From assembly GCA_040219515.1 (NCBI GenBank), contig JAVJSI010000009.1, positions 1-64,000 on the forward strand: a DNA stretch of 64,000 nucleotides, in the 5' to 3' direction. Shown piece after piece: positions 1-64,000 of the stretch (its first letter is position 1; the number at the start of each line of letters is the position of its first letter). The stretch is from Acidimicrobiales bacterium. Its GTDB lineage: Bacteria; Actinomycetota; Acidimicrobiia; Acidimicrobiales; Aldehydirespiratoraceae. The position numbers and the translations under genes are program-made. The notes below the pieces were generated by a model. It searched no databases. It saw only the letters and a list, made by a program, of their open reading frames with translations, and had not been told where the DNA came from.

Positions 1-587
1 AACAGCAGCGTTGCCTGACCCGGGGACGGCGCCCCGGAACCGCGTGGCAGGTCCGCAGGTGCACGCACTGCCTGACCCGGGGACGGCGCCGTGGCCTGTT
101 CCCACAAGGGGGAGAACAACACCGGCGACACCGACACCGACGCGGGGGACATGCCGAGCGCGAGGAGTTCGTCGGCGTTGTACTGCGAGACGGCAATGGC
201 GTGGTCGGCCCGTCGGGCCAGGCGGGCGAGCTGACGACGACCGTGGTCGAGCTCGGCGGCGACGGCGGGTTCCCACGGATCGAAGAACTCCGCCGGGGTC
301 ATGTTGTGATAGTTCAACACCAGTCGCTCGGGCCGCGACATCACGTAGTCGCCGACCGGCGACCCGATGGAGGTCTGGTAAAGGATCAGGTCCGGCGCCG
401 GTGCGTTCGGGTGGTCACGGAAGTCACGACCGCGGTCGCGTACCTCGGGATGGACATGGGCCGCGAAGATCTCGGTGTCGGCGCCCATCTCGCGCAGGAC
501 GTCATCGACGGCCAGCGTGTGATGACCGACCGCGTCTCTGCCCGCCAGTACTGCCGTGAACTGGTGAACGATCGGACGACGGCTCAC
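1..587 (-). CDS. Glycosyltransferase, GT4-like, N-terminal part (runs off window start)
   Basis: This is the N-terminal 195 codons of a gene that continues beyond base 1. It starts with GTG at 585-587, inside a GTGA overlap with the stop of the upstream methyltransferase, so the two are probably translationally coupled. The protein opens with HQFTAVLAGRDAVGHHTL, then has YHNMTPAEFFDPW near residue 105 and ADHAIAVSQYNADELLALG near residue 140, a layout seen in the acceptor-side Rossmann half of GT4 glycosyltransferases. The donor-binding half is outside the window. Two in-frame copies of a 22-nt repeat lie near the visible 3' end and encode APSPGQA twice, which looks like an insertion in the linker between the two lobes. 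Family assignment is from pattern only. Confidence 0.75.
   Translation of the reverse strand, partial: MSRRPIVHQFTAVLAGRDAVGHHTLAVDDVLREMGADTEIFAAHVHPEVRDRGRDFRDHPNAPAPDLILYQTSIGSPVGDYVMSRPERLVLNYHNMTPAEFFDPWEPAVAAELDHGRRQLARLARRADHAIAVSQYNADELLALGMSPASVSVSPVLFSPLWEQATAPSPGQAVRAPADLPRGSGAPSPGQATLL
12..90. repeat. Two direct copies of a 22-nt GC-rich repeat inside a coding region
   Basis: A 22-nt sequence beginning TGCCTGACCCGGGGACG occurs at 12-33 and again, identically, at 69-90, with 35 nt between copies. The 57-nt period keeps the reading frame of the overlapping minus-strand glycosyltransferase, so each copy encodes the same peptide. It looks like a small dispersed repeat family tolerated in a linker. 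No further copy was noticed elsewhere in the window, but this was read by eye. Confidence 0.8.
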
Positions 588-1549
588 GAGCAGCGGGCGA
601 TCACGACCGCGTCGTGGCCGGCCTCGCCATGGGCCACCAGCTCGGTCTCGAGGCCCGCCGCCGCCATGGCCCGAACCCATGCTGCCGCCGAGAGACCTCT
701 GCCGGCCAGGAACTCGGCATCGACCGGCGCTCGCGCCGCGAGGTTCTCGGGAACGACGGCCACCGCGCCGCCCGTGCCGACCGCCGCCACTGCCTGATCC
801 AGCAGGCCCAGCAAGGACGACACCCCGGCACGCGCGACGGCGCCGCCGATCACCACGGCACCCAGCGTGCCCGCCTCGATGGCCGCGAGCTCCGCCGTTG
901 CGTCACCCACTCGGAGGTCGAGCCCGGCGTCGATACCGGCCAGGACGGCGGCTGCGTCGGTGTCGACACCGAAGGCCGGGACACCCCGGTCCTGCAACGC
1001 CGCCACACACCGTCCCTCGCCGCACGCGGCGACGAGAACGGGACCGTCGACGGTCGCGAGGCGGGCCGCGAGCAGCTCGCCGATCTCGCCGCCCGGCGTG
1101 GCCGCCGGCGTGGCGAGCTGGTCGATCCGATCGTCGAGACCGACCGCGGCTTCGACCTCGGTCAGCCGCTCGTCCATCCGCCGCAGGAGGCGCGCGTGCA
1201 CGTTGTGCAGCGCATTGAGCTGATCGCTCATGTAGCGCAGGTACCAGTAGGTGCCCTTGCGAATCGCACCCTTCACCTGCTTGATGCCCGGCCGCTCGCC
1301 GATCGGCGCATCGACATCGATCAGGGACAGTCGATCGACCCGGTCGAGCAGCAACTCCTCGGCGTCGCCCGCGGCGCCCGGAGGTGCGACGTCGGCCCAC
1401 ACCCGTTCGATCTCCCGTTCCAACCGAGCCACATTGACGTCCTCGCGGCGCCGACGCTCGGCCGAGGCGACGACCTCCGCCTGGATTCTCGCTGCGAAGT
1501 GATCGTCGTCGAGGGGCGGCACGGCAGTGGACGGGTCGAGATCTGACAC
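584..1549 (-). CDS. SAM-dependent methyltransferase (class I), polysaccharide locus
   Basis: The 321-residue product has a helical N-terminal half, including GIKQVKGAIRKGTYWYLRYM near residue 87, and a C-terminal Rossmann fold. The SAM-binding strand-loop VLVAACGEGRCVAALQDRG lies near residue 171 and is followed by the acidic strand end AFGVDTD. This arrangement is typical of methyltransferases that decorate surface glycans. The acceptor is unknown. The GTG start at 1549 sits 6 nt downstream of TAGCTT, which fits a leaderless start although the gene is also 9 nt downstream of the YfhO stop. Its TGA overlaps the next gene's GTG by GTGA. Expected role: methylation of a sugar in the polymer built by neighbouring transferases. 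Confidence 0.75.
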   Translation of the reverse strand: MSDLDPSTAVPPLDDDHFAARIQAEVVASAERRRREDVNVARLEREIERVWADVAPPGAAGDAEELLLDRVDRLSLIDVDAPIGERPGIKQVKGAIRKGTYWYLRYMSDQLNALHNVHARLLRRMDERLTEVEAAVGLDDRIDQLATPAATPGGEIGELLAARLATVDGPVLVAACGEGRCVAALQDRGVPAFGVDTDAAAVLAGIDAGLDLRVGDATAELAAIEAGTLGAVVIGGAVARAGVSSLLGLLDQAVAAVGTGGAVAVVPENLAARAPVDAEFLAGRGLSAAAWVRAMAAAGLETELVAHGEAGHDAVVIARCS

Positions 1550-1555
1550 GGCCCG

Positions 1556-1561
1556 AAGCTA
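1556..1561 (-). promoter_or_regulatory. -10 box TAGCTT for the methyltransferase (leaderless)
   Basis: TAGCTT on the minus strand lies 6 nt upstream of the GTG at 1549. Its first three bases are also the TAG stop codon of the YfhO-type gene, so transcription may restart exactly at the gene junction. Confidence 0.4.
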
Positions 1562-4270
1562 CCCGGCGGAGCCCGACGACGAGCGGAGGTGCCCCCGTCG
1601 GCGGCCGTCGTAGAGCAGGGCAATCGTCACCACGAGTCCTCCGGCGAGCATCCAGAGGCTCGGTCCGAGGCGGGACGGACGGAAGTCGAGGACGACCTCG
1701 TCGGTGTCCGGCCCCACGACGACACCGAGGAAGGCGGCGTCGGCCACGACCAGATCGGCGACGTTCCCGTCGACGGTCGCCCGCCAGCCCGGATAGGCCG
1801 TACGCGACACGATCAACAGCGCAGGCCGGTCGACCTCGACCCGGACCGCCACCCGGTCTCTTCCGTAGTCGACGTCGAGGACCTCGAGCCCCTCGCCCGC
1901 CGACGCAGCCGATGCAGAGGACGAGACCGTCAGGCCGACGTCGCTGTCGACGACATGCCCTCCCGCCGCCACCAGGCCCGCCGCCGCCACCGGATCGTCC
2001 TCGACCTGCACCTGGTCGACCAGCAACACCGGCTCCACCGGACGATCGAACAACAGCACGTCGCCGATGCGGGCCAGGGTCAGATCGTCGTCGCCCGCCA
2101 CCGTGCCGACGGCAAGCGATCCGTCGTCGAGCGTGTCCACGAAGACGGTGCTCGCCGGCGCCCCCACCGAGACGAACACCTCGGCGCCAGGGGCCAGTTC
2201 CTCACCGAGCACGGCCACCGAGAGCAGACCCTCGTCGCTCGGCTCGAGCCATCGTTCCTCGACCAACGGACCATCGTTCGTGACCACCTGCACCTGCAGC
2301 AACCCACTCACGATCGGCTCCACCCGCAACAGCACCGCTCGCAGACCTCCGGTGGGCACCGAGACGACACCCGTGAGCGGCTGGAGCGCCGGATCGGCCT
2401 CCCCGAAGCCGGCGGGAGGTTCGACGACCGAGCCGATCGGAATCGAGTCGGGGAACTGCGCCCAGACACCCACACCGATGGCGTCCCAGACCGGTGTTCT
2501 CGGATCGGTGCCCTCGGCGATGTTCGGATAGGTCGGCGTCCCCCCGCCCTCGCGCAGGAGCATGGCGGGGTCGACCGCCCGCAGCAGCTCCTGATAGCCC
2601 GCCGACTTGAGCACCTGGCCCCGCGCGTCGTCGATGTCGAAGAGCTGGGTCGTCGAGGCGAAGAAGGTTCGCCCCTCGCCGGCCAGTCGTTCGCCGGGGG
2701 CCAGCAGATTCTTGACCTCCTCGTGGGCCGGCGTGGCCGTGAGCCGCTCGGCGGCCGACACGATCGTGGGAACCGGCATGGCGAAGCTCAACATCTCGAC
2801 ACCGACCACGACGACGAGCCCCCAGCCCACCACGGCAGCCGTGGCCTGGCCTCGTATGCGGGCCACGACGAGCGCCACCGTGGCGACGAGGGCGATCGCA
2901 GGAACCGTGGAGACGGCCAACACCTCGCGGAACACGCCACCGGCGCGGGCGACGTCGAGCCAATCGAGAATGGACGGCGCCAGGACGAGGGTGGCGCCAC
3001 CGAGCACGGCGAGGGTCGCCACGACATCGCGCCGGGTCGCCGACCCCGGTTGTTCGAGGATCCGATCCACGCCGAGGGCGGCCCCGAGCGCGAGCCCGAC
3101 GCTCAGCAGCACCTTGGCTCGCGTCATCAGACCGCCCTGCGAACCGGTGAGGTCGCCGAGCGCCACCCCGACCGGGCCGCCCACGTACGCGATCAGGACC
3201 CCGAGCAGGGCGATGGCCGCCAGTGCGAGCGCCAGTGAACGCCGCCGACCCGGGCCACTCCGCAGTCCGCTGACCAGGCCGAACGCCGCCAGCAGCACCA
3301 CCGAGGCACCGGCATGGGCGTTGAACTCGATCCAGTTCCCCTCACCGAACCAGCTCGGCCCAACGGCATCGCTGCCCCAGACGGCCGGAGCGACCGCCGT
3401 CATCAGGTAGGCCACGCCGGCCGACGAGTCATCCGGGTTTCCCACCCGATGACTGGTGTCGCTCCAACCGATGTACTCGCTGAAGCCCAGCAGGTGAGGC
3501 CCACCGAGCAGCCCCGCCACCACGATCGCCGCCGCGGCAACCGCCATACGAGCGACCGGCCAACGGCGGCCGCCGGCCGCTCGCCACTCGTGGGCCACCC
3601 GCACGAGCGCGTAGACCACGGCCGCGAGCATGAGATAGATGAGCACCGAGGGGAAGTTCGACCACACCATCAGCGCAACGACTCCACCGAGCGGCACCGC
3701 CCGCCAGAGCCGCGGGTCGCGGATCAGTCGCTCGATCGCCCACAACAAGCCGGGCGCCAACGCCGCGACCGAACTGTGCGGCCAGTTCATCCAGCCGACC
3801 ATGAAGCCCGAGAACCCGAACGCGATACCGCCGACCAGGGCCGACACGCGCTGGAGTTCGTGCGCCCGCAGGAAGCCGAACGTCAAGAGGATGGCCACGA
3901 GCGCGCGGACTGCGGCGACGAGACCCGGGGCATACCACTGCGGGCTGAACAGGTAGGGCAGCTCGAAGATGGGCGCGCCCGCCTTCATCGTCGGCTGTCC
4001 GCCGGCCAGGTCGGGGTTCCACCAGCCGACATCGCCGCTACGGAGATCGTCGGCCAGGCTGCCCCAGTGGGCGTGGATGTTGATCGGATCACCGGGCCCG
4101 GTCTCGAGCGAGAAGTCGTCGGGTTGATACGAGTCGAACGGCGGACTCGTGGCGACGATGTCGGCCGAAACGAGACTGCCGCCCCCGAACAACGCAGGCC
4201 AGAACGCGAAAGCCACGACGCCGAGAACGACGCCCCAAAGGGCGCGGCGGGATGTCGGAACCGGTGCCAT
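1559..4270 (-). CDS. YfhO-type large membrane protein
   Basis: This 903-residue protein has a long N-terminal membrane part with more than ten hydrophobic segments and a large, mostly soluble C-terminal part from about residue 480. The N-terminus has a first membrane helix followed by a loop with WGSLADDLRSGDVGWWNPD, and then AFGFSGFMVGWMNWPHSS, both characteristic of the YfhO (PF09586) / GT-C-like membrane family. Related proteins help add sugars to cell-envelope polymers from lipid-linked donors. The exact reaction here is unknown. It heads a three-gene minus-strand operon with a methyltransferase and a GT4 enzyme. The ATG at 4270 is 9 nt from TAGCGT and only 31 nt from the divergent gene. 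Confidence 0.8.
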   Translation of the reverse strand: MAPVPTSRRALWGVVLGVVAFAFWPALFGGGSLVSADIVATSPPFDSYQPDDFSLETGPGDPINIHAHWGSLADDLRSGDVGWWNPDLAGGQPTMKAGAPIFELPYLFSPQWYAPGLVAAVRALVAILLTFGFLRAHELQRVSALVGGIAFGFSGFMVGWMNWPHSSVAALAPGLLWAIERLIRDPRLWRAVPLGGVVALMVWSNFPSVLIYLMLAAVVYALVRVAHEWRAAGGRRWPVARMAVAAAAIVVAGLLGGPHLLGFSEYIGWSDTSHRVGNPDDSSAGVAYLMTAVAPAVWGSDAVGPSWFGEGNWIEFNAHAGASVVLLAAFGLVSGLRSGPGRRRSLALALAAIALLGVLIAYVGGPVGVALGDLTGSQGGLMTRAKVLLSVGLALGAALGVDRILEQPGSATRRDVVATLAVLGGATLVLAPSILDWLDVARAGGVFREVLAVSTVPAIALVATVALVVARIRGQATAAVVGWGLVVVVGVEMLSFAMPVPTIVSAAERLTATPAHEEVKNLLAPGERLAGEGRTFFASTTQLFDIDDARGQVLKSAGYQELLRAVDPAMLLREGGGTPTYPNIAEGTDPRTPVWDAIGVGVWAQFPDSIPIGSVVEPPAGFGEADPALQPLTGVVSVPTGGLRAVLLRVEPIVSGLLQVQVVTNDGPLVEERWLEPSDEGLLSVAVLGEELAPGAEVFVSVGAPASTVFVDTLDDGSLAVGTVAGDDDLTLARIGDVLLFDRPVEPVLLVDQVQVEDDPVAAAGLVAAGGHVVDSDVGLTVSSSASAASAGEGLEVLDVDYGRDRVAVRVEVDRPALLIVSRTAYPGWRATVDGNVADLVVADAAFLGVVVGPDTDEVVLDFRPSRLGPSLWMLAGGLVVTIALLYDGRRRGHLRSSSGSAG

Positions 4271-4279
4271 CGTCTGCGG

Positions 4280-4289
4280 ACGCTAGCTT
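4280..4289. promoter_or_regulatory. Overlapping divergent -10 boxes
   Basis: Within the 31-nt gap between divergent genes, TAGCGT reads on the minus strand (4280-4285, 9 nt from the ATG at 4270). TAGCTT reads on the plus strand (4284-4289, 12 nt from the ATG at 4302). The two boxes share CTAG-flanking bases, so polymerase binding in one direction should exclude the other. Confidence 0.4.
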
Positions 4290-4301
4290 CGCTGACAGCC
4301 C

Positions 4302-5651
4302 ATGGTTGCCCTCCACCCGGTTCCGCTCGATCACGGCCCGCCCGATGCATCGATTCCCGACACTGATCTGGTGATCGCACTGGCCGACGACGCCGTGCTC
4401 GATCGGGCGGGCGCCGACGCGCTCGTCGAATACGCCGCCACCGAGCCGGCCGATGCCTGGTTCGGCGATGTCACCCACGGTTCGCTCACCCGTCTGCGCA
4501 CCGCCTGGAGCCCGACCCGAGCCACGGAGGACCCCCACGCCTTCGCCCCGTTCGCGGTGCGGGCCGGCTGGTTGCGGACCCAGGGCATCGCCGCCGATGC
4601 ACCCGACGTGGCGCAGCGGCTGGCGCAGACCGAGGCCGACGTCGTCCACCTCACGACAACACTGACCCGACATCCCTCGCCACCAGCCACGAACGTACGC
4701 AGCCGACCGCCGAGCGGCCGCCCCTCCACCGACATCCCTGCCGCGGCGATCCCTGCCACCGTGACCGTCGTGATCCCCACGGCCGGCGCCCGACTCCCGG
4801 ACGGCGCCGTCGCGGTCGAGCGACTTCTGGCCCGCCTCGGTGCACTGCCCGAACGGATCGAGTCGGTGTTCGTCGTCGGCGACGAGTTCCACGCCGACCC
4901 GGCGGTGCTCGAGGGTCCGGGCCGCCGTGTGGTGCGGCGCCCTCCCGGGCCGTTCAATTTCTCGAGCGCGGTCAACCTCGGCGTGCTGCACGCCCGTTCC
5001 CCGATCGTGCTGCTGCTCAACGACGACACCGAGCCCGAGGGCTTCGCCTTCATCGACCGCATGGCTGCCCGCCTCGACGACCCACGAACCGCGGCGGTCG
5101 GCGCGCTCTTGACCTACCCCGACGGCACGGTGCAACACGCGGGAATCGTCATCGACGACGCTCGGCCCCTGCACCCCTTCGTCGGCTGGCAGCCGGCCGC
5201 GACCGAGCCCCACGGCGGGCTCGTCGCCCGCGACGTCATCGCCGTCACCGGCGCCTGTCTCATGGTGCGCCGTCGTGACTTCCTCGCCGTGGGTGGGATG
5301 TCGCCGTCGTTTCCGCTCTCGTTCAACGACATCGATCTGTGTATCCGTCTCCGGCGTGCCGTCGGCAACGTCGTCATCGAGCCGGCGGCCACCCTGGTCC
5401 ACCACGAGACGCTCACGCGGGCGCCGGTGATCGCCCCCGACGAATGGGACCGTTGGATCGGCCGCTGGGGCGAGATCGTCGACCCGTGGTACCACCCCGC
5501 CCACCATCGGCCCGACGACCCCCACGCCCTGGCCCGCAACGCCGACCACCTCCCGCCGGCCACCGACGACCCCGCCGTCCCGGTCACGACCCGGCGCCCG
5601 GTCCTGCGGTCCCGAGTTCACCACGCCCGCCTCGCCGCGGCCGACGACTGA
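4302..5651 (+). CDS. Family 2 glycosyltransferase with N-terminal extension
   Basis: The 449-residue product has about 150 residues of unassigned N-terminal sequence that itself resembles part of a GT-A fold. A clear GT2 domain follows, starting at VTVVIPTAG near residue 152. The metal/nucleotide motif LLLNDDTEPEG is near residue 243 and the C-terminal acceptor region has TGACLMVRRRDFLAVGG and the acidic FNDIDLC. This pattern matches rhamnosyl- and glycosyl-transferases of the GT2 type that build surface glycans. It is the first gene of a plus-strand run with a coiled-coil protein and a second GT2, and diverges from the YfhO operon. Donor and acceptor cannot be told from sequence. Confidence 0.85.
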   Translation: MVALHPVPLDHGPPDASIPDTDLVIALADDAVLDRAGADALVEYAATEPADAWFGDVTHGSLTRLRTAWSPTRATEDPHAFAPFAVRAGWLRTQGIAADAPDVAQRLAQTEADVVHLTTTLTRHPSPPATNVRSRPPSGRPSTDIPAAAIPATVTVVIPTAGARLPDGAVAVERLLARLGALPERIESVFVVGDEFHADPAVLEGPGRRVVRRPPGPFNFSSAVNLGVLHARSPIVLLLNDDTEPEGFAFIDRMAARLDDPRTAAVGALLTYPDGTVQHAGIVIDDARPLHPFVGWQPAATEPHGGLVARDVIAVTGACLMVRRRDFLAVGGMSPSFPLSFNDIDLCIRLRRAVGNVVIEPAATLVHHETLTRAPVIAPDEWDRWIGRWGEIVDPWYHPAHHRPDDPHALARNADHLPPATDDPAVPVTTRRPVLRSRVHHARLAAADD

Positions 5652-5653
5652 CG

Positions 5654-5659
5654 TATCGT
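5654..5659 (+). promoter_or_regulatory. -10 box TATCGT, leaderless start
   Basis: TATCGT ends 6 nt before the GTG at 5666, the spacing expected when the first transcribed base is the start codon. It straddles the end of the preceding glycosyltransferase gene, so the downstream pair may have its own promoter. Confidence 0.35.
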
Positions 5660-5665
5660 TCCGGC

Positions 5666-5941
5666 GTGCCCCCGTTCGACGAGCTGCCGGTGCCCGGCGA
5701 CCCCGACCCCATCGAGTCCGACGATCCCACCGTCCTGCGGACCGAGATCCTCCGGCTGCGCGACGGCCTCCTCGGTGCCAACGGACGCGCCGAGGTGCTC
5801 GGCGACCGCATCGCCGAACTCGAGCGACGCGAAGCCGAGCTCGATGCCGCCAATTCCGAACTCCACGCGGCGCTGGCCGCCAACCCGCTCATGCGGGTCC
5901 TGCGGGCTGCGCGCCGGCGGATGCCTGGAGCAGGCCCGTGA
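5666..5941 (+). CDS. Small coiled-coil protein of a glycosyltransferase pair
   Basis: This 91-residue protein starts with GTG 14 nt after the GT2 stop and ends in a GTGA overlap with the next GT2 gene. Residues 25-70 form a clear heptad-rich coiled coil (TEILRLRDGLLGANGRAEVL and ELERREAELDAANSEL), followed by a basic tail with RVLRAARRRMPG. There is no signal peptide or membrane segment. Short coiled-coil proteins with such tails are often found next to, or fused to, surface glycan glycosyltransferases and methyltransferases, where they may set chain length or hold a complex at the membrane. That role is inference here. No enzyme domain is visible. Confidence 0.65.
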   Translation: MPPFDELPVPGDPDPIESDDPTVLRTEILRLRDGLLGANGRAEVLGDRIAELERREAELDAANSELHAALAANPLMRVLRAARRRMPGAGP

Positions 5942-6939
5942 ACGGTCCACTCGACGAGTTCCTGTCCACCTACGGCCAGGTGGGCCCGACGCCGGAACCG
6001 ACGGCCGACGCGGTCCCGTCGTTCAGCGTGATCGTACGCACCCAGGGCACCCGACCGACATCGCTGCACGAGGCCATCGAGTCGTTGGCCGCCCAGCACC
6101 ATCGCGAGTTCGACGTGGTCGTGGTCGTACACGGCGACGAGGCCACTGCGGAAGGGGTGCGCCGAGATCTCGGGTCCCGTGCCGGCCTGCGCCTCGACGT
6201 GATCGGCGTACAGGGCGGCGGCCGTTCGACCCCGCTCAACGCCGGCCTCGAACGGGTCACCGGTTCACACGTGTGCTTCCTCGACGACGACGATCTCGTC
6301 GACGACGACTGGCTGGCAGCCTTCGCCGACGCGATCGGGGCGGCGCCCTCCGCGGTCATCCGCGCCGTCACCCGGAGCCAGTCGTGGACGACCGACGGCG
6401 GGGTCGAACCGGTACGGGCGACGGGCCCCGTCGAGTTCCCCTTTCCCGATCGGTTCGACCTGCTCGCCCACATGAGCCTGAACCTCACGCCGATCTGTGC
6501 GCTGGCCTATCCCCGCCACCTCGTCGACGAGTTCGGTCTGCGCTTCGACGACGACCTTCCCGTCTACGAGGACTGGGACTTCCTGATGCGCGCCGCGATG
6601 GTCGCCGGCGTCGTCTCGATCCCGGCCGCGACGTCGCTCTACCGCCGACTCGACGGTGGCAACGCCGACGACGCAGCCACGGTGGCGACATGGGAACGGG
6701 CTCACGCCGCCGTGATCGATCGGCTCTCGTCGCGCCCGGTGCTCCTGCCGGCAGGCGACGCTCGCCGACTGGCCGGCACGCACTTCGTGCTCGATGGACG
6801 CAGCCGCCACGAGCAGGACCTGGCCTCGGCCCGCGACGAGCTGGATCAGCTCACACGGTCGCCGGTTCGCTGGGGACGGGCGTTCGGTGCTCGACTCGGG
6901 AGCGCCGCACGGCACCGCATCGCAGCGCGGCGGCCATGA
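5938..6939 (+). CDS. Family 2 glycosyltransferase
   Basis: The 333-residue protein carries a GT2 GT-A domain. FSVIVRTQGTRPTSLHEAI lies near residue 29, the DxD-type motif CFLDDDDLVDDDW near residue 104, and the catalytic-base region VYEDWDFLMRAA near residue 200. No membrane helix is evident. The GTG start overlaps the coiled-coil gene by 4 nt, suggesting coupled synthesis. The last 89 nt overlap the 3' end of the convergent O-antigen-ligase-like gene on the other strand, so the two transcripts would be complementary there. It probably adds one sugar to the polymer of this locus. Confidence 0.85.
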   Translation: MNGPLDEFLSTYGQVGPTPEPTADAVPSFSVIVRTQGTRPTSLHEAIESLAAQHHREFDVVVVVHGDEATAEGVRRDLGSRAGLRLDVIGVQGGGRSTPLNAGLERVTGSHVCFLDDDDLVDDDWLAAFADAIGAAPSAVIRAVTRSQSWTTDGGVEPVRATGPVEFPFPDRFDLLAHMSLNLTPICALAYPRHLVDEFGLRFDDDLPVYEDWDFLMRAAMVAGVVSIPAATSLYRRLDGGNADDAATVATWERAHAAVIDRLSSRPVLLPAGDARRLAGTHFVLDGRSRHEQDLASARDELDQLTRSPVRWGRAFGARLGSAARHRIAARRP

Positions 6940-8092
6940 GCAGCACCCAGTTGTAGGAGAACCAGAGCACGAAGCTCTCGGTCAGGTTCTCGATCACCAG
7001 GAACAGCACGAGGGCGAGCCACGTCCACGACGCGACCGAAGGACGCCGCCATGCCGCCTCGAGCGAGCCGTAGAGCGCCAGCCCGATGATGACGAGGAAC
7101 GGGACGAGTCCGATCAGACCGAGACCGAGCCAGACCTCGAGGAAGCTGCCGTGCGCGCTCCCCCTCCCCAGGAGCGGATCGGCCGCAGTGAAGTCGGGGT
7201 CGACCCACACGTTGAACCAGCCGAACCCGTGGAGCGGTCGCTCACCGATGCGGTCCCACACGAGGCCCCAGATGGTGCGCCGCTGCACGAACGTCGACTC
7301 GTTCCACAGTTGCGACACCATCACGGACGTGACCGCGATGCCCAGCAGCGCGATCCCGATGGCCGCGGTGCGCACGCGTGGCCCGTATCGATCGGTGCCG
7401 ACTCGTGCGGCGACGAGCAGGAGCGAGGCGCCGGCCGCGACCACCAGGGCCAACCAGGCGGTGCGACTCCCGCTGCCGAGCATCGCCACCACGCCGATGC
7501 CGACGAGCATGCCCGCCCATACCCGCCCCCTCCGACTCCCGAACCAGAGGCTCAGTCCCGCCAGGATGGCCAGACCGGCGACCGGCGCCAAGGAGTTGCG
7601 GTTGGTGTAGATGCCGCGCCAGTCGTCGTTGATGTCGCTCCCGATCGAGCTCGAGAGCGCCACGGTGACGAGGCTGGCGCCGACCCCGAGCCCCGAGGCC
7701 ACGGCCAACGCCCGTCGAAAGTCACCGAACTCGAGATCGGCGATGACCCAGGCGAACGCGGCGAGTCCCACGTAGATCAGGGCCCGACCGCGAGCGATGT
7801 CCGGCGACAGGCTCCAGAGACTCGAGAGGACGATCCAGGCACTCATGAACACGACCGGAGCCGCGGCGGCGACATGGGGTCTGGCCAGGCGAGCGCCGTC
7901 GAGACGGTACCGATCGAGGACGACCGCCGCCGTTGCCGTGACGGCCACCGCCAGCAGAACGGCCCGGGTGAACGGCTCCTCCCACCCCCGATCACCGTCG
8001 AGCAGCCGTTCGCCGACGAAGAACAGCGGCCCGTTGGTCAACACGAGGATGCCGGCCCCAACCACGAGCGGACGGAGCGGGCGCAGACGCAT
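6851..8092 (-). CDS. O-antigen ligase/polymerase-like membrane protein (Wzy/WaaL superfamily)
   Basis: The product, 413 residues from the ATG at 8092, has about ten hydrophobic helices and a large periplasmic-type loop between later helices (NESTFVQRRTIWGLVWDRIG through GFGWFNVWVDPDF). RRTIWGLVWDRI, followed by HGFGW and GSAHGSFLEVWLGLGL, is the signature region of the O-antigen ligase/polymerase superfamily (PF04932). An in-frame start at 8173 exists but would run into the divergent ABC permease gene. The ATG at 8092 has TACGAT 6 nt upstream and is preferred. It probably polymerises or ligates the glycan to its final carrier. Its 3' end overlaps the convergent GT2 gene by 89 nt. Confidence 0.8.
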   Translation of the reverse strand: MRLRPLRPLVVGAGILVLTNGPLFFVGERLLDGDRGWEEPFTRAVLLAVAVTATAAVVLDRYRLDGARLARPHVAAAAPVVFMSAWIVLSSLWSLSPDIARGRALIYVGLAAFAWVIADLEFGDFRRALAVASGLGVGASLVTVALSSSIGSDINDDWRGIYTNRNSLAPVAGLAILAGLSLWFGSRRGRVWAGMLVGIGVVAMLGSGSRTAWLALVVAAGASLLLVAARVGTDRYGPRVRTAAIGIALLGIAVTSVMVSQLWNESTFVQRRTIWGLVWDRIGERPLHGFGWFNVWVDPDFTAADPLLGRGSAHGSFLEVWLGLGLIGLVPFLVIIGLALYGSLEAAWRRPSVASWTWLALVLFLVIENLTESFVLWFSYNWVLLMAAALRCGAVRRSRVEHRTPVPSEPATV

Positions 8093-8098
8093 CGTCCC

Positions 8099-8104
8099 AT
8101 CGTA
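8099..8104 (-). promoter_or_regulatory. -10 box TACGAT, leaderless start
   Basis: TACGAT on the minus strand lies exactly 6 nt upstream of the ATG at 8092 and supports that start over the longer frame. Confidence 0.45.
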
Positions 8105-8119
8105 CCGACGCCGAATCGC

Positions 8120-8125
8120 TAGGAT
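8120..8125 (+). promoter_or_regulatory. -10 box TAGGAT for the ABC exporter operon
   Basis: TAGGAT lies 10 nt upstream of the ATG at 8136. No Shine-Dalgarno sequence is visible in between, which fits leaderless or near-leaderless transcription. Confidence 0.4.
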
Positions 8126-8135
8126 CCGACCGGTC

Positions 8136-8957
8136 ATGGCCCTGTCCCTCACGATCACTCCCAGCATGCGCAAGAGCGCCTCGCTGATCTACCACTTCGC
8201 GGAGCGCGAATCGAAGGCCCGCTACAAGCGCAGCCTGCTCGGCTGGTTCTGGTCGTTCATGAACCCGCTCACCACGGTGCTCGTCTACAGCTTCGTCTTC
8301 GGCGTCGTCTACAACGCCGAGCCGCCGCCGACGCGCAACGGCAACGCGGAGAACTTCGGCCTGTACCTGTTCACCGGGCTGATCGTGTGGAGCCTGTTCA
8401 CGGGTGTGGTCAACGGCTCCATGGGGTGGCTCATCGGGGTGAGCGATCTGCGCAAGAAGATCTACTTCCCCACCGAGACGGCCCTTCTCGGCGGCGCCGC
8501 CGCCAACTCGGTCCAGACCGGGCTCGAGGCCATCGTGCTGCTGGTGATCATGGCCGTGCTCGCCAACCTGTCGTGGACGGCGGTCTTCCTTCCCGTCGCC
8601 CTCGTGCTCGCCCTCATGTTCGGGCTCGGCATCGGTTTCATCGTGTCGGTCTTCAACGCCCGCTACCGCGACGTGCAGTACCTCGTCGGCATCCTGTTGA
8701 ACGTGGCGTTCTTCACGGTGCCGATCGTCTTCACCGAAGAACTCCTCAACCGCCCCGACGTCCCCGATCTCGCCCGCACGCTGGTGCTGTGGAATCCACC
8801 GTCGCTCTTCATCGACATCGCCCGCGACGCCACCTACTTCCTCGAAGTGCCCCAGTGGAACCGCCTGCTCGCCGCGGCGGCCTGGGCCATCGTCACCTTC
8901 GCCATCGGCTGGGTCTACTTCCGTGACCAGAGCATGGCCATCAGCGAGGAACCATGA
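8136..8957 (+). CDS. wzm: Polysaccharide ABC transporter permease (Wzm type)
   Basis: The 273-residue protein has the ABC-2 permease layout: a cytoplasmic N-terminal amphipathic region with RYKRSLLGWFWSFMNPL near residue 27, then six hydrophobic segments. RKKIYFPTE near residue 108 is the conserved coupling-helix region of polysaccharide exporters. The open frame extends further upstream, but the ATG at 8136 matches the family length and follows a TAGGAT box. Its stop overlaps the ATPase gene by ATGA. Together the two make a half-size O-antigen/teichoic-type exporter that moves a finished, lipid-linked polymer across the membrane. Confidence 0.92.
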   Translation: MALSLTITPSMRKSASLIYHFAERESKARYKRSLLGWFWSFMNPLTTVLVYSFVFGVVYNAEPPPTRNGNAENFGLYLFTGLIVWSLFTGVVNGSMGWLIGVSDLRKKIYFPTETALLGGAAANSVQTGLEAIVLLVIMAVLANLSWTAVFLPVALVLALMFGLGIGFIVSVFNARYRDVQYLVGILLNVAFFTVPIVFTEELLNRPDVPDLARTLVLWNPPSLFIDIARDATYFLEVPQWNRLLAAAAWAIVTFAIGWVYFRDQSMAISEEP

Positions 8958-9718
8958 CTGCAGGATCCATCCGCGTCGAGGGTGTTTCGAAGAAGTTCCG
9001 CCTCGAACGAAACCGCCCCAGTTCGATCAAGGAAGCCATCCTGCGGATCGGCAAGAAGTCCGAGGCGGACGACTTCTGGGTGTTGCGCGACATCGACCTC
9101 GACATCGCGCCCGGATCGTTCTTCGGGCTCATCGGCCACAACGGCAGCGGCAAGTCGACGCTCCTGCGACTCATGGCCGGCATCCATCGACCCACCACCG
9201 GAACGATCGAGTCCGAGGGTCGTCTCTCGGCCCTGCTCGAACTCGGCTCGGGCTTCCACCCCGACCTCACCGGTCGGGAGAACGTCTATCTCAACGGCGC
9301 CATGCTCGGCCTCAGCCGCAAGCAGATGGCGGCGTCGATGGACCAGATCATCAGCTTCAGCGGCATCGGTGAGTTCATCGACGAGCCGGTGAAGATCTAC
9401 TCGAGCGGCATGTACGTGCGCCTCGGCTTCGCAGTGGCCGTCAACGTCGACCCCGAGCTCCTGCTCGTCGACGAGGTCATCGCAGTCGGCGACGAGGAGT
9501 TCCAACGCCGCTGCATGACCCACATGAACAAGCTCCGTGCCGCCGGCACCACGATCGTCCTCGTCTCACACAACACGCAGTTGATGGCGGATCTGTGCGA
9601 CACCCTCGGGTGGCTCGACCACGGCCGGCTGATGAAGTTGGGCGATCCCGACGAGGTCGTCGCCGCCTATCTCGACCATGTCAACCGGGGTGACAACACC
9701 CTCACGACCCGCGATTGA
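8954..9718 (+). CDS. wzt: Polysaccharide ABC transporter ATP-binding protein (Wzt type, short form)
   Basis: The 254-residue ATPase has Walker A GHNGSGKST at residues 61-69, the family-specific ELGSGFHPDLTGREN at 96-110, an ABC signature written YSSGMYVRLGFA at 149-160, and Walker B LLLVDEV at 169-175 followed by a D-loop region. It ends soon after the nucleotide-binding domain, so it lacks the C-terminal carbohydrate-binding domain found in the long Wzt proteins that read a terminal cap on the chain. It pairs with the upstream permease. The last 17 nt overlap the convergent GT2 gene. Confidence 0.93.
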   Translation: MTAGSIRVEGVSKKFRLERNRPSSIKEAILRIGKKSEADDFWVLRDIDLDIAPGSFFGLIGHNGSGKSTLLRLMAGIHRPTTGTIESEGRLSALLELGSGFHPDLTGRENVYLNGAMLGLSRKQMAASMDQIISFSGIGEFIDEPVKIYSSGMYVRLGFAVAVNVDPELLLVDEVIAVGDEEFQRRCMTHMNKLRAAGTTIVLVSHNTQLMADLCDTLGWLDHGRLMKLGDPDEVVAAYLDHVNRGDNTLTTRD

Positions 9719-10688
9719 CGCGGCCGAACAGGAAGCCCACTCCCCACGCCACGTGCATGGTGGCGAACACGGCCATCAGCAGGTAGCGATCGGTCTTTCG
9801 CGGAAGTGAACCCCGCGAATCACGGGCGACGGCGAGCGCGGCACCGCCGTAGGCGGCCGGCACCAGCAGGCCTCGGGCCCGGCCGCGAACGAGTTCGACG
9901 GCCGAGACGAGCAGGCCGATGACCAGCAGCGGCGCCACGGTCTGACGGGGCTGGAGCGAGCGGGGGTTGCGGCGCAACACGTGACGCTTCCACGTGCCGT
10001 ACTCGTAGTACTGCGACGCCAGGCTGCGGAAGGTCGCCCGAGGTTGGTAGGACACGACGAGGGTCGGGTCGAGCCACACCTGGTGGCCGGCCTCGCGCAG
10101 TCGCCAGTTCAGCTCGTAGTCCTGGTTGCGGTCGAGCGTCTCGTCGAAGCCGCCGACTGCCTCCAGCGCGTCACGTCGGAAGACACCCAGATACACGGTG
10201 TCGGTGGGCCCCTCGTAACCGTCTCGGCGGAATCGGGCCGGGCCGGCACCGAACGGCGAGCACATGCCCACCGCGATCACCCGTTGCAGGCCGTTGTCGC
10301 CCACCGGGTGCTGCACTCCGCCCACGTTGGCCGCACCCGTACGGTCGAGGGTCTCCACCGCCCGCTTCAGATAGCGAGGCGGCAGGACGCTCTGCGCGTC
10401 GACCCGCGCGACGATCGGCGCCGACCCCTTGGCCGTGGCCAGGTTGAGTCCGACCGGCGTGCGCCCGGTGGGGTTGGCCACCACGACCACACGGGGATCG
10501 GCTGCCGCGCGGGCCTCGGCGATCTCCCAGGTGGCGTCGCGACCGGGACCGACGGCCACCGTCACCGCGACGAGACCGTCGTAGTCCTGTTCGAGCACGG
10601 CGTCGAGGCATGAGTCGAGCGTTCCCGCGGCATTGAGCGCCGGAATGATGACGTCGACATCAGGACGCAGCGAGTCGTCGGTGCTCAA
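9702..10688 (-). CDS. Family 2 glycosyltransferase with C-terminal membrane helices (ExoA-like)
   Basis: The 328-residue protein starts with a GT2 domain (VDVIIPALNAAGTLDSCL near residue 11). It has VARVDAQSVLPP in place of a simple DxD near residue 92, and NQDYELNWRLREAGHQVW near residue 195. From about residue 250 there are two or three hydrophobic helices, as in the succinoglycan ExoA type. It is coupled by an ATGA overlap to the upstream sugar-phosphate transferase, so it probably adds the second sugar to the lipid carrier. It overlaps the convergent wzt gene by 17 nt. Confidence 0.85.
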   Translation of the reverse strand: MSTDDSLRPDVDVIIPALNAAGTLDSCLDAVLEQDYDGLVAVTVAVGPGRDATWEIAEARAAADPRVVVVANPTGRTPVGLNLATAKGSAPIVARVDAQSVLPPRYLKRAVETLDRTGAANVGGVQHPVGDNGLQRVIAVGMCSPFGAGPARFRRDGYEGPTDTVYLGVFRRDALEAVGGFDETLDRNQDYELNWRLREAGHQVWLDPTLVVSYQPRATFRSLASQYYEYGTWKRHVLRRNPRSLQPRQTVAPLLVIGLLVSAVELVRGRARGLLVPAAYGGAALAVARDSRGSLPRKTDRYLLMAVFATMHVAWGVGFLFGRVNRGS

Positions 10689-12082
10689 CGGGCCGACCGT
10701 CGCAGCATCACGAGCATGGTCTCGGCCATGATCTGGAGGTCGAGCACCGGCGACCAGTTGACGACGTACTGGAGGTCGTGGCCGAGCTTGTAGCCGGGAT
10801 CGGTCTGATAGTGCCCCCGAATCTGGGCCAGGCCGGTGATGCCCGGCGGCAGGTCGTGACGCCGCCCGTAGCCGGGGATCAGCTCCTCGAACGCCTCGAC
10901 GAACTCGGGGCGTTCGGGTCGCGGACCGACGATGGACATCTCACCCTTCAGGACGTTCCACAACTGCGGCAACTCGTCGAGGCGACTCTCGCGCAGCCAT
11001 CTCATGCCCGGGACCACTCGGGGGTCGTCGGCGTCGGCCAACACGGCACCGACGTGGTCCTCGGCGTCCTCGCGCATCGAGCGGAACTTCACCATCGTGA
11101 ACCGTTTCGCGCGGTGTCCCACCCGTTCCTGGCGGAAGAACACACCCTTTCCGACGCGCCATCGCACATAGATGCTCAGACAGAGAGCGAGAACGAGCAG
11201 CGCCGGGGCCAGCACCAGCAGCACGAGGATCTCGAGCATCCGCTTCAGGCGGAGTCGATAATTGGGCACCGCCTGGGCCCGCAGCGCCACGAAGGGCATC
11301 CCGGCGATCTGGCGGCTGCGCTGCAGACCGAGCAGGGTGTCCGAGGGCGAGATCCGGTAGAAGACGCCGACCTTCCCCGCCGCCAGCTGTTCGAGCGGGC
11401 TGGGATAGACGAGATCGAGTGAGTCGCCGCTGAGCAGCAGGACGTCGGTCGCCTGCACCCGACCCACCTGCTCGAGCAGTCCGTCGGCGACCGCGGTCTG
11501 CCCGACGACCGTGGCGTCGCCGCCGGAATCGGCCAGATGGGCACGCGCCAGCGAGATGTCGTCGGGGTTGCCGACGAGGAGAATGCGCGAGGTCCCGTAG
11601 CGGCGGGAGCGAAACCGGCGGGCCACGAAACGACTCACGGCGATGGCGAGGGTCGCGAGACCGAGCAACGCGAGCAGGTTGCCGCGCGGCATCAGATAGC
11701 GATTCGTGGCGAGGCCGGCGGCGGCGGTGCCGAGGATCGCGAGCGATGTCAGGAGGCTGATCTTGGGCAGCATGGGCGGAAGGCCGAGCCGTTGCTCGTA
11801 CTCGTACAAGCCACCGAAGTAGTACGCCGTCATGTGGATCGCCGTCGCGACGCCGAAGCCCACGAGGTAGTGCGAACGTGCGTAGGTGGGCCACTCGACG
11901 CCGAAGCGGGCGAAGGTGATCAGCACCATCAGGCTGTAGAGCGTCAACGCGTCGATGACATGGAGGTAGCGGAACCCGTGCCGTCGCAACCGACGGATGA
12001 CGAACGCCTCGCCACCGTTCGGCGGGCTGTGGGTGGGAGTCTGGTGTGTCCGCATCGTCGGCTCGGCCCGCAGCAGGCTCAT
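10685..12082 (-). CDS. Polyprenyl-phosphate hexose-1-phosphate transferase (WbaP/CpsE type)
   Basis: The 465-residue protein has four or five N-terminal membrane helices (residues about 40-150) and a CoA-binding-like middle domain. The C-terminal bacterial sugar transferase domain starts near residue 275. In it, FFRQERVGHRAKRFTMVKFR and the catalytic Asp-Glu of SRLDELPQLWNV precede GEMSIVGPRPERPEF. This enzyme class starts chain synthesis by placing hexose-1-phosphate on undecaprenyl phosphate. The ATG at 12082 is used; an alternative ATG lies at 12055, and TAGCAT is 22 nt upstream. It heads a two-gene unit with an ExoA-like transferase. Confidence 0.92.
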   Translation of the reverse strand: MSLLRAEPTMRTHQTPTHSPPNGGEAFVIRRLRRHGFRYLHVIDALTLYSLMVLITFARFGVEWPTYARSHYLVGFGVATAIHMTAYYFGGLYEYEQRLGLPPMLPKISLLTSLAILGTAAAGLATNRYLMPRGNLLALLGLATLAIAVSRFVARRFRSRRYGTSRILLVGNPDDISLARAHLADSGGDATVVGQTAVADGLLEQVGRVQATDVLLLSGDSLDLVYPSPLEQLAAGKVGVFYRISPSDTLLGLQRSRQIAGMPFVALRAQAVPNYRLRLKRMLEILVLLVLAPALLVLALCLSIYVRWRVGKGVFFRQERVGHRAKRFTMVKFRSMREDAEDHVGAVLADADDPRVVPGMRWLRESRLDELPQLWNVLKGEMSIVGPRPERPEFVEAFEELIPGYGRRHDLPPGITGLAQIRGHYQTDPGYKLGHDLQYVVNWSPVLDLQIMAETMLVMLRRSAR

Positions 12083-12107
12083 GAGGTGCTGCAGGGCTCA
12101 GGAGATG

Positions 12108-13187
12108 CTAACCGCGACGTCGGTTGCCGCGGGCGGCACCGGCCGCCACCACGAGCGCCTCGATCGACTCGTGGGCCGTCGTCACACCGGGAAGAACCGT
12201 GCCCACGGCGGGCGCGAGCGGCACCGACGACGCGGTCACCAGGTCCCATGATGGAACCAGCCGCACACCGCAGTCGTGCAGCTGTTGGGCCAAACTACGG
12301 ACCTTCGCCTGGTCGGACACCACCAGCGCCGGCACGCCGGCCCGAGCGGCCAACACGATCGGGTGATAGCGCGAGCCGACCACCAACCGGGCGCCCATCA
12401 CCCGGCGGACGTGCTCGTCGACGTCGTCCGCCAACACCTCGGCATCGGTGACGAGAGTCGCCGCGAGCTCGTTGGCGATGTCGGCGTCGCGCGCGCCCCG
12501 AAACCGGGACAGAACCACCCGGGCACCGAGCGCCACCGCCAACCGATCCAGCGCGCCGGCGATCGCATCGATCGGCGGCGCCTCGATCCGTCGCGACGCC
12601 GGACTGACCACGCCGGGACCGACGGCGCCCCCGACGCTCACCAGGATCTCTGCTGCCGGCTCGACCGTGGGCAGGTCGAGCCCGAAGACCACGTCGGCGC
12701 CCGTCGTCGCGGTGACGCCGGCGGCGGCCAGGGCGGCCGTCGATGCCTCGTCCCGGGTGATCACCGTCGCGTCGCGCAACGCGTGCCGGAGGAGCGATCG
12801 CGAGGATTGCCGACGAAGCGGCTCGGCGCCGACGCCGATCGCCGCGATCGGGATTCCCCGGCGCCGCGCCGCCAGCACCACGGCGAGGTGTCCGGGGAGG
12901 CTCCACACACTCGAGGAGTCCTGGAGAATGCCGCCGGGTCCGAGACAGACTCCGTCCATCGAGGCGACCGTCGACCATCCCCGCGGCCCCCAGGGGACCG
13001 ACTCGACGCCGTGCAGCGCGCTCGTGCGGGCCGGCTGTCGAGAGGCGATGACCGGGCACGCGCCCGCCGATCGCAACCGCTGGACCATCGCGCGGGTGAG
13101 CAGTTCATCGCCGACGTTGCCCGCGCCCGCCCAGCCGGACACCAGAATCCGGGGCTCGACAGTCGAGGATGCGGCGGGGCTGGACAC
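12108..13187 (-). CDS. Polysaccharide pyruvyl transferase family protein (CsaB-like)
   Basis: The 359-residue protein shows the PF04230 pattern. A glycine-rich start ILVSGWAGAGNVGDELL lies near residue 14, then LGPGGILQDSS near residue 82, and a C-terminal nucleotide-sugar-transferase-like lobe with GSRYHPIVLAARAGVPALVV near residue 290. CsaB homologues transfer pyruvate from phosphoenolpyruvate to a wall-polymer sugar, making the ketal that SLH domains bind. Its position within 1-7 kb of three SLH-like proteins supports that role. It uses a GTG start at 13187, 7 nt from a TAGCGT box, and is divergent from a DPM-like transferase. The substrate sugar is unknown. Confidence 0.82.
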   Translation of the reverse strand: MSSPAASSTVEPRILVSGWAGAGNVGDELLTRAMVQRLRSAGACPVIASRQPARTSALHGVESVPWGPRGWSTVASMDGVCLGPGGILQDSSSVWSLPGHLAVVLAARRRGIPIAAIGVGAEPLRRQSSRSLLRHALRDATVITRDEASTAALAAAGVTATTGADVVFGLDLPTVEPAAEILVSVGGAVGPGVVSPASRRIEAPPIDAIAGALDRLAVALGARVVLSRFRGARDADIANELAATLVTDAEVLADDVDEHVRRVMGARLVVGSRYHPIVLAARAGVPALVVSDQAKVRSLAQQLHDCGVRLVPSWDLVTASSVPLAPAVGTVLPGVTTAHESIEALVVAAGAARGNRRRG

Positions 13188-13194
13188 TCCGCGG

Positions 13195-13200
13195 ACGCTA
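13195..13200 (-). promoter_or_regulatory. -10 box TAGCGT, leaderless start
   Basis: TAGCGT on the minus strand is 7 nt upstream of the GTG at 13187, and no ribosome-binding site lies between. Confidence 0.45.
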
Positions 13201-13210
13201 CCCCTGCTGC

Positions 13211-13216
13211 TAACGT
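13211..13216 (+). promoter_or_regulatory. -10 box TAACGT
   Basis: TAACGT is 9 nt upstream of the ATG at 13226. With the divergent TAGCGT at 13195-13200 it gives both genes their own short promoter in a 38-nt gap. Confidence 0.4.
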
Positions 13217-13225
13217 CATCGGACC

Positions 13226-13957
13226 ATGGCGAGCACCGTTCAACCCCGACTCTCCGTCGTGATGCCCTGCTACAACGAGACCGCCACGATCGACGAGATC
13301 GTGAAACGGGTCCTCGCGAGCCCCCACACGGCCGAGCTGATCATCGTCGACGACGGTTCGACCGATGGCACGCGAGACCGGCTCGCCACCTTCGACGACG
13401 AGCGGGTCCGCGTCGTTCTCCAACCCGAGAATCGGGGGAAGGGCGCGGCGATCCGTCGCGGGTTCGAGGAAGCCCGGAGCGAGTTCGTGATCGTGCAGGA
13501 CGCCGACCTCGAATACGACCCCGTCGACTACGACCTGGTGCTCGAACCGCTGCTCAGCGGGGCCGCCGACGTGGTCTACGGCAGCCGTTTCCAATCGAGC
13601 CGACCGCGCCGGGTGCTCTACTTCTGGCACTCGGTCGGCAATCGGATGCTCACGTTGCTGTCCAACATGTTCACCGACCTGAACCTCACCGACATGGAGA
13701 CGTGCTTCAAGGCGTTCCGCACCGAGGTCGTGAAGAGCCTCGATCTCACCGAGGACCGCTTCGGCATCGAGCCCGAGATCACCGCCAAGGTCGCCGCCGG
13801 AGGTTGGAGCGTGTGGGAGGTCGGCATCTCCTATTCCGGACGCACCTACGCCGACGGCAAGAAGATCAACTGGCGCGACGGCGTCGCTGCGGTGCGCTGC
13901 ATCGTGAAGTACGGCGTCGAGACGCGTCGCAGTCGCCCGAGCCATCTGCGCGGCTAG
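13226..13957 (+). CDS. Dolichol-phosphate-mannose-synthase-like GT2
   Basis: The 243-residue protein has the GT2 nucleotide-binding start LSVVMPCYNETATIDEIV near residue 9, the IIVDDGSTDGT motif near residue 37 and the metal site VIVQDADLEYDP near residue 87. NRGKGAAIRRG and YGSRF are the hallmarks of the DPM1/GtrB-type polyprenyl-phosphate glycosyltransferases. No C-terminal membrane helices are present, so it resembles the soluble single-domain form. It likely loads a sugar on polyprenyl phosphate for use outside the membrane, for instance by the YfhO-type protein (inference). Its last bases overlap the convergent subtilase stop. Confidence 0.9.
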   Translation: MASTVQPRLSVVMPCYNETATIDEIVKRVLASPHTAELIIVDDGSTDGTRDRLATFDDERVRVVLQPENRGKGAAIRRGFEEARSEFVIVQDADLEYDPVDYDLVLEPLLSGAADVVYGSRFQSSRPRRVLYFWHSVGNRMLTLLSNMFTDLNLTDMETCFKAFRTEVVKSLDLTEDRFGIEPEITAKVAAGGWSVWEVGISYSGRTYADGKKINWRDGVAAVRCIVKYGVETRRSRPSHLRG

Positions 13958-15846
13958 AACAGCGCGAGATCCGGCGGTGCGACCGCACCGGTCCAGGCCG
14001 CCGGCGCGTCGGCCAGTCGGAACTCGAAGGTGACCATCTGGGCCCGGGAGACGGTGTCGCCCGGCGAGAACGAGAACGGCGTGGTTCCCGTCGTCACCCC
14101 GTTCTCCGCCATCCAGGCGACGGCCGTCGCATAGAACGCGCCCGGCGCCACATCGCGAAAGCCGGACCCGAACGCCGGGGACGGCTGTCCGGCGGTGCGC
14201 CACATGAAGGTGGCCAACTGCCCGCGGGTGACCGGTTCGTCCGGCGAGAACCGTCCCGGTGCGGTGCCGGTGGTCACGCCGACGGCCGACGCCCACGCCA
14301 CCGCCTGGGTGTACCACTCACCCGTCGCCACATCGTCGAACACCGACCCGTTCCCATGGTCGGGCGACCCCATGAATCGCCAGAGGAAGGTGACGGCCTG
14401 GGCCCGGGTGAGCGAGCCGTCGGGGACGAAGGAGTTCGTGCCGATCCCGGTGGACACGCCCCTCACCTTGGCCCAGTCGGCCGCCTCGACCCAGTAGCCG
14501 TCGACGGCATCGACGAAGGGAACGAAGTCCACCAGTGGGCCGAGCCGGAGCTCGGGATAGCGCGGATCGTGGTCGAACGGGTTGGGGGTCGTGCGCTCGA
14601 CCATCGAGCCCGCCACCCGCAGAAGGTTGCGCGTCCGCGCCACCGACCATTCGGACGGGAGCCGCTCATCCACGAGGGCGAGGGCCGCGGCCACGTGCGG
14701 CGCCGAGAACGAGGTGCCGGTCTGGTCGGCGAAGCCCGACGGGTCGAAGCTGTCGAGCACCGTCGTCATGATCGGGCCACCGGGCGCCAGCAGGTCGAGG
14801 TCGGCGCTCGTGTTCGAGAAGCCGGCGACGGCGCCGGCGGCATCGGTGGCACCGACGGCCACCACCCCGGGGAGACAGGCGGGAAAGCTCACGGCATCGA
14901 CCCACCCCTGGTTCCCGCTTGCCGCGACGACTGCGATACCGGCGGAGGCGAGACGATCGATCACGTCCTCCCACACTGCGTCCTCACAGCCCTGAGGGGA
15001 ACCGCCGAGGCTGAGGTTGACGGCGGCGATGTCGAACGTGTCGCGGAGTGCGTAGACCTCTTCGAGCGCGGCCAACACCCCGGCCTCCGGAATGTAGGTG
15101 CGATAGCGCTCTTCGGGATCGGTGGCGTCGAGGTCGCCGTCGACGACGGCGGTCACCCGCAGGGCGATGATGCCGGCATCGGGCGCCACCCCGGCGAGCG
15201 CGGCGTCGTCACCGGAGATCACCCCGGCGACGGCCGTGCCGTGGGTGCAACTCAGCGGGATGGTGACGCAGGGTGTGGCCGTGGGGCTGCGGCGCTCACC
15301 GTTGTCGCACTGCTCGACGACGTCGATCTGACCGTTGTCCGAGATGCCGTCGAGGAAGCACCCCTGGGCGACGACCGAGCTGCCGAGGTCTGCGTCGACC
15401 AGTCCGGGATGGTCGTCATCGACCCCGCTGTCGATGACGGCGACGACACGCCCCTCGCCGCTGTACCCCTCGATCCGGAAGTCGGTGGCGCCGACCGTGG
15501 CGGTGCTCTCGTCGAGGGTGAGCTGCAGATCGTCGCGAGCCGTTCTCACCGACGCCACCGAAGCCGACGATTCCAGCGCCGCGAGGCCGTCGAGTGTCAC
15601 GTCGGCCGCCATGAGATCCAGGGATTCGAGCACTCCGGTGGTCTCGATGCCGTCGGACAGGTCGAGCAGACTCGCCTGGATCGGCGCGTCGCCGGGAACC
15701 CCGAGATCGACGAGATCGACGATCACCGCCACAGTGTGGTCGGCCTCGCTGCCGCTCGGCTCCCCGCCCTCCGCTGCGCCGGCGCGCCCGTGGGTCGACA
15801 GCAACACCGCGAGGGCGGCGACCGTGACGAGCGGGATGCGACGCAT
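13954..15846 (-). CDS. Secreted subtilisin-like serine protease with three SLH-like repeats
   Basis: The 630-residue protein begins with a signal peptide (RRIPLVTVAALAVLLSTHG, ending near AGAAE) and a propeptide-like segment to residue 130. A peptidase S8 domain follows with Asp139 in VVAVIDSGVD, His202 in HGTAVAG, Asn312 in ASGNQG and Ser379 in GTSFSAPHVA, so all catalytic residues are present. Residues 449-625 hold three SLH-like repeats ending in TRAQAVTFLWR, TRGQLATFMWR and SRAQMVTFEFR. The frame is open further upstream, but the ATG at 15846 with GGAG before it places the signal peptide correctly. It probably processes or turns over proteins at the wall, to which the repeats would hold it. 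Confidence 0.93.
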   Translation of the reverse strand: MRRIPLVTVAALAVLLSTHGRAGAAEGGEPSGSEADHTVAVIVDLVDLGVPGDAPIQASLLDLSDGIETTGVLESLDLMAADVTLDGLAALESSASVASVRTARDDLQLTLDESTATVGATDFRIEGYSGEGRVVAVIDSGVDDDHPGLVDADLGSSVVAQGCFLDGISDNGQIDVVEQCDNGERRSPTATPCVTIPLSCTHGTAVAGVISGDDAALAGVAPDAGIIALRVTAVVDGDLDATDPEERYRTYIPEAGVLAALEEVYALRDTFDIAAVNLSLGGSPQGCEDAVWEDVIDRLASAGIAVVAASGNQGWVDAVSFPACLPGVVAVGATDAAGAVAGFSNTSADLDLLAPGGPIMTTVLDSFDPSGFADQTGTSFSAPHVAAALALVDERLPSEWSVARTRNLLRVAGSMVERTTPNPFDHDPRYPELRLGPLVDFVPFVDAVDGYWVEAADWAKVRGVSTGIGTNSFVPDGSLTRAQAVTFLWRFMGSPDHGNGSVFDDVATGEWYTQAVAWASAVGVTTGTAPGRFSPDEPVTRGQLATFMWRTAGQPSPAFGSGFRDVAPGAFYATAVAWMAENGVTTGTTPFSFSPGDTVSRAQMVTFEFRLADAPAAWTGAVAPPDLALF

Positions 15847-16013
15847 TCTGGCTCCGTTCGGGCGAGGCGGATGTACCACTCCGTATTCAACACCAGTAAC
15901 TTCGGCACCGTGGTTCGGGCCCTGAGACTTCTCGTCGAGGTGACGCACACAGACGGCGCACTTCCCGTAGATTGGGGATCTCCTGTCGCGGGCGGTCCGC
16001 CAATGGGATCCCG

Positions 16014-17972
16014 ATGATTCGTCTGCCTCTCCGTCGCTTCGCCCTCGCGGTGCTCATCACGCTGGTCGCCTTCGGCGCCGCGCCCGTCGCCGCTGACACC
16101 CCCGTGCCCACGATCAGCTTCATGGGCGGTGGATTCGGCCACGGCATCGGCATGTCGCAATACGGCGCGCTCGGTCGCGCCGAGGCCGGGCACACCTACG
16201 ACGAGATCCTCGGCTTCTACTACCCGGGCACCACCCGTCAGCCGATCCCCGGCCCACTCGGCGACGACAACGACATCGACGTGCGCCTCGGCGTGCGCTC
16301 CACCGTGGCGATCACCCCCGCCGGCGGCGATCTCGCCTTCGCCATGACCGGTGGCGAGGTGTTCGCCACCTCGCCCGGCCCGGTCACGGCGACGTACCTC
16401 CCTCCTTCCGGCCCCGAAACACCGGGCAAATGGCGCCTCCTGGTCGGCAGCGGCGCCGAGCAGGTCGACCTCTGCGCGGCGTCGGCCTGCACCGGCCAGC
16501 TGGGCATCACCACGACGGGAACCCACGTGCTCGTGACCGAGGGCCCCGGAGGCGCCGGTATCGGGGTCCCCCGCGGCGGTCCGTCCTCGGGGGCCTACGC
16601 CCGAGGCAGGATCCTCCTTCGTCCCGGCGCCACCGGCGGCAACTGCGGGAGCGCCACCGACTTCTGCGTCGTGCACGGCGACCTCGCCATCGACGACTAT
16701 CTGCGGGGTATCGCCGAGATCCCCCAGTCCTGGCCCATCGAGGCGCAGAAGGCGCAGGCCGTCGCCGCCCGCAGCTACGCCGCATCCGCCGTCATCCGCC
16801 GAAACGGCAACGGCAACGCGTGGGACGTCGTCAACGACACCGGCGATCAGTACTACGTCGGCTACGGCGTCGAACTGTCCGGCTGCCTCGAGTGGTGCAA
16901 AGGCATCGACGCGACCGCGAACGAGATCCTCACCCACGGTGGCGTCATCGCCGAGACCTACTACTCGGCCTCCAACGGCGGCGCGACGGCCGAGCCGCCC
17001 CACGTATGGGCGTCCGGCTCAACCCGGCCCTATCTCGTCGCCAAGGCCGACCCGTTCGACGGCAACGACGCCAACCCGTACCGGGCCCGAGAGGTGGCCT
17101 ACCCGCTCGCCGACGTTTCCCGCTGGCTCAACGAGTACCACCTGCGCGTCCCCGACGCCGGCGATCAACTCCAGGTCGGCACCGTGCGAGCCATCACGAT
17201 CGAGGACGTTCCCGCTTCCGGCCGCCTCAACTTCGCCGAGGTGACCATCGTCGGCACGAAGAAGACGGTCGTGGTCACGAACTCCGACGGCAGGCCCTAC
17301 GGCGAACGGTTCTACAACGCGCTGAAGCTCGGGTGTCAGGCCACGTTGCTCTGCGATCCACTCGTCTCGTCCAACTTCTCGCTCCTCCGGCTGATCTCGT
17401 TCACCGACGTCGAGTTCGACGACTACTTCTACGTGCCCGTCCTCTGGATGACCACCGAGGAGCTGACCACCGGCGTCACGCCCACCACGTTCGGGTCCGG
17501 AGAGTCCAACACCCGGGGTCAGTTGGCCACCTTCGTCTGGCGTTTCGCGGGCAAACCGCAGGCCACGGTCCCCCACGGGTTCACCGATCTCGTCGCCGAC
17601 AGCTACTACGAGGACGCGGTGGCCTGGATGAGAGAGAACGGCATCACCACCGGCACCTCGCCGATGGAGTTCACCCCCCAGGGCTCCGTCACCCGAGCCC
17701 AGGCGGCCACCTTCCTCTGGCGCTTCGCCGGCGCACCCGAGTCGACGGCCGACCACGACTTCACCGATGTCCCCGACGATCGCTACTTCACCGAAGCGGT
17801 CCGTTGGATGGTCGAGTGGGACATCACCACCGGCACGACGCCCACCACGTTCGCTCCGGAGGAGCCCCTCACCCGGGCCCAGATCGCCACGTTCCTCTGG
17901 CGGCTGGCCGGTGCCCCCGGCGCGTTCGCCGAGGGTGTCGAACTTCCCGCGGCCATGAGGACCACGTCGTGA
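16014..17972 (+). CDS. SpoIID-type secreted protein with three SLH-like repeats
   Basis: The 652-residue protein has a signal peptide (IRLPLRRFALAVLITLVAFG) and the SpoIID start GGGFGHGIGMSQYGALGRA near residue 36. The SpoIID core follows with YLRGIAEIPQSWPIEAQKA near residue 227 and TYYSASNGGATA near residue 310. SpoIID enzymes are lytic transglycosylases that cut peptidoglycan strands lacking stem peptides. From about residue 460 there are three SLH-like repeats with TRGQLATFVWR, TRAQAATFLWR and TRAQIATFLWR. The ATG at 16014 is chosen because it directly precedes the signal peptide. Its stop overlaps the amidase gene by GTGA, which pairs glycan-strand and peptide cleavage enzymes in one operon, as SpoIID and SpoIIP do in other bacteria. 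Confidence 0.92.
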   Translation: MIRLPLRRFALAVLITLVAFGAAPVAADTPVPTISFMGGGFGHGIGMSQYGALGRAEAGHTYDEILGFYYPGTTRQPIPGPLGDDNDIDVRLGVRSTVAITPAGGDLAFAMTGGEVFATSPGPVTATYLPPSGPETPGKWRLLVGSGAEQVDLCAASACTGQLGITTTGTHVLVTEGPGGAGIGVPRGGPSSGAYARGRILLRPGATGGNCGSATDFCVVHGDLAIDDYLRGIAEIPQSWPIEAQKAQAVAARSYAASAVIRRNGNGNAWDVVNDTGDQYYVGYGVELSGCLEWCKGIDATANEILTHGGVIAETYYSASNGGATAEPPHVWASGSTRPYLVAKADPFDGNDANPYRAREVAYPLADVSRWLNEYHLRVPDAGDQLQVGTVRAITIEDVPASGRLNFAEVTIVGTKKTVVVTNSDGRPYGERFYNALKLGCQATLLCDPLVSSNFSLLRLISFTDVEFDDYFYVPVLWMTTEELTTGVTPTTFGSGESNTRGQLATFVWRFAGKPQATVPHGFTDLVADSYYEDAVAWMRENGITTGTSPMEFTPQGSVTRAQAATFLWRFAGAPESTADHDFTDVPDDRYFTEAVRWMVEWDITTGTTPTTFAPEEPLTRAQIATFLWRLAGAPGAFAEGVELPAAMRTTS

Positions 17973-19873
17973 TCTCGCGCCGCCGGGTCCTTCAGACCGC
18001 GGCGGCGGTCCCCGCGCTCGGTCTGCTGCCGGGTTTCGTCAGGACAGCCGGCGCGAACGCCGGCACGCCCGTGGGCGCCGGCGCCATCGTCGAGGCCGAC
18101 GGCCTCACCGGTCTCTCGCTGAGCTGGACGGGCGATACGCACACCGGTGCAGTGGTGCGGGCGCTCGTCGACGGCACCTGGGGCCAGGACATCGAGGTCG
18201 AGAGCGACCACGGCCACGGACCCGATGATCCGTCGGGCCGAGCCCACGGACCCGCCGTGATGGTGCCCGGGGCCGAGGCCTACTGGGTTGCGAACCGGGG
18301 CGTCGACGACCTGCGGGTCCACGAGATCACCGCCCCCGAACGGCGGCTGCGAGCCGCCGCACTCACGATCGTCACCCCGATTCCGGGGCTCGAGATCATC
18401 GATCGCAGCAGTTGGACCGACATCCCCCGCCGCGACACCATCGATTGCGCCCTCACCACCTCGGTGTTCGGTCTCGGCTGTCGCGCCGACGTCGGTCTTC
18501 GCCACGGCATCGTCCATCACACCGTCAACCCCAACGGCTACTCGGAGTCGGCCGTCCCCGACCTGATCCACGGCATCCAGCGGTACCACGTCGACACACG
18601 GGGCTGGGACGACATCGGCTACAACTTCGTGATCGATCGATTCGGCCGCATCTGGCAGGGGCGCGAGGGCGATCTCTACGAACCGATCGCCGCCGGGCAC
18701 ACCACCGGCCTCAACGGCGAGAGCGTCGGCGTCGCCGTGCTCGGCACGTTCAGCACCGACACCGTCCCTGACGCCGTCGTGGAGTCGCTCGGCCTGCTCC
18801 TCGGGTGGAAGTTGAGCCTCCACGGTGTCGACCCACTCGGCCACACGCTGGTTCGGTCGGCGGGCAGCGACCTCGCCGAGCCCGGAGAATTCGTCGATGT
18901 CGACAACATCAGTGGCCATCGAGACAACGGGCAGACGTCATGCCCCGGCACGGTCCTCTACGAACGACTCGACGAGATCCGTTCGGCGGCCGCCGAACTG
19001 GTGCCGGTCTTCGGTCACCTGACACCCACCTACAGTCTCGACGACGTCCGCTGCGAGGGCTGGGTGATCGATCGTTTCTCGCCGGCCGAGGCGCAGGACA
19101 TCGAGATCATCGTCGATGGTGGCGAGCCCATCGTGATCACCGCCGACGGCGAGGTCGACGACCTGGCCGACGACTATCCCGACGCCGGCGCCGCCCACGG
19201 TTTCGACCACACCGTGCCGATCGACCTCGACACCACGTCCATCGTGGTCCGGGCCACGGCCGCCGACGGCCGCACCGCCGATCTCATGGACCTCACCCTG
19301 TTCGCCACGTTCGTGGATGTGGAGCCCACGCGGTTCTTCGCCCCGGGCGTCTACTATCTGCGCCAGAAGGGCCTGACCACCGGCACCCGGCCGGGCCTCT
19401 TCGAGCCGATGGACCATGTCACCCGTGGCCAGATGGCCACCTTCCTCCATCGGTTCATGGACCTGCCGCCATTCACCGCGCCGGCACCCTTCGTCGACCT
19501 GGTCGAGGGTGCCTTCTACGAGGCCGCCGTGAACTGGCTCTACGAGTCGGGCGTCACCACCGGCACCTCGCCCACCACGTTCGAGCCGGAGGCCTTCGTC
19601 ACCCGCGGTCAGATGGCCACGTTCCTGTGGCGGATGTGTGGCCAGCCGGCCGCGCAGTCGTCCGCCGTGTTCTCCGACGTACCCTCGGGCGCCTTCTACG
19701 AGAAGGCCGTCGCCTGGATGGCCGAGCTCGGGATCACCACCGGCATCTCGCCCACCCTGTTCGCCCCGCTCGACAGGATCCGGCGCGGCGAGATGGCCAC
19801 CTTCCTGCAGCGGCTCGGCACCACCCCTGAAGCCTGGACGCTGGTCGAGCCGCCCTCCGCGGTCGACTTCTAG
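17969..19873 (+). CDS. PGRP-type N-acetylmuramoyl-L-alanine amidase with Tat signal and SLH-like repeats
   Basis: The 634-residue protein starts with GTG inside a GTGA overlap. It opens with a twin-arginine-like signal (ISRRRVLQTAAAVPALGLLP). A peptidoglycan-recognition/amidase-2 domain spans about residues 140-335. Zinc ligands are visible as His in GIVHHTVNP and as His and Cys in SGHRDNGQTSCPG, and GYNFVIDRFGRIWQGR is the family core. A beta-rich region follows, then three SLH-like repeats with TRGQMATFLHR, TRGQMATFLWR and RRGEMATFLQR. The predicted reaction is removal of stem peptides from peptidoglycan. The last repeat is the only one of nine in this cluster with the canonical Glu at the motif end. 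Confidence 0.93.
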   Translation: MISRRRVLQTAAAVPALGLLPGFVRTAGANAGTPVGAGAIVEADGLTGLSLSWTGDTHTGAVVRALVDGTWGQDIEVESDHGHGPDDPSGRAHGPAVMVPGAEAYWVANRGVDDLRVHEITAPERRLRAAALTIVTPIPGLEIIDRSSWTDIPRRDTIDCALTTSVFGLGCRADVGLRHGIVHHTVNPNGYSESAVPDLIHGIQRYHVDTRGWDDIGYNFVIDRFGRIWQGREGDLYEPIAAGHTTGLNGESVGVAVLGTFSTDTVPDAVVESLGLLLGWKLSLHGVDPLGHTLVRSAGSDLAEPGEFVDVDNISGHRDNGQTSCPGTVLYERLDEIRSAAAELVPVFGHLTPTYSLDDVRCEGWVIDRFSPAEAQDIEIIVDGGEPIVITADGEVDDLADDYPDAGAAHGFDHTVPIDLDTTSIVVRATAADGRTADLMDLTLFATFVDVEPTRFFAPGVYYLRQKGLTTGTRPGLFEPMDHVTRGQMATFLHRFMDLPPFTAPAPFVDLVEGAFYEAAVNWLYESGVTTGTSPTTFEPEAFVTRGQMATFLWRMCGQPAAQSSAVFSDVPSGAFYEKAVAWMAELGITTGISPTLFAPLDRIRRGEMATFLQRLGTTPEAWTLVEPPSAVDF

Positions 19874-19881
19874 CCTCGGGC

Positions 19882-20949
19882 TCAGCCGTTCGCGTCGGGT
19901 ACCCGGCGGCCGGCGAGTTCGTAGGTCCAGGCGGTGAGATCGTCGACCGGGTCGCCGCACCACGCCAACATGGCTCGTCGCCCGTGGTCGTGGGCCCGTT
20001 GGACCTCCTCGCGATCGGCCAGGACCCGTTCGAGTTCGGCGAAGAACGCCGCCTCGTCGCTGAGCAGGAACGCCCTGGTGAGGCCCCAGCGCTCCTCGAG
20101 TTCGACCTGATACGGGTGGCGTCCGGCCCAGGTGTTGAACCGCAGCGACGGTGTCCCGATGACGCCGGCTTCCGAACACACGGTCTGGCTGTCACCGACC
20201 ACGAGGTCGGCGGCCGCGAGGACGTGGTGGAACCGATGGTGCGCCGCAGTGATGCGCCGCTGGACCAGATCGGCGGGGAGATCGGCCTCCGAGGAGATCA
20301 GCACGGTGCCGGTGGCCGACAACATCTCGATCACCCGGTCGATCTGCGGGCGCGACATCCCGGCCTCGCTCACGTCGTGACTGGCGGTGAACGCGGTGAG
20401 TCGCAGCACGTGGAAGTTCTCGTCGGCCGCGAGCCCGAGCTCGGGGCGGATGTCGGGATCGGGAACGAAGCGTGACGGGTGGAGGTAGAAGAGTTCCTTG
20501 TAGCCCTGGTAGCGCCGGTGCTGGCGCCCGTAGCTCTTCTCGGTCGCGGAGGGACTCGCGATGATGTTCGCCAGCGGCCCGGCCACGTAGTAGAGCAGCC
20601 CGGCGACATGGCCGTCGTCGGTGTCGTACATCACCGGCGTGCGGGTCAGCCGGGCTGCGTGGACGCCGGCCGGCGATCGGGTGAGGACCACATCGGGCCG
20701 AAAGGCTCGGACCGTGCGCAACGCCCGCCAGTCGCGGACCAGCAGCTCGCGGGCCAACCCGAACATCGACGTGCCGGCGGTGGATGCTCGCACGTGTGGG
20801 CGCCGACGGGCCTCGATGAGCTCGACCACCGAGTCCTTCCCGGGCCGGGAGAGCCAGAGGGTCTCCTCGCCGTTGGCGAGCAGCCGGTCCTCGACCGCGC
20901 CGAGCGTCCACACATCGGCGGGGTGCACCGCATCGATCAACACCTTCAT
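19882..20949 (-). CDS. DUF354-like UDP-sugar-type transferase/epimerase fold protein
   Basis: The 355-residue protein, from the ATG at 20949, begins VLIDAVHPADVWTLG and has a two-lobe GT-B-like pattern. FRPDVVLTRSPAGVHAARL lies near residue 85, and a C-terminal lobe has AADLVVGDSQTVCSEAGVIG near residue 248 followed by PSLRFN. This matches the DUF354 family, which resembles UDP-GlcNAc 2-epimerases and GT-B transferases. A longer in-frame start at 21015 would overlap the divergent gene and is rejected. TACCGT lies 8 nt upstream. Its position among glycan genes suggests a sugar-transfer or sugar-modification role, but the reaction is unknown. Confidence 0.75.
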   Translation of the reverse strand: MKVLIDAVHPADVWTLGAVEDRLLANGEETLWLSRPGKDSVVELIEARRRPHVRASTAGTSMFGLARELLVRDWRALRTVRAFRPDVVLTRSPAGVHAARLTRTPVMYDTDDGHVAGLLYYVAGPLANIIASPSATEKSYGRQHRRYQGYKELFYLHPSRFVPDPDIRPELGLAADENFHVLRLTAFTASHDVSEAGMSRPQIDRVIEMLSATGTVLISSEADLPADLVQRRITAAHHRFHHVLAAADLVVGDSQTVCSEAGVIGTPSLRFNTWAGRHPYQVELEERWGLTRAFLLSDEAAFFAELERVLADREEVQRAHDHGRRAMLAWCGDPVDDLTAWTYELAGRRVPDANG

Positions 20950-20957
20950 CCCGGGCG

Positions 20958-20967
20958 ACGGTAGCGT
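20958..20967. promoter_or_regulatory. Ten-base bidirectional -10 element
   Basis: ACGGTAGCGT reads TAGCGT on the plus strand, 6 nt before the ATG at 20974. On the minus strand it reads TACCGT, 8 nt before the ATG at 20949. Both divergent genes would be leaderless and would compete for one site in a 24-nt gap. Confidence 0.45.
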
Positions 20968-20973
20968 CGCGGA

Positions 20974-21870
20974 ATGCCCGACGCGCTCCGCCGACTCCTG
21001 GATCAGCGCGCCCAACCGCTGCCACCCCGGCTACGGACCGCCCTTCTGCTGACCTCGGGCATCGGCGTCGTCGTCGCCTCGGTGTGGGCCTGGCGATCGA
21101 GTGGCCTCGCCGTCGCCGACATCGACTGGCTCCCCATCGTCATCTCGTTCGCGATCGCCGCGCCGGCGAGCCTCGGGTTGAAGGCCGCCGAATTCCACGT
21201 GGCGGCCCGGGTCGCCGACCAGACGCCGCCGGCCCGCCGCAGCGTCGAGGTGGCGGTGATCTCCTCCGCCGCGAACCTGCTCCCCCTACCCGGATCCCTC
21301 CTCGTCACCGTGCGCTCCCTCTCGGAGGACGGCTCGACCTACGGCCGCGCGATCGCCGCATCCGCGGTTCCCGGCCTGGCCTGGCTCGGAATCACGGGTC
21401 TCGTCGGGGGCGTGGCCATCGGCCTGGAAGGCACATGGTGGCTCGCCGCCCTCGTCGTCGCAGCCGGATTCGGCGCCGGTCTGGGCGCGGCGTTGCTGTT
21501 CCGGGCGAACGCGCCGACGGCCGGGCGCGCCGGGCTCGCGGCGGCGGTCATCGCCGTCGAGAGTGGTTGGCTGGCGATCAGCGCACTCCGCCTCGGGCTC
21601 GCGGTCAGCGCCCTGGGCGTCTCGATCGACCCGACGCAGGCCGTGGCGCTCTCCGTGGCCGGGGCGCTCACCGTGGCGATCGGATTCTTCCCCGGCGGGC
21701 TGGGCGTACGGGAGGCGCTCATCGCCGCGCTGGCGCCACTGATCGGCCTCCAGTTCGACACGGGCGTGCTGCTCGGCAGCCTCGACCGGGTGATCTGGCT
21801 CGCGTTCTTGGCCGTGGCGGCCGGCGCGCTCGCGCAGGCCAACCGAGCGGGCCGACGCGCGCTCAGCTGA
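20974..21870 (+). CDS. Lysylphosphatidylglycerol-synthase/flippase-like membrane protein
   Basis: The 298-residue protein has about seven hydrophobic segments and no soluble catalytic domain. ISSAANLLPLPGSLLVTVRS near residue 90 and IGFFPGGLGVREALIAALAP near residue 232 match the membrane part of the LPG synthase/UPF0104 family, where FPGGLGxRE is the characteristic loop. Members without the synthase domain are thought to move or expose lipids or lipid-linked sugars. It diverges from a DUF354-like gene and its 3' end overlaps rmlD on the other strand by 8 nt. Substrate unknown. Confidence 0.75.
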   Translation: MPDALRRLLDQRAQPLPPRLRTALLLTSGIGVVVASVWAWRSSGLAVADIDWLPIVISFAIAAPASLGLKAAEFHVAARVADQTPPARRSVEVAVISSAANLLPLPGSLLVTVRSLSEDGSTYGRAIAASAVPGLAWLGITGLVGGVAIGLEGTWWLAALVVAAGFGAGLGAALLFRANAPTAGRAGLAAAVIAVESGWLAISALRLGLAVSALGVSIDPTQAVALSVAGALTVAIGFFPGGLGVREALIAALAPLIGLQFDTGVLLGSLDRVIWLAFLAVAAGALAQANRAGRRALS

Positions 21871-22699
21871 GGCGGGCCACCAGTTCGGCCAGCGGCGCGC
21901 GGAAGTCGCGGGTCTCGGGCAACCCCGACAGACGCAGGGCCATGTTGTCGAGCACCGAGTTCGCCGGCCGCGGCGCCGGATAGTCCATGCCCAGCTCCTC
22001 GGTGCTGCACGGGTTCACGCGGGACGGATCGGCGCCGGCCGCCGTCGCGACCTCGCGAGCGAACTCGAACCAGCTCACCGCACCCTGGTTGGTGACGTGG
22101 AACAGCCCGGGCCGCCTGGCCAGGGCCAGGTCCCGCAACACCGGGGCCAGGTCGGCGGTGAAGGTCGGGTGTCCGACCTGGTCGTCGACGAAGGTCAGCG
22201 TGTCGTGTTCCCCCAGGAGCCGCAGGATGGTCTTCACCATGTTGTTGCCGTGTTCGCCACACACCCAGGCGGTGCGCACGACGGTGGCCCCGAACCCGGC
22301 CTCGCGCTCGCCGGCCAGCTTCGACCGCCCGTAGACCGACACCGGACACGGTTCGTCCCACTCGTTGTACGGGCCGACCTTCGTGCCGTCGAACACGTAG
22401 TCGGTCGACACCGAGGCGAGGTGGGCACCGACGGCGTGCGCGCCCTCGGCCAGGTGGCGAACGGCGAGCGCGTTGACCGAGTACGCGAGATCGACCTCGG
22501 TCTCGCAGAGGTCGACCGCCGTCAACGCTGCGCAGTTGATCACCACATCGGGGCGCAGCTCGTGGAGCGCGCCGAGCACCATGGCGCGGTCGGCGATGTC
22601 GAGCTCGGGAAGGTCGACGGCGACGACCTCGTGGGGCTCGAGCAGTGGCTGGATCTCCGTACCGAGCTGACCGTTGGCTCCCGTGACCAGGATCTTCAT
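21863..22699 (-). CDS. rmlD: dTDP-4-dehydrorhamnose reductase
   Basis: The 278-residue protein is an extended SDR with NAD(P)-binding KILVTGANGQLGTEI at the N-terminus, SVSTDYVFDG near residue 103 and the active-site Tyr/Lys of VYGRSKLAGE near residue 127. The family feature TAWVCGEHGNN follows. It makes the last step to dTDP-L-rhamnose, reducing the 4-keto group. It is the last gene of the rmlA-rmlC-rmlB-rmlD run, 13 nt after rmlB, with GAGAGG upstream of its ATG. The product feeds the glycosyltransferases of the flanking loci. Confidence 0.95.
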   Translation of the reverse strand: MKILVTGANGQLGTEIQPLLEPHEVVAVDLPELDIADRAMVLGALHELRPDVVINCAALTAVDLCETEVDLAYSVNALAVRHLAEGAHAVGAHLASVSTDYVFDGTKVGPYNEWDEPCPVSVYGRSKLAGEREAGFGATVVRTAWVCGEHGNNMVKTILRLLGEHDTLTFVDDQVGHPTFTADLAPVLRDLALARRPGLFHVTNQGAVSWFEFAREVATAAGADPSRVNPCSTEELGMDYPAPRPANSVLDNMALRLSGLPETRDFRAPLAELVARLS

Positions 22700-22712
22700 C
22701 GAGCTGGGCCTC

Positions 22713-23681
22713 TCATCGAACAGCCGCCGTGTTCGCCTTCAGCGGCTCCCACCAGGCCCGATTGTCCCGGTACCAGGCGACCGTCTTCTCGAGACCCTCG
22801 GCGAAGTCCTGGGCCGGTGCCCAGCCGATGGCCTTCAGCTTCGAGCAATCGATCGAGTAGCGACGGTCGTGACCCAGGCGGTCCTCGACGTAGTCGATGG
22901 CGGACTCGTCACGCCCGCAGAGTTCGATCAATCGGTCGGTCAGCTCACGGTTGGTGATCTCGTTGCCCCCGCCGATGTTGTACACCTGGCCCGGTTCGGC
23001 GTTGCGCAACACCACGTCGACGCCCGAGCAGTGATCGGCGACGAACAACCAGTCACGGATGTTCATCCCGTCGCCGTAGAGGGGCACCGTGCCGCCGTCG
23101 AGCAGGTTCGTGGTGAACAGCGGGATGACCTTCTCGGGGAACTGGAACGGTCCGTAGTTGTTCGATGCCCGGGTGACGATGACCGGCACCCCGTAGGTCG
23201 TGAAGTAGCTCAACGCGATCAGGTCGGAACCGGCCTTCGACGCCGAGTAGGGAGAACGGGGGTCGAGGCCGTCGGTCTCGACCGAGGAGCCCTCTTCGAC
23301 CGAGCCGTAGACCTCGTCGGTCGACACGTGGAGGAACTTGTCGACCTCGAGATGGCGGGCGACGTCGCACATGACGTTGGTGCCGTCGCAGTTCGTGCGC
23401 ACGAAGGCGTCGGGGCCGGAAATGGACCGGTCGACGTGGGACTCGGCCGCGAAGTGCACGACCTGGTCGCAGCCCTTCATCGCGGCGGTGACGGCGTCGC
23501 GGTCACAGATGTCGCCCTCGACGAACGACACCCGCGCCCCGAGCACGTCGGCGATCGAGGCCATGTTGCCCGCATAGGTCAACGCGTCGAAGATCACGAT
23601 CTCGTCATCGCTCGTCTCGAGCACGTGACGGACGTAGTTGCTTCCGATGAATCCGGCGGCGCCGGTGACGAACAGCTTCAT
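22713..23681 (-). CDS. rmlB: dTDP-glucose 4,6-dehydratase
   Basis: The 322-residue protein has FVTGAAGFIGSNYVRHVL at the N-terminus, HFAAESHVDRSI near residue 76, the catalytic region STDEVYGSVEEGS near residue 117 and YSASKAGSD near residue 143. The family C-terminus has NIGGGNEITNREL. It converts dTDP-glucose to dTDP-4-keto-6-deoxyglucose. A strong AAGGAGA ribosome-binding site precedes the ATG at 23681. It lies between rmlC and rmlD in the same operon. Confidence 0.96.
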   Translation of the reverse strand: MKLFVTGAAGFIGSNYVRHVLETSDDEIVIFDALTYAGNMASIADVLGARVSFVEGDICDRDAVTAAMKGCDQVVHFAAESHVDRSISGPDAFVRTNCDGTNVMCDVARHLEVDKFLHVSTDEVYGSVEEGSSVETDGLDPRSPYSASKAGSDLIALSYFTTYGVPVIVTRASNNYGPFQFPEKVIPLFTTNLLDGGTVPLYGDGMNIRDWLFVADHCSGVDVVLRNAEPGQVYNIGGGNEITNRELTDRLIELCGRDESAIDYVEDRLGHDRRYSIDCSKLKAIGWAPAQDFAEGLEKTVAWYRDNRAWWEPLKANTAAVR

Positions 23682-23711
23682 GGACAGGTCTCCTTGGGCA
23701 TCCGCCGACGA

Positions 23712-24281
23712 TCAGGTGGTACGCAGCGAGTGGTAGGGACGGCGATTGGCCGGAAGATCGGCCCGCCGCGGGTTGGCCTGGTCCCGGCCCGACAGGATCG
23801 GGTCCTCGAGACCCCAGTCGGCGCCGATCTCGGGATCGTTCCAGAGCACGCCGAGCTCGTCGGCCGGGTTGTAGTAGCCGTCGACCAGGTAGGTGAGCGT
23901 GCAGTCGGTCAGCGCCGCGAACCCGTGGGCCACGCCGGGCGGAATGTAGATACCGTGGTGCACGTGGTCGGCGGGATTCTCGCCACCGAGGTCGTAGACG
24001 ATCGTCTTGCCGTCGGTCGGGCCACCTTCGCGCAGGTCGTGCAACACGACACGAACCTTGCCGTAGGGGCAGTACCAGTAGTCGCTCTGGTGGAGGTGGT
24101 AGTGCAGCCCCACCACCGCGCCGCTCTGGCGGTCGCCCCGGTTCCCCTGGATCATCTCCCGCTGGCCGGGGAACCAGGAACGCCGGTAGGTCTCGATGAA
24201 GTAACCCCGCTCATCACGGTGGATGTCGGGCTCGACGATGTAGACGCCGTCGATGACGTCACTCGGCGTCACGGTTGCCAT
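23712..24281 (-). CDS. rmlC: dTDP-4-dehydrorhamnose 3,5-epimerase family protein
   Basis: The 189-residue cupin starts VYIVEPDIHRDERGYFIETY and has GAVVGLHYHLHQSDYWYCPY near residue 54. GIYIPPGVAHGFAALTD comes near residue 109 and WNDPEIGADWG near residue 145, all in RmlC order. Compared with canonical RmlC the segment around GLHYH is divergent: the usual GLHFQ is GLHYH, with an extra Trp/Tyr-rich stretch. A related epimerase or isomerase specificity is therefore possible. Its place in the rmlACBD run makes the rhamnose role most likely. GGAGCATTC precedes the ATG. Confidence 0.85.
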   Translation of the reverse strand: MATVTPSDVIDGVYIVEPDIHRDERGYFIETYRRSWFPGQREMIQGNRGDRQSGAVVGLHYHLHQSDYWYCPYGKVRVVLHDLREGGPTDGKTIVYDLGGENPADHVHHGIYIPPGVAHGFAALTDCTLTYLVDGYYNPADELGVLWNDPEIGADWGLEDPILSGRDQANPRRADLPANRRPYHSLRTT

Positions 24282-24340
24282 GAATGCTCCAGGCTTGTTC
24301 TGATCGTGGATGTTTCATCGTGGACTGCGGAAGGATCGGA

Positions 24341-25444
24341 CTACTCGATCTCGAGATGGCAGTGGTCGCCCAGCATCACACGGGTGGCACGCGGCCGCGC
24401 GTCGCCCTTGCTGATCTCGGTGTCGCGGCCGACCAGCGAATCGGTGAGGCGAGGGATGTCGGTGACCGAACTCCGCCGCAGCAGGACGGAATTGTCGATC
24501 TCGCTGCGGCTGATGCGACAGTCGAGGGCGATCGAACTGTAGGGCCCGACGTAGCTGTCCTCGACGATCGTGCCGGCACCGACGATGGCCGGCCCCCGCA
24601 CCGTCGAGTTGACGATCTTGGCGCCGGCCTCGATGACCACGCGGCCGTCGATCGTCGAGCGATCGTCGACCTCGCCGTCGACACGACGGCCGAGCTTGTC
24701 GAGGACCAACCGATTGCATTCGAGCAAGGGGTCCTTCTTGCCGGTGTCGATCCACCAACCGACCAGGACCTCGTGATTCACCCGGTGGCCGTTGCTCACC
24801 AGCCACTGGATCGCATCGGTGATCTCGAGCTCACCCCGGGGCGACGGCTCGATCGAGGCCACGGCGGTGTGGATCGTCGCGTCGAAGAGGTACACGCCGA
24901 CGAGGGCGAGGTCGGACGGCGGCACCTCGGGCTTCTCGACGAGTTGCAGTACCTCGCCGTCGGGGCCGATCTCGGCCACGCCGAACGCGGTGGGGTTCTC
25001 GACTCGGGCGAGCAGGATCTGGGCGGCCGGCGCCACGTGGTCGACGCCCAACTGGGGCTCGGCCCGGCGAGCGTTCTCGAAGCCGTCGACGAACTCGGTG
25101 AGCCCCTGCTCGAGCATGTTGTCGCCGAGGTACATCACGAAGTCGTCGTCGCCGAGGAAGTCACGGGCGATCAGCACGCAGTGGGCGAGGCCGAGGGGCT
25201 CGTCCTGCACGATCCAGGTGACGGCGACACCGAACTGTGAGCCGTCGCCCACGTGTTCGCGGATCTCGTCGCCGGTCGCCGGGGCGATGATGATGCCGAT
25301 CTCCTCGATGCCCGCGGCGGCCATGTCCTCGATTCCGTAGAACAGAATCGGCTTGTTGGCTATGGGCACCAGCTGTTTCGCGCTGGTGTGGGTGATCGGG
25401 CGAAGCCGGGTTCCGGCACCGCCGCTGAGAATGAGACCCTTCAC
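24341..25444 (-). CDS. rmlA: Glucose-1-phosphate thymidylyltransferase, long form
   Basis: The 367-residue protein has the nucleotidyltransferase signature GLILSGGAGTRLRPITHTSA at the N-terminus, VMYLGDNMLEQG near residue 103 and a C-terminal left-handed beta-helix with repeats such as SYVGPYSSIALD from about residue 260. That tail marks the long actinobacterial/archaeal RmlA form rather than the short enterobacterial type. It makes dTDP-glucose, the first step to dTDP-rhamnose. The GTG start at 25444 has TACCCT 8 nt upstream and no clear ribosome-binding site. It is the first gene of the rml operon. Confidence 0.93.
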   Translation of the reverse strand: MKGLILSGGAGTRLRPITHTSAKQLVPIANKPILFYGIEDMAAAGIEEIGIIIAPATGDEIREHVGDGSQFGVAVTWIVQDEPLGLAHCVLIARDFLGDDDFVMYLGDNMLEQGLTEFVDGFENARRAEPQLGVDHVAPAAQILLARVENPTAFGVAEIGPDGEVLQLVEKPEVPPSDLALVGVYLFDATIHTAVASIEPSPRGELEITDAIQWLVSNGHRVNHEVLVGWWIDTGKKDPLLECNRLVLDKLGRRVDGEVDDRSTIDGRVVIEAGAKIVNSTVRGPAIVGAGTIVEDSYVGPYSSIALDCRISRSEIDNSVLLRRSSVTDIPRLTDSLVGRDTEISKGDARPRATRVMLGDHCHLEIE

Positions 25445-25452
25445 GGGGGGTA

Positions 25453-25458
25453 AGGGTA
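25453..25458 (-). promoter_or_regulatory. -10 box TACCCT for the rml operon
   Basis: TACCCT on the minus strand lies 8 nt upstream of the rmlA GTG, fitting a leaderless operon start. Confidence 0.35.
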
Positions 25459-25512
25459 CCGAGGGCGGACGGCGCTGTCTCTAGGCGCGATGGCCCAGAG
25501 GCGGCAGGCGCG

Positions 25513-26775
25513 TCAGTCGCCGAGGTCGTGCGTCCTCAGCCGCCCGGACCGGGTGTGCACCGTGTACTCGTACTTGAGCAACCCGGCAGTGACGAGCGAG
25601 CCCGTCGTGACGGCGGCCACCAGCGCCGTCTCGACCCGCAGGAACGGCTCGTTCGCGAACATGAGCGCAATCGGGAACGCAGCGACGCCGACCACGAACC
25701 CGACCACGGCGAGCTGGGTGTGATCCAGGGCCACCAGCCCGAGCGACAGCGACAGCATCACCATGAGTCCACCGCCGCTGGCCGACAGCAGGGCCATGTC
25801 ACGGGCGCCGATCTCGTCCCCGAAGAGCGTCGCCACGAGCCACGGACCGATCGCGGCCATGACCCCCACCGAGACCACGGCAACGGTGACCACCGCGGCC
25901 ACGAGGCGGAGCTGCACGGCTCGGAATCCGTTGAGGTCGTTCTCACCGGCCATGCGGGCCAAATTCGGCAGCAGGGCCGCCTTGACCGCCTGGAAGAAGA
26001 ACAACGGCACCCGCGAGATGATCAGGCCGTTGAGGAAGACGCCGGGCGCCTCTTCGCCGAGCTCGGTGCCCACGATCTCGAGCGCCACGGGGCCCACGTT
26101 GAGCATGAACGCCTCACCGAGGCCGGCGATGAGCAGCCAGCCCAGCGACGGGGTCAGTTCGGCGAGCGGTGCGGGCGGGCCGGGTTTGACGAACGGCCGC
26201 AGCGTCCCGACACCGACGACGGTCGCGATGGCGAACGCGATCCCGATCGACACGGCGTAGGCACCCACGATCTCGATGCCGATGATCGCGAGCACGGCCG
26301 CCAGCGTGACCCGGGTGAGGCCCTCGGCGGCGAAGTAGGCCCCGTAGCGGGTGAACTCGTGGCGCCCGGAGAGCACCCCGCGTACGCACTCGGCCACCAT
26401 GAACGCCGCCATCGCCAGGATCAGCGCGACCAGGAGGTCGACCCGGTCGTCGAGCAGGTGATCGAGGCCCAACGGCCATGCGGCGATCGCGCCGAGCACG
26501 ACGATGGCGACCTGGACCGTTCCGATGCGCAGGGCCTGCCGGAAGACCGGTGCGCTCCCCTCGCCGCGTCCGGCCCGGTTGGCCGTGGCCCGGGCGAGTT
26601 CCTGTTCGAGCGGCTGGAAGAGGCCCGGCCCGAGGATGTAGATCAGGCCCCACAGCACGGCGAGGCCGCCGTACGCGTCGTCGCCCAGGGCGCGGCGGGC
26701 CACAACCAGGAAGGCGTAGGTCGTGATGCCGTTGACCACGAGTCCGGTGCCGATGGCGGCAGTGCCGACAGGCAA
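25513..26775 (-). CDS. Wzx-like oligosaccharide flippase (MOP superfamily)
   Basis: The 420-residue protein has about 12 hydrophobic segments with the MOP/Wzx layout. It opens with TGLVVNGITTYAFLVVARRA, has QPLEQELARATANRAGRG near residue 57 and SRVPLFFFQAVKAALLPNL near residue 256. It likely flips lipid-linked repeat units. The frame is open upstream of 26775 without ATG or GTG. The TTG at 26775 is taken as start but is not backed by a ribosome-binding site, so a few N-terminal residues are uncertain. It lies 68 nt upstream of rmlA on the same strand, so it may be co-transcribed with the rml genes. Confidence 0.8.
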   Translation of the reverse strand: MPVGTAAIGTGLVVNGITTYAFLVVARRALGDDAYGGLAVLWGLIYILGPGLFQPLEQELARATANRAGRGEGSAPVFRQALRIGTVQVAIVVLGAIAAWPLGLDHLLDDRVDLLVALILAMAAFMVAECVRGVLSGRHEFTRYGAYFAAEGLTRVTLAAVLAIIGIEIVGAYAVSIGIAFAIATVVGVGTLRPFVKPGPPAPLAELTPSLGWLLIAGLGEAFMLNVGPVALEIVGTELGEEAPGVFLNGLIISRVPLFFFQAVKAALLPNLARMAGENDLNGFRAVQLRLVAAVVTVAVVSVGVMAAIGPWLVATLFGDEIGARDMALLSASGGGLMVMLSLSLGLVALDHTQLAVVGFVVGVAAFPIALMFANEPFLRVETALVAAVTTGSLVTAGLLKYEYTVHTRSGRLRTHDLGD

Positions 26776-26892
26776 CGGATTTCGGTCGCGCAGGGTCGCG
26801 AGTCGAGGGTGGATGGGGCTGCTCCAAGGTCCGTCTCGCCGATCCCGGCGGGACCGGGCGAGCCTATCGGCGCGGTCCCGTGCGAGAACGGA

Positions 26893-28059
26893 TCAGGCGG
26901 GCGTGAAGCTCGGCATGCAGAGGCCGTCGAGCTCGGTGATCTCGATGCGGTCCCGGTTCTCCCAGGTGACCTCGTTGTCGGGGTCGACGCGCAGCTTGAA
27001 CTCTCGGAACGTCATCTCGAGGGCGTCGAAGGCGACCAGGCGACCCGAGAGCGATTCGCCGATGCCCAGGATGAGCTTGACGGCCTCGAGCCCCTGGATC
27101 GTACCGACGATGCCGGGGAGCACGCCGAGCACGCCGGCCTCGGCGCAGGAGGGCGCGAACTCCGCCGGCGGCGCCTCGGGCAGCATGTCGCGATAGGTCG
27201 GACCGTTGCGGGGATCGAACACGGTGATCTGACCCTCGAACCGGAAGATCGAACCGTGCACCACGGGGATGCCCAGCTTCACGCTGGCGTCGTTGAGGAG
27301 ATAGCGGCTCGGGAAGTTGTCGGCGCCGTCGACCACGACGTCGTAACCCTCGAGGATGTCCATGATGTTGTCGGCCCCGAGACGGGCGTCGTAGGTGACG
27401 ACGTTGACATCGGGGTTGAGTCCCGTCAGCGTCTTCTTGGCCGAGTCGACCTTACGTTCACCGATCCGGTCGAGGTTGTGCAGGATCTGACGCTGGAGAT
27501 TGGACTCGTCGACCACGTCCATGTCGATGATGCCGATGGTGCCGACACCGGCCGCAGCGAGATAGAGCGCGGCGGGCGAACCGAGGCCGCCCGCACCCAG
27601 CAGCAGCACCTTGGCGTCGAGCAGCTTGAGCTGGCCTTCCTCACCGATCTCGGGCACCAGCAGGTGGCGCTGGTAACGGTTGCGCTGGTCGGGCGTGAGG
27701 GTCTGGGGTCGCTTCCATTCGCGTCCCTCGTCCTTCCACTTGTTGAACCCGCCGTCCATCGAGACGGCGTTGGGGTAGCCCAGCTGCTCGAGCGTCTGCA
27801 CGGCGAACGCCGAGCGCACGCCGCCCGCGCACATGACGACGAGCTTGGTGTCACGGTCGGCCACCCGGTTCTCGATGTTGGACTCGAGCTGACCGCGGGG
27901 AATGTGGATCGATCCGGGGACGGCCCCCTGTTCGTACTCGTCGGGTTCGCGCACGTCGAGGAGCGTGTAGCCCTCGGCGAGCAGCGACTCGCCGTCGGCG
28001 GTGTCGACCTCGTTGATCGACGCTTTCGCCTGCTGAAGAAGTTCACGGAAACTGGCCAT
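26893..28059 (-). CDS. Rhodanese-ThiF/MoeB fusion (sulfur-carrier adenylyltransferase)
   Basis: The 388-residue protein has an N-terminal rhodanese domain (residues 15-115) with the active Cys77 in VVMCAGGVRSA. A ThiF/MoeB/E1-like domain follows from residue 122 (RYQRHLLVPEIGEEGQ), with the ATP-binding GAGGLGSP at 155-162, the IDMDVVDESNLQRQ loop and CAEAGVLGVLPGIVG further on. It should adenylate the C-terminus of a small sulfur carrier (MoaD/ThiS/CysO type) and deliver sulfur to it. The domain order is opposite to MoeZ/MOCS3, where rhodanese is C-terminal. The ATG at 28059 has TAGGCT 7 nt upstream; the longer open frame above it runs antisense to other genes and is rejected. Confidence 0.9.
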   Translation of the reverse strand: MASFRELLQQAKASINEVDTADGESLLAEGYTLLDVREPDEYEQGAVPGSIHIPRGQLESNIENRVADRDTKLVVMCAGGVRSAFAVQTLEQLGYPNAVSMDGGFNKWKDEGREWKRPQTLTPDQRNRYQRHLLVPEIGEEGQLKLLDAKVLLLGAGGLGSPAALYLAAAGVGTIGIIDMDVVDESNLQRQILHNLDRIGERKVDSAKKTLTGLNPDVNVVTYDARLGADNIMDILEGYDVVVDGADNFPSRYLLNDASVKLGIPVVHGSIFRFEGQITVFDPRNGPTYRDMLPEAPPAEFAPSCAEAGVLGVLPGIVGTIQGLEAVKLILGIGESLSGRLVAFDALEMTFREFKLRVDPDNEVTWENRDRIEITELDGLCMPSFTPA

Positions 28060-28066
28060 GACGGAA

Positions 28067-28072
28067 AGCCTA
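28067..28072 (-). promoter_or_regulatory. -10 box TAGGCT, leaderless start
   Basis: TAGGCT on the minus strand ends 7 nt before the ATG at 28059, the expected spacing for a leaderless transcript. Confidence 0.4.
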
Positions 28073-28115
28073 CCTACTCGGTCGGGAATTGCGATCTCCC
28101 CGTTCCCAACCGATG

Positions 28116-28883
28116 TCAGCGCATCGGCATTCCCACGATCCGGGGCAGGACCGCGGCGATCCGGTCGTGGATCACCACGTCGGCCAACCGATCCATCACC
28201 GTCGGCTCGCCGTTTACGATCACCACCCGGGCGCCGGCCGACTTGGCGATCTTGACCGTCTCGTTGATGGGAAAGACGGCGAGCGACGTACCGACGGTGA
28301 GGAAGAGATCGGCCTCGACGGCCGCGATCTCGGACCGGCGCAGATCCTCGGCATCGAGCGACTGGCCGAACGAGATCGTCGCCGACTTGAGAATGCCACC
28401 GCACACCCGGCACGGCGGGTCCTCCTCGCCCGCCCGCACTCGTTCGAGCGCCACTTCCATGTCGTCTCGCCAGCCGCACGACAGACAGCCGACCTTCCTG
28501 GTCGTGCCGTGGATCTCCACCACCTTGTCGGGGTCGCTTCCGGCCCGCTGATGGAGCTCGTCGACGTTCTGGGTGATGAGGGTGTGGAGCTTCCCGCGCG
28601 TCTCCAGGTGCACGAGCGCCTCGTGACCGACGTTCGGATCGACGTTCGCCCACAGCGAACCCTCCGCCCGCGCCGCCCAGTTCGCCTTGCGCACATCGGG
28701 GTCGTTCACGTAGTGCCGGATGTTCGAGGCCTTCTCGGCCTGCGGGTTCTTCGTCCAGAGGCCCTGGGGTCCGCGAAAGTCCGGGATCCCCGAATCGGTC
28801 GAGATGCCGGCGCCGGTCAGGACCACCACCGAGCGAGCGTCGTCGATGAGCGTCCGGGCCGTCTCCAGCAGCGTGTCGTGCAT
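28116..28883 (-). CDS. NAD-dependent protein deacylase (sirtuin)
   Basis: The 255-residue protein has the sirtuin motifs in order. GAGIS at 24-28 is followed by GIPDFRGPQGLW, TQNVDELHQRAG starts at 104, the catalytic His125 is in EIHG, zinc Cys pairs are C133/C136 and C158/C161, and VGTSLAVFP comes later. It removes acyl groups from protein lysines using NAD. The ATG at 28883 is preferred over an upstream one at 28961 because it matches the family N-terminus and has TACCAT 8 nt upstream. It is a single gene between the rhodanese-ThiF gene and a divergent DUF2510 gene. Confidence 0.95.
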   Translation of the reverse strand: MHDTLLETARTLIDDARSVVVLTGAGISTDSGIPDFRGPQGLWTKNPQAEKASNIRHYVNDPDVRKANWAARAEGSLWANVDPNVGHEALVHLETRGKLHTLITQNVDELHQRAGSDPDKVVEIHGTTRKVGCLSCGWRDDMEVALERVRAGEEDPPCRVCGGILKSATISFGQSLDAEDLRRSEIAAVEADLFLTVGTSLAVFPINETVKIAKSAGARVVIVNGEPTVMDRLADVVIHDRIAAVLPRIVGMPMR

Positions 28884-28891
28884 GGGCGCTG

Positions 28892-28897
28892 ATGGTA
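28892..28897 (-). promoter_or_regulatory. -10 box TACCAT, leaderless start
   Basis: TACCAT on the minus strand is 8 nt upstream of the sirtuin ATG and supports that start. Confidence 0.4.
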
Positions 28898-28956
28898 GGC
28901 GCGTCGGGACCGGCAGCGTCCACGCCTGTCGCGGGCACAGCTGGTAGACCATTTCG

Positions 28957-28971
28957 GTCAATCGCGTTGAC
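28957..28971. promoter_or_regulatory. Palindrome GTCAA-N5-TTGAC, candidate operator
   Basis: GTCAA and TTGAC flank TCGCG between the divergent sirtuin and DUF2510 genes, 21-35 nt upstream of the latter's ATG. A protein dimer could bind here, but the site is short and could be chance. Confidence 0.2.
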
Positions 28972-28991
28972 GACCGAGAAGGCGGAGGACG

Positions 28992-30065
28992 ATGTCGGAC
29001 ACCTCACAGGGCGACGGATGGTGGCAGGCCTCGGACGGCAAGTGGTATCCGCCCGAGACGCACCCCGACTACACCGCCCCGGCCCCCTCCACGCCGCCCG
29101 GTCCTCCCCCCACCTCACCGCCATCGGCATTTCCCGACCCGACCGCGGCGATGTCGACCGCGCCCACGGGGACCGCAACCCCGCTATGGAAGAAGCCCGT
29201 GTTCCTGGCCATTGCCGGCGTGCTCGTCCTGGCCGGCGCCATCGCGGCCTTCACCCTCGGGAGCGATGACGACGATCCGTCCGACACGGCGACCACCGAC
29301 GCCTCCACCACCACGACCGACGAAGTCGACGCGACCACGACGACCGCCGCCGACGACGCGACCACGACCACGGCAGGCACCGACACGACGACCACGGTCG
29401 ACGACGACACCACGACGACCGGTTCGGGCGCGGACGACACCACCACCACCCTGGCCGAGACCACCACGACCAGCGGCGCCGGCCCGGGCGCCGACACGTG
29501 CACCTACGCAGGCCTCGACGACTTCGAGGACATCCAGCTCGAACTCGTGTTCACCAGTCCGTTCGACGCCGATCTCCTCGTCACGATGGGCCTCATCGGC
29601 GGCGACGGCATCCGGTTCATGACGAGCAACGCCTACATCGAGGCCGCCTCGGCCGGTGAGCAGTTCCGGCTCGAACACGACACCATCGACGAGCTGCCCG
29701 CCGGCGTCTCACCCGACGACATCGAGTGTCAGGTCCTCGAGATCGAGTCCAACGACTTCGGCGACCCCGATCCCGGCCCGGCCTCCGGTGACACGTGTGT
29801 CGTCAACGGCGTCGACAGCTTCGGCGACATCCAGGTCGTCATCACCGTGGCCAACCCGTTCGACGAGACGACCGACCTCTCTATCGACTACGCCCTGCGC
29901 GACGCCGACGGCGCCCGCCGAAAGACGCTCTTCACCACGGCCGACGTGGTGGCGCCGGGCGAGTCGGTTCGCGTCGACGCCGACACGGTCACCGACCCGA
30001 TACCCGGCACCGACACGGACACACTCACGTGCGACATCCTCGCCATCGGCGACTTCGGTTTCTAG
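28992..30065 (+). CDS. DUF2510 membrane protein with duplicated extracellular domain
   Basis: The 357-residue protein opens with the DUF2510 motif GWWQASDGKWYPPE (residues 9-22) and a Pro-rich stretch. One membrane helix, KKPVFLAIAGVLVLAGAIAA, lies near residue 67, then a Thr/Asp linker of about 70 residues that could be glycosylated. Two similar domains of about 85 residues follow, each starting with a Cys: CTYAGLDDFEDIQLELV and CVVNGVDSFGDIQVVITV. Each ends near a second Cys before an acidic stretch, suggesting one disulfide per domain. No enzyme motif is seen. A GGAGG site precedes the ATG. Topology implies a cytoplasmic N-terminus and an outside sensor or binding part (inference). Confidence 0.8.
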   Translation: MSDTSQGDGWWQASDGKWYPPETHPDYTAPAPSTPPGPPPTSPPSAFPDPTAAMSTAPTGTATPLWKKPVFLAIAGVLVLAGAIAAFTLGSDDDDPSDTATTDASTTTTDEVDATTTTAADDATTTTAGTDTTTTVDDDTTTTGSGADDTTTTLAETTTTSGAGPGADTCTYAGLDDFEDIQLELVFTSPFDADLLVTMGLIGGDGIRFMTSNAYIEAASAGEQFRLEHDTIDELPAGVSPDDIECQVLEIESNDFGDPDPGPASGDTCVVNGVDSFGDIQVVITVANPFDETTDLSIDYALRDADGARRKTLFTTADVVAPGESVRVDADTVTDPIPGTDTDTLTCDILAIGDFGF

Positions 30066-30074
30066 ACCCACCGC

Positions 30075-30104
30075 TTGACAGGAACACATGACATGGACTG
30101 AGAT
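30075..30104 (+). promoter_or_regulatory. Possible promoter TTGACA-N18-TGAGAT
   Basis: A perfect -35 box TTGACA at 30075-30080 is followed after 18 nt by the weak -10-like TGAGAT. It precedes the 208-residue conserved gene by 44 nt. The poor -10 match makes this tentative. Confidence 0.2.
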
Positions 30105-30148
30105 GCACCGAGCTTCCCCGGTTGAATCCACACCCCACGGGAGCCCGC

Positions 30149-30775
30149 ATGTCCGCTCAGTCCACACCCCTCGCCGACGCCCAAGTCGAGCAGGTCTACA
30201 TCCGCAGCTGGGACGACCCGATCATCGACCGCATCGGTCACGATCCCCGCTCCAGCTATGTCGAACAATTCTGGCTCGGCATCCTCGGCCCCTCCACGAT
30301 CTGGTTCCTGCGTCACTGCCGACATGAACTCGACCGGTCCCCGCATGGTTTCGTCCTCGATCTGAGCGACACCGCCGGCGCACTCGGGCTGGGCCACAAG
30401 GGCGGCCGCAACAGTCCGCTCGCCCGCAGCATCGCCCGAGCGTGTCGCTTCGGTGCGGCCCAACCCGTGTCGGTCGGTGAACTCGAAGTCCGTCGGCGCC
30501 TCCCACCGCTCAATCGTGCGCAGCTCGGGCGCCTGCCCCCGCCGCTCCAGCGCCGCCACGACACGTTCCAGCGCGACCAGGAATCCGGCGATCAGGCCAC
30601 TCTCGAACGCCGGGCCCGGCGTCTGGCCCTCGGTCTCGTCCAGTGCGGCGACGGCGTCGACGACGCCGAACTCCAGCTCGGCCAATGGCGCTTCCACCCG
30701 GCGATCGCCGCTGCCGCCGTGCGATGGGCCTGGGACCACCACCACGGCGATCATCCGGCGACGCGTTCGGACTAG
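30149..30775 (+). CDS. Conserved actinobacterial protein of unknown function
   Basis: The 208-residue soluble protein starts at ATG 30149 with GGGAG five bases upstream. It has a strongly patterned N-terminal half: VYIRSWDDPIIDRIGHDPRS near residue 18 and YVEQFWLGILGPSTIWFLRH near residue 40. LGLGHKGGRNSPLARSIARA, near residue 82, has the look of a DNA-binding or regulatory helix pair. The C-terminal half is basic and ends in WAWDHHHGDHPATRSD. No known catalytic motif is seen. The sequence style suggests a lineage-conserved protein. Its stop codon abuts the convergent pepA stop (TAGCTA, one stop per strand). Confidence 0.7.
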   Translation: MSAQSTPLADAQVEQVYIRSWDDPIIDRIGHDPRSSYVEQFWLGILGPSTIWFLRHCRHELDRSPHGFVLDLSDTAGALGLGHKGGRNSPLARSIARACRFGAAQPVSVGELEVRRRLPPLNRAQLGRLPPPLQRRHDTFQRDQESGDQATLERRARRLALGLVQCGDGVDDAELQLGQWRFHPAIAAAAVRWAWDHHHGDHPATRSD

Positions 30776-32218
30776 CTACTCCGGCGGCGAGAAGTTGGTG
30801 GCGAGTTCAGCCAGCAGGCGCACCCCGAAGCCGGTGCCACCCTTGGTGAGATCGGCCTCGTCGGCGTCGCTCCAGGCCGGACCGGCGATGTCGATGTGGG
30901 CCCACGCGATGCCTTCGGCGACGAACTCCTCGAGGATCAGTCCGGCCGTGAGCGCGCCGCCGTAGGGCGTGCCGATGTTCTTCATGTCGGCCACCGGCGA
31001 CTCGAACTGCTTCTTGTAGTCCTTCGGAAGGGGCAGGTGCCACACGCGTTCGCCTGAGGCGTCGGATGCGGCCTCGATCTGCTCGATCCACGACTCGCGG
31101 TTGCCCATCAGACCGGCGATGGCGGGGCCGAGCGCCACCATGCAGGCCCCGGTGAGCGTCGCCAGGTCGACGATGGCATCGGGCTTGGCCTCACTGGCCA
31201 GCGACAACGCGTCGGCAAGGATCAACCGACCTTCGGCGTCGGTGTTGAGTACCTCGATGGTCTTCCCGTTGCGGATCCTGAGCACATCACCGGGACGAGT
31301 GGCGTCGCCACCGAGCATGTTGTCGGTCATGGGCACGAACGCCCGCACCCGACACGCGGGAGCGAGACGAGCCATCACGCTCATCACTCCGACGACCGCC
31401 GCGCCGCCGCCCATGTCGCACTTCATGGTCATCATGCCCTGGCCGGTCTTGATCGACAGACCGCCGGCGTCGAACACGATGCCCTTGCCCACCAGGGCCA
31501 GCGTGCCCTTGGCCTTGCCCTCGGGCTCGTAGGTGAGTTCGACCAGACGGGGCGGCAGTTCGGAACCCCGGTTCACACCGAGCAAGCCGCCGAGCTTGCC
31601 CTTCTTGATCGCCGCTTCGTCCCACACCTTCACGTTGAGACCGTTCTTGCGGCCGATGGCGGCCGCTCGCTTCGCGAACTCGGGTGCGGTGAGCGTGCCG
31701 CCCGGCTCGTTGACCAGGTCCCGGGCCAGCGTCTGGCCGTCGGCGATGGCGTCGCCGAGGTCGAGTGCCGCCTGGTTGCGGACGCCGCTGCCGCCACCCA
31801 CGTCGACCCGACGCAGCTTGACGGGCTTGGGATCGGACTTGTAGGTGAGGAACTTGTAGCTGCCGAGCCGAACGCCCTCGACCAGCGCTCGGCGGGCCGC
31901 CGACGGGTCGAGCTCGCTGTCGGGCAGCTCGATGCCGATGCGTGGATGACGAGCGAAGCCTCGGCCTGCAGCTGCGCCGGCCCGGCGGACTCCGTTCGCA
32001 TCGAGATCGGCCAACGGTCCGACGCCGATCAGCACCATCTCCCGGCCGTCGTCGGCCCATTTGTACGTCTGCCCGACCTTGCCCTCGAATCCGGCCGCAT
32101 CGAGCTGCTTCGCGGTGAGGTTTTCGAGACCGGCCTGGACCTGCTCGACGGTGACGAGGCGAATGGCGGCCTTCGCGGCCGTGGTGACGGAACGAACGGC
32201 GTGGAACGTGATGGGCAT
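30776..32218 (-). CDS. pepA: Leucyl aminopeptidase (peptidase M17)
   Basis: The 480-residue protein has the M17 two-domain layout. The catalytic domain starts around residue 160 and shows GKGIVFDAGGLSIKTGQGM (metal-binding Lys and Asp) near residue 262, followed by KCDMGGGAAVVG. The signature NTDAEGRLILADAL is near residue 342, with its Asp, Glu and Arg present. It removes N-terminal residues, mainly leucine, from peptides using two metal ions. A GGAGG site 7 nt before the ATG supports the start. It stands alone as a transcription unit. Confidence 0.96.
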   Translation of the reverse strand: MPITFHAVRSVTTAAKAAIRLVTVEQVQAGLENLTAKQLDAAGFEGKVGQTYKWADDGREMVLIGVGPLADLDANGVRRAGAAAGRGFARHPRIGIELPDSELDPSAARRALVEGVRLGSYKFLTYKSDPKPVKLRRVDVGGGSGVRNQAALDLGDAIADGQTLARDLVNEPGGTLTAPEFAKRAAAIGRKNGLNVKVWDEAAIKKGKLGGLLGVNRGSELPPRLVELTYEPEGKAKGTLALVGKGIVFDAGGLSIKTGQGMMTMKCDMGGGAAVVGVMSVMARLAPACRVRAFVPMTDNMLGGDATRPGDVLRIRNGKTIEVLNTDAEGRLILADALSLASEAKPDAIVDLATLTGACMVALGPAIAGLMGNRESWIEQIEAASDASGERVWHLPLPKDYKKQFESPVADMKNIGTPYGGALTAGLILEEFVAEGIAWAHIDIAGPAWSDADEADLTKGGTGFGVRLLAELATNFSPPE

Positions 32219-32302
32219 CGGTGGCCTCCGGGGATCGATCTCGAACTCGTCGCACCCTACGCGCCGCGTCGGCCGCCGCGGGTGAGGGCCTCGGGGGCTC
32301 GA

Positions 32303-33208
32303 TCAGCCCCCGGTGGGGAGTTCCTGTTCGAGCGTCAACGTCGGTGCGAAGAGATCGCCGTGTTCCTCGATGCGGTCGAGCACCTCGCTCGCCTCGAATC
32401 CGAGCGGCTCCCCGTCGGCGCCGTCGGCGACCTCGTCCCAGGTCAACGGGGTCGACACGGTCGGTCGATCCTTCGCCCGCAACGAGTACGGCGCGATCGT
32501 CGTCTTGTGGCGCGAATTCTGACTCCAGTCGATGAATACCTTGCCCTTGCGCAGCTTCTTGGTCATGTTCGACAGCACGAGCCTCGGGAGCTTCTTCTCG
32601 AGGAGTTGTGCCACGGCCAACGCGAAGTCCGAGGCGTGATCGTGTGCGTGTGGCGTGTTGAGCGGCGCATAGAGCTGCATGCCCTTGCTGCCCGAGGTCT
32701 TCGGGAACGACGCCAACCCGACGGTGTCGAGCACCTCCCGGATCTCGAGTGCGACCTGCGCGCACTCGACGATGGTGGCCGGATCGCCGGGGTCGAGATC
32801 GAAGACCAGCATCGTCGGCGTGTCGATGTCACCGCATCGAGACATCGGCGAATGGATCTCGAGTGCCGCGAGGTTGGCCGTCCACGCGAGCGCGGCGATC
32901 GAATCGAGCTTGCAGTACTCGATGCCACCGCGGCGATCACCGGGGCCGAGACAGGTGTCGACCCAGCCCGGTCGATGCGAAGGACAGCGCTTCTCGAAAA
33001 AGGAGTCGCCGGTCACCCCGTCGGGCCATCGCCGCAGGGTGATCCCCCGATCCTCGATGTGGGGCAACATCACCGGCGCGATGCGCACGTAGTAGTCGAT
33101 GACCTGGGCTTTCGCGAACCCGACCATCGGATAGAGCACCTTCTCGAGGTTCGACACGGCCAGCCGGTGACCGTCGACCTCGACGTGGACACGCTCGGAT
33201 TCGGGCAC
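32303..33208 (-). CDS. NHEJ polymerase (LigD polymerase-domain protein, stand-alone)
   Basis: The 301-residue protein is the archaeo-eukaryotic-primase-type Pol domain of LigD without ligase or nuclease domains. It shows VSNLEKVLYPMVGFAKAQVI near residue 18, GVTGDSFFEKRCPSHRP near residue 64, the catalytic acidic pair in VFDLDPGDP at 135-143 and FPKTSGSKGMQLYAPL near residue 165. It adds nucleotides at broken DNA ends. A GTG at 33208, 16 nt after the Ku stop, gives the family-like N-terminus; the frame also runs upstream through the Ku tail, which is rejected. It forms a two-gene end-joining unit with Ku. Confidence 0.92.
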   Translation of the reverse strand: MPESERVHVEVDGHRLAVSNLEKVLYPMVGFAKAQVIDYYVRIAPVMLPHIEDRGITLRRWPDGVTGDSFFEKRCPSHRPGWVDTCLGPGDRRGGIEYCKLDSIAALAWTANLAALEIHSPMSRCGDIDTPTMLVFDLDPGDPATIVECAQVALEIREVLDTVGLASFPKTSGSKGMQLYAPLNTPHAHDHASDFALAVAQLLEKKLPRLVLSNMTKKLRKGKVFIDWSQNSRHKTTIAPYSLRAKDRPTVSTPLTWDEVADGADGEPLGFEASEVLDRIEEHGDLFAPTLTLEQELPTGG

Positions 33209-33224
33209 CGGCTCGATCCGCCGT

Positions 33225-34154
33225 TCAGGCCGACTTGCGGACGCGAGCAGATTTCTTGGCCGCCTTCTTGGCGGACTTCTTCGCCGCCTTCTTCGCGGGC
33301 TTGGCCCCACCCTTTCCGGCACCCTTTCCGGCGGGGCCCTTCCCCGCGGCCGGATGACGACCCCGCGCCTTCTTCGCTTCCTTCACCGATGCCTCGAGCG
33401 CGGCCATGAGGTCGATCACCTTGTCCGACGACGCGGCGGGGGCGGGAACGAGATCGTCGCCGGTCTCCCCTGCCGCCTTCCGCTCGATCAGCTCGAGTAC
33501 CGCCTCGCGATAGGTGTCCTTGTGACGCTCGGGCTCGAAGGTGGCGTCGAGGGTGGCGATGAGTTGCTCGGCCATCGCCTGCTCCTTTTCGTCGATCTCG
33601 ATGTCGTCGAGCAGGTCGAAGCCCCCGATGTCGGCCGGGTCGACGATCTCGTCGGCGTAGACCATCGTGGACAGCACCAGCCGCCCGTCGACGGGGCGCA
33701 CGGCGCCGAGGTACTGCTTCGACCGCATGACGAAGTGACAGATGCCGACCTTCGATGCCTCGTCCATGGCGTTGGCCAGCAGCTTGTAGGGCTTGGCCGT
33801 CTGCGCATCGGGCACGAGGTGGTAGGCGTTGTCGTAGAAGATCGGGTCGATGTCGGCCAGATCCACGAACTCGTCGATGTCGATGGTGCGCACCGCTTCG
33901 GGATCGAGAGCGGCGACCTCGTCGTCGGTGATCAGCACGAACTCCCCCGAGGGAAGCTCGTAGCCCTTCACGATGCGCTCGTAGGGCACCTCCTCGCCGT
34001 CCTCGGCCGACACGCGCTTCTGCTTGACCCGCGAGCCGGTGGCCGAATCGATCTGGTTGAAGCGGACCGTCTTGCGACTGACCGCGCTGTACAACTTCAC
34101 CGGGATGCTGACCAGCCCGAAGCTGATCGACCCATTCCAAATCGCTCTCGGCAT
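33225..34154 (-). CDS. ku: Ku protein, non-homologous end joining
   Basis: The 309-residue protein starts PRAIWNGSISFGLVSIPVKL, the hallmark of bacterial Ku, and has RVKQKRVSAEDGEEVPYERI near residue 45 and LVLSTMVYADEIVD near residue 158. The last 50 residues form a Lys/Ala/Gly-rich tail (AAKKSAKKAAKKSARVRK), as in actinobacterial Ku proteins that bind DNA more stably. It forms a ring on DNA ends and recruits the polymerase/ligase. The ATG at 34154 with TGGAG upstream is chosen over one five codons earlier. It is followed by the LigD-Pol gene. Confidence 0.96.
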   Translation of the reverse strand: MPRAIWNGSISFGLVSIPVKLYSAVSRKTVRFNQIDSATGSRVKQKRVSAEDGEEVPYERIVKGYELPSGEFVLITDDEVAALDPEAVRTIDIDEFVDLADIDPIFYDNAYHLVPDAQTAKPYKLLANAMDEASKVGICHFVMRSKQYLGAVRPVDGRLVLSTMVYADEIVDPADIGGFDLLDDIEIDEKEQAMAEQLIATLDATFEPERHKDTYREAVLELIERKAAGETGDDLVPAPAASSDKVIDLMAALEASVKEAKKARGRHPAAGKGPAGKGAGKGGAKPAKKAAKKSAKKAAKKSARVRKSA

Positions 34155-34161
34155 GACTCCA

Positions 34162-34171
34162 GTGTGCACAC
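34162..34171. promoter_or_regulatory. Palindrome GTGTGCACAC upstream of ku
   Basis: A perfect 10-nt palindrome sits 8-17 nt upstream of the ku ATG. It overlaps the place where a repressor would block transcription or translation. No match to a named operator is claimed. Confidence 0.2.
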
Positions 34172-34206
34172 GGTCGGGGCCGCAGAGGCAAGCATCGGCC
34201 CTGCGC

Positions 34207-35061
34207 TCAGGTGTCGAGGAGGATCCGAGCCACCAGGTCCTGCCCGAAGGCGGTGAGGATGGCCAGGTACATCAACCCCGTCGCCGCCATCACCGCCGAG
34301 TACTCGCGCTCGCGCAGCGCGGCCCGGGTGACGAAGACGAGTCCGATCGTGGTGACCACGCAGGCGACCCAGAACCAGCCGAGCAGGCCGTTGTACGCGT
34401 CATCGATCGAACCGTTGAGCACCGAGATCATGCCGGTCGGAAGAAGCATCGCGATCGTCTCGGGGACCCAGAGGATGCCCGTCCATCGCACCAGCTCGTG
34501 GATGGGGGCCCGGGCCAAGCCGGGCTGCACCAGATACCAGTGTCCGAGCAACATGGCATCGGTGACGACGCCGAGGAACAGCGCGCTGGTGATGCCGCGG
34601 AACACCGACAACAGCACCGGGTCGCCGGCCGCGATCGACCCGAAGAGCACCGCCACCAGGCCGAGCCCTGCGGTCACCAGGTCCAACACCGGCGGGAACT
34701 CGGCCGCCGACTTGTCGAAACGTTGCTCGTCACGGTCGATTCCCGTCATCTCGGCGACGCGCGTCGTACGCCGTTCGACGACCTCGCGCTGTCCTTCCAC
34801 GCCGGCCCGGCGTCGACCCACCGAGATCCCCAGCGTGACCAGGCCGGCGGCGATGAAGGCCATCGTCGCGATCTCGCGGGTCCAGGTCGGGTCGGTGGCG
34901 AAGGCGGCGACCAGCGAGCCCCCGGCCAGGATGAGGAACGTCAGGCGCTGGATCCAGCCGTAGCCCAGGCCGACCTCGCGGCGGCGAGTGGTGACCCACA
35001 GGAAGAGCCAGCCACCGGCCGCCCACTGGACCAGTACGGTGGCGCCATCGACTCGAATCAC
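34207..35061 (-). CDS. Multi-pass membrane protein of unknown function
   Basis: The 284-residue protein starts with GTG at 35061 in a GTGA overlap with the M24 peptidase gene. It has about eight hydrophobic segments, for example VLVQWAAGGWLFLWV, LTFLILAGGSLVAAF and VACVVTTIGLVFVTRAAL. One soluble loop with RRAGVEGQREVVERRTTRVA lies near residue 85. HWYLVQPGLARAPIHELVRW near residue 170 is the most distinctive segment. No transporter or enzyme motif was recognised. Coupling to the peptidase suggests co-expression, but no shared function is evident. Confidence 0.7.
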   Translation of the reverse strand: MIRVDGATVLVQWAAGGWLFLWVTTRRREVGLGYGWIQRLTFLILAGGSLVAAFATDPTWTREIATMAFIAAGLVTLGISVGRRRAGVEGQREVVERRTTRVAEMTGIDRDEQRFDKSAAEFPPVLDLVTAGLGLVAVLFGSIAAGDPVLLSVFRGITSALFLGVVTDAMLLGHWYLVQPGLARAPIHELVRWTGILWVPETIAMLLPTGMISVLNGSIDDAYNGLLGWFWVACVVTTIGLVFVTRAALREREYSAVMAATGLMYLAILTAFGQDLVARILLDT

Positions 35062-36167
35062 GCGGTCACCACGGCGAGGTGGTGATCGACGAGGTTCAGC
35101 GAGTCGGGCCCGTCGGGGGTCGCGACCACGATGTCTTCGAGCCGCATGCCCCACTGTCCGGGCATGTAGATGCCCGGCTCGATCGAGAACGCGTTGCCGG
35201 CCGCGAGCGGCGCGGTGTTGCCCTCGACGATGTAGGGGTCTTCATGGGCCTCGACCCCGATGCCGTGACCGGTGCGGTGGATGAAGTACGAACCGAAACC
35301 GGCGTTGTTGATCTTCTCCCGACCGGCCCGATCGACGTCCTCGGCCGGCGTGCCCACCGTCGCGGCCCGCACCGACGCGGCTTGCGCCTCGTGGAGCACG
35401 GCATACGCCTCGAGGAAGTCGCGTTCGGGGCGGTCGCCGACCCAGACGCAGCGCGTGATGTCGGAGCAGTAGCCGACGCCGTCGTCACCGACCATCGTGC
35501 CGCCGAAATCGCACAGCAGACCCTCGCCTTCACGGATGATGCGCGAGCCCGCCTCGTGGTGTGGTGATGCGGCGTTCTCCCCCGCTGCGACGATGGCGAA
35601 ATTCACCCGACCGTGGCCTTCGGCGATGATCTGACGCCCCAGCTCGGCCGAGACCTCGGCCTCGGTACGACCGACGAGTGGAATCTCGCCGGCCTGCAGG
35701 CGGGCGGCGATGCGATCGACCGCCGCGCTCGCGGCCCGGAGCCGCGCGATCTCGTCGGCGGTCTTCACCGAGCGGATGGGGCTCGTGATCGTGGATGCCC
35801 GTCGAAACGAGGTGCCGGGGCAGGCGCTGATGAGATCGACGAGAAACCCGCTCCACATGTGGTCGCCGACCGCGGCCGTCGCCGCCGGACCCATCAGCGA
35901 CGCGATGAGGGCGATGGGGTCCTGGCTCTCGGTCCACGGTGTGAGGGTGAAGACCCCGGCCTGTTCGCGCACGCGGGGCGCTTCCAGCGCCGGCACCACG
36001 AGCGAGGCATCGCCGTCACGAGGCACCACCAGCATCGTGATCCGTTCGAGCGGCATCGCCTCGTAGCCCGAGAAGTACGGCAGGTCGGCACCGACCGACA
36101 GCAGGAGGACATCGACCCCATCGGCGTCCATGCGGGCCCGGGCACGTTGCAGTCGTTCGGCGAACAT
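35058..36167 (-). CDS. M24-family Xaa-Pro aminopeptidase
   Basis: The 369-residue protein has a creatinase-type N-terminal domain and a pita-bread catalytic domain. The five metal ligands are visible: Asp in LLCDFGG, Asp in YCSDITR, His in RTGHGIGVEAHE, Glu in SIEPGIYMPG and Glu in MRLEDIVV. It probably cleaves N-terminal residues next to proline. The ATG at 36167 is 6 nt from TAGCCT and lacks a ribosome-binding site, fitting a leaderless start. Its stop overlaps the membrane protein gene start. Confidence 0.93.
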   Translation of the reverse strand: MFAERLQRARARMDADGVDVLLLSVGADLPYFSGYEAMPLERITMLVVPRDGDASLVVPALEAPRVREQAGVFTLTPWTESQDPIALIASLMGPAATAAVGDHMWSGFLVDLISACPGTSFRRASTITSPIRSVKTADEIARLRAASAAVDRIAARLQAGEIPLVGRTEAEVSAELGRQIIAEGHGRVNFAIVAAGENAASPHHEAGSRIIREGEGLLCDFGGTMVGDDGVGYCSDITRCVWVGDRPERDFLEAYAVLHEAQAASVRAATVGTPAEDVDRAGREKINNAGFGSYFIHRTGHGIGVEAHEDPYIVEGNTAPLAAGNAFSIEPGIYMPGQWGMRLEDIVVATPDGPDSLNLVDHHLAVVTA

Positions 36168-36173
36168 GCGTCG

Positions 36174-36179
36174 AGGCTA
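36174..36179 (-). promoter_or_regulatory. -10 box TAGCCT, leaderless start
   Basis: TAGCCT on the minus strand lies 6 nt upstream of the ATG at 36167. Its first base falls in the lipBA stop codon region, so the promoter sits in the 9-nt gene gap. Confidence 0.45.
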
Positions 36180-37934
36180 TGAGGTGACCGCTGAAGCGGC
36201 ATCTCGGGCGTGGTACGACGAGCGGGTGAGCGGCGACGACTCGACATGGCCGATTCCCGCCGCCTCGCCGAGTCGCTTCCACTCCTCGAACCGGGCCGGC
36301 TCCCACCACTGCGCGACCGGAAGGTGATGCGAGGTCGGGCGCAGATACTGGCCGATCGTCACGATGTCGGTGCCGACGGCCGCGAGGTCGGCCAGGGTCT
36401 GTTCGACCTCGTCGGACCGCTCACCCATCCCGACGATGATCGAGGACTTCGTCGTCAGTCCCGCCGCCTTGGCCCGAGCCAGCACCGAGAGGCTCCGCGC
36501 GTAGCCCGCCGAAGGGCGAACGGCGCGCTGGAGTCGGGCCACGGTCTCGATGTTGTGGTTGAACACGTCGGGTTCGGCGGCGAAGAGCACCGCCAACGAG
36601 GCGTCGTCACCGCGCAGATCGGACACCAACGTCTCCACCCGACACTCGGGGTTGCGTTCGCGGATCGCCGCCACGGTGGCGGCAACGGCGGCTGCGCCAC
36701 CGTCGTCGAGGTCGTCGCGAGCGACCATCGTGATCACTGCGTGACGCAGACCCATTCGATGGACGGCCTCGGCCACCCGGGCCGGTTCGTCGGGATCGGG
36801 GGCCAGGGGTTTGCGGGTGTCGACGAGGCAGAACCCGCACGCCCTCGTGCACCGTTCACCGAGCACCATGAACGTGGCGGTGCCGTCGTTCCAGCACTCG
36901 GAGATGTTCGGGCAACCGGCCTCTTCACAGACGGTGACGAGGTCGAGTTCGCGCATCGTCGCCCGGATCCGGCGGTATTCCGGGCCGGTGTCGAGCGGCA
37001 CCCGCATCCATTCGGGCTTGCGGGCTCGGAGCCGCACGGGGTCGTGGTCGGTGGCTCCGGCTTCCTCGAGCCGCCCCAGGAGTCGCACCGACGTGCCGTC
37101 GGCAAGCGCGTCGAAGTCGGACTCGGAGGGCCCCGGGGCCCGACCGTGACCGACGCCGTCACGGCCGACGGGCGTGCCGGCGCCCTCGCCGCGGGTGAAC
37201 GGGGCGAGGTCGCGATCGTCGACGCGCCAGGCGACGTCGGCCCGGTCGATGGGCCGACCGGCGGCGAACCGGCGGGCCATCGCCTCGGTCACGAGATCGA
37301 CCACCGTGGCCATCGTCGCGTCACGACCCTCGCGGGCCAGGGAGGTGACCCCCTTGTCGGTGATGCCACACGGCACGATGCGATCGAACCATTCGAGATC
37401 AGGATCGACGTTGAGCGCGAACCCGTGCATCGAGCGGCCTCGGGTGATCCGCACGCCGATCGCCGCGATCTTGCGTGGCTGGGGCGAGTCGGTGCCCACC
37501 CACACACCCGTGCACCGGGGCAGGCGGCCGGCCTCGAGCCCGAGCTCGGCCAGCACCTCGATGAGCACGGCCTCGAGACCGTGGACGTAGGCCGCGGTGT
37601 CGGCCATGCCCCCGCCCCGACGGCCGGGCACGGTGAGGATCGGGTAGCCGACGAGTTGGCCGGGTCCGTGGTAGGTGATGTCACCTCCACGATCGGTCTC
37701 GACGACCTCACCGCCGAGGTCGCGCACCGCGGACTCGTCGATCAGCAGATGTGCGGCCGGTGTGCGCCGACTGGTGGTGATCGTGTGCGGATGCTCGAGC
37801 AACAGCAGGTGGTCGGCGTCGTCGGCCACCAGCGCTCGCTGGAGGCCGAGCGCGTCTCGATAGGCGACCCGGCCGAGCCATCGAACCCGGAGGGCTCGCC
37901 GGTCGACAGCGGCCTCACCCGCGGGACGGGTCAG
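36177..37934 (-). CDS. lipB-lipA: LipB-LipA fusion: octanoyltransferase plus lipoyl synthase
   Basis: One uninterrupted frame encodes both steps of lipoate synthesis. LipB spans residues 15-225, with RGGDITYHGPGQLVGYPI at 82-99, Lys155 in PRKIAAIG and the acyl-accepting Cys189 in VPCGITDKG. A linker of about 75 residues follows. LipA spans residues 305-585, with auxiliary-cluster Cys336/341/347 in CEEAGCPNISEC, radical-SAM Cys362/366/369 in CTRACGFC, and SSPLTRSSY near the end. No ATG or GTG precedes the LipB fold. The best start is CTG at 37934, in a CTGA overlap with sucB and just after GGAGG. An internal GTG at 37037 could also start LipA alone. It lies directly downstream of the E2 gene, whose product carries lipoate. 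Confidence 0.85.
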   Translation of the reverse strand: MTRPAGEAAVDRRALRVRWLGRVAYRDALGLQRALVADDADHLLLLEHPHTITTSRRTPAAHLLIDESAVRDLGGEVVETDRGGDITYHGPGQLVGYPILTVPGRRGGGMADTAAYVHGLEAVLIEVLAELGLEAGRLPRCTGVWVGTDSPQPRKIAAIGVRITRGRSMHGFALNVDPDLEWFDRIVPCGITDKGVTSLAREGRDATMATVVDLVTEAMARRFAAGRPIDRADVAWRVDDRDLAPFTRGEGAGTPVGRDGVGHGRAPGPSESDFDALADGTSVRLLGRLEEAGATDHDPVRLRARKPEWMRVPLDTGPEYRRIRATMRELDLVTVCEEAGCPNISECWNDGTATFMVLGERCTRACGFCLVDTRKPLAPDPDEPARVAEAVHRMGLRHAVITMVARDDLDDGGAAAVAATVAAIRERNPECRVETLVSDLRGDDASLAVLFAAEPDVFNHNIETVARLQRAVRPSAGYARSLSVLARAKAAGLTTKSSIIVGMGERSDEVEQTLADLAAVGTDIVTIGQYLRPTSHHLPVAQWWEPARFEEWKRLGEAAGIGHVESSPLTRSSYHARDAASAVTS

Positions 37935-39358
37935 CGGACCTCCGCCTCCCAGTCGCGCGTCTCGATGATCTCCTTGACGCGGTGCATGAACGCAGCGGCG
38001 TAGGCCCCGTCGAAGGCTCGATGGTCCCAGGCCAGAGCCAGCACGCCGACCGAGTGGATCGCGATCGACTCGTTGCCGTACTCGTCGGTGACGACGACGG
38101 GCTTTCGCTGCACGCCGTCGGTGGAGAGAATCGCGACCTGCGGCTGATTGATGATCGGGAACTGCATCATCGTGCCGTACTGACCCGCGTTGGTGAGGGT
38201 GAAGGTGCCACCGGAGAGGTCGTCGGGGCGGAGCTGCTTGGTGCGAGCCCGCGACGCGACGTCGACGATGTCGCGCGCGATCTGTCGGAGGCGCTTGCCA
38301 TCGGCAGCCTTCACCACCGGGGCGAGGAGGCCGTCGAAGTCGATGTCGACGGCCACGGCGAGATTCACCTCGTCGTGGACGACCAGGTGATCGCCGCCGA
38401 AACTGGCGTTGAGGTGCGGGTACTCGCGCAGCGCATCGACGACGGCGCGGGCGATGAAGGGCAGATAGGTGAGGCTGAACCCCTCGTCGGCCTTCCAACC
38501 CGACTTGATCGAGCGACGCACGTACTCGACGCGCTCGTAGTCGACCTCCATCGCCGTGAGGACGTGGGGCGAGGTCTGCTTCGACATCACCATGTGTTCG
38601 GCCGTGCGCTTGCGCACGTTGTTCAGGGGCACGATCTCGTCGCGTGGGCCCACCGCGGGGACCGGTGCCGAGTCGGTGGCCGGGGCCGGGGCCGGCGATT
38701 GCGAGGGCGCCGCCTGCGGGGTGGACTCGGGCGCCGGTGCGGCCGGGGCCTCGGGGGCCTCGGCTGCCGGTGCCTCGGACGAGGTGCCACCACCGGCGAG
38801 AATCACTCGCTCGACATCGGCGCGAGTGATGCGGCCACCGATCCCCGAACCCTCGATGGTCGAGGCGTCGAGTCCGTTGTCGTTGATCAGGCGACGAACG
38901 ACCGGGGAGAGCACGAGTGACGCGTCCGCCGCCGGCGCGGCCGGCGCTTCGGGCTCGGGAGCCGCGGTAGGAGCGGGCGGGGGTGGGGGCGGGGGTGCCG
39001 GTGCCGGTGCCGGCGATGGTGCAGGGTCCGGCGTGGACTCGGCCGTCGCCGGCGCGGACTCGGCCGGCGGAGCCGGCGACTCGGCCGGCGCGGCATCGGC
39101 CGCCGGAGCCGGCGATTCGGAACCCGCATCGCCGACGCGGGCCAGCACCTGGCCGACCTCGACGACGTCGCCTTCCTGGGCCAGGATCTCACTCAGCACG
39201 CCGGCCACCGGGCTCGGAACCTCGCTGTCGACCTTGTCGGTCGAGATCTCGAAGAGGATCTCGTCCATCGCCACGTCGTCGCCGACCTGCTTGAACCACC
39301 GTGTGATCGTCCCCTCGGTGACGGTCTCACCCAGCTGGGGCATCGTGACATCGGCCAT
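37931..39358 (-). CDS. sucB: 2-oxo acid dehydrogenase E2 (dihydrolipoyl acyltransferase)
   Basis: The 475-residue protein has one lipoyl domain with Lys42 in EISTDKVDSE and an Ala/Pro-rich linker (residues 80-150). An E3/E1-binding domain follows (SPVVRRLINDNGLDAS, then GRITRADVERVI). The catalytic domain has TSPHVLTAMEVDYERVEYVR near residue 265 and the active-site WDHRAFDGAYA near residue 440. It is probably the E2 of 2-oxoglutarate dehydrogenase, though a branched-chain or pyruvate enzyme cannot be excluded because E1 is not in the window. GAGGAACTG precedes the ATG. It sits between lpd and the LipB-LipA fusion, so carrier, loading enzymes and E3 are together. Confidence 0.92.
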   Translation of the reverse strand: MADVTMPQLGETVTEGTITRWFKQVGDDVAMDEILFEISTDKVDSEVPSPVAGVLSEILAQEGDVVEVGQVLARVGDAGSESPAPAADAAPAESPAPPAESAPATAESTPDPAPSPAPAPAPPPPPPPAPTAAPEPEAPAAPAADASLVLSPVVRRLINDNGLDASTIEGSGIGGRITRADVERVILAGGGTSSEAPAAEAPEAPAAPAPESTPQAAPSQSPAPAPATDSAPVPAVGPRDEIVPLNNVRKRTAEHMVMSKQTSPHVLTAMEVDYERVEYVRRSIKSGWKADEGFSLTYLPFIARAVVDALREYPHLNASFGGDHLVVHDEVNLAVAVDIDFDGLLAPVVKAADGKRLRQIARDIVDVASRARTKQLRPDDLSGGTFTLTNAGQYGTMMQFPIINQPQVAILSTDGVQRKPVVVTDEYGNESIAIHSVGVLALAWDHRAFDGAYAAAFMHRVKEIIETRDWEAEVR

Positions 39359-39482
39359 CAGTTCCTCATTCCCGTGTGCTCATTTCGGTGTTTCTCGTGT
39401 CTGGTGTGCTCGTGCCTGGTTACTTGCTCGGTGCGCCCGGATCGGCGGTCGCGGCGACGCTTTCGATGGTAGGTGGCCGCGG

Positions 39483-40919
39483 TCAGCCGTGGAGGGAGCG
39501 TCCGGTCAGCGACAACACCGTCTCGCCGAACAGCTCCGACATGGTCGGGTGCGGCTGGATGAACGCGGCGACGTCGTCGACCGTGGCCTCCCAGTTGACC
39601 GCCAGGTATCCCTGACCGAGCTGCTCGGTGACCCACGGCCCGACCATGTGGACGCCGAGGATCCGTCCGCCCGTGCCGTCGGCCCGCTTCTCGGCGATGA
39701 CCTTCACGATGCCGTCGGTGTCGCCGACGATCTTGGCCCGCCCGTTGCCGATGAACCGATGCGACGAGGTGACCACGTCGAAGCCGGCCGCCTTGGCCGC
39801 CTCCTCGGTGTAGCCGGCGAAGGCGACCTCGGGGTGGCAGTAGATGCACCACGGTGTGCCGTGATGGTCGAGCGGCACCGGGGACTCGCCGAGGATGTCG
39901 CGGATCGCGAGCATGCCTTCAGCGAACGCCACGTGGGCCAGCTGCGGTGTGTTGATCAGATCGCCCACCGCCCACACGCCTGGCTCGCCGGTGCGGCAGC
40001 GTTCGTCGACCGTGACGTACCCGCGCTCGTCGGTGGCCACGCCGGTGCCCTCGAGCCCGAGCAGGTCGGGGAAGGGCCGACGACCCACGGACATCACGAT
40101 GGTCTCGACATCGAGGGTCTCGCCCTCGCCGAAGGCCACGGTGGTGTGGTTGCCCGATGCGTCGGGAGTGTGGCCCTGCACCATCACACCGGTCCGCACC
40201 GTGATACCGCGCTTCTTGAACGACCGCTCGACGACCTTCGTGGCGTCGGCGTCGCATCCGGCCAGGATCTGCGGCATCGCCTCGAGGATCGTGACCTCGA
40301 CACCGAGATCGCCCATCATCGATGCGAACTCGCAGCCGATCGCCCCGCCGCCGATGACGGCGGCGGTGGCGGGGAGCGACTCGATCGAGAGCATCTCGTC
40401 GGAGGTGACGACGAACTTGCCGTCGACGTCGAACCCGGGGAGGGACCGCGGCAGTGAACCGGTCGCCAGGACGACGGCGGGCGCCGTGAGGGTGACGTCA
40501 CCGCTCGCACCGCCGCTGACGGTCACCCGATGGTCGGCGCCGAGCGAGCCGGCCCCGTCGTAGACCGTGACCTTGCGGCCCTTGAGGAGACCGGTGAGCC
40601 CGCCGACCAGCTGATCGATGATGTCCTGTTTGCGGGTCATCGTGACCGACCAGTCGAGGGTCGGCGCCGAGGCGTTCACCCCGAACGCCGCCGCATCCTG
40701 CACCGTGCGGAACACGTGCGCCGTCTCGAGCAGTTCCTTGGCCGGGATGCAGCCCACGTTGAGGCAGGTGCCGCCGATCTTGCCGCGCTCGATCATGCCG
40801 ACGTCGAGTCCGATTCCGGCGCCGTAGAGTGCGGCGGCGTAGCCACCGGGGCCACCGCCGATCACGATCACATCATGTTGTCCGTCGATCGGAACGACCT
40901 CCTGTGAGAACGAGGTCAA
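39483..40919 (-). CDS. lpdA: Dihydrolipoyl dehydrogenase (E3)
   Basis: The protein, up to 478 residues, has the FAD-binding DVIVIGGGPGGYAAALYGAG and the redox-active Cys pair in GGTCLNVGCIPAKE near residue 49. The NAD-binding AAVIGGGAIGCEFASMMGDL lies near residue 186 and the His/Glu active pair in QPHPTMSELFGE near residue 461. It reoxidises dihydrolipoamide on E2. The start is uncertain: the given TTG has no ribosome-binding site, while a strong AGGAGG lies inside the frame, 8 nt before an ATC codon that would give a product about ten residues shorter. The 124 nt to sucB hold an A/C-rich stretch on the coding strand with no gene seen. Confidence 0.93.
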   Translation of the reverse strand: MTSFSQEVVPIDGQHDVIVIGGGPGGYAAALYGAGIGLDVGMIERGKIGGTCLNVGCIPAKELLETAHVFRTVQDAAAFGVNASAPTLDWSVTMTRKQDIIDQLVGGLTGLLKGRKVTVYDGAGSLGADHRVTVSGGASGDVTLTAPAVVLATGSLPRSLPGFDVDGKFVVTSDEMLSIESLPATAAVIGGGAIGCEFASMMGDLGVEVTILEAMPQILAGCDADATKVVERSFKKRGITVRTGVMVQGHTPDASGNHTTVAFGEGETLDVETIVMSVGRRPFPDLLGLEGTGVATDERGYVTVDERCRTGEPGVWAVGDLINTPQLAHVAFAEGMLAIRDILGESPVPLDHHGTPWCIYCHPEVAFAGYTEEAAKAAGFDVVTSSHRFIGNGRAKIVGDTDGIVKVIAEKRADGTGGRILGVHMVGPWVTEQLGQGYLAVNWEATVDDVAAFIQPHPTMSELFGETVLSLTGRSLHG

Positions 40920-40941
40920 CCATAGCGATCCCGGCCGACCC

Positions 40942-41034
40942 TCAGGCGATGATCATCACGAGTTGGACGGCCCCGGCGACGAGGATCACGAGACCGGTGA
41001 TCAGCGCGGTGATGATCAGTTTTCGGGTGCTCAT
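40942..41034 (-). CDS. 30-residue hydrophobic microprotein
   Basis: This short frame encodes a basic start STRKL and a single membrane helix with ITGLVILVAGAVQLVMIIA to the C-terminus. It begins with ATG 22 nt upstream of the lpd start region and has only a weak GGA upstream. The amino-acid pattern is too regular for random sequence in a high-GC frame, and the topology (positive residues inside, helix to the end) is typical of small membrane proteins. No named family was recognised and function is unknown. Confidence 0.45.
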   Translation of the reverse strand: MSTRKLIITALITGLVILVAGAVQLVMIIA

Positions 41035-41143
41035 CGCCGTCCAGTATGGCGGCGAACGCGGTCGAGACGGCGGCGAACCTGGTCGAGCGGTGCCACTTCG
41101 TCGGTACCGCATCGCTCGCTTCGGGTACTTCGTCGAGCCGATA

Positions 41144-41156
41144 CCACGTATAGTGG
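41144..41156 (+). promoter_or_regulatory. TATAGT -10 box within a CCAC-GTATA-GTGG palindrome
   Basis: TATAGT at 41150-41155 is the best -10 match in the window and stands out in high-GC DNA. It lies in a palindrome with arms CCAC and GTGG. A transcript from here would carry a leader of about 90 nt before the GGDEF-protein ATG at 41252. Confidence 0.4.
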
Positions 41157-41251
41157 CGGCAAGTCGCACGCAACGTGATGTCCGGACGGCGGCAACGCTC
41201 TGGTACAACTGGACGACGACCCGAGGCGAGGGAGAGGGACCGGGCGAGGAG

Positions 41252-42958
41252 ATGGAGCAACAGTCGCTGCCGGACGCCGCGGACCGGATGACCGACGCAA
41301 GCGCCCGACCGCTGACCCGTCCCGCGAGAGCCGGTGTCACCGCGCTCTGCCGCGCCCTCGAGGTCTTCGATCCGCCGGCGGCGCGCCGCGCCGCGCTCCG
41401 GGCCCACCTCGTCGACCGCCTCGCCGTCGCCGCCGGCGTCCCCACGTCGGACCGTGTGGATGCCGTCACCGGCGCCCTCCTCGCCGAGATCTCGATCGTG
41501 CTGACCCATGTCCGACCCGTCGGCACCGTGGACATCGTTCCCGATCCCGCGTCGGCCGTGCTCGCGGCCAGCGTGCTCAGCCGGCTCACCGGGCTGGGCG
41601 GGACAGCGCGCACCGTCCGCCACCAGTACGAACGATGGGACGGCAGCGGCGGACCCCACGGCATGCGCGGTCCCGACATCCCGCTCGCCGCCCGGCTGCT
41701 GGCCCTCGCCGCCACCCTGGTCGGACACCCGTCACCGGGCGCGGCGCCGAACTGGACCGCCCGTCAACGTCGCGTCGACGAGCTGCTCGGTTCCGCCCTC
41801 GACCCCGACCTGGGCGCCGCTGCGATGCTCGAGCTCAGCTCCGGCGACCCCGTCCATTCCGACATCGAACTCGACGAGGTGCTCGACGCGCTCGAGCGGT
41901 TCGTTCCGCCCGAACGCGACTCGCCCGTCGAGGCCCTCGTCTCGATCGGGGCGGCGGTGCGCGCCGCCGACTCGATGCCCGACGTGCTCCTCGTCATCGC
42001 CGAACAGGCCCGCCGCGCCCTGCAGGCCTCCACGGTCACGATCGGACGACTCGATCACGAGGCCGCCGAATACGAGACCCTGCTCAACGTCGGCGACGTC
42101 GGCCCCGGCAAGGAGCGTTTCCCGGCCGAGGAGCGCCACGGCGCCGGTGACCATCCCGGACTCGAATCGATCTTCGACGGTCAGGGTTACGTGCGGGCCA
42201 CCGACGACGGGCGGGCCGACGACCCCGCCATCGTCTCGCTGTACCAGCGAGGGCTTCGCTCCGAGGCCGTGTGGCCGATCAGCATCGGCGAGAGCGTGTG
42301 GGGCCTGGTGATCGCCACCACCCGCGCCGAGTCCAACGTGCTGGATCACGACGACCTCGCAACCCTTCGCCTCGTCGCCACCCACATCGCGGCCGCCGTC
42401 ACCCAGGCCCAGCGCATCGCCGAGTTCGAGGAACTCGCGCTGCGGGACCCGCTGACCGGCCTCGGCAACCGGCGCGTGCTCGAGGATCGTCTCCGTGACG
42501 TCTTCTCCCGGCCGGCCGTCGATCGTCAGGACGTCGCCGTCATCATGTGCGACGTCGATGGCCTGAAGGTGGTCAACGACAACGAAGGCCACGCAGCCGG
42601 CGACTCACTCCTCGTCGATGCAGCCCGGGCCCTGGCGGATGCCGCGGACACGGTCGACAACTCCGTGGTCTGCCGGATCGGCGGCGACGAGTTCTGCATC
42701 ATCCTCGACGGCGGCGGCATGCTCTCGGCCCACCCCGTCGCCGACCTCGCGCTCGCCCAGTTCGCCCGTAGCGGCCACAACCGGTCACTCTCGTGCGGCG
42801 TGGCCCTGGCGACGGCCGACATGCTCACGTCCGGTGATCTGCTCCGCGCCGCCGACGAGATGCAGTACGAGGAGAAGCGTCGCCGCAAAGGCCTCCCGCC
42901 GCTCGACGAGCTTCCGGAAGAGGGCGACCGGCGACGCACCCGGCGGGTCCCCGACTGA
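41252..42958 (+). CDS. Diguanylate cyclase with degenerate HD-GYP and GAF domains
   Basis: The 568-residue protein has three parts. Residues 20-220 resemble an HD-GYP domain that has lost its metal-binding His-Asp: the later motif survives as HQYERWDGSGGPHGM, with GGP replacing GYP. Residues 230-390 form a GAF-type sensor (ALQASTVTIGRLDHEAAEYE; SIGESVWGLVIATT). Residues 395-560 form a GGDEF domain with LRDPLTGLGNRRVLEDRL and the intact active loop RIGGDEFCIILDG near residue 475. It should make cyclic di-GMP under control of the sensor part. No membrane helix is seen. GAGGAG sits directly before the ATG. It lies beside exopolysaccharide genes, which c-di-GMP often controls. Confidence 0.88.
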   Translation: MEQQSLPDAADRMTDASARPLTRPARAGVTALCRALEVFDPPAARRAALRAHLVDRLAVAAGVPTSDRVDAVTGALLAEISIVLTHVRPVGTVDIVPDPASAVLAASVLSRLTGLGGTARTVRHQYERWDGSGGPHGMRGPDIPLAARLLALAATLVGHPSPGAAPNWTARQRRVDELLGSALDPDLGAAAMLELSSGDPVHSDIELDEVLDALERFVPPERDSPVEALVSIGAAVRAADSMPDVLLVIAEQARRALQASTVTIGRLDHEAAEYETLLNVGDVGPGKERFPAEERHGAGDHPGLESIFDGQGYVRATDDGRADDPAIVSLYQRGLRSEAVWPISIGESVWGLVIATTRAESNVLDHDDLATLRLVATHIAAAVTQAQRIAEFEELALRDPLTGLGNRRVLEDRLRDVFSRPAVDRQDVAVIMCDVDGLKVVNDNEGHAAGDSLLVDAARALADAADTVDNSVVCRIGGDEFCIILDGGGMLSAHPVADLALAQFARSGHNRSLSCGVALATADMLTSGDLLRAADEMQYEEKRRRKGLPPLDELPEEGDRRRTRRVPD

Positions 42959-42961
42959 CAC

Positions 42962-44146
42962 TCAGATGGTGACGGCGGACCCGACCATGGTCGCCGCCAG
43001 CGTGTCGCCGACCGCGGCCACCGCCTCGGCGGTGTCGCTGTAGCCGAGGCGGACCACCGGCACGTGGGCGACGATCTCGACGAGTCGTTGGAACACCCCC
43101 TGACCTCCCACTCGGAAGTCGAAGGCATCACCCAACAGCAGGTGCAGCGCCTCGACCGGCGCGACGGGGGTGACCCGGGTGGCCGCACCCGCCCGCCACT
43201 GCGGGCAGACGACGGCGGAGATCGGCACCGGCCCGCAGAGTTCGCCGACTCGGGCCGGATCCACATGCCACTCGCGACCAGCGAGGGCCCGGGCGACTCC
43301 GTCCTGCGGGTCCGGCGCGAGATCCGGGAACAGCGGGAACGATCCGGGATCCAGCGCGATCGACTTGGGGAACGGCCGGATGCGGAGCTGGTCCGTGATC
43401 GCGGCCGCTTCATCGGTGAGGTAACCGAAGCCGGCCCCGAGCAGCGCCGTGGTCAATGTGGACTTCCCGTGGTTGGAACCGCCGGGGAGCAGCACTCCCC
43501 GACCGTCGTGTGCGACCGCGCCGGCATGCAACACGAGATGATCGGGAACCGACGCCACAGCGAGGGCGTTGACCTCGGCCAGTGCCCGCAACACGACCGA
43601 GAGCCGCGACCCGAGCGTGGCCGGTGACCCCGTCCCGACGGTCAGCGTCCAGGTGTCGCCCGGTCCCGGCTCGATGACGAGCACGACATCCGGCGAGCGA
43701 TCGCAGCGCAACGGGGCGAGCGCATCCTCGATCGCCGACGCGATCTCGGCGTCCGGGCACACGATCCCCAATCGGGCGTCCAGCGCGGCGAAGCACGCGA
43801 GTCCCGACACGTCGCCCGAGTGATCACGGTCCCGCCGACGCGGCGGCGTCGCGGGGAGATTTCCCCGCTCGTCGGCCTGGAGAAGCCCGTCGGCGCGGAG
43901 TTGTTCGACGGTGCGTTCCACGTCGAGGCGGATGTCGGCCGGGGACACGCCGAACTCGTCACCGAGACCGACCGCGAGATCACCGATCGTCTCGGCCTCG
44001 CCGAGACGCCGCCAGATCGCGGCCGCCGAACCATTGAGGATGTGCAGCCGGCGAGAATCCAGGTGGAACAGCGCCAACTCGGCGCCGAGCGGCGCCTCGA
44101 CCACGAGGCGATTCGGCCGGGGGGCGACCGTCGCGGTGTGTCTCAC
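42962..44146 (-). CDS. PqqD-like plus HPr-kinase-like P-loop protein
   Basis: The 394-residue protein starts with GTG in a GTGA overlap with the Wzy-like gene. Residues 10-92 are PqqD-like, with FHLDSRRLHILNGSAAAIWR and DVERTVEQLRADGLL. Residues 115-390 resemble the C-terminal kinase domain of HPr kinase: LVLHAGAVAHDGRGVLLPGG at 204-223, a P-loop GGSNHGKST at 222-230 and YLTDEAAAI at 242-250. PqqD-type domains bind peptide leaders in RiPP pathways, and HPrK-like proteins of this sort sit in lasso-peptide or exopolysaccharide loci. Here the operon is wzc-wzy-this gene, so control of polymer synthesis by phosphorylation or nucleotide binding is the best guess. Confidence 0.75.
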   Translation of the reverse strand: MRHTATVAPRPNRLVVEAPLGAELALFHLDSRRLHILNGSAAAIWRRLGEAETIGDLAVGLGDEFGVSPADIRLDVERTVEQLRADGLLQADERGNLPATPPRRRDRDHSGDVSGLACFAALDARLGIVCPDAEIASAIEDALAPLRCDRSPDVVLVIEPGPGDTWTLTVGTGSPATLGSRLSVVLRALAEVNALAVASVPDHLVLHAGAVAHDGRGVLLPGGSNHGKSTLTTALLGAGFGYLTDEAAAITDQLRIRPFPKSIALDPGSFPLFPDLAPDPQDGVARALAGREWHVDPARVGELCGPVPISAVVCPQWRAGAATRVTPVAPVEALHLLLGDAFDFRVGGQGVFQRLVEIVAHVPVVRLGYSDTAEAVAAVGDTLAATMVGSAVTI

Positions 44147-45555
44147 GATCGAGCCTCCGATTCGTGCGCCGCCACCCGCCGTTGCCGAATGCGATCCTTC
44201 GCCGTCGGCAGGGCGACGATCACCAGGATGAGCGGCAGCGTCATCACCCGTTGCCGGGCGATGATGCCGAAGTTTCCCATCGCGGAGAACAGGTAGACGA
44301 AGACGATCGTGAACGAGAGGGCGTAGGCCACGTAGGCCTCGTCGCGAATCGACCGGACCGCGGCCATGACCCTCGGGATCGCGGTGATGAGCAGCCCTGC
44401 GAGCAGCATCCCCTCGAGCGAGGTCAACAACATCGGCGCGCTCGACGCCTCGTGGGGAAACGGCCGGAAGATCACCGTCACGAAACCCCACGGGTACTCG
44501 CTGAGACCGTCGATGCGCGCGGCCTCGAAGTGCGAGCCGCCCTGCGACGACCGGGCGTTGACGAGGTCGAGCGCGGCGGACAGCCCGGTCGGGTTGAGCC
44601 CGTCGGTGTCGGAGAGGGCCTCGACCGAATCGGCGGCCACGGACCCGCCGATGACCAAGGCCGCGACGATGCCCACCCGGGCGACCACCCCGGCGGCGCC
44701 GCGTCCCGGCGCGCGGGTGATGACCGCGACCACCATCGCCGTCACCGCGATGAGGGCGACGTGCGGTCGTACCAGACCGACCACGAGCAGCCCGGGCGCA
44801 GCGAGCGCCAGCCCCCGCAGGCCTCCCTCGAGCAGGCGGGCGCCGCCGAGCGCCACCATGCCGAGGCCGAGCAACACCACGGACTCCTTGCCGATGCTCG
44901 ACGGCCAGTAGACGAGTGACGGCCAGAGCATGAGCAGGAGGGCGTAGCGGACCGGGTCGACGGCGGGGAGCGCCGCACGACAGGCCAGGAGGAACAGCAC
45001 CAGCCCGATGAACCCGAACAGCGAGAACACCACGAACGTGGCGAACTCGTCCTCGAGCGTCAGCACCTCGACCAGGCCGGTGAGATAGCGCACCGATCCC
45101 GTTCCCGGAATCGATCGGCCGGTGTCCACCGTGAAATCCAGCCGGCGGAAACTGTTGGCGAGCTCCGCACCGGCACGGAAGTAGTCGACACTGTCCTCGC
45201 GGCCCTCGAATCTCGGCAGGGTGGCCAGCAGCTTGAGACCCAAGGAGACGCGCAGCAGGCCGGCGATCTCCACCTCCGGGAATTTGGAACCGAGGCGGCT
45301 GAAGACCGGCCAGGAGACGAGGACCGCCAACGCGGCGACCGCCGTGCCGAGGATCGAGGATCGCCCCACGGCCGGTGCCAGCGCATAGGCGAGCAGGGCG
45401 ATGCCACAGAGGGCCCAACCGGCCGGCGCCGTCCAGGCCAGACGACGCGTGGGGCGAACGATCCGACGCTCGCTCGGCCTCGGGATGGCATGTGTCTGAG
45501 GGGCGACTGTCTGAGGGGCGACTGTCGGCGGAGGGGTTCCGGCCATGTCACTCAC
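44143..45555 (-). CDS. Wzy-like polysaccharide polymerase, membrane protein
   Basis: The 470-residue protein has about ten hydrophobic segments after a cytoplasmic, Pro/Gln-rich N-terminus that holds a perfect 5-residue duplication (TVAPQ twice). VDYFRAGAELANSFRRLDF near residue 130 and RYALLLMLWPSLVYWPSSIG near residue 208 lie in outside loops. WPSxxYWxSxxGKE is a pattern seen in putative exopolysaccharide polymerases. It is placed between a Wzc-like kinase and a PqqD/HPrK-like protein, with ATGA and GTGA overlaps on both sides. It probably joins repeat units outside the membrane. Assignment rests on topology and context. Confidence 0.65.
   Translation of the reverse strand: MSDMAGTPPPTVAPQTVAPQTHAIPRPSERRIVRPTRRLAWTAPAGWALCGIALLAYALAPAVGRSSILGTAVAALAVLVSWPVFSRLGSKFPEVEIAGLLRVSLGLKLLATLPRFEGREDSVDYFRAGAELANSFRRLDFTVDTGRSIPGTGSVRYLTGLVEVLTLEDEFATFVVFSLFGFIGLVLFLLACRAALPAVDPVRYALLLMLWPSLVYWPSSIGKESVVLLGLGMVALGGARLLEGGLRGLALAAPGLLVVGLVRPHVALIAVTAMVVAVITRAPGRGAAGVVARVGIVAALVIGGSVAADSVEALSDTDGLNPTGLSAALDLVNARSSQGGSHFEAARIDGLSEYPWGFVTVIFRPFPHEASSAPMLLTSLEGMLLAGLLITAIPRVMAAVRSIRDEAYVAYALSFTIVFVYLFSAMGNFGIIARQRVMTLPLILVIVALPTAKDRIRQRRVAAHESEARS
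45493..45522. repeat. 15-nt perfect tandem duplication in the wzy-like gene
   Basis: TGTCTGAGGGGCGAC occurs twice head to tail at 45493-45507 and 45508-45522. It is in frame and duplicates TVAPQ near the N-terminus. Confidence 0.85.
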
Positions 45556-47276
45556 CGGCTCGGTGCGACCTCAGGGTCGACCAGTTCCTCGATCGTCGAA
45601 CGGCGCCGCCGACCGCTCGGCTCGAGATAGGGATCGTCGTCGTCGTAGTAGTAGTCCGAGGCGTTGGGCACGTCGCGGGCACCGACCAGAGCGACGCCCA
45701 GCGGCGCCCGTCCGCGCCGTTCGAGCAGCTCGGAGGCCCGAGCCGCCGAGTCCGCATTCGTCTCGGCCGCATTCACGACGAGCACGACGTGGTCCGAGAC
45801 CCCGAGCAGGTCCGCGGCGTCGTTCGTGGTCAGGATCGGCGCCGTGTCCAGGAGGATCACGTCGAATCGGTCCCGCGCGCCGAGTATGAGCCGGCGCTGG
45901 GCGTTGATGACGTCGCTCGGCGTCGCGTCACCGTCGTTCGCGGTGACCTGGGTGACGAGTTGCACACCCGGCACGTCGGTCACGTTGAAGCGTTTCGGGG
46001 TCGCCGTGCCACCCAGGTAGCGGTGCAGGCGGGGTCGACGGAAGTCACAATTGATGGTGAGGACTCGACGGTCGCCCTCGGCGAGGACGGTGGCGAGGTT
46101 GGCGACGGTCGTCGTCTTGCCTTCCGACGGCCCGGCCGAGGTGACGAGGATGACATGGGCGCCCTGTTGGTCGCCGCTCCTCTCCACGTCGACCCGACGG
46201 GCGTACTCGATCGCCGAGCGCAGCGCGCGGAACGACTCGGCGGTCCTCGATCGTGGTTCCTCGAGCGTGAGGATCCTGGTCGACTTGCGATCCTTGCGAC
46301 TCAGCGGGGGGATCTCGGCGAGGACCGGAAGGTCGAGCGTCGCTTCGACGTCGAACTTGCTGCGCAGCTTCGAGTCGAGGCGCTCGGCGAACATCACATA
46401 GCCGAAGCCCAGCGCGGCACCGAACAGCGCGCCGGCCAGACCGCGAGCGCCGGGACCGTCGGGGATGGCGGGGGCCGCCGATGACGAACTCGACATGCTC
46501 GGGGCTGCGCCGACGACGTCGCCGATGCCGATGTCGACGTTGGCCCCGGCCGCGCCCTGACGAACCCGGGCGTCATAGCTGCGCTCGGAGATCTCTACGG
46601 CGGACGCCGGTTCGAGCGTCTCGAGCGGGACGACCGGGACACCGGCGGCTTCGAAGTCGCTCAGGCGTGACTGGGCGGGCCCCAACTGGCGCTCGCACAG
46701 TTCGACGGCCACTTCCTCGTCGCGGGTGTTCTCGGGTTCGGACTCCTGCTTCAGGAGCAGCGCGAGCGAGGCCTCGTCCCGGCAGGCCTGTGCCTGTGCA
46801 ACCTGGCCTCGGGCGATCGCCATCCGGTCATCGTGGTAGCTCTGCGACTCCGCCCCGAGGAAGCTCAGGAGCTGGAGCGCGTACTCGTCGGCCGTTGCCT
46901 CGGCCTCGGCCGCAGTCTCGCCGACACCACAGACCGACATGCTCTGGATGTCGTTGCGGACGTCGACCCGGACCTGGGTCTGCAACTGGTCGACATCTCG
47001 ACCGAGCGACGTCGCGACCGCGGCGGGGATCTCGCCCTGCGTCAATCGCTGCGCCAGCTGCGCCAGGTTGCTCACGTCCAGGGTCTCGTAGATGTCCGGC
47101 GGTCGGTCGACCAGAAGCGTGTGGCACGCGTCGTAGTAGACCTTCGCCACCGACTCCGGAGCCGCGTCCTGCGCGACCGCGGCGCTGGCGGCACCGAGCG
47201 ACGCGCCGATGACGGCGAGCAGCACGATCGGTCGCCAGCGGCGCCGAATGGTTCGAATCAGATGTTGGGGTTCCAT
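45552..47276 (-). CDS. wzc: Wzz-type chain-length protein fused to BY-kinase (Wzc/CpsCD-like)
   Basis: The 574-residue protein has an N-terminal membrane helix (RWRPIVLLAVIGASLGAASA), an outside domain with coiled-coil character, a second helix near residue 270 and a cytoplasmic tyrosine-kinase domain. The kinase shows Walker A TSAGPSEGKTTTVANLA, Walker A' VLTINCDFRRPR and Walker B FDVILLDTAP. A Tyr cluster DYYYDDDDPYLEP near the C-terminus fits autophosphorylation. It controls polymer length and export in Wzy-dependent pathways. ATG 47276 gives a typical N-terminus. An ATG at 47315 has GGAGGGAG directly before it and would add 13 residues. Its stop overlaps the wzy-like start by ATGA. Confidence 0.9.
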   Translation of the reverse strand: MEPQHLIRTIRRRWRPIVLLAVIGASLGAASAAVAQDAAPESVAKVYYDACHTLLVDRPPDIYETLDVSNLAQLAQRLTQGEIPAAVATSLGRDVDQLQTQVRVDVRNDIQSMSVCGVGETAAEAEATADEYALQLLSFLGAESQSYHDDRMAIARGQVAQAQACRDEASLALLLKQESEPENTRDEEVAVELCERQLGPAQSRLSDFEAAGVPVVPLETLEPASAVEISERSYDARVRQGAAGANVDIGIGDVVGAAPSMSSSSSAAPAIPDGPGARGLAGALFGAALGFGYVMFAERLDSKLRSKFDVEATLDLPVLAEIPPLSRKDRKSTRILTLEEPRSRTAESFRALRSAIEYARRVDVERSGDQQGAHVILVTSAGPSEGKTTTVANLATVLAEGDRRVLTINCDFRRPRLHRYLGGTATPKRFNVTDVPGVQLVTQVTANDGDATPSDVINAQRRLILGARDRFDVILLDTAPILTTNDAADLLGVSDHVVLVVNAAETNADSAARASELLERRGRAPLGVALVGARDVPNASDYYYDDDDPYLEPSGRRRRSTIEELVDPEVAPSR

Positions 47277-47402
47277 GATCGTGGTTCTCGCCCACCCCTC
47301 GGGCTGGTCCGACATCTCCCTCCGAAGACGCCAGATCAGCGTGTGCCTGTGCGACGCTCTGCCTGTCGGCACCACATACGTCGACATGAGCCGAAGGACC
47401 CA

Positions 47403-48524
47403 ATGGGCCGAATACATCTGTCACCACCCGACATGAGTGCGATCGAACGCGAGCTGCTCCTGGGGGCATTCGACGCGAACTGGGTTGCGCCGGTCGGTCC
47501 CGACCTCACGGCGTTCGAGTCGGAGTTCGCCGACGCGCTCGGAGTGGCGCCCGGGGTCGCCCTCTCCAGCGGCACCGCCGGCCTGCACCTCGCGCTCCTC
47601 GTCTGCGGCGTTCGGCCCGGCGACGTCGTCATCGTGCCGTCCTTCACGTTCGCGGCGAGCGCGAATGCCGTCGCCTATGTCGGCGCCGAACCCTGGTTCG
47701 TCGACAGCGAACCATCGACATGGAATGCCGACCCGTCGCTGATCGCCGAAGCCCTCGATGTCGCTGCGGCCGAGGGCCGTCGGGTCGGCGCCGTCGTCAC
47801 CGTCGATCTCTACGGCCAGTGCGCGGACCATGCGCCGATCGCCGCCGCGTGCGCCCGGCACGGCGTGCCACTCGTCGAGGATGCGGCCGAGGCCGTCGGG
47901 GCCACCTGGGAGGGAGCGAGCGCGGGTTCGTTCGGCGACGTCGGGGTGTTCTCCTTCAACGGCAACAAGCTGATGACCACCGGCGGCGGCGGCATGGCGA
48001 TCGCCCGCGACCCCGCCGTCGTCGAGCGCATTCGCCACCTCTCCACCCAGGCCCGCGAACCGGTGCCCCACTACGAGCACCGTGAGATCGGCTACAACTA
48101 CCGCCTCAGCAACGTGCTGGCGGCGATCGGACGCGGACAGGTCCGGCGCCTCCCAGGAATACTCGCCCGCACGGCCGAGATCCGCGCCGTCTACGAGGAC
48201 GCCCTCGGACCGCTCGACGGCGTCGGCTTCAACCCGATCGACGCGCGGGGCACGGTCAACCACTGGCTCACGATCGTCGTGCTGGCCGACAATGCCCGGA
48301 GCTCGCCGGCGGCGTTGATCGACGCCCTCGACGAGGTCGATGCCGAGGCGCGTCCCGCCTGGAAACCGATGCATCGCCAGCCGGTGTTCGCCGAGCACCG
48401 CATGTTCGGCGGGGCCGTGGCCGACGACGCGTTCGCCCGGGGCGTCTGCCTTCCGAGCGGGTCCTCCATGACCGACGACGACCTCCAGCGGGTCGTCGAT
48501 GCGGCCGTGGGCGCGCTGGCGTGA
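47403..48524 (+). CDS. DegT/DnrJ/EryC1 sugar aminotransferase (PglE-like)
   Basis: The 373-residue PLP enzyme has LSSGTAGLHLALLVCGVRPG near residue 54, VIVPSFTFAASANAV near residue 76 and the PLP-binding Asp in PLVEDAAEAVGA. Lys189 is in SFNGNKLMTTGGGG and REIGYNYRLSNVLAAIG is near residue 217. Such enzymes put an amino group on C4 (or C3) of keto-sugar nucleotides. Together with the PglF-, PglD- and PglC-like genes further on it would give a UDP-linked amino- and then diacetamido-sugar. AAGGA precedes the ATG. It diverges from wzc and overlaps the next glycosyltransferase by GTGA. Confidence 0.92.
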   Translation: MGRIHLSPPDMSAIERELLLGAFDANWVAPVGPDLTAFESEFADALGVAPGVALSSGTAGLHLALLVCGVRPGDVVIVPSFTFAASANAVAYVGAEPWFVDSEPSTWNADPSLIAEALDVAAAEGRRVGAVVTVDLYGQCADHAPIAAACARHGVPLVEDAAEAVGATWEGASAGSFGDVGVFSFNGNKLMTTGGGGMAIARDPAVVERIRHLSTQAREPVPHYEHREIGYNYRLSNVLAAIGRGQVRRLPGILARTAEIRAVYEDALGPLDGVGFNPIDARGTVNHWLTIVVLADNARSSPAALIDALDEVDAEARPAWKPMHRQPVFAEHRMFGGAVADDAFARGVCLPSGSSMTDDDLQRVVDAAVGALA

Positions 48525-49663
48525 GCCGGCCCGACCCGACGCGCCTGCGGGTACGCCATCTTCTCAAGGGACTGGGGCCCGGCGGGGCCGAGCGACTCGT
48601 GGTCGCCCAGGTGACCGCCGGTGGCCCGGTCCACCACGACGTCACGTTCCTGGTGCCCGAGAAGCAGCACCTCGTCCCCCTGCTCGATGCCGCCGGCGTC
48701 GCCCACCGCTGCCTCGACGCGCCGACGGCGGCCCGGCCGGGCTGGATCGCAAGCCTGCGCTCCCAACTCACCGGTGACCCGGTCGACGTACTCCATGTCC
48801 ATTCCCCCGCGCTCGCCGCCGTGGCCCGGGTGCTCGTGCGCACGATCCCCTCTTCACGACGCCCGAAGGTGGTGAGCACCGAGCACAACCGCTGGCCCCG
48901 CCATCACCGTCTGACCCGATTCGCCAATCGCGCCACGATCCGGTTCCAGGACGCCACCATCGCGGTCAGCGACGACGTGAAGGCGACGATCCAGGGCATC
49001 GACCCATCACGTGTCGAGGTGATCGTGCACGGCATCGACCTCGACGCGACCAGAGAGTCGGCCGATCGCGAATCGGTCCGCCGGGAACTCGGTTTCGACG
49101 CGACTGATGTCGTGGTCGTCTGCGTGGCAAATCTCCGCAAGGAGAAGTCGCTCGACGTGCTCGTCGACGCGGCCGCCATCGCCCTCGAGCGCGAGCCGCG
49201 TCTGCGCTACGTCCTCGTCGGACAGGGACCACTGGCCCGCGACGTCGACGACTGGATCCTGCACGCGGGCATCGGCGACCGGTTCACCGCCCTCGGCTAC
49301 CGCGACGACGCCACCCGGGTGCTCAGCGGCGGCGACCTCTTCACCCTGTCCTCGGCCCACGAAGGGCTGCCGGTCGCCGTGATGGAAGCGCTCGCCCTCG
49401 GCCTCCCCGTGGTCGCCACGGCCGCCGGTGGTGTCCCCGCTGCCGTGGGCGGCGCCGGCATCGTGGCGGCGGTCGGCGATGCTGCGGCCCTCGCCGCCGG
49501 TCATCTCGCCCTCGCCACCGATGCGGCCCGCCGGGCCGAACTCGCCCGTCGAGCGACCGTCGAGTCGGAACGCTTCGCGCTGCGTCGATCGATCGCCGAG
49601 ATCGAGGCGGTCTACGCCGGGGCCATGGCCGGCGAGACCGTCCGGGCCAGCAGCCACTCGTAG
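48521..49663 (+). CDS. GT4 glycosyltransferase
   Basis: The 380-residue GT-B enzyme opens with RVRHLLKGLGPGGAERLVV and has VDVLHVHSPALAAVARVL near residue 87. VVVVCVANLRKEKSLDVLVD lies near residue 195, and the donor-binding DLFTLSSAHEGLPVAVMEAL has its EGLPVAVMEA core near residue 287. This is a retaining glycosyltransferase that uses nucleotide sugars at the cytoplasmic face. The GTG start overlaps the aminotransferase stop, and the last 52 nt overlap a convergent GT4 gene. It may add the amino sugar made by its neighbour (inference). Confidence 0.9.
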   Translation: MSRPDPTRLRVRHLLKGLGPGGAERLVVAQVTAGGPVHHDVTFLVPEKQHLVPLLDAAGVAHRCLDAPTAARPGWIASLRSQLTGDPVDVLHVHSPALAAVARVLVRTIPSSRRPKVVSTEHNRWPRHHRLTRFANRATIRFQDATIAVSDDVKATIQGIDPSRVEVIVHGIDLDATRESADRESVRRELGFDATDVVVVCVANLRKEKSLDVLVDAAAIALEREPRLRYVLVGQGPLARDVDDWILHAGIGDRFTALGYRDDATRVLSGGDLFTLSSAHEGLPVAVMEALALGLPVVATAAGGVPAAVGGAGIVAAVGDAAALAAGHLALATDAARRAELARRATVESERFALRRSIAEIEAVYAGAMAGETVRASSHS

Positions 49664-50781
49664 GTCCGCAGCGTCGTTGCGATCACGTCGCGATCGTCGA
49701 AATGCTCGATCGCTCGTGCCCGCGCCGCGTGTCCGGTGGCCCGCCGATGGTCGGGGTCGAGCACCAGCGGCCGAAGGGCGGCGACGAGCGCGGCCGGGTC
49801 GCCCACCGGGAAGAGTCGCCCGGTCACGCCGTCGGCGACCACCTGTCGGCAGCCACGGATGTCGGTGGCCACGACCGGCAACTCCATCGCCGCGGCCTCC
49901 ATCGCCGATCGGGGGAAGCCCTCCCGGTGGGAGGCCAGCACGTAGATGTCGAAGGCCGAGTAGAGATCGACCATGTCCTCTCGGCGACCGAGGAATGTCA
50001 CCCCGTCCGCCTCGGCCGCAGCCCGGTCGGCCGCGGTGATCGATCCCGCTTTGTCGGGTTCGTCGGGTCCGACCACGACGAACCGACAGTTCTCGCCGGC
50101 CATCGCCCGGGCCGCGGCGAAGAGGGCGGCGTAGCCCTTCTCCCAGACCAACCGTCCCACCGCACCGACCACGACGGTCTCGTCGTCGATGCCGAGCGCC
50201 GCCCGGATACGGGCGCGGGCAGCGGGGTCGGCGGCCGCCGGGGAGAAACGTCGGAGGTCGACACCGTTTCCCAGGACGGTCAACTTCGAGTGGGGCACAC
50301 CGAGCCGGCGCATCACGGGAAGATCCTCGGGATTCTGGAGGAGCTCCGCATCGGCGCAGGCCGACGCGATCCGCTCGAGGCCGTACACCACCGCGCGCTT
50401 TCGCCAGCGATCCTCCGGCAGCGCGTACAGGCCGTGGGTCGTGTTGACGATCACCGGCACGCCAGCTGCACGCGCCGCGACACGGCCGAGCAGCCCCGGC
50501 TTCGGATTGTGCGTGTGCACGATGTCGGGGGCGAGGCGCCGGAACTCACGACCGAGTTCGACGAGCGCCCGGAGATCGCGGGCGGGCGACATCGCCCGGG
50601 TGAGCGACGGCACTGCGATGTGACGGATGCCGCCGGCCTCCAAGGCCGGGACGTGGGGGCCCGGCGCCGACATCGCGAACACCTCGTACCCGGCCGCGGC
50701 GAACGCTTCGAGCTGGGGCCGCAGGAGCCAGTCCAGACTCATGTCCGTGGTGGTCAGGTGAACGAGTCGTGGTGGGTTCAT
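49612..50781 (-). CDS. GT4 glycosyltransferase
   Basis: The 389-residue GT-B enzyme starts with LVHLTTTDMSLDWLLRPQLE and has APDIVHTHNPKPGLLGRVAA near residue 85, a pattern of CapM/WcaJ-neighbour transferases. It then has VVGAVGRLVWEKGYAALFAA near residue 208 and the donor site DIYVLASHREGFPRSAMEAA near residue 282. It is coupled by ATGA to the polysaccharide deacetylase gene upstream. It overlaps the convergent GT4 gene by 52 nt, so the two mRNAs have complementary ends. Donor and acceptor unknown. Confidence 0.9.
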   Translation of the reverse strand: MNPPRLVHLTTTDMSLDWLLRPQLEAFAAAGYEVFAMSAPGPHVPALEAGGIRHIAVPSLTRAMSPARDLRALVELGREFRRLAPDIVHTHNPKPGLLGRVAARAAGVPVIVNTTHGLYALPEDRWRKRAVVYGLERIASACADAELLQNPEDLPVMRRLGVPHSKLTVLGNGVDLRRFSPAAADPAARARIRAALGIDDETVVVGAVGRLVWEKGYAALFAAARAMAGENCRFVVVGPDEPDKAGSITAADRAAAEADGVTFLGRREDMVDLYSAFDIYVLASHREGFPRSAMEAAAMELPVVATDIRGCRQVVADGVTGRLFPVGDPAALVAALRPLVLDPDHRRATGHAARARAIEHFDDRDVIATTLRTYEWLLARTVSPAMAPA

Positions 50782-51581
50782 GCCGATGCTCCGGCGTAGC
50801 GGCGGCGGTTGACGAACCGCCGCATGTCGTCCTCGAACGCCATTCCGCCGGCGAGCTTGCGATCGAACCAGCGTGGCCCGTCGGTGGTCTGGACCGGGGT
50901 CCGGGCGAGACGGTGCACATCGGTACCGACCGGGTTCGCGCGGGTCCCGGCGAGCGCGGCGGAAAGGAATCGGGATCGCACCTCGTGCTCCGCTGCCGCT
51001 GACGGGCGGAGGGCCTTGGGGTAGGCGAAGTGGCGCGGGGTCACGCCGAGCCGTTCCTCGATCAGCTGGATCGAGCGATCCAGATCCTCGGCCACCCGAT
51101 CAGCATCGAGACGATCGAGCAGCACGTGGCAGTGGGTGTGCGAGCCGATCGTCATCAGGCCGCTGTCGAGACACTCGCGCAGGCCCGACCAGGTCGCCGG
51201 GCGCCCGTCATCGGGAAAACCGAGGCGATCCTCCACATGGGCCGTGGCGACGTAGAGCGTCGCCGGGATTCCGTGCCGAGCCAGCACCGGCAGCGCCTCG
51301 TCGACGACGTCGTCGGTGCCGTCGTCGAAGGTGACGACGACCCGGCCGCGAAGGTCGTCACCGGCGGCCAACCGTTCGACTGCGTCGTCGAGCGCGATGA
51401 CACTGCCCTGCTGGGCCAGCATTTCCATCTGCGCATCGAACGTGGGCGTGGGGAGATCGACGCGAACCGGTGTCCGCGCACCGACGCGGTGATAGATCAA
51501 CACGACCAGACCCGCGGTCGGGCGACGGACGACGTCGACCGCACCGGCGGCGAGCTTCACGACAGACGGGAGCAGTCCCAC
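50778..51581 (-). CDS. Polysaccharide deacetylase (CE4)
   Basis: The 267-residue protein has the NodB-fold motifs: VLIYHRVG near residue 27, metal-binding VVTFDDGTDD with Asp86 and Asp87, and SHTHCH with His148 and His152. FAYPKALRP comes near residue 190. CE4 enzymes remove N- or O-acetyl groups from glycans. No convincing signal peptide is present; the N-terminus is weakly hydrophobic, so it may act inside or be membrane-associated. The start is GTG at 51581. It overlaps the downstream GT4 gene by ATGA. Confidence 0.88.
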   Translation of the reverse strand: MGLLPSVVKLAAGAVDVVRRPTAGLVVLIYHRVGARTPVRVDLPTPTFDAQMEMLAQQGSVIALDDAVERLAAGDDLRGRVVVTFDDGTDDVVDEALPVLARHGIPATLYVATAHVEDRLGFPDDGRPATWSGLRECLDSGLMTIGSHTHCHVLLDRLDADRVAEDLDRSIQLIEERLGVTPRHFAYPKALRPSAAAEHEVRSRFLSAALAGTRANPVGTDVHRLARTPVQTTDGPRWFDRKLAGGMAFEDDMRRFVNRRRYAGASA

Positions 51582-51648
51582 CGACCCCCATCGGCACGAT
51601 GCGGCTCCCGTGGAGGTTTGCGGCCCTCACCCCCGAGAACAGGCCGGA

Positions 51649-51654
51649 TAGCCT
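51649..51654 (+). promoter_or_regulatory. -10 box TAGCCT, leaderless start
   Basis: TAGCCT ends 6 nt before the GTG at 51661, and there is no ribosome-binding site. Spacing and sequence match the box before the M24 peptidase gene. Confidence 0.45.
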
Positions 51655-51660
51655 CGCGCC

Positions 51661-52617
51661 GTGAACCGTCCGCCCCCGACCGTGCGTCGGGCCACCATCG
51701 ACGACATCCCGGCCGCGATCGAGGTGGCCACGGCCGCGCTCGGCTGGACTCCGGGCGAACCCCACGAGGCGTTCTTTCGCTGGAAGCACCTGGAGAATCC
51801 GGCCGGTGCGTCGCCGATGTGGCTCGCGATCGACGACGGCGCCGCCGTCGGGTTTCGCACGATGTTGCGGTGGACCTTCCACGACGAGGCGGGCGAACTC
51901 CGGCCTGCGGCGCGCGCGGTCGACACCGCGACCCACCCCGACCACGAACGACGGGGCATCTTCCGGGCGCTGACGACCGAAGCCGTCGACGACCTCACGT
52001 CCGAAGGCGTCGCCTTCGTCTTCAACACCCCCAACGACAACAGTCGGCCCGGCTACCTCCGCATGGGCTGGCGCGACGTGGGTCGGATCCCCACCCGCGT
52101 CGCGGTGGCCGGACCCCGATCGCTCCCCCGCCTCGCCCGGGCCCGCACGGCGGCCCGGAAATGGTCTGAGCCGTGCCCGGCCGGGACGCCCGTCGAGCAG
52201 GCGATCGACGACCTGGTCGCCCTCGAACGGGCGACACCTCGTCCCCCCGCGCTGACCACCGTTCGCTCGCGGGACCATCTGCTCTGGCGATACGGCTTCG
52301 AGCCGCTGCACTATCGAGTGCTCCGCACCGACGCTGCCGCCGCTGTGGTTCGACTGCGCCGCCGTGGACCGGCCCTCGAAGCGGTGCTCGCCGAGATCTT
52401 CAGCCCGGATGCCGCATCGACCCGGCACCTGTTGCGCGCGGTCCGCCGCCAATTGCCGGCCGACCACCTTCTCACCCTCGCCGCGACCCCACACCCCGCA
52501 CCGTGGCTGCCGACGCTGCCCAGACTGGGGCCGCGACTCACCGTGCGCGATCTCGCCGCCGCGGGACCCGACCGGGACCGTTTCCGGTTCTCGTTGGGCG
52601 ACATCGAACTCTTCTGA
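51661..52617 (+). CDS. GNAT-family N-acetyltransferase
   Basis: The 318-residue protein has an N-terminal GNAT domain: VRRATIDDIPAAIEVATAAL at the start, AVDTATHPDHERRGIFRALT (the acetyl-CoA-binding loop with ERRGIF) near residue 80, and FVFNTPNDNSRPGYLRMGWR near residue 120. The remaining half, with LLWRYGFEPLHYRVLR near residue 204, is found in GNAT proteins of exopolysaccharide loci. It may acylate a sugar or a precursor. It uses a GTG start and is a single gene between two minus-strand units. Confidence 0.82.
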   Translation: MNRPPPTVRRATIDDIPAAIEVATAALGWTPGEPHEAFFRWKHLENPAGASPMWLAIDDGAAVGFRTMLRWTFHDEAGELRPAARAVDTATHPDHERRGIFRALTTEAVDDLTSEGVAFVFNTPNDNSRPGYLRMGWRDVGRIPTRVAVAGPRSLPRLARARTAARKWSEPCPAGTPVEQAIDDLVALERATPRPPALTTVRSRDHLLWRYGFEPLHYRVLRTDAAAAVVRLRRRGPALEAVLAEIFSPDAASTRHLLRAVRRQLPADHLLTLAATPHPAPWLPTLPRLGPRLTVRDLAAAGPDRDRFRFSLGDIELF

Positions 52618-52626
52618 GCGGACGAG

Positions 52627-53799
52627 TCATCGGCGTTCGTCGACCAGCTCGTCGACGAGCGCGGCGAAGGCCGCGGCCACCACCTCGGGCCGAACCTCGA
52701 CGCGACCGGCGTGCATACGCGCCCGATCCGACAGGTTCATCCATCGCGGCTCGTCGTCCCAGATCGAACCGACGGCGCGGACCCACTGTTCCGGCCCGGC
52801 ATCCTCGGGGACGAGAACCCCGCCCTCGCCGACCGCTTCGACGAGACCGGGGAGCGCGCTGGCGACGACGGGCAGGCCGTTGGCCTGGGCCTCCAGCACG
52901 GTCCGCGGTCGATTGTCGACCAGATGCGGCGCCAACAGGATCCGGGCGTCGCGAAAGAGCGCTTCGGGGCGCGGGTCGAACGCGCGAAACACCACGTTCG
53001 GGTGTTGCCGGACGAGGCGTTCGACCTCTTGTCGATCCGCACCGTCGAGTGACCAGGATTCCTGGAGGACGATCGGGATGTCCGGGCGGGCCGCCGCGAG
53101 CGGGCCGATCACGCGGACACCGTGGCTGGCCAGCGGGTTGACGAGCAGCAGCACTTCGCGCGACGGGAGTTGTGCCATCGGCTGAACCTGCACGACCGAA
53201 GGCACCATCTCGGCATGGAGCCCGAGGCGGGCGGCGTCGTCGACCAGCGTGCCGGAGTTCGCCAGGAGCAGATCGGGGAAGAGGCCGGCGGTCAGGTGGC
53301 CGATCGCGTTGGCCTCCCGGAGGTGGAGGGCGGTCGGAATGCCCCGTTGCCGACAGACGGCCCGAATCCGACGCCACGTCGTGCGGGAGATGCTCGAGAC
53401 GACCACGACGTCCGGCCGCCAGCGCCGCACCGAAGCCTCGAAGGCGTTCTCCGGCGCGATGGTGGTCTCGTGGCGGAGCCCATCGATCTCGCGCCACGTC
53501 GTTCGCGCCCCGAGTCGACGCCGAACCCCGTCGACGGGCCGGCCGATGGCGCGGCCGTCGAACCGGGCGGTGGCATCGGTGAACTCCGACAACAGCCGTC
53601 GACGGGGTGCCGCCGTGTCGCCGGCATCGACGAGGAACCGCACCTGACGGCCCTCGGCCTGCATCGCGACGGCCAGCTCACGCTGGCTGCGTCCCGAGCC
53701 GCCGCTGATCACCGACGACACGAAGAGCATCCGCCGTGCGACGGCGGCCGAGCCGTCGTCGTCGCCCGGCCGCGGCGAATGCGAGAGGGGCGAGGTCAT
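52627..53799 (-). CDS. GT4 glycosyltransferase
   Basis: The 390-residue GT-B enzyme begins, after a short polar leader, with MLFVSSVISGGSGRSQRELA. It then has DVVVVSSISRTTWRRIRAVC near residue 129, LLLVNPLASHGVRVIGPLAA near residue 218 and the donor site ILLAPHLVDNRPRTVLEAQA near residue 307. The donor-site Glu is present in VLEAQANGLPVVAS. GGAGAGGCG precedes the ATG. It is monocistronic, facing away from the epimerase/PglC/PglD operon, with 142 nt between them. Confidence 0.88.
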   Translation of the reverse strand: MTSPLSHSPRPGDDDGSAAVARRMLFVSSVISGGSGRSQRELAVAMQAEGRQVRFLVDAGDTAAPRRRLLSEFTDATARFDGRAIGRPVDGVRRRLGARTTWREIDGLRHETTIAPENAFEASVRRWRPDVVVVSSISRTTWRRIRAVCRQRGIPTALHLREANAIGHLTAGLFPDLLLANSGTLVDDAARLGLHAEMVPSVVQVQPMAQLPSREVLLLVNPLASHGVRVIGPLAAARPDIPIVLQESWSLDGADRQEVERLVRQHPNVVFRAFDPRPEALFRDARILLAPHLVDNRPRTVLEAQANGLPVVASALPGLVEAVGEGGVLVPEDAGPEQWVRAVGSIWDDEPRWMNLSDRARMHAGRVEVRPEVVAAAFAALVDELVDERR

Positions 53800-53849
53800 C
53801 GCCTCTCCATCGGCGCCTCACGGTCGTGGATGAGCCGAAGTGCTGCGCG

Positions 53850-53890
53850 TCCCTCGAACACCGGTCCCTCGAACACCGGTCCCTCAAACA
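53850..53890. repeat. 15-nt tandem repeat, 2.7 copies, intergenic
   Basis: TCCCTCGAACACCGG occurs at 53850-53864 and 53865-53879, followed by an 11-nt partial copy with one change. It lies between divergent glycan genes, about 50 nt upstream of the epimerase start. Confidence 0.85.
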
Positions 53891-53941
53891 GGGCGCCCGG
53901 CGACCGATGAGAGGAGGACGGACCTCTCGGAAGGGGAACCC

Positions 53942-54868
53942 ATGCACGTGCTGGTCACCGGCGGCGCCGGATTCATCGGCGCCAACCTCTGTCGCTCTCT
54001 GGAACTCGCCGGCCACTCGGTCACGGCGTTCGACGACCTGTCGACCGGCTATTCCGGCAACCTCGACGGCACCGACACCGAGCTCGTGGTGGGGACGATC
54101 CTCGACGATCGAGCCCTCGATGCCGTGGTGGGGCCGGCCGATGCCGTCGTCCACCTCGCGGCACGGCCCTCCGTGCCCCGGTCCATCGTCGACCCGGTCG
54201 CCAGCCACCTCTCCAATGCCACCGGCACGGTGAACGTGCTCGAAGCCGCCCGCCGTGACGGTCTGCGCCACGTGATGTGCGCCGGATCGTCGTCGGTCTA
54301 CGGCGCCAATTCCGAGCTGCCGAAGCACGAGGGCCTGGCGTGTCGCCCGGTCAGTCCGTATGCCGCCAGCAAGCTGGCCACCGAGTCCTACACCATCGCC
54401 TACGGGCACAGCTACGACCTGCCGACCCTCGCATTCCGATTCTTCAACGTCTTCGGGCCGCTGCAGGCCGCAGGCCACGCGTACGCCGCAGTCATCCCGG
54501 CCTTCGTCGATGCCGCCCTGCGGGGCGAGCCCCTGCCGGTCAACGGCGACGGCACCCAGAGCCGCGACTTCACGTTCATCGACACCCTCAGCGCCGTCAT
54601 CGTCGATGCGGTGAACCGACGGGTCACGAGCGACCTCCCGGTGAACCTCGCGTTCGGCACGCGTACCGATCTCCTGACCGTGATCGGGATGATCGGCGAC
54701 CTCATCGACGGGGAGATCCGGGTCGAGCACGGCCCGGTACGCGCCGGCGATGTCCCCCACTCGCAGGCCGACGACCGGCGCGTCCGCGAACTGTTCCCCG
54801 ACATCACCCCGGTGCCGCTCGAGATCGGCTTGAAGTCGACGGTCGACTGGATGCGAGATGTCATCTGA
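53942..54868 (+). CDS. NAD-dependent sugar-nucleotide epimerase/dehydratase (SDR)
   Basis: The 308-residue extended SDR starts HVLVTGGAGFIGANLCRSLE and has VVHLAARPSVPRSIVDPV near residue 69, the active-site SSSVYGANSELPKHE near residue 116 and YAASKLATES near residue 140. FNVFGPLQAAGHAYAAVIPA then follows. This fits UDP-glucose/UDP-GlcNAc 4-epimerases and related enzymes. The exact substrate is open. AAGGGGAA precedes the ATG at 53942; an open frame further upstream crosses a tandem repeat and is rejected. It overlaps the PglC-like gene by 11 nt. Confidence 0.9.
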   Translation: MHVLVTGGAGFIGANLCRSLELAGHSVTAFDDLSTGYSGNLDGTDTELVVGTILDDRALDAVVGPADAVVHLAARPSVPRSIVDPVASHLSNATGTVNVLEAARRDGLRHVMCAGSSSVYGANSELPKHEGLACRPVSPYAASKLATESYTIAYGHSYDLPTLAFRFFNVFGPLQAAGHAYAAVIPAFVDAALRGEPLPVNGDGTQSRDFTFIDTLSAVIVDAVNRRVTSDLPVNLAFGTRTDLLTVIGMIGDLIDGEIRVEHGPVRAGDVPHSQADDRRVRELFPDITPVPLEIGLKSTVDWMRDVI

Positions 54869-55475
54869 GTCCGGCCCGTACGCCGGGAAGCGGCTGGCCG
54901 ATCTCGCGATCCTGGTGGTGGTCGCGGTTCCGGTGTTGCTTCTCGGTGCGCTCTGTGCCGTTGCCGTCCGGCTGACCTCCCGTGGCCCCGTCTTCTTCCT
55001 CCAGGAACGGGTGGGGATGAACGGGAATCCCTTCGTGGTCTGGAAGTTCCGCACCATGCTCGACGGGGACAATCCGATCATTCCGTCCGACGATCGCATC
55101 ACCGCCGTCGGGCGGGTGCTCCGCCGGATCTCCCTCGACGAACTTCCCCAGTTGATCAACGTGGCCCGCGGCGAGATGAGCATCGTCGGCCCCCGGCCGA
55201 CCCTGGCCTATCAGGTCGAGCGGTGGACCGATCGACAGCGGGGCCGCCTCGCCGTGCGGCCGGGCCTGACCGGCCTGGCCCAGGTCAACGGCCGCAACGA
55301 TCTGTCGTGGGCCGAACGCATCGAGTACGACCTCACGTATGTCGACACCCAATCGATCCGCACCGACGCTGCGATCCTCCTCCGGACGATCTCGGTCATG
55401 GTCGGCGGCGAGGGAACGGGAGCAACGGCGGTCGACGATCCGATCGCTGCCCCGGTCGAAGCAGGTGCGGCATGA
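54858..55475 (+). CDS. Monotopic phosphoglycosyl transferase (PglC-like)
   Basis: The 205-residue protein has the single re-entrant membrane helix KRLADLAILVVVAVPVLLLG at 11-30 and PVFFLQERVGMNGNPFVVWK near residue 44. The catalytic Asp94-Glu95 is in SLDELPQLINVARGE, followed by SIVGPRP. The small size without N-terminal multi-pass helices matches the PglC type, which moves a phospho-sugar (diNAcBac in Campylobacter) from UDP to undecaprenyl phosphate. It lies between an epimerase and a PglD-like acetyltransferase in one operon, with 11-nt and 4-nt overlaps. Confidence 0.93.
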   Translation: MSSESGPYAGKRLADLAILVVVAVPVLLLGALCAVAVRLTSRGPVFFLQERVGMNGNPFVVWKFRTMLDGDNPIIPSDDRITAVGRVLRRISLDELPQLINVARGEMSIVGPRPTLAYQVERWTDRQRGRLAVRPGLTGLAQVNGRNDLSWAERIEYDLTYVDTQSIRTDAAILLRTISVMVGGEGTGATAVDDPIAAPVEAGAA

Positions 55476-56089
55476 GTGATCGGCTCGTGATCGTGGGCGC
55501 CGGGGGGCACGGCCGCGAGGCCGTTGCCATCGCGCGCCACGTCAATCGTGTGCGAGACCGCTGGCATGTCATCGGCGTCGTCGACGACGGCGAGATCGAC
55601 CTGGGCCTGATCGACGGCGAACTGGTGCTCGGCACGACACACGTGCTGATCGACTCGGGCGACGAGCACGTGATCGCCGTCGGCGATCCCGCGGTTCGCC
55701 GGACCATCGCAACCCGCATCGGCGATGCCGCGCCGGCGATCCCGCTCGTCGACCCGTCGGCGTGGATCGGCGACGACGTCGACCTCGACGACGGCGTCAT
55801 GGTCCATCCGGGTGCGATCTGTACGACCAACGTCCGCGTCGGGTTCCATTCCCACCTGAACTGCGGCGTCGTCGTGAGCCACGACTGCTGGATCGGTGAC
55901 TTCGTGAGCCTGTCCCCCGGCGTGAAACTCAACGGCGCCGTGCGGGTCGGTGACGGGGCGTTCCTTGGTACCGGGGCGATCGTGTTGCCCGGTCGAACGA
56001 TCGGTCAGAACGCAGTGGTGGGTGCAGGAGCGGTCGTCGTCGACGACGTCGCGGCGGGGTCGACGGTCATGGGCGTCCCCGCTCGCTGA
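55472..56089 (+). CDS. Sugar O/N-acetyltransferase, PglD/NeuD-like
   Basis: The 205-residue protein has an N-terminal Rossmann-like half (VIVGAGGHGREAVAIARHVN) and a C-terminal left-handed beta-helix with hexapeptide repeats. CGVVVSHDCWIGDF includes the catalytic His137, and the end VMGVPAR is typical. This is the PglD/NeuD/EpsM class that acetylates the 4-amino group of UDP-amino-sugars. An ATGA overlap links it to the PglC-like gene. With the dehydratase at 56715-58571 and the aminotransferase at 47403-48524 it completes a diNAcBac-like route. The last 85 nt overlap a convergent membrane-protein gene. Confidence 0.92.
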   Translation: MSDRLVIVGAGGHGREAVAIARHVNRVRDRWHVIGVVDDGEIDLGLIDGELVLGTTHVLIDSGDEHVIAVGDPAVRRTIATRIGDAAPAIPLVDPSAWIGDDVDLDDGVMVHPGAICTTNVRVGFHSHLNCGVVVSHDCWIGDFVSLSPGVKLNGAVRVGDGAFLGTGAIVLPGRTIGQNAVVGAGAVVVDDVAAGSTVMGVPAR

Positions 56090-56709
56090 GCACGCGCGCG
56101 CCGCGAACTCCGTCCTCGAGAACGACGCGCAGTCCGGGCGAGAGCCCGCACCGCCAGTGCCAACATCACCGTCACCGCGCCCACCGCGATGGCCGGGGTG
56201 AAACGGGAGGGCCGCCCGATCGATCCCCACGACGCACCCGCCAGCGGGAGCAGGAGGAGCGACGAGTGCAGGACGGAGCGGCGGTCGGGTAGCCAGCCCG
56301 GGATCGCGCCGATGACACCGGCGCCCAGCAGCACGGCGCCGCCGAGCAGTGGCACCTCGGTGTCCGGCACGATGGCCCAGACACCGGCACAGCCGGCCAG
56401 CGCGACCAGCGTGGCGGTCGATCGTGGCATCCGCGCCAGCGCCGCCGCCACCAGGATCGCGACCGACGTCGCCAGCACGTGGGCGCGGTCGGCGTGATCG
56501 GTGAACGCGAGGTGGGGGGCGCGGTCCGCGGTGGCCGAGATCAGCACCGCGGCGGCACCCACGACGAACAGGAGCCACCGTCGCAGACCGGGGCCGGCGA
56601 CCACTGCAGCCGAGACGCCCACCACGATGCCGGCGACGGCCAACGACGGATGGAGCGGGCCCTCCGGCACGACGAGCAGCGCGTTCGACATCGCGCTCAG
56701 GTTCGACAT
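56005..56709 (-). CDS. Hydrophobic membrane protein of unknown function
   Basis: The 234-residue protein has six to seven hydrophobic segments, for example LAVAGIVVGVSAAVVAGPGL, VLATSVAILVAAALA and LLGGAVLLGAGVIGAIPGWL. A basic then Thr/Pro-rich tail follows, with RRSRGRSSRRARAQRAG. No family was recognised. It starts 5 nt after the PglF-like stop. An 18-nt tandem duplication there provides two equivalent ATG codons (56709 and 56691). The tail overlaps the PglD-like gene on the other strand by 85 nt, so the last 28 codons are the least certain. Confidence 0.6.
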   Translation of the reverse strand: MSNLSAMSNALLVVPEGPLHPSLAVAGIVVGVSAAVVAGPGLRRWLLFVVGAAAVLISATADRAPHLAFTDHADRAHVLATSVAILVAAALARMPRSTATLVALAGCAGVWAIVPDTEVPLLGGAVLLGAGVIGAIPGWLPDRRSVLHSSLLLLPLAGASWGSIGRPSRFTPAIAVGAVTVMLALAVRALARTARRSRGRSSRRARAQRAGTPMTVDPAATSSTTTAPAPTTAF

Positions 56710-56718
56710 CGCGCTCAG
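56683..56718. repeat. 18-nt perfect tandem duplication containing a start codon
   Basis: GTTCGACATCGCGCTCAG is repeated at 56683-56700 and 56701-56718. On the minus strand each unit reads CTGAGCGCGATG and on. The outer copy supplies the PglF-like TGA stop and the first ATG of the membrane protein, while the inner copy gives a second in-frame ATG. Confidence 0.9.
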
Positions 56719-58571
56719 GTCGTCAGCGACTGCTCGGGCTGCACGGCCCCTCGCGCCGAACCGACCTGGCAGAGACCGACCATCTGCGCCCGGAGACGGT
56801 CGATGTCGCGCTCGTCGAGGCAGTCGATCTCCGACGGCGCCTGGGCGGGAACCCGGCAGTGCGAGATCAACGGATGTGCGTGCCGATCATCACGTTCGGC
56901 CTGGCCGAGCAGGACCTCGTGGAGCTTCTCTCCCGGACGCAGGCCGGTGAACACGATGTCGATGGGGCGGTCCGCCTGGGCCACCAGACGACGGGCGACG
57001 TCGACGATCTTGACCGGTTCACCCATGTCGAGGACGAGTGCCTCGCCGTCCAGGCCGACCGCACCCGCCTGCACGACGAGCTGCACGGCCTCGGTGACCG
57101 TCATGAAGTAGCGGGTCACGTCCGGGTGGGTGACCGTGATCGGCCCGCCCTCGGCAACCTGACGTTCGAAGGCACCGAGCACGGAACCACGGGACCCGAG
57201 CACGTTGCCGAACCGCACCGAGAGATAGACCCCGTCCTCGCGGGCGGCGTACCACGACGTCAACTGCTCGGCGATCCGCTTGGTGTAACCGAGCACGCTG
57301 GTCGGATCGGCGGCCTTGTCGGTCGAGATGTTGACGAAGCGGTCCACGCCCGACACCGACGCGGCCTCGAGCACGTTGAGCGTGCCCCGCACGTTCGTCT
57401 TGACCGCTTCGGCGGGGTGGAGTTCGAGGAGCGGGAGATGCTTCAGCGCTGCGGTGTGGAACACCACATCGGGCCGGTGATGCAGGAACACGTCCTTCAT
57501 CCGCTCGGCGTCGCGGATGTCGGCCACGACCAGCCGTTCGTTGTCGAGCAGGGCTCGGCCCTCGATGGCCATCTGCACGGCGTGCAGCGCCGACTCGTCG
57601 CGATCGAGCATGATCAGCGCCCCGGGTCCGAAGCGGTGGAGTTGACGACAGAGCTCGGAGCCGATGGACCCACCGGCACCGGTGACCAGCACGCGACGCC
57701 CGGTGATGTAGCCGGCGATCGCGTCGATGTCGGTGTCGATCTGGTGGCGGCCGAGGAGATCCGCCTCGGTGACCGGACGCATGTCGTCGGCGCCGACGCG
57801 TCCGTCGATCAACTCGGTCACGCGGGGCACGATGCGCAGCCCGAGATCGGCCGCCAGCGCGCGGGTCGAGAGATCACGAAGGCTGTCCGACGTGATCGAG
57901 GGCGCCGCGACCACCAGCATCTCGGCCCCGGTCGATGCCGCGATCGAGCCGAGTCGGTCGCGATCGCCGAGCACGGGGACGCCGCGTACCCGCAGGTTGC
58001 GCTTGGCCGGGTCGTCGTCGATGAAGCCGACCGGCGCGTAGCGGCCCTCCGGGTCCGAAAGCATCGAGTTGATGACCTGCACGCCGCCGTCGCCGGCGCC
58101 GAAGACGAGCACCGGCGTGGCACCGGTCGCCGATCCGCGGCTGCGGCGCAGCAGGACGAGACGTTCGAGAAAGCGGGCCGCGCCGGCCGCGCAGAACGCG
58201 GCGGGTGCGGCGGCGAGAACGACGCTGGTGGGCACCACCCGGGCCGACAGCACGACGTTGTTCACCACGAGGAGCACCGCGCAACCGACCATCACTGCAC
58301 GGGCGAGAGCGAGGCCCTCATCGAGGCTGCCGCGTCGCCAGCGGCCGCGGTACAGACCGGCCAGGGCACCGGCACCGAGCATCGCCGTCACCGCGATCGC
58401 GATCGCGGTGAGTGGTTCCCACCGCTGCCAGGAGGCGCCGGTGAGATCGAACCGCAGTGCCATGGCGGCGAGAACTCCGATGACCCACGCCAGCGAATCC
58501 ACGAACGCAAGAGCCACGCCGGATACGTGCGGTCGATGCCCCGCCTTCCCGGGCTTCGCGTTGATCGCCAT
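56715..58571 (-). CDS. Membrane nucleotide-sugar 4,6-dehydratase (PglF/CapD/WbpM-like)
   Basis: The 618-residue protein has four N-terminal membrane helices (residues 15-130), a first Rossmann domain (PVLVFGAGDGGVQVINSML) and the catalytic SDR domain. The latter has RRVLVTGAGGSIGSELCRQL at 292-311, TAALKHLPLLE near residue 373, STDK at 416-419 and Lys431 in VLGYTKRIAE. This family removes water from UDP-GlcNAc to give the 4-keto-6-deoxy sugar, first step to diNAcBac or related sugars. The residue four before the catalytic Lys, Tyr in most SDRs and Met in PglF/WbpM, is Leu427 here. AGGAGG lies 10 nt before the ATG at 58571. Confidence 0.9.
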   Translation of the reverse strand: MAINAKPGKAGHRPHVSGVALAFVDSLAWVIGVLAAMALRFDLTGASWQRWEPLTAIAIAVTAMLGAGALAGLYRGRWRRGSLDEGLALARAVMVGCAVLLVVNNVVLSARVVPTSVVLAAAPAAFCAAGAARFLERLVLLRRSRGSATGATPVLVFGAGDGGVQVINSMLSDPEGRYAPVGFIDDDPAKRNLRVRGVPVLGDRDRLGSIAASTGAEMLVVAAPSITSDSLRDLSTRALAADLGLRIVPRVTELIDGRVGADDMRPVTEADLLGRHQIDTDIDAIAGYITGRRVLVTGAGGSIGSELCRQLHRFGPGALIMLDRDESALHAVQMAIEGRALLDNERLVVADIRDAERMKDVFLHHRPDVVFHTAALKHLPLLELHPAEAVKTNVRGTLNVLEAASVSGVDRFVNISTDKAADPTSVLGYTKRIAEQLTSWYAAREDGVYLSVRFGNVLGSRGSVLGAFERQVAEGGPITVTHPDVTRYFMTVTEAVQLVVQAGAVGLDGEALVLDMGEPVKIVDVARRLVAQADRPIDIVFTGLRPGEKLHEVLLGQAERDDRHAHPLISHCRVPAQAPSEIDCLDERDIDRLRAQMVGLCQVGSARGAVQPEQSLTT

Positions 58572-58635
58572 CGATGTGGTCCCTCCTGTCGGACACGTGC
58601 CGTCCACCCCGTGTATCGGCAGAATTTGTACGGTT

Positions 58636-60948
58636 GTGAGTACGCGGCGGACCCCCCGAGGAGGAGCCATCGACGCGAGCTCCCCTCGCTCCTCCAGAGT
58701 CCGTCGGACGGGTCGCGACGAGCGACTGGCCGTGGTCGTTCTGGCCGCCGTCGGTGCCGTGGCCGCGGTGTTGGGCGGGGCCGCGCCCACGGGAATCACC
58801 CTCGTCGATGCGGCCTATGTGGGCGCCGCAGGCGCCGCGCTCGCGTTCGCCGGCGGACGGGCGCGTCGGGTCTCGTGGCTGATCAGCGGGGTCCTGGCGC
58901 TCTGGTTCACCCCGACGAGCCTCGGACGCGTCGTGGCGATCGCCGCCGTCGTGGTCGCCGTCTGGGCAGCTCGCCAGGGGCGCCGCCGCAGCCTGGGCGC
59001 GATCGTCGGTGCGCTGCTCGCATTCGTCCTGGGCGACCTCGGCAGCGGCCCGTTCCTGGGGTCGACCTTTCTCCTCGCCGCGCTGGCGGCCGCGCCGATC
59101 CTCGCCTCCGGGCTGCGCGGCATGCCGACCCATTGGCGGCGGCCGGTCACCGTCGGCCTGTCGACCTGGGCCGCGGCTGCCGTGTTGGCGACCGGTCTGT
59201 TCGGCGTCTCCTCACTCCTGGCGACCACCGACGTCACCGACGGCATCGACGCGGCGAATCAGGGGTTCGATCTCGCCGCCGACACCGAGCAGGAAGGGTC
59301 GGCGACCGCCTTCGAGCACGCTCGCGACCGCTTCGAATCGGCCCGTTCGAAGGTCAGCGGGTTCTGGACCCTCCCTGCGCGACTCGTGCCGGTGGTCGGA
59401 CAGCACGCCCGGGCCGTACAGGTGGTCACCGCCGAAGGGGTCGCCCTCACCTCCACCGCCGCCGACGCGGCGAGGTCGGTCGACCCGAGCGATGTCCGCC
59501 TGATCGGCGGACGTCTCGACCTGCGGGTCGTCGAGCGCCTCCAACCGGTGCTCGCGCGCACCGAGCGAGCGGTCGACCGCGCCATCGATCGCGTCGACGA
59601 CGCCCGTAGCCCCTGGCTGGCCACGCCGCTCGACGAGCGCATGGACGACCTCCTCACCGAACTCGCCGACACCCGACCGTCGGCCCACACGGCATCGGTC
59701 GCGGTGAGAACGATCCCCGAGTTGATGGGGGCCGACGAACCGGTGCACTGGCTGGTCGGCGTCACGACTCCCGCCGAAGCGCGCGGCCTCGGTGGTCTCC
59801 TCGGGAACTGGGTACTGATCGAAGCCGACGACGGCGCCCTGTCGATGGTCGCCTCCGGCCGCAACGAGGACATCAACACGCTCCTCAGGGAGCGCAACGT
59901 CGAGTTGACGGGGCCGGCCCAATACGTCGAGCGCTGGAGCCGCTACTCCCCGAACGAGTTCTTCCAGGACGTCACCTTGTCCCCGGACCTCCCGATGGTC
60001 GCCGCCGTCGCCGCCGACCTCTTCGAGCAGGCGACCGACGAGCGGATCGACGGTGTCATCGTGGTCGACCCGTTCGCCATCGGCGCCCTCCTGCGGCTGG
60101 TCGGTCCCGTCGAGGTGGACGATCTCACCCTCACCGGCGACCGCGTCGTCCCCTTCCTCCTCGAGGACCAGTACCTGCGCTACGCCGACGACGAGGTGGG
60201 GCGGGTGAGCGCCCTCGCGCAGCTGATCAACGGCGCCTTCTCCTCGTTCACCAGCGGCGCGCTCCCCGGTCCCACGACCATCGCCGATGGGTTCGGGCCG
60301 GTCATCGACCAGGACCGCATCGGATTCTGGTGGCGGGGCGGCGACGCCGACGAACTCTTCGAGCTCACCGGACTCGACGGCGAGTTCCCGATCCCGACGT
60401 CGGACATGGTGGCGCTCGTGCACCAGAACGCGGGCCAGAACAAGCTCGACACCCATCTCCGTCGTGCGCTCGACTACCGCCTCGACATCGTCGGCACCGA
60501 GGCGACAGGCACCATCACCGTCACCCTCCACAACGATCTCGACGACCTCACGCTCCCCGCGGCCATCATCGCCAGCAACGACCAGGGGTATCCCCTCGGC
60601 ACCAACGTCGCTCGGCTGGCGGTGCACACCGCCCTCGACTTCCGCGCCGCCCGACTCGACGGCGAGGAGACAACCGTCGAACGCGACATCGCGTTCGGTC
60701 ACGACGCGCTCACCGTGCTCATCGAGGTCCCGGCCGGGGGAACACGGACCCTGACGATCGAGGTGGGCGGCACCCTCGACCCCTCGTCCTACTCGTTGAG
60801 CCTTCCGCAACAGCCGCTCGTGAACGACGACGCCGTCACCATCGCCGTCACCGTCGACGGCACTCCCCTCGATCTCCCACCATCGCTGGACCTCGACGTC
60901 GACACCGTGTTGCGACCGGGGGGCGAAGCCGATCCGATCGATCGGTGA
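58636..60948 (+). CDS. DUF4012 family protein, exopolysaccharide-associated
   Basis: The 770-residue protein has a hydrophobic N-terminal third (AVVVLAAVGAVAAVLGGAAP and several more helices to residue 190). A long extracellular-type region follows, with ARLVPVVGQHARAVQVVTAE near residue 245 and RYSPNEFFQDVTLSPDLPMV near residue 435. VVDPFAIGALLRLVGPVEVD near residue 476 is the DUF4012 core. A beta-rich C-terminal part ends the protein. The function of the family is unknown, and members often occur in actinobacterial glycan loci. The GTG at 58636 is the first plausible start after the divergent dehydratase gene; the open frame upstream is antisense to that gene. Confidence 0.85.
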   Translation: MSTRRTPRGGAIDASSPRSSRVRRTGRDERLAVVVLAAVGAVAAVLGGAAPTGITLVDAAYVGAAGAALAFAGGRARRVSWLISGVLALWFTPTSLGRVVAIAAVVVAVWAARQGRRRSLGAIVGALLAFVLGDLGSGPFLGSTFLLAALAAAPILASGLRGMPTHWRRPVTVGLSTWAAAAVLATGLFGVSSLLATTDVTDGIDAANQGFDLAADTEQEGSATAFEHARDRFESARSKVSGFWTLPARLVPVVGQHARAVQVVTAEGVALTSTAADAARSVDPSDVRLIGGRLDLRVVERLQPVLARTERAVDRAIDRVDDARSPWLATPLDERMDDLLTELADTRPSAHTASVAVRTIPELMGADEPVHWLVGVTTPAEARGLGGLLGNWVLIEADDGALSMVASGRNEDINTLLRERNVELTGPAQYVERWSRYSPNEFFQDVTLSPDLPMVAAVAADLFEQATDERIDGVIVVDPFAIGALLRLVGPVEVDDLTLTGDRVVPFLLEDQYLRYADDEVGRVSALAQLINGAFSSFTSGALPGPTTIADGFGPVIDQDRIGFWWRGGDADELFELTGLDGEFPIPTSDMVALVHQNAGQNKLDTHLRRALDYRLDIVGTEATGTITVTLHNDLDDLTLPAAIIASNDQGYPLGTNVARLAVHTALDFRAARLDGEETTVERDIAFGHDALTVLIEVPAGGTRTLTIEVGGTLDPSSYSLSLPQQPLVNDDAVTIAVTVDGTPLDLPPSLDLDVDTVLRPGGEADPIDR

Positions 60949-61021
60949 TGGGCCGACCGGCGCTATTCGGCAGCGAACACTCAACTCGCGCCCGGGAGCG
61001 GCCGATTGCGGGGATGATTCC

Positions 61022-61792
61022 ATGACGCACCACCTCCGCGCCCAGGCAACGCCTCGATGGCTGCCCGCCGTCGTCCTCTTCGTTGCTGCTCTCATGTGGA
61101 GCGTCGCGCCCGCTGCCGCCCAGTACGGCGGCGGCGTCAGCGTGGTCGTCGATCCCATTCGCGTCGAGATCGGCGAGGACTTCGCCTACTTCGGCTCCAG
61201 CTGTCCGGCCGGAAGCACGGTGACCATCACGATCGATGGTCTCCCCGGCATCGCCGACACCACGATCGCCAATGACGACAGCTCGTTCGGCGGGACCACG
61301 GTGCCGCTCCCCGAGGCCGTCGTGCCCGGCCAGGACTATGTGGTCCGGGCCACCTGCAACGGTGATTCGGCCACCTCGACCCTGCGCGCGGTCTGCCGCG
61401 GCGGCGACGACCCGGTCGACGGGGAGTGTCCGGGCGGCACCATCGGCGAGGTCACGACCACGACCAGCACCACTCCCGGCGGGAGCGGCACGGGTGGCGG
61501 CGACAACGGCGGTGGCGACGGCACCGGCGGAAACGGCGACAATGGCGGTGGCGACGGCACCGGCGGAGACGGCGAAGACGGCGGGAACGGCGACGGCATC
61601 ATCACCGGCGGCGAACCCACCGGCGGTGGCAGCGGGACCGGATCCGACTTGACGCCGGCCCTCGCCGTGACCGGCGCGAGTTTCGTCGAACAGGCGGCGC
61701 AGCTGGCGGTCACGCTCGTCGCGATGGGCGCGATCCTGGTGCTCCTCACCGTGCGTCGCCGCGAGCACGCAGTCCCTTCCGAGTCGGCCTGA
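61022..61792 (+). CDS. Secreted protein with LAXTG-type cell-wall sorting signal
   Basis: The 256-residue protein has a signal peptide (PAVVLFVAALMWSVAPAAAQ) and a beta-sandwich-like domain with two Cys pairs (SSCPAGSTVTITIDGLPG; RATCNGDS; AVCRGG; GECPGG). A Gly/Asp-rich linker with two near-identical 12-residue repeats follows, then a sorting signal. LAVTG at 214-218 precedes a hydrophobic helix and RRRE. LAXTG is the motif used by class E sortases of high-GC Gram-positives. No sortase gene is in the window. It follows the DUF4012 gene by 73 nt and may be a surface protein of the same locus. Confidence 0.8.
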   Translation: MTHHLRAQATPRWLPAVVLFVAALMWSVAPAAAQYGGGVSVVVDPIRVEIGEDFAYFGSSCPAGSTVTITIDGLPGIADTTIANDDSSFGGTTVPLPEAVVPGQDYVVRATCNGDSATSTLRAVCRGGDDPVDGECPGGTIGEVTTTTSTTPGGSGTGGGDNGGGDGTGGNGDNGGGDGTGGDGEDGGNGDGIITGGEPTGGGSGTGSDLTPALAVTGASFVEQAAQLAVTLVAMGAILVLLTVRRREHAVPSESA

Positions 61793-61815
61793 TTCGACCC
61801 GAGTCGGCTCCGGGC

Positions 61816-62064
61816 TCAGCCCGACCGACGACGCCGACGGATCAGCCAGCCGAGCACCTCGCTGAGGACGGCGCCGAGCACCGCAGCGATCACGATCACC
61901 AACCACAGCGGCCAGGTGCCGTCGAGGAAGAGCCACGACACCTCGGTGTCGGTTCGGTTCTGCCCGATGAAGGCGATCAGCGCAATGGCGATCGCGGCCG
62001 CACCGATGACCGTGACGAGCCCCGTCGACTCGCTGTTCTCTTCGACCACGGGATCGTCGGACAT
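61816..62064 (-). CDS. LapA-domain small membrane protein (DUF1049-like)
   Basis: The 82-residue protein has two membrane helices, LVTVIGAAAIAIALIAFIGQ and PLWLVIVIAAVLGAVLSEVL, joined by NRTDTEVSWLF, and ends in RRRRRSG. The loop with QN...VSWLF and the second helix closing in a basic tail match the LapA/YciS family (PF06305). In enterobacteria LapA helps control lipopolysaccharide assembly. In actinobacteria its role is unknown. A strong GAAGGAAGG precedes the ATG. Confidence 0.85.
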   Translation of the reverse strand: MSDDPVVEENSESTGLVTVIGAAAIAIALIAFIGQNRTDTEVSWLFLDGTWPLWLVIVIAAVLGAVLSEVLGWLIRRRRRSG

Positions 62065-62144
62065 CTGGCCTTCCTTCTTCCAGTCTCGACTGCGTTATCG
62101 ACTGCCGAACCCCGAGCGTAGACGAACCGTGAGATGCTGGCGGC

Positions 62145-63041
62145 ATGCGTGTTCTCGTGAGCGGTTCCACTGGTCTGATCGGCGAGGCCCTCGTCACCCG
62201 GCTGGCGGCCGACGGTCACGAACCGGTTCGCCTCGTGCGTTCCGCGCCTCCCGACGACCGCCCGAGTGTGCGCTGGGACCCTGCCGCCGGAACGATCGAC
62301 GACGATGCGCTGACCGACATCGACGCCGTCGTCCACCTGGCCGGCGAGGGCATCGCCGAACGACGCTGGACCGACGATCAGAAGGCCCGGATCCTGAACA
62401 GTCGCGTCGACGGCACGACCCTGTTGGCCGAGACGATCGCTGCGGCCGACAACCCGCCCGCTGTCTTCCTCTCCGGTTCGGCCATCGGGTTCTACGGCGA
62501 TCGTGGCGACGAACTCCTGACCGAAGCGAGCGCCGGTGGCGACGGGTTCCTCGCCCATGTGACCGTGGAGTGGGAGAAGGCAACGGCCGCTGCCGCATCC
62601 TCGTCCCGGGTGGTGCACATCCGCACCGGGATCGTGTTGTCCGGTGACGGCGGCGCGCTCGCACCACTCCTGCCGTTCTTCAAGCTCGGCGTCGGCGGCC
62701 GCATCGGTGACGGTGAACAGTGGTGGAGTTGGATCGCCATCGACGACATGGTGGGCGCGCTCACGTGGCTACTGACCAGCGACGTGTCCGGGCCGGTCAA
62801 CCTCACCGGCCCCGCGCCGGTCACCAACGGCGAATTCACCGACACGCTCGGACGCGTGCTGCATCGACCGACATTGTTACCGACGCCCAAACCGGCGCTG
62901 TGGCTGAAGCTCGGACGCGAACTCACCGAGGAGTTGCTCTACGCCAGCCAACGCGTGGCGCCCACCGTGCTGCTCGAACGGGGCTACCAGTTCGAGCACC
63001 CCGACCTCGAGAGCGCGCTGCGTGCCGCGCTCACCGACTGA
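62145..63041 (+). CDS. TIGR01777-family NAD-dependent epimerase/dehydratase (YfcH-like)
   Basis: The 298-residue atypical SDR starts VLVSGSTGLIGEALVTRLAA and has VVHLAGEGIAERRWTDDQKA near residue 62, the active-site-like SGSAIGFYGDRGDELLTE near residue 109 and VHIRTGIVLSGDGGAL near residue 165. A C-terminal DUF1731-like end contains HRPTLLPTPKPALWLKLGRE. The cellular substrate of this widespread family is unknown. It is monocistronic, and its last 11 nt overlap the convergent DUF427 gene. Confidence 0.93.
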   Translation: MRVLVSGSTGLIGEALVTRLAADGHEPVRLVRSAPPDDRPSVRWDPAAGTIDDDALTDIDAVVHLAGEGIAERRWTDDQKARILNSRVDGTTLLAETIAAADNPPAVFLSGSAIGFYGDRGDELLTEASAGGDGFLAHVTVEWEKATAAAASSSRVVHIRTGIVLSGDGGALAPLLPFFKLGVGGRIGDGEQWWSWIAIDDMVGALTWLLTSDVSGPVNLTGPAPVTNGEFTDTLGRVLHRPTLLPTPKPALWLKLGRELTEELLYASQRVAPTVLLERGYQFEHPDLESALRAALTD

Positions 63042-63315
63042 CGGTCACGACCGGATAGAACGCGACCCGACCGGCCACCGCTTCTGCGCCGGACTTCGGC
63101 TCCGGGTAGTACCAGGCGGCGTTCGTGGCCCGCTCATCGTCGACCACGAGGTCCCAATAGGCGGCATCACCCTTCCACGGGCAGTGCGTGGTGTGGTCGG
63201 ACTCGATCACGAACTGTCGGTCGAGTGCGTCGATCGGGAAGTAGGCGTTGCCCTCCACGATCTCGATGTCGTCGCTCTGGGCGATCACGGTGCCATTGAA
63301 GGTTGCGGTTGCCAT
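63031..63315 (-). CDS. DUF427 family protein
   Basis: The 94-residue protein matches DUF427 along its whole length. It starts TATFNGTVIAQSDDIEIVEG and has AYFPIDALDRQFVIESDHTT near residue 24. HCPWKGDAAYWDLVVDD near residue 44 is the family hallmark (H-CPWKG-A-Y). YYPEP and GRVAFYP follow. It is a small beta-rich protein of unknown function. AGAGGA lies just upstream of the ATG at 63315, next to a 12-nt sequence that can pair with an upstream arm. Confidence 0.93.
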   Translation of the reverse strand: MATATFNGTVIAQSDDIEIVEGNAYFPIDALDRQFVIESDHTTHCPWKGDAAYWDLVVDDERATNAAWYYPEPKSGAEAVAGRVAFYPVVTVSR

Positions 63316-63324
63316 GGAGTCCTC

Positions 63325-63356
63325 TGTCGTCGGGTGTGGCTGTCGTCGGGTGTGGC
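63325..63356. repeat. 16-nt perfect tandem duplication upstream of DUF427 gene
   Basis: TGTCGTCGGGTGTGGC is repeated head to tail at 63325-63340 and 63341-63356. Each copy contains the 12-nt arm that can pair with the inverted copy at 63364-63375. Confidence 0.9.
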
Positions 63357-63375
63357 GGTTGCAACACCCGACGAC
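63342..63375 (-). terminator. 12-bp hairpin between SLOG-like and DUF427 genes
   Basis: GTCGTCGGGTGT (63342-63353) and its exact inverse complement (63364-63375) flank a 10-nt loop. On the minus strand this lies 14 nt after the stop of the SLOG-like gene and before the DUF427 gene. There is no U-run, so it may be a factor-dependent terminator or an mRNA structure. A second copy of one arm at 63326-63337 gives an alternative pairing. Confidence 0.5.
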
Positions 63376-63389
63376 GGGGGCGCATTCCC

Positions 63390-63956
63390 TCAGGGCCCGA
63401 TCACCCACACGTCATCGGGCATCTCCTGCTCGAAGCGCGTGACCATCTCGCCGACCCGTCGCTCGGTGCCGTCCCACACGATCAGCGCCTCGTCGGCGAC
63501 CGTGCGGAACCAGCCGTTGCGACGGTCCATGGCCTGTCCGGCCCGAGACGTCGTGTCAGGTGCCTTGCGCTCGAGCAGCACCACCGCCGCCGCGGCCTCG
63601 ATCAGCTCGGCGAATCGGCGCCTCGATTCCGCTGGCCACTTCGCGTCGGCGTCGGGGTAGGGCAACACGGCTACGTAGGGCACGCCGGCGGCCGTCGCCG
63701 CTTCGGCGCCGAGTGTCTCGGCCCCGAGTCGCAGACCGGTGAGCACGACCAGGTCGGGATCGAGACGCTGTTTCGCCTCGATGATCTCGGCGAGCCGCCG
63801 GCGCACGTCGGCCGCCGTCTCGTTCTCGTCGTACCCGCCGAGACCCGGGGGCTGAAGACCGAGGACCACCATCGACCGGCCCGCGGGGCGCCATGTCGAA
63901 CCGAAACGGCCCTCCGCATCCGGGGTCGACGGCGCCGCCGCGGTCCCACCGATCAC
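63390..63956 (-). CDS. SLOG/DUF1273 (YspA)-like protein; 5' end unresolved
   Basis: The visible product has a Rossmann-like nucleotide-binding pattern. MVVLGLQPPGLGGYDENETA is followed by RRRLAEIIEAKQRLDPDLVV and then LTGLRLGAETLGAEAATAAG. VPYVAVLPYPDADAKWPAES, AAVVLLERKAPDTTSRAGQAM with RRNGWFRTVADEALIVWDG, and MPDDVWVIG end the protein. This order matches YpsA/YspA-type DUF1273 proteins of the SLOG superfamily, which bind nucleotides or derived ligands. The GTG at 63956 is the first start codon in the window, an ATG at 63872 begins the conserved part, and the frame stays open to base 64000. The gene may be longer than shown. Confidence 0.55.
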   Translation of the reverse strand: MIGGTAAAPSTPDAEGRFGSTWRPAGRSMVVLGLQPPGLGGYDENETAADVRRRLAEIIEAKQRLDPDLVVLTGLRLGAETLGAEAATAAGVPYVAVLPYPDADAKWPAESRRRFAELIEAAAAVVLLERKAPDTTSRAGQAMDRRNGWFRTVADEALIVWDGTERRVGEMVTRFEQEMPDDVWVIGP

Positions 63957-64000
63957 GGTCCCACCGATGTCGTCGGCCGGACCGAACTCGTCGGGTCGGC

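Follow-up and report, generated by a model that had tools for sequence, protein, structure and literature searches.

Introduction

How SLH proteins are anchored via pyruvylated wall polymers is understood from work on a small number of Firmicutes. In P. alvei, two reports show experimentally that the SLH and CsaB residues considered below are important (PMC6081394, PMC10435577), and the latter describes the CsaB variants Y14A and R207D as inactive. SLH proteins of Bacillus are described as depending on csaB, in an organism that also has a serine proteinase and peptidoglycan hydrolases with SLH domains. The SLH proteome of B. pseudofirmus OF4 includes an amidase, a serine proteinase, a 5'-nucleotidase and a beta-lactamase, and deletion of csaB led to the disappearance of SlpA from the wall fraction and to growth in chains (PMC5938343). 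Moreover, SpoIID of B. subtilis digests naked strands only, according to PMC6635528. Here we describe a locus of an Acidimicrobiales bacterium (assembly GCA_040219515.1) in which a CsaB-like gene lies beside three genes for SLH-tailed proteins. It is contained in a stretch of 64,000 nucleotides (contig JAVJSI010000009.1, positions 1 to 64,000), hereafter the window.

Gene content of the locus

The genes of the locus are listed in Table 1. A first-pass annotation had reported a CsaB-like gene near three exported proteins ending in SLH repeats, and domain searches bore this out, with three SLH repeats in each protein. The ABC exporter and hexose-phosphate transferase that it placed nearby were likewise recovered as profile matches, the top NCBIfam models for the exporter ATPase being those of teichoic-acid and galactan exporters, under their cut-offs. 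Its dTDP-rhamnose genes are named from their translations, and their order (rmlDBCA) is identical in several relatives; the Wzx-like flippase gene remains adjacent to rml in several relatives too. Rhamnose might, at a guess from the neighbourhood alone, be a component of the polymer. Much of the gene block recurs in named Acidimicrobiia genomes, and the dolichyl-phosphate-mannose-synthase-like glycosyltransferase stays beside CsaB in many relatives. The protein that we take to be DUF354-like had no match in Pfam or NCBIfam. A tRNA scan and an Rfam search at the gathering threshold gave no matches.

Table 1. Genes of the locus, with positions in the window and the matches on which the names are based.
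Feature	Position	Strand	Basis
O-antigen ligase/polymerase-like membrane protein	6851-8173	-	PF04932, 41.9 bits for 6854-8092
ABC-2 polysaccharide exporter, membrane subunit	8136-8957	+	PF01061, 50.8 bits
ABC polysaccharide exporter, ATPase	8954-9718	+	PF00005, 77 bits
Family 2 glycosyltransferase	9702-10688	-	Pfam/NCBIfam searches
Polyprenyl-phosphate hexose-1-phosphate transferase, priming enzyme	10685-12082	-	PF02397, 189.5 bits; TIGR03025, 294.2 bits (cut-off 295.55)
CsaB-like polysaccharide pyruvyl transferase, 359 aa	12108-13187	-	PF04230 and TIGR03609
Family 2 glycosyltransferase, dolichyl-phosphate-mannose-synthase-like by reading	13226-13957	+	Pfam/NCBIfam
Exported subtilase, C-terminal SLH trimer (SLH ~14014-14517)	13954-15846	-	Peptidase_S8, 125.8 bits; SLH, 3 stretches
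Exported SpoIID/LytB protein, C-terminal SLH trimer (SLH ~17400-17906)	16014-17972	+	SpoIID and SLH
N-acetylmuramoyl-L-alanine amidase (Amidase_2/PGRP), C-terminal SLH trimer (~19310-19816)	17969-19873	+	Amidase_2, 53.4 bits; SLH, 3 stretches
Presumably DUF354-like protein of the conserved block	19882-21015	-	Conservation in relatives
LPG_synthase_TM-like membrane protein of the conserved block	20974-21870	+	PF03706, 34.6 bits (cut-off 33.4)
rmlD, rmlB, rmlC, rmlA (dTDP-rhamnose)	21863-25444	-	Named from reading translations
Wzx-like flippase	25513-26775	-	Named by reading translation

Co-occurrence and linkage of CsaB-type enzymes and SLH

The class was surveyed in 247 Acidimicrobiia genomes, with CsaB-type enzymes defined as matches to TIGR03609 (21 genomes) together with a GT2-CsaB fusion (11 more). 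SLH was found in 44/247 genomes, among them all 32 that carry a CsaB-type enzyme and none of the 31 that carry only other PF04230 enzymes (Fisher p 1e-30, on raw genome counts that ignore kinship). The use of any PF04230 gene as a marker of SLH genomes was rejected, as those 31 genomes lack SLH. A PF04230 match is missing from 12 of these 44 SLH genomes, 7 of which have a genus-mate with the CsaB type. One locus (L052) was counted as standalone CsaB; against a model that excludes L052 its score is only 124 bits. The genome count is unaffected, since its genome (G207) also carries the GT2-CsaB type. In a sample of the Actinomycetota, CsaB again coincides with SLH-rich genomes. Here, 4/31 genomes with a full-length TIGR03609 match are without SLH, and 41/68 SLH genomes are without a full-length TIGR03609 match, 34 of these 41 having only 1-4 SLH matches.

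Conservation of the gene neighbourhood, proposed as a check in the first-pass annotation, was also apparent, and the first of its refuting conditions, a lack of co-occurrence in related genomes, did not come true. SLH lies within ~10 kb of the CsaB-type gene at 28/33 loci of the class, i.e. in the fetched stretch of 17/21 standalone CsaB loci and 11/12 loci of the second lineage, the GT2-CsaB fusion, with other genomes scored by six-frame scans. The four standalone loci with no SLH nearby are L033, L038, L040 and L041, whilst L067 (genome G131), a relative of the GT2-CsaB lineage, comes from a genome without SLH. In the window, the nearest SLH repeat is 827 bp from csaB, a distance with a chance probability of ~0.04 in this genome alone. 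When each of seven families was represented by its least favourable genome, Fisher's method gave a cautious estimate of p ~0.003, with p = 1 for the two families without a near SLH (f11, f32) and SLH gene numbers elsewhere taken as first-look repeats divided by 3. Chance placement of the three SLH genes beside csaB was therefore rejected, the linkage being repeated in relatives. In named loci of other phyla SLH was seen near CsaB in 2/30, a count that is no test of linkage there because the SLH model derives from repeats of Acidimicrobiia.

These data bear on the alternative that the CsaB-like enzyme modifies a capsule or an exopolysaccharide produced by the locus, that the SLH genes share a broad cell-surface region with its gene and that the SLH proteins bind some other ligand. 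The neighbours (rml and Wzy/Wzx-like genes, an ABC exporter and a priming transferase) are indeed those usual in exopolysaccharide loci, the presumed acceptor-site motif seems unlike that of P. alvei CsaB, and PF04230 enzymes of other types do occur without SLH in the class. Moreover, an SLH gene also lies 1.5 kb from the second PF04230 gene of the window's genome, which belongs to a different type. However, the CsaB type was never found without SLH in the class sample, and the GT2-CsaB group, which stands apart from other PF04230 types in the tree, adjoins SLH genes as well. With the same coincidence in SLH-rich genomes of the phylum sample, we consider this alternative unlikely.

The CsaB-like enzyme

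The putative pyruvyl transferase scored 83.3 bits against PF04230 (cut-off 25.3) in the Pfam search. Its only NCBIfam match at E up to 0.1 was TIGR03609 (S_layer_CsaB), covering model positions 1-295 of 301 with 168.7 bits (E 1.8e-49). This is under the curated cut-off of 213.1 bits, and the enzyme is therefore named CsaB-like rather than CsaB. Its residues R145, R273, H275 and K295 correspond to R148, R306, H308 and K328 of the P. alvei PEP site, and are invariant in 35/35 aligned sequences and in 18/18 of another alignment. A profile extends to Pvg1p (5ax7) across the region of R273 and H275, which align with Pvg1p R337 and H339 in a significant stretch; R145 is aligned with Pvg1p in a below-significance stretch only, and K295 and Pvg1p K361 sit in the same loop at offset positions. 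The AlphaFold2 model of the enzyme (pLDDT 94.0) matched GT-B enzymes in general and was uninformative, Pvg1p being absent from the best 50 PDB matches listed by either structure-comparison program. A phmmer search of the PDB with the single window protein gave one match (E 0.19), regarded as chance. In the predicted reaction, PEP would be the pyruvate donor and a lipid-linked sugar the acceptor.

The presumed acceptor site appears to be different. Y14 and F16 of P. alvei would be A20 and A22 in the window enzyme, as assigned by motif position, and the conserved Arg taken on the same basis as P. alvei R207 is Gly or Pro in the family of the window enzyme. TagA/WecG (PF03808), the ManNAc transferase expected for a Pyr-ManNAc ligand, has no match in the window's genome (G000) or in 21 more of the CsaB genomes tested, with matches in 7/29 (29 of the 32 being covered). 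Epimerase_2 was matched in 22/29, G000 among them, and the window's genome has one LytR-CpsA-Psr match. The seemingly changed acceptor positions, the score under the cut-off and the lack of a TagA/WecG match in G000 together suggest that the acceptor sugar may be other than ManNAc.

The presumed changes at these positions and the low TIGR03609 score would also fit an enzyme that has lost or changed its activity, taking another acceptor or donor, in a locus whose architecture was retained. But the PEP-site residues are kept throughout the 35 sequences, which are diverse, and the linkage is kept in the same clade, which points to a working enzyme, perhaps with another acceptor. Loss or change of activity thus appears quite improbable.

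SLH trimers of the neighbouring proteins

Whole-protein scores against SLH (PF00395, cut-off 20.8) were 80.8 bits for the subtilase, 67.2 for the SpoIID protein and 90.6 for the amidase. The SpoIID protein, whose identity is given by PF08486 (48.9 bits, cut-off 23) and TIGR02669 (157.8 bits, cut-off 83.3), has two SLH stretches that pass alone in Pfam and a third detected with a local SLH model. An alternative TTG start for this protein is possible at 15972. The amidase has a weak, possible TAT signal (19 bits, below the cut-off of 22.7).

All nine repeats in the window carry Gly29 and Arg43, with an aromatic residue (F/Y/W) at position 13. Across the 107 repeats of the whole genome, Gly29 is found in 106/106 and Arg43 in 107/107 of those having a residue there, and position 13 is aromatic in ~92%, mostly Phe or Tyr instead of Trp. 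The comparison of predicted repeat structure with trimer-pyruvate complexes, also put forward in the first-pass annotation, was made for one trimer of the three, that of the amidase (pLDDT 95.9, pTM 0.90). It adopts a three-pronged spindle fold in the model and is nearest to the SLH trimers of Sap and SpaA (3pyw, Z 21.7, rmsd 2.4 over 174; 6bt4, Z 21.2), mostly solved with pyruvylated sugars, whilst the SLH domain of OmpM is a poor match (E 2.3).

It is highly improbable that the ligand of the trimers is peptidoglycan or an anionic polymer devoid of pyruvate, as is reportedly the case for OmpM of Negativicutes, with CsaB dispensable: the 12 SLH genomes without PF04230 and the scarcity of Trp at position 13 would favour this, but the retained Gly29 and Arg43, the nearest folds and the co-occurrence of CsaB with SLH argue against it.

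The genome (4.02 Mb) contains 41 SLH-bearing ORFs, two of which are cut by contig ends, and their domains include S8, Amidase_2, 5_nucleotid_C and Beta-lactamase.

Proposed mechanism and significance

We consider it likely that the locus makes a pyruvylated wall polysaccharide which is gripped by the SLH trimers of exported proteins, the neighbouring subtilase, amidase and SpoIID protein included. The polysaccharide would be made and exported by the products of the locus, and the CsaB-like enzyme would pyruvylate at least one of its sugars. The C-terminal SLH trimers would then grip the pyruvylated sugar and hold the exported proteins in the wall. Since the amidase is expected to remove stem peptides and the SpoIID-type enzyme to cut glycan strands, probably denuded ones, the two may work one after the other during cell separation or the remodelling of the wall. 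As the pairing of CsaB with SLH recurs in many related genomes, the wall-anchoring mechanism of Firmicutes probably operates in this actinobacterium too.

The first-pass annotation had a polymer docking a protease and two hydrolases. This is supported in part, but three proteins is too narrow, as the anchor probably serves the ~41 SLH proteins of the genome. The lineage that it had presumed, Acidimicrobiia, agrees with the closest named relatives. It had also held such a unit to be undescribed in this lineage. This stands in so far as no report of SLH, S-layer or csaB wall anchoring in Acidimicrobiia was found in titles and abstract openings of the open-licence literature, but csaB-dependent SLH hydrolases are known from Bacillus and CsaB coincides with SLH in other Actinomycetota.

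More tentatively, it is possible that across Acidimicrobiia the SLH ligand is a sugar different from ManNAc, pyruvylated by CsaB-like enzymes whose acceptor site has been rebuilt or, where the second lineage is concerned, by a GT2-CsaB fusion uniting addition and pyruvylation of the sugar in one protein, and that the amidase and SpoIID pair held by this anchor serves cell separation in a context other than endospore formation.

The conserved block suggests that a large part of the surface proteome is retained in this way by members of an actinobacterial class with few cultured representatives, and by other Actinomycetota. It provides a testable role for ~41 proteins of one genome together and turns the identity of the acceptor sugar into a well-defined problem for biochemistry. 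From the conserved neighbourhood of SpoIID and amidase, the function coupled most closely to the anchor would be the remodelling of the wall.

Comparison with described systems

The locus resembles the P. alvei system of SpaA/SlhA, CsaB and a pyruvylated ManNAc polymer in that its PF04230 enzyme matches the CsaB model over almost the entire length, its SLH trimers carry the ligand residues Gly29 and Arg43, and polysaccharide genes adjoin. It differs in the position of SLH, which is C-terminal in the window proteins but near the N-terminus in P. alvei SpaA, and apparently also in the presumed acceptor-site residues, and the host here is an actinobacterium. Moreover, P. alvei uses TagA (PMC6030368), whereas the window's genome is without a TagA/WecG match.

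As in B. pseudofirmus OF4, a single csaB goes together with numerous SLH enzymes, a protease and peptidoglycan hydrolases among them. However, the table rows examined for that organism contain no SpoIID-SLH protein, whereas in the loci surveyed here this is the commonest hydrolase beside CsaB. Propionibacterium freudenreichii offers an actinobacterial parallel in its SLH surface proteins SlpA, SlpB, SlpE and InlA, but 'csaB' and 'pyruv' each occur 0 times in its genome paper (PMC4714504). Lastly, the SpoIID and amidase pairs known from engulfment and from division in Chlamydiales are alike in that enzymes of both domains are expected to cooperate; unlike those pairs, the amidase and SpoIID protein of the window are both SLH-tailed.

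Gene content of the block around the CsaB-like gene

The genome that carries the window is 4.02 Mb in 19 contigs. Relatives' records place it with the Acidimicrobiia, the best full-length homologue of its CsaB-like protein (63% identical) coming from an Acidimicrobiales MAG. A block of cell-surface genes surrounds this gene (see the table). The first-pass annotation had described a CsaB-like gene beside a subtilase, a SpoIID-type protein and an amidase with triple SLH repeats; profile matches bore this out, with three C-terminal repeats in each. Their translations retain what we take to be the Asp, His and Ser motifs of the subtilase, the His and Cys motifs of the amidase and the Glu of the SpoIID domain. 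Elsewhere in the window, a LipB-type catalytic domain (LplA-B_cat) and a lipoyl synthase (LIAS_N, Radical_SAM) share a single ORF, an apparent LipB-LipA fusion, and a LigD primase-polymerase gene adjoins a Ku gene (end-joining repair).

Location of features in the window and in other fetched loci (L numbers)
Feature	Location	Remarks
Cell-surface gene block	window 6.8-26.8 kb	
CsaB-like gene	window 12108-13187 (-)	in block; 359 aa
Subtilase, SLH	window 13954-15846 (-)	in block
SpoIID/LytB protein, SLH	window 16014-17972 (+)	in block
Amidase (Amidase_2), SLH	window 17969-19873 (+)	in block
Wzy-like protein	in block	
ABC exporter	in block	
Two family 2 glycosyltransferases	in block	
Hexose-1-phosphate transferase	in block	
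LPG_synthase_TM-like protein	in block	
DUF354-like protein	in block	named by reading
rmlDBCA	in block	named by reading
Wzx-like flippase	in block	named by reading
LigD and Ku genes	window 32306-34154	
LipB-LipA ORF	window 36180-37829	
Second PF04230 gene	L002:1351-2535	contig C18, 261-262 kb
GT2-CsaB (example)	L060:9536-12160	
GT2-CsaB (example)	L062:7818-10397	

The CsaB-like enzyme and its architectures

TIGR03609 (S_layer_CsaB) was the sole NCBIfam match of the window enzyme, covering it nearly end to end at 168.7 bits, below the cut-off of 213.1. Residues R145, R273, H275 and K295, equivalent to PEP-site residues R148, R306, H308 and K328 of P. alvei CsaB, were invariant across the window and 34 of the 80 relatives' loci kept, and again in a second alignment of the window with 17 class-survey sequences. 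A profile of 14 homologues matched yeast Pvg1p (5ax7, E 4e-4) over a stretch holding only R273 and H275, while the structural model (pLDDT 94.0) matched GT-B enzymes in general, a comparison that does not discriminate. The acceptor side appears to have changed: judging from motif position (GYYGF vs GWAGA), Y14 and F16 of P. alvei would both be Ala in the window, and the Arg of the LRP motif, taken for R207 from its spacing, seems to be absent from the window's family. The Y14A and R207D variants of P. alvei CsaB are inactive according to the consulted part of the source (PMC10435577). The same genome holds a second PF04230 (pyruvyl transferase) gene of another type, whose neighbours are an adjoining Wzc-like gene, identified by reading, and, 1.5 kb away, an SLH gene (L154); it is a possible candidate for a second pyruvylation enzyme serving SLH ligands.

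Besides standalone forms, two longer architectures were found. Twelve loci (L053-L064, with L055 cut by a contig end) encode GT2-CsaB proteins of ~860 aa, an N-terminal family 2 glycosyltransferase followed by a C-terminal CsaB-like domain. These form one tree group (support 99/97) and represent a second, predicted pyruvyltransferase architecture tied to SLH. Relatives of the GT2 domain were found in seven standalone-CsaB stretches (L034, L046-L051; 195-225 bits, scored per stretch), which suggests that the fusion links sugar transfer with pyruvylation. By reading alone, the CsaB-like domain of five further proteins (CsaB-GT; L033, L036, L038-L040; 850-890 aa) is followed by a C-terminal extension made up of a coiled region and a domain resembling a glycosyltransferase. 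Neither the standalone nor the CsaB-GT type forms one group in the tree, and three long-branched PF04230 proteins from SLH-less genomes (L065, L066, L069) share a weakly supported fork (92/79) with them. Therefore, the line between these types and the others rests on the TIGR03609 score, not on the tree.

SLH repeats and trimer fold

Some 41 SLH ORFs were found in the window's genome, a few showing one or two repeats. Among its 107 repeats, SLH-Arg43 is present in 107/107, SLH-Gly29 in 106/106 and Phe, Tyr or Trp at position 13 in ~92%; all nine repeats of the window keep Gly29, Arg43 and the aromatic residue. In SpaA of P. alvei, as described in the consulted part of PMC6081394, Gly29 is required for a backbone flip, Arg43 binds pyruvate and position 13 is Trp. 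The annotation had also called for comparing the repeats with SLH trimer-pyruvate complexes, and the best matches to the amidase trimer model (pLDDT 95.9, pTM 0.90, from an alignment of 36 sequences) were indeed Sap and SpaA trimers: Sap 3pyw ranked top (Z 21.7, rmsd 2.4 over 174 residues), with 6bt4, the Sap trimer with pyruvylated ligand, at Z 21.2 and the SpaA trimers, most with pyruvylated ligands, at Z 17.3 to 19.1. Both sets of structures were also retrieved by sequence, using a profile of trimers.

Co-occurrence of CsaB and SLH in Acidimicrobiia

We surveyed 247 Acidimicrobiia genomes, 44 of which have SLH. TIGR03609 matched 21 of the 247 at 120 bits or more and across almost its full length, and every one of these 21 has SLH. 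The GT2-CsaB fusion is present in eleven more SLH genomes and, in addition to its other copy, in G207. Counting every PF04230 type, 63 genomes have at least one such gene, and the proposed co-occurrence of PF04230 with SLH held by type: all 32 genomes with a CsaB type have SLH, and SLH is absent from the 31 with other PF04230 proteins (Fisher p 1e-30 on class counts, kinship ignored). One or two PF04230 loci were fetched from each of these 31. Apart from L067, they scored at most 111 bits on a local standalone/CsaB-GT model and 44 bits on a GT2-CsaB model, three matching neither; members scored 310-454 and 467-522, inflated because they built the models, and the CsaB-type boundary was set after the SLH outcome was seen; the sharp separation is therefore in part a product of the method. 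L067 (from SLH-less G131), a standalone form that branches as sister to the GT2-CsaB proteins, scored 121 and 174 bits on the respective models. Three others (L065, L068, L196) gave a weak GT2-model match in the same frame (16-42 bits).

CsaB types occur in families f1, f11, f18, f29, f32, f35, f40 and f43, and SLH in all of these plus f30 and f38. No PF04230 match was found in 12 of the 44 SLH genomes (G050, G062, G098, G101, G109, G166, G172, G195, G204, G216, G222, G232), seven of which (G050, G098, G101, G109, G172, G204, G232) have CsaB-type congeners; these 12 reflect either assembly gaps or a CsaB-independent anchor.

Linkage of SLH and SpoIID genes to CsaB

Stretches reaching up to ~10 kb on each side of CsaB contain SLH repeats in 17 of the 21 loci of standalone or CsaB-GT type (not in L033, a 5 kb contig, L038, L040 or L041) and in 11 of 12 GT2-CsaB loci (not in L056). 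A cautious estimate puts the probability of such nearness by chance at p ~0.003; it uses the worst genome per family for seven families and sets p = 1 wherever SLH was not near. A SpoIID domain lies near CsaB in 9/16 standalone, 0/5 CsaB-GT and 8/12 GT2-CsaB loci. The SpoIID genes of L062 and L064 run off the end of the stretch, leaving any SLH tail out of view. Only one of 39 SLH proteins scanned in the window's genome carries SpoIID (two of the 41 ORFs are truncated at contig ends and were not included), so the recurrence of this domain next to CsaB in two architectures appears specific.

A scan of GTDB genome contigs found 141 relatives, and the 80 best were retained; this sample overlaps the class survey (L076/G075, L084/G205, L087/G105). 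Among these 80, SLH lies near CsaB in 22 of 36 Acidimicrobiia loci (a label including author-assigned Ca. Microthrix, MedAcidi and two Dive96 bins), accompanied by SpoIID in 17, PGRP in 5 and S8 in 7. Of the remaining 14 loci, five sit on short contigs (3 to 7 kb), and the other nine are covered by stretches of 10.8 to 15.5 kb. Six loci (L079, L080, L092, L093, L111, L114) reproduce a large part of the window block in the same order. Also among the best 80, SLH lies near CsaB in 4/5 Nitriliruptoraceae and Egibacteraceae loci and 3/9 other Actinomycetota-labelled records.

Among 296 Actinomycetota genomes, 68 have SLH, and 31 match TIGR03609 at 115 bits or more with an alignment that begins within the first ten model positions. 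SLH accompanies 27 of these 31 (exceptions G321, G399, G433, G471). Of the 41 SLH genomes with no such match, 34 have just one to four SLH matches, and 26 of the 33 genomes with at least six SLH matches carry it. The SLH-rich remainder show weak or split matches (G338, G436, G455, G464), a fragment (G404, and G424, where it lies at a contig end) or only a weak fragment (G417). Thus, in the phylum sample, CsaB accompanies rich SLH sets and is not peculiar to Acidimicrobiia. The curated TIGR03609 cut-off is exceeded in eight genomes from families f58 and f70 (G251, G265, G279, G302, G323, G353, G401, G431). Their CsaB frames are ~590 aa and SLH genes are many; in G251, G279 and G302 the two share a contig, a few kb apart.

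Proposed mechanism

The hexose-1-phosphate transferase would prime the polymer and the family 2 transferases would build it; the CsaB-like enzyme would pyruvylate it in the cytoplasm, before export by the ABC transporter. A LytR-CpsA-Psr protein, of which the genome has one, unlinked to the locus, would perhaps tie it to peptidoglycan, and SLH trimers of the ~41 exported proteins would then bind it. The subtilase may process the neighbouring amidase and SpoIID-type enzyme. Elsewhere in bacteria, such enzymes cooperate because SpoIID targets peptide-free strands, according to the consulted part of PMC6635528. As to the sugar, PF03808 (TagA/WecG) had no match in the window's genome or in 21 more of the 29 genomes tested out of 32 with CsaB. 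Epimerase_2 matched in 22/29, at most 2.5 kb from CsaB in ten (G030, G082, G105, G137, G144, G149, G176, G189, G199, G213) and on a different contig from CsaB in the window's genome.

Comparison with known systems

Work on Bacillus and Paenibacillus has described SLH binding to pyruvylated polymers, SLH hydrolases and a csaB gene clustered with S-layer genes, as far as the consulted parts of the sources go (PMC6801904, PMC6030368, PMC5938343, PMC6081394). The part of one review consulted notes SLH in Actinobacteria and gives Firmicutes and Cyanobacteria as the main groups with CsaB-like enzymes (PMC6801904); that of a 2025 review mentions actinobacteria once, for the mycomembrane (PMC12175726). 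Our literature searches on SLH/CsaB anchoring found no paper on Acidimicrobiia. Taken together, the anchoring logic is known from Bacillus and Paenibacillus, and what is new is therefore the lineage, together with the changed acceptor motif, the fusion forms and the conserved hydrolase neighbourhood.
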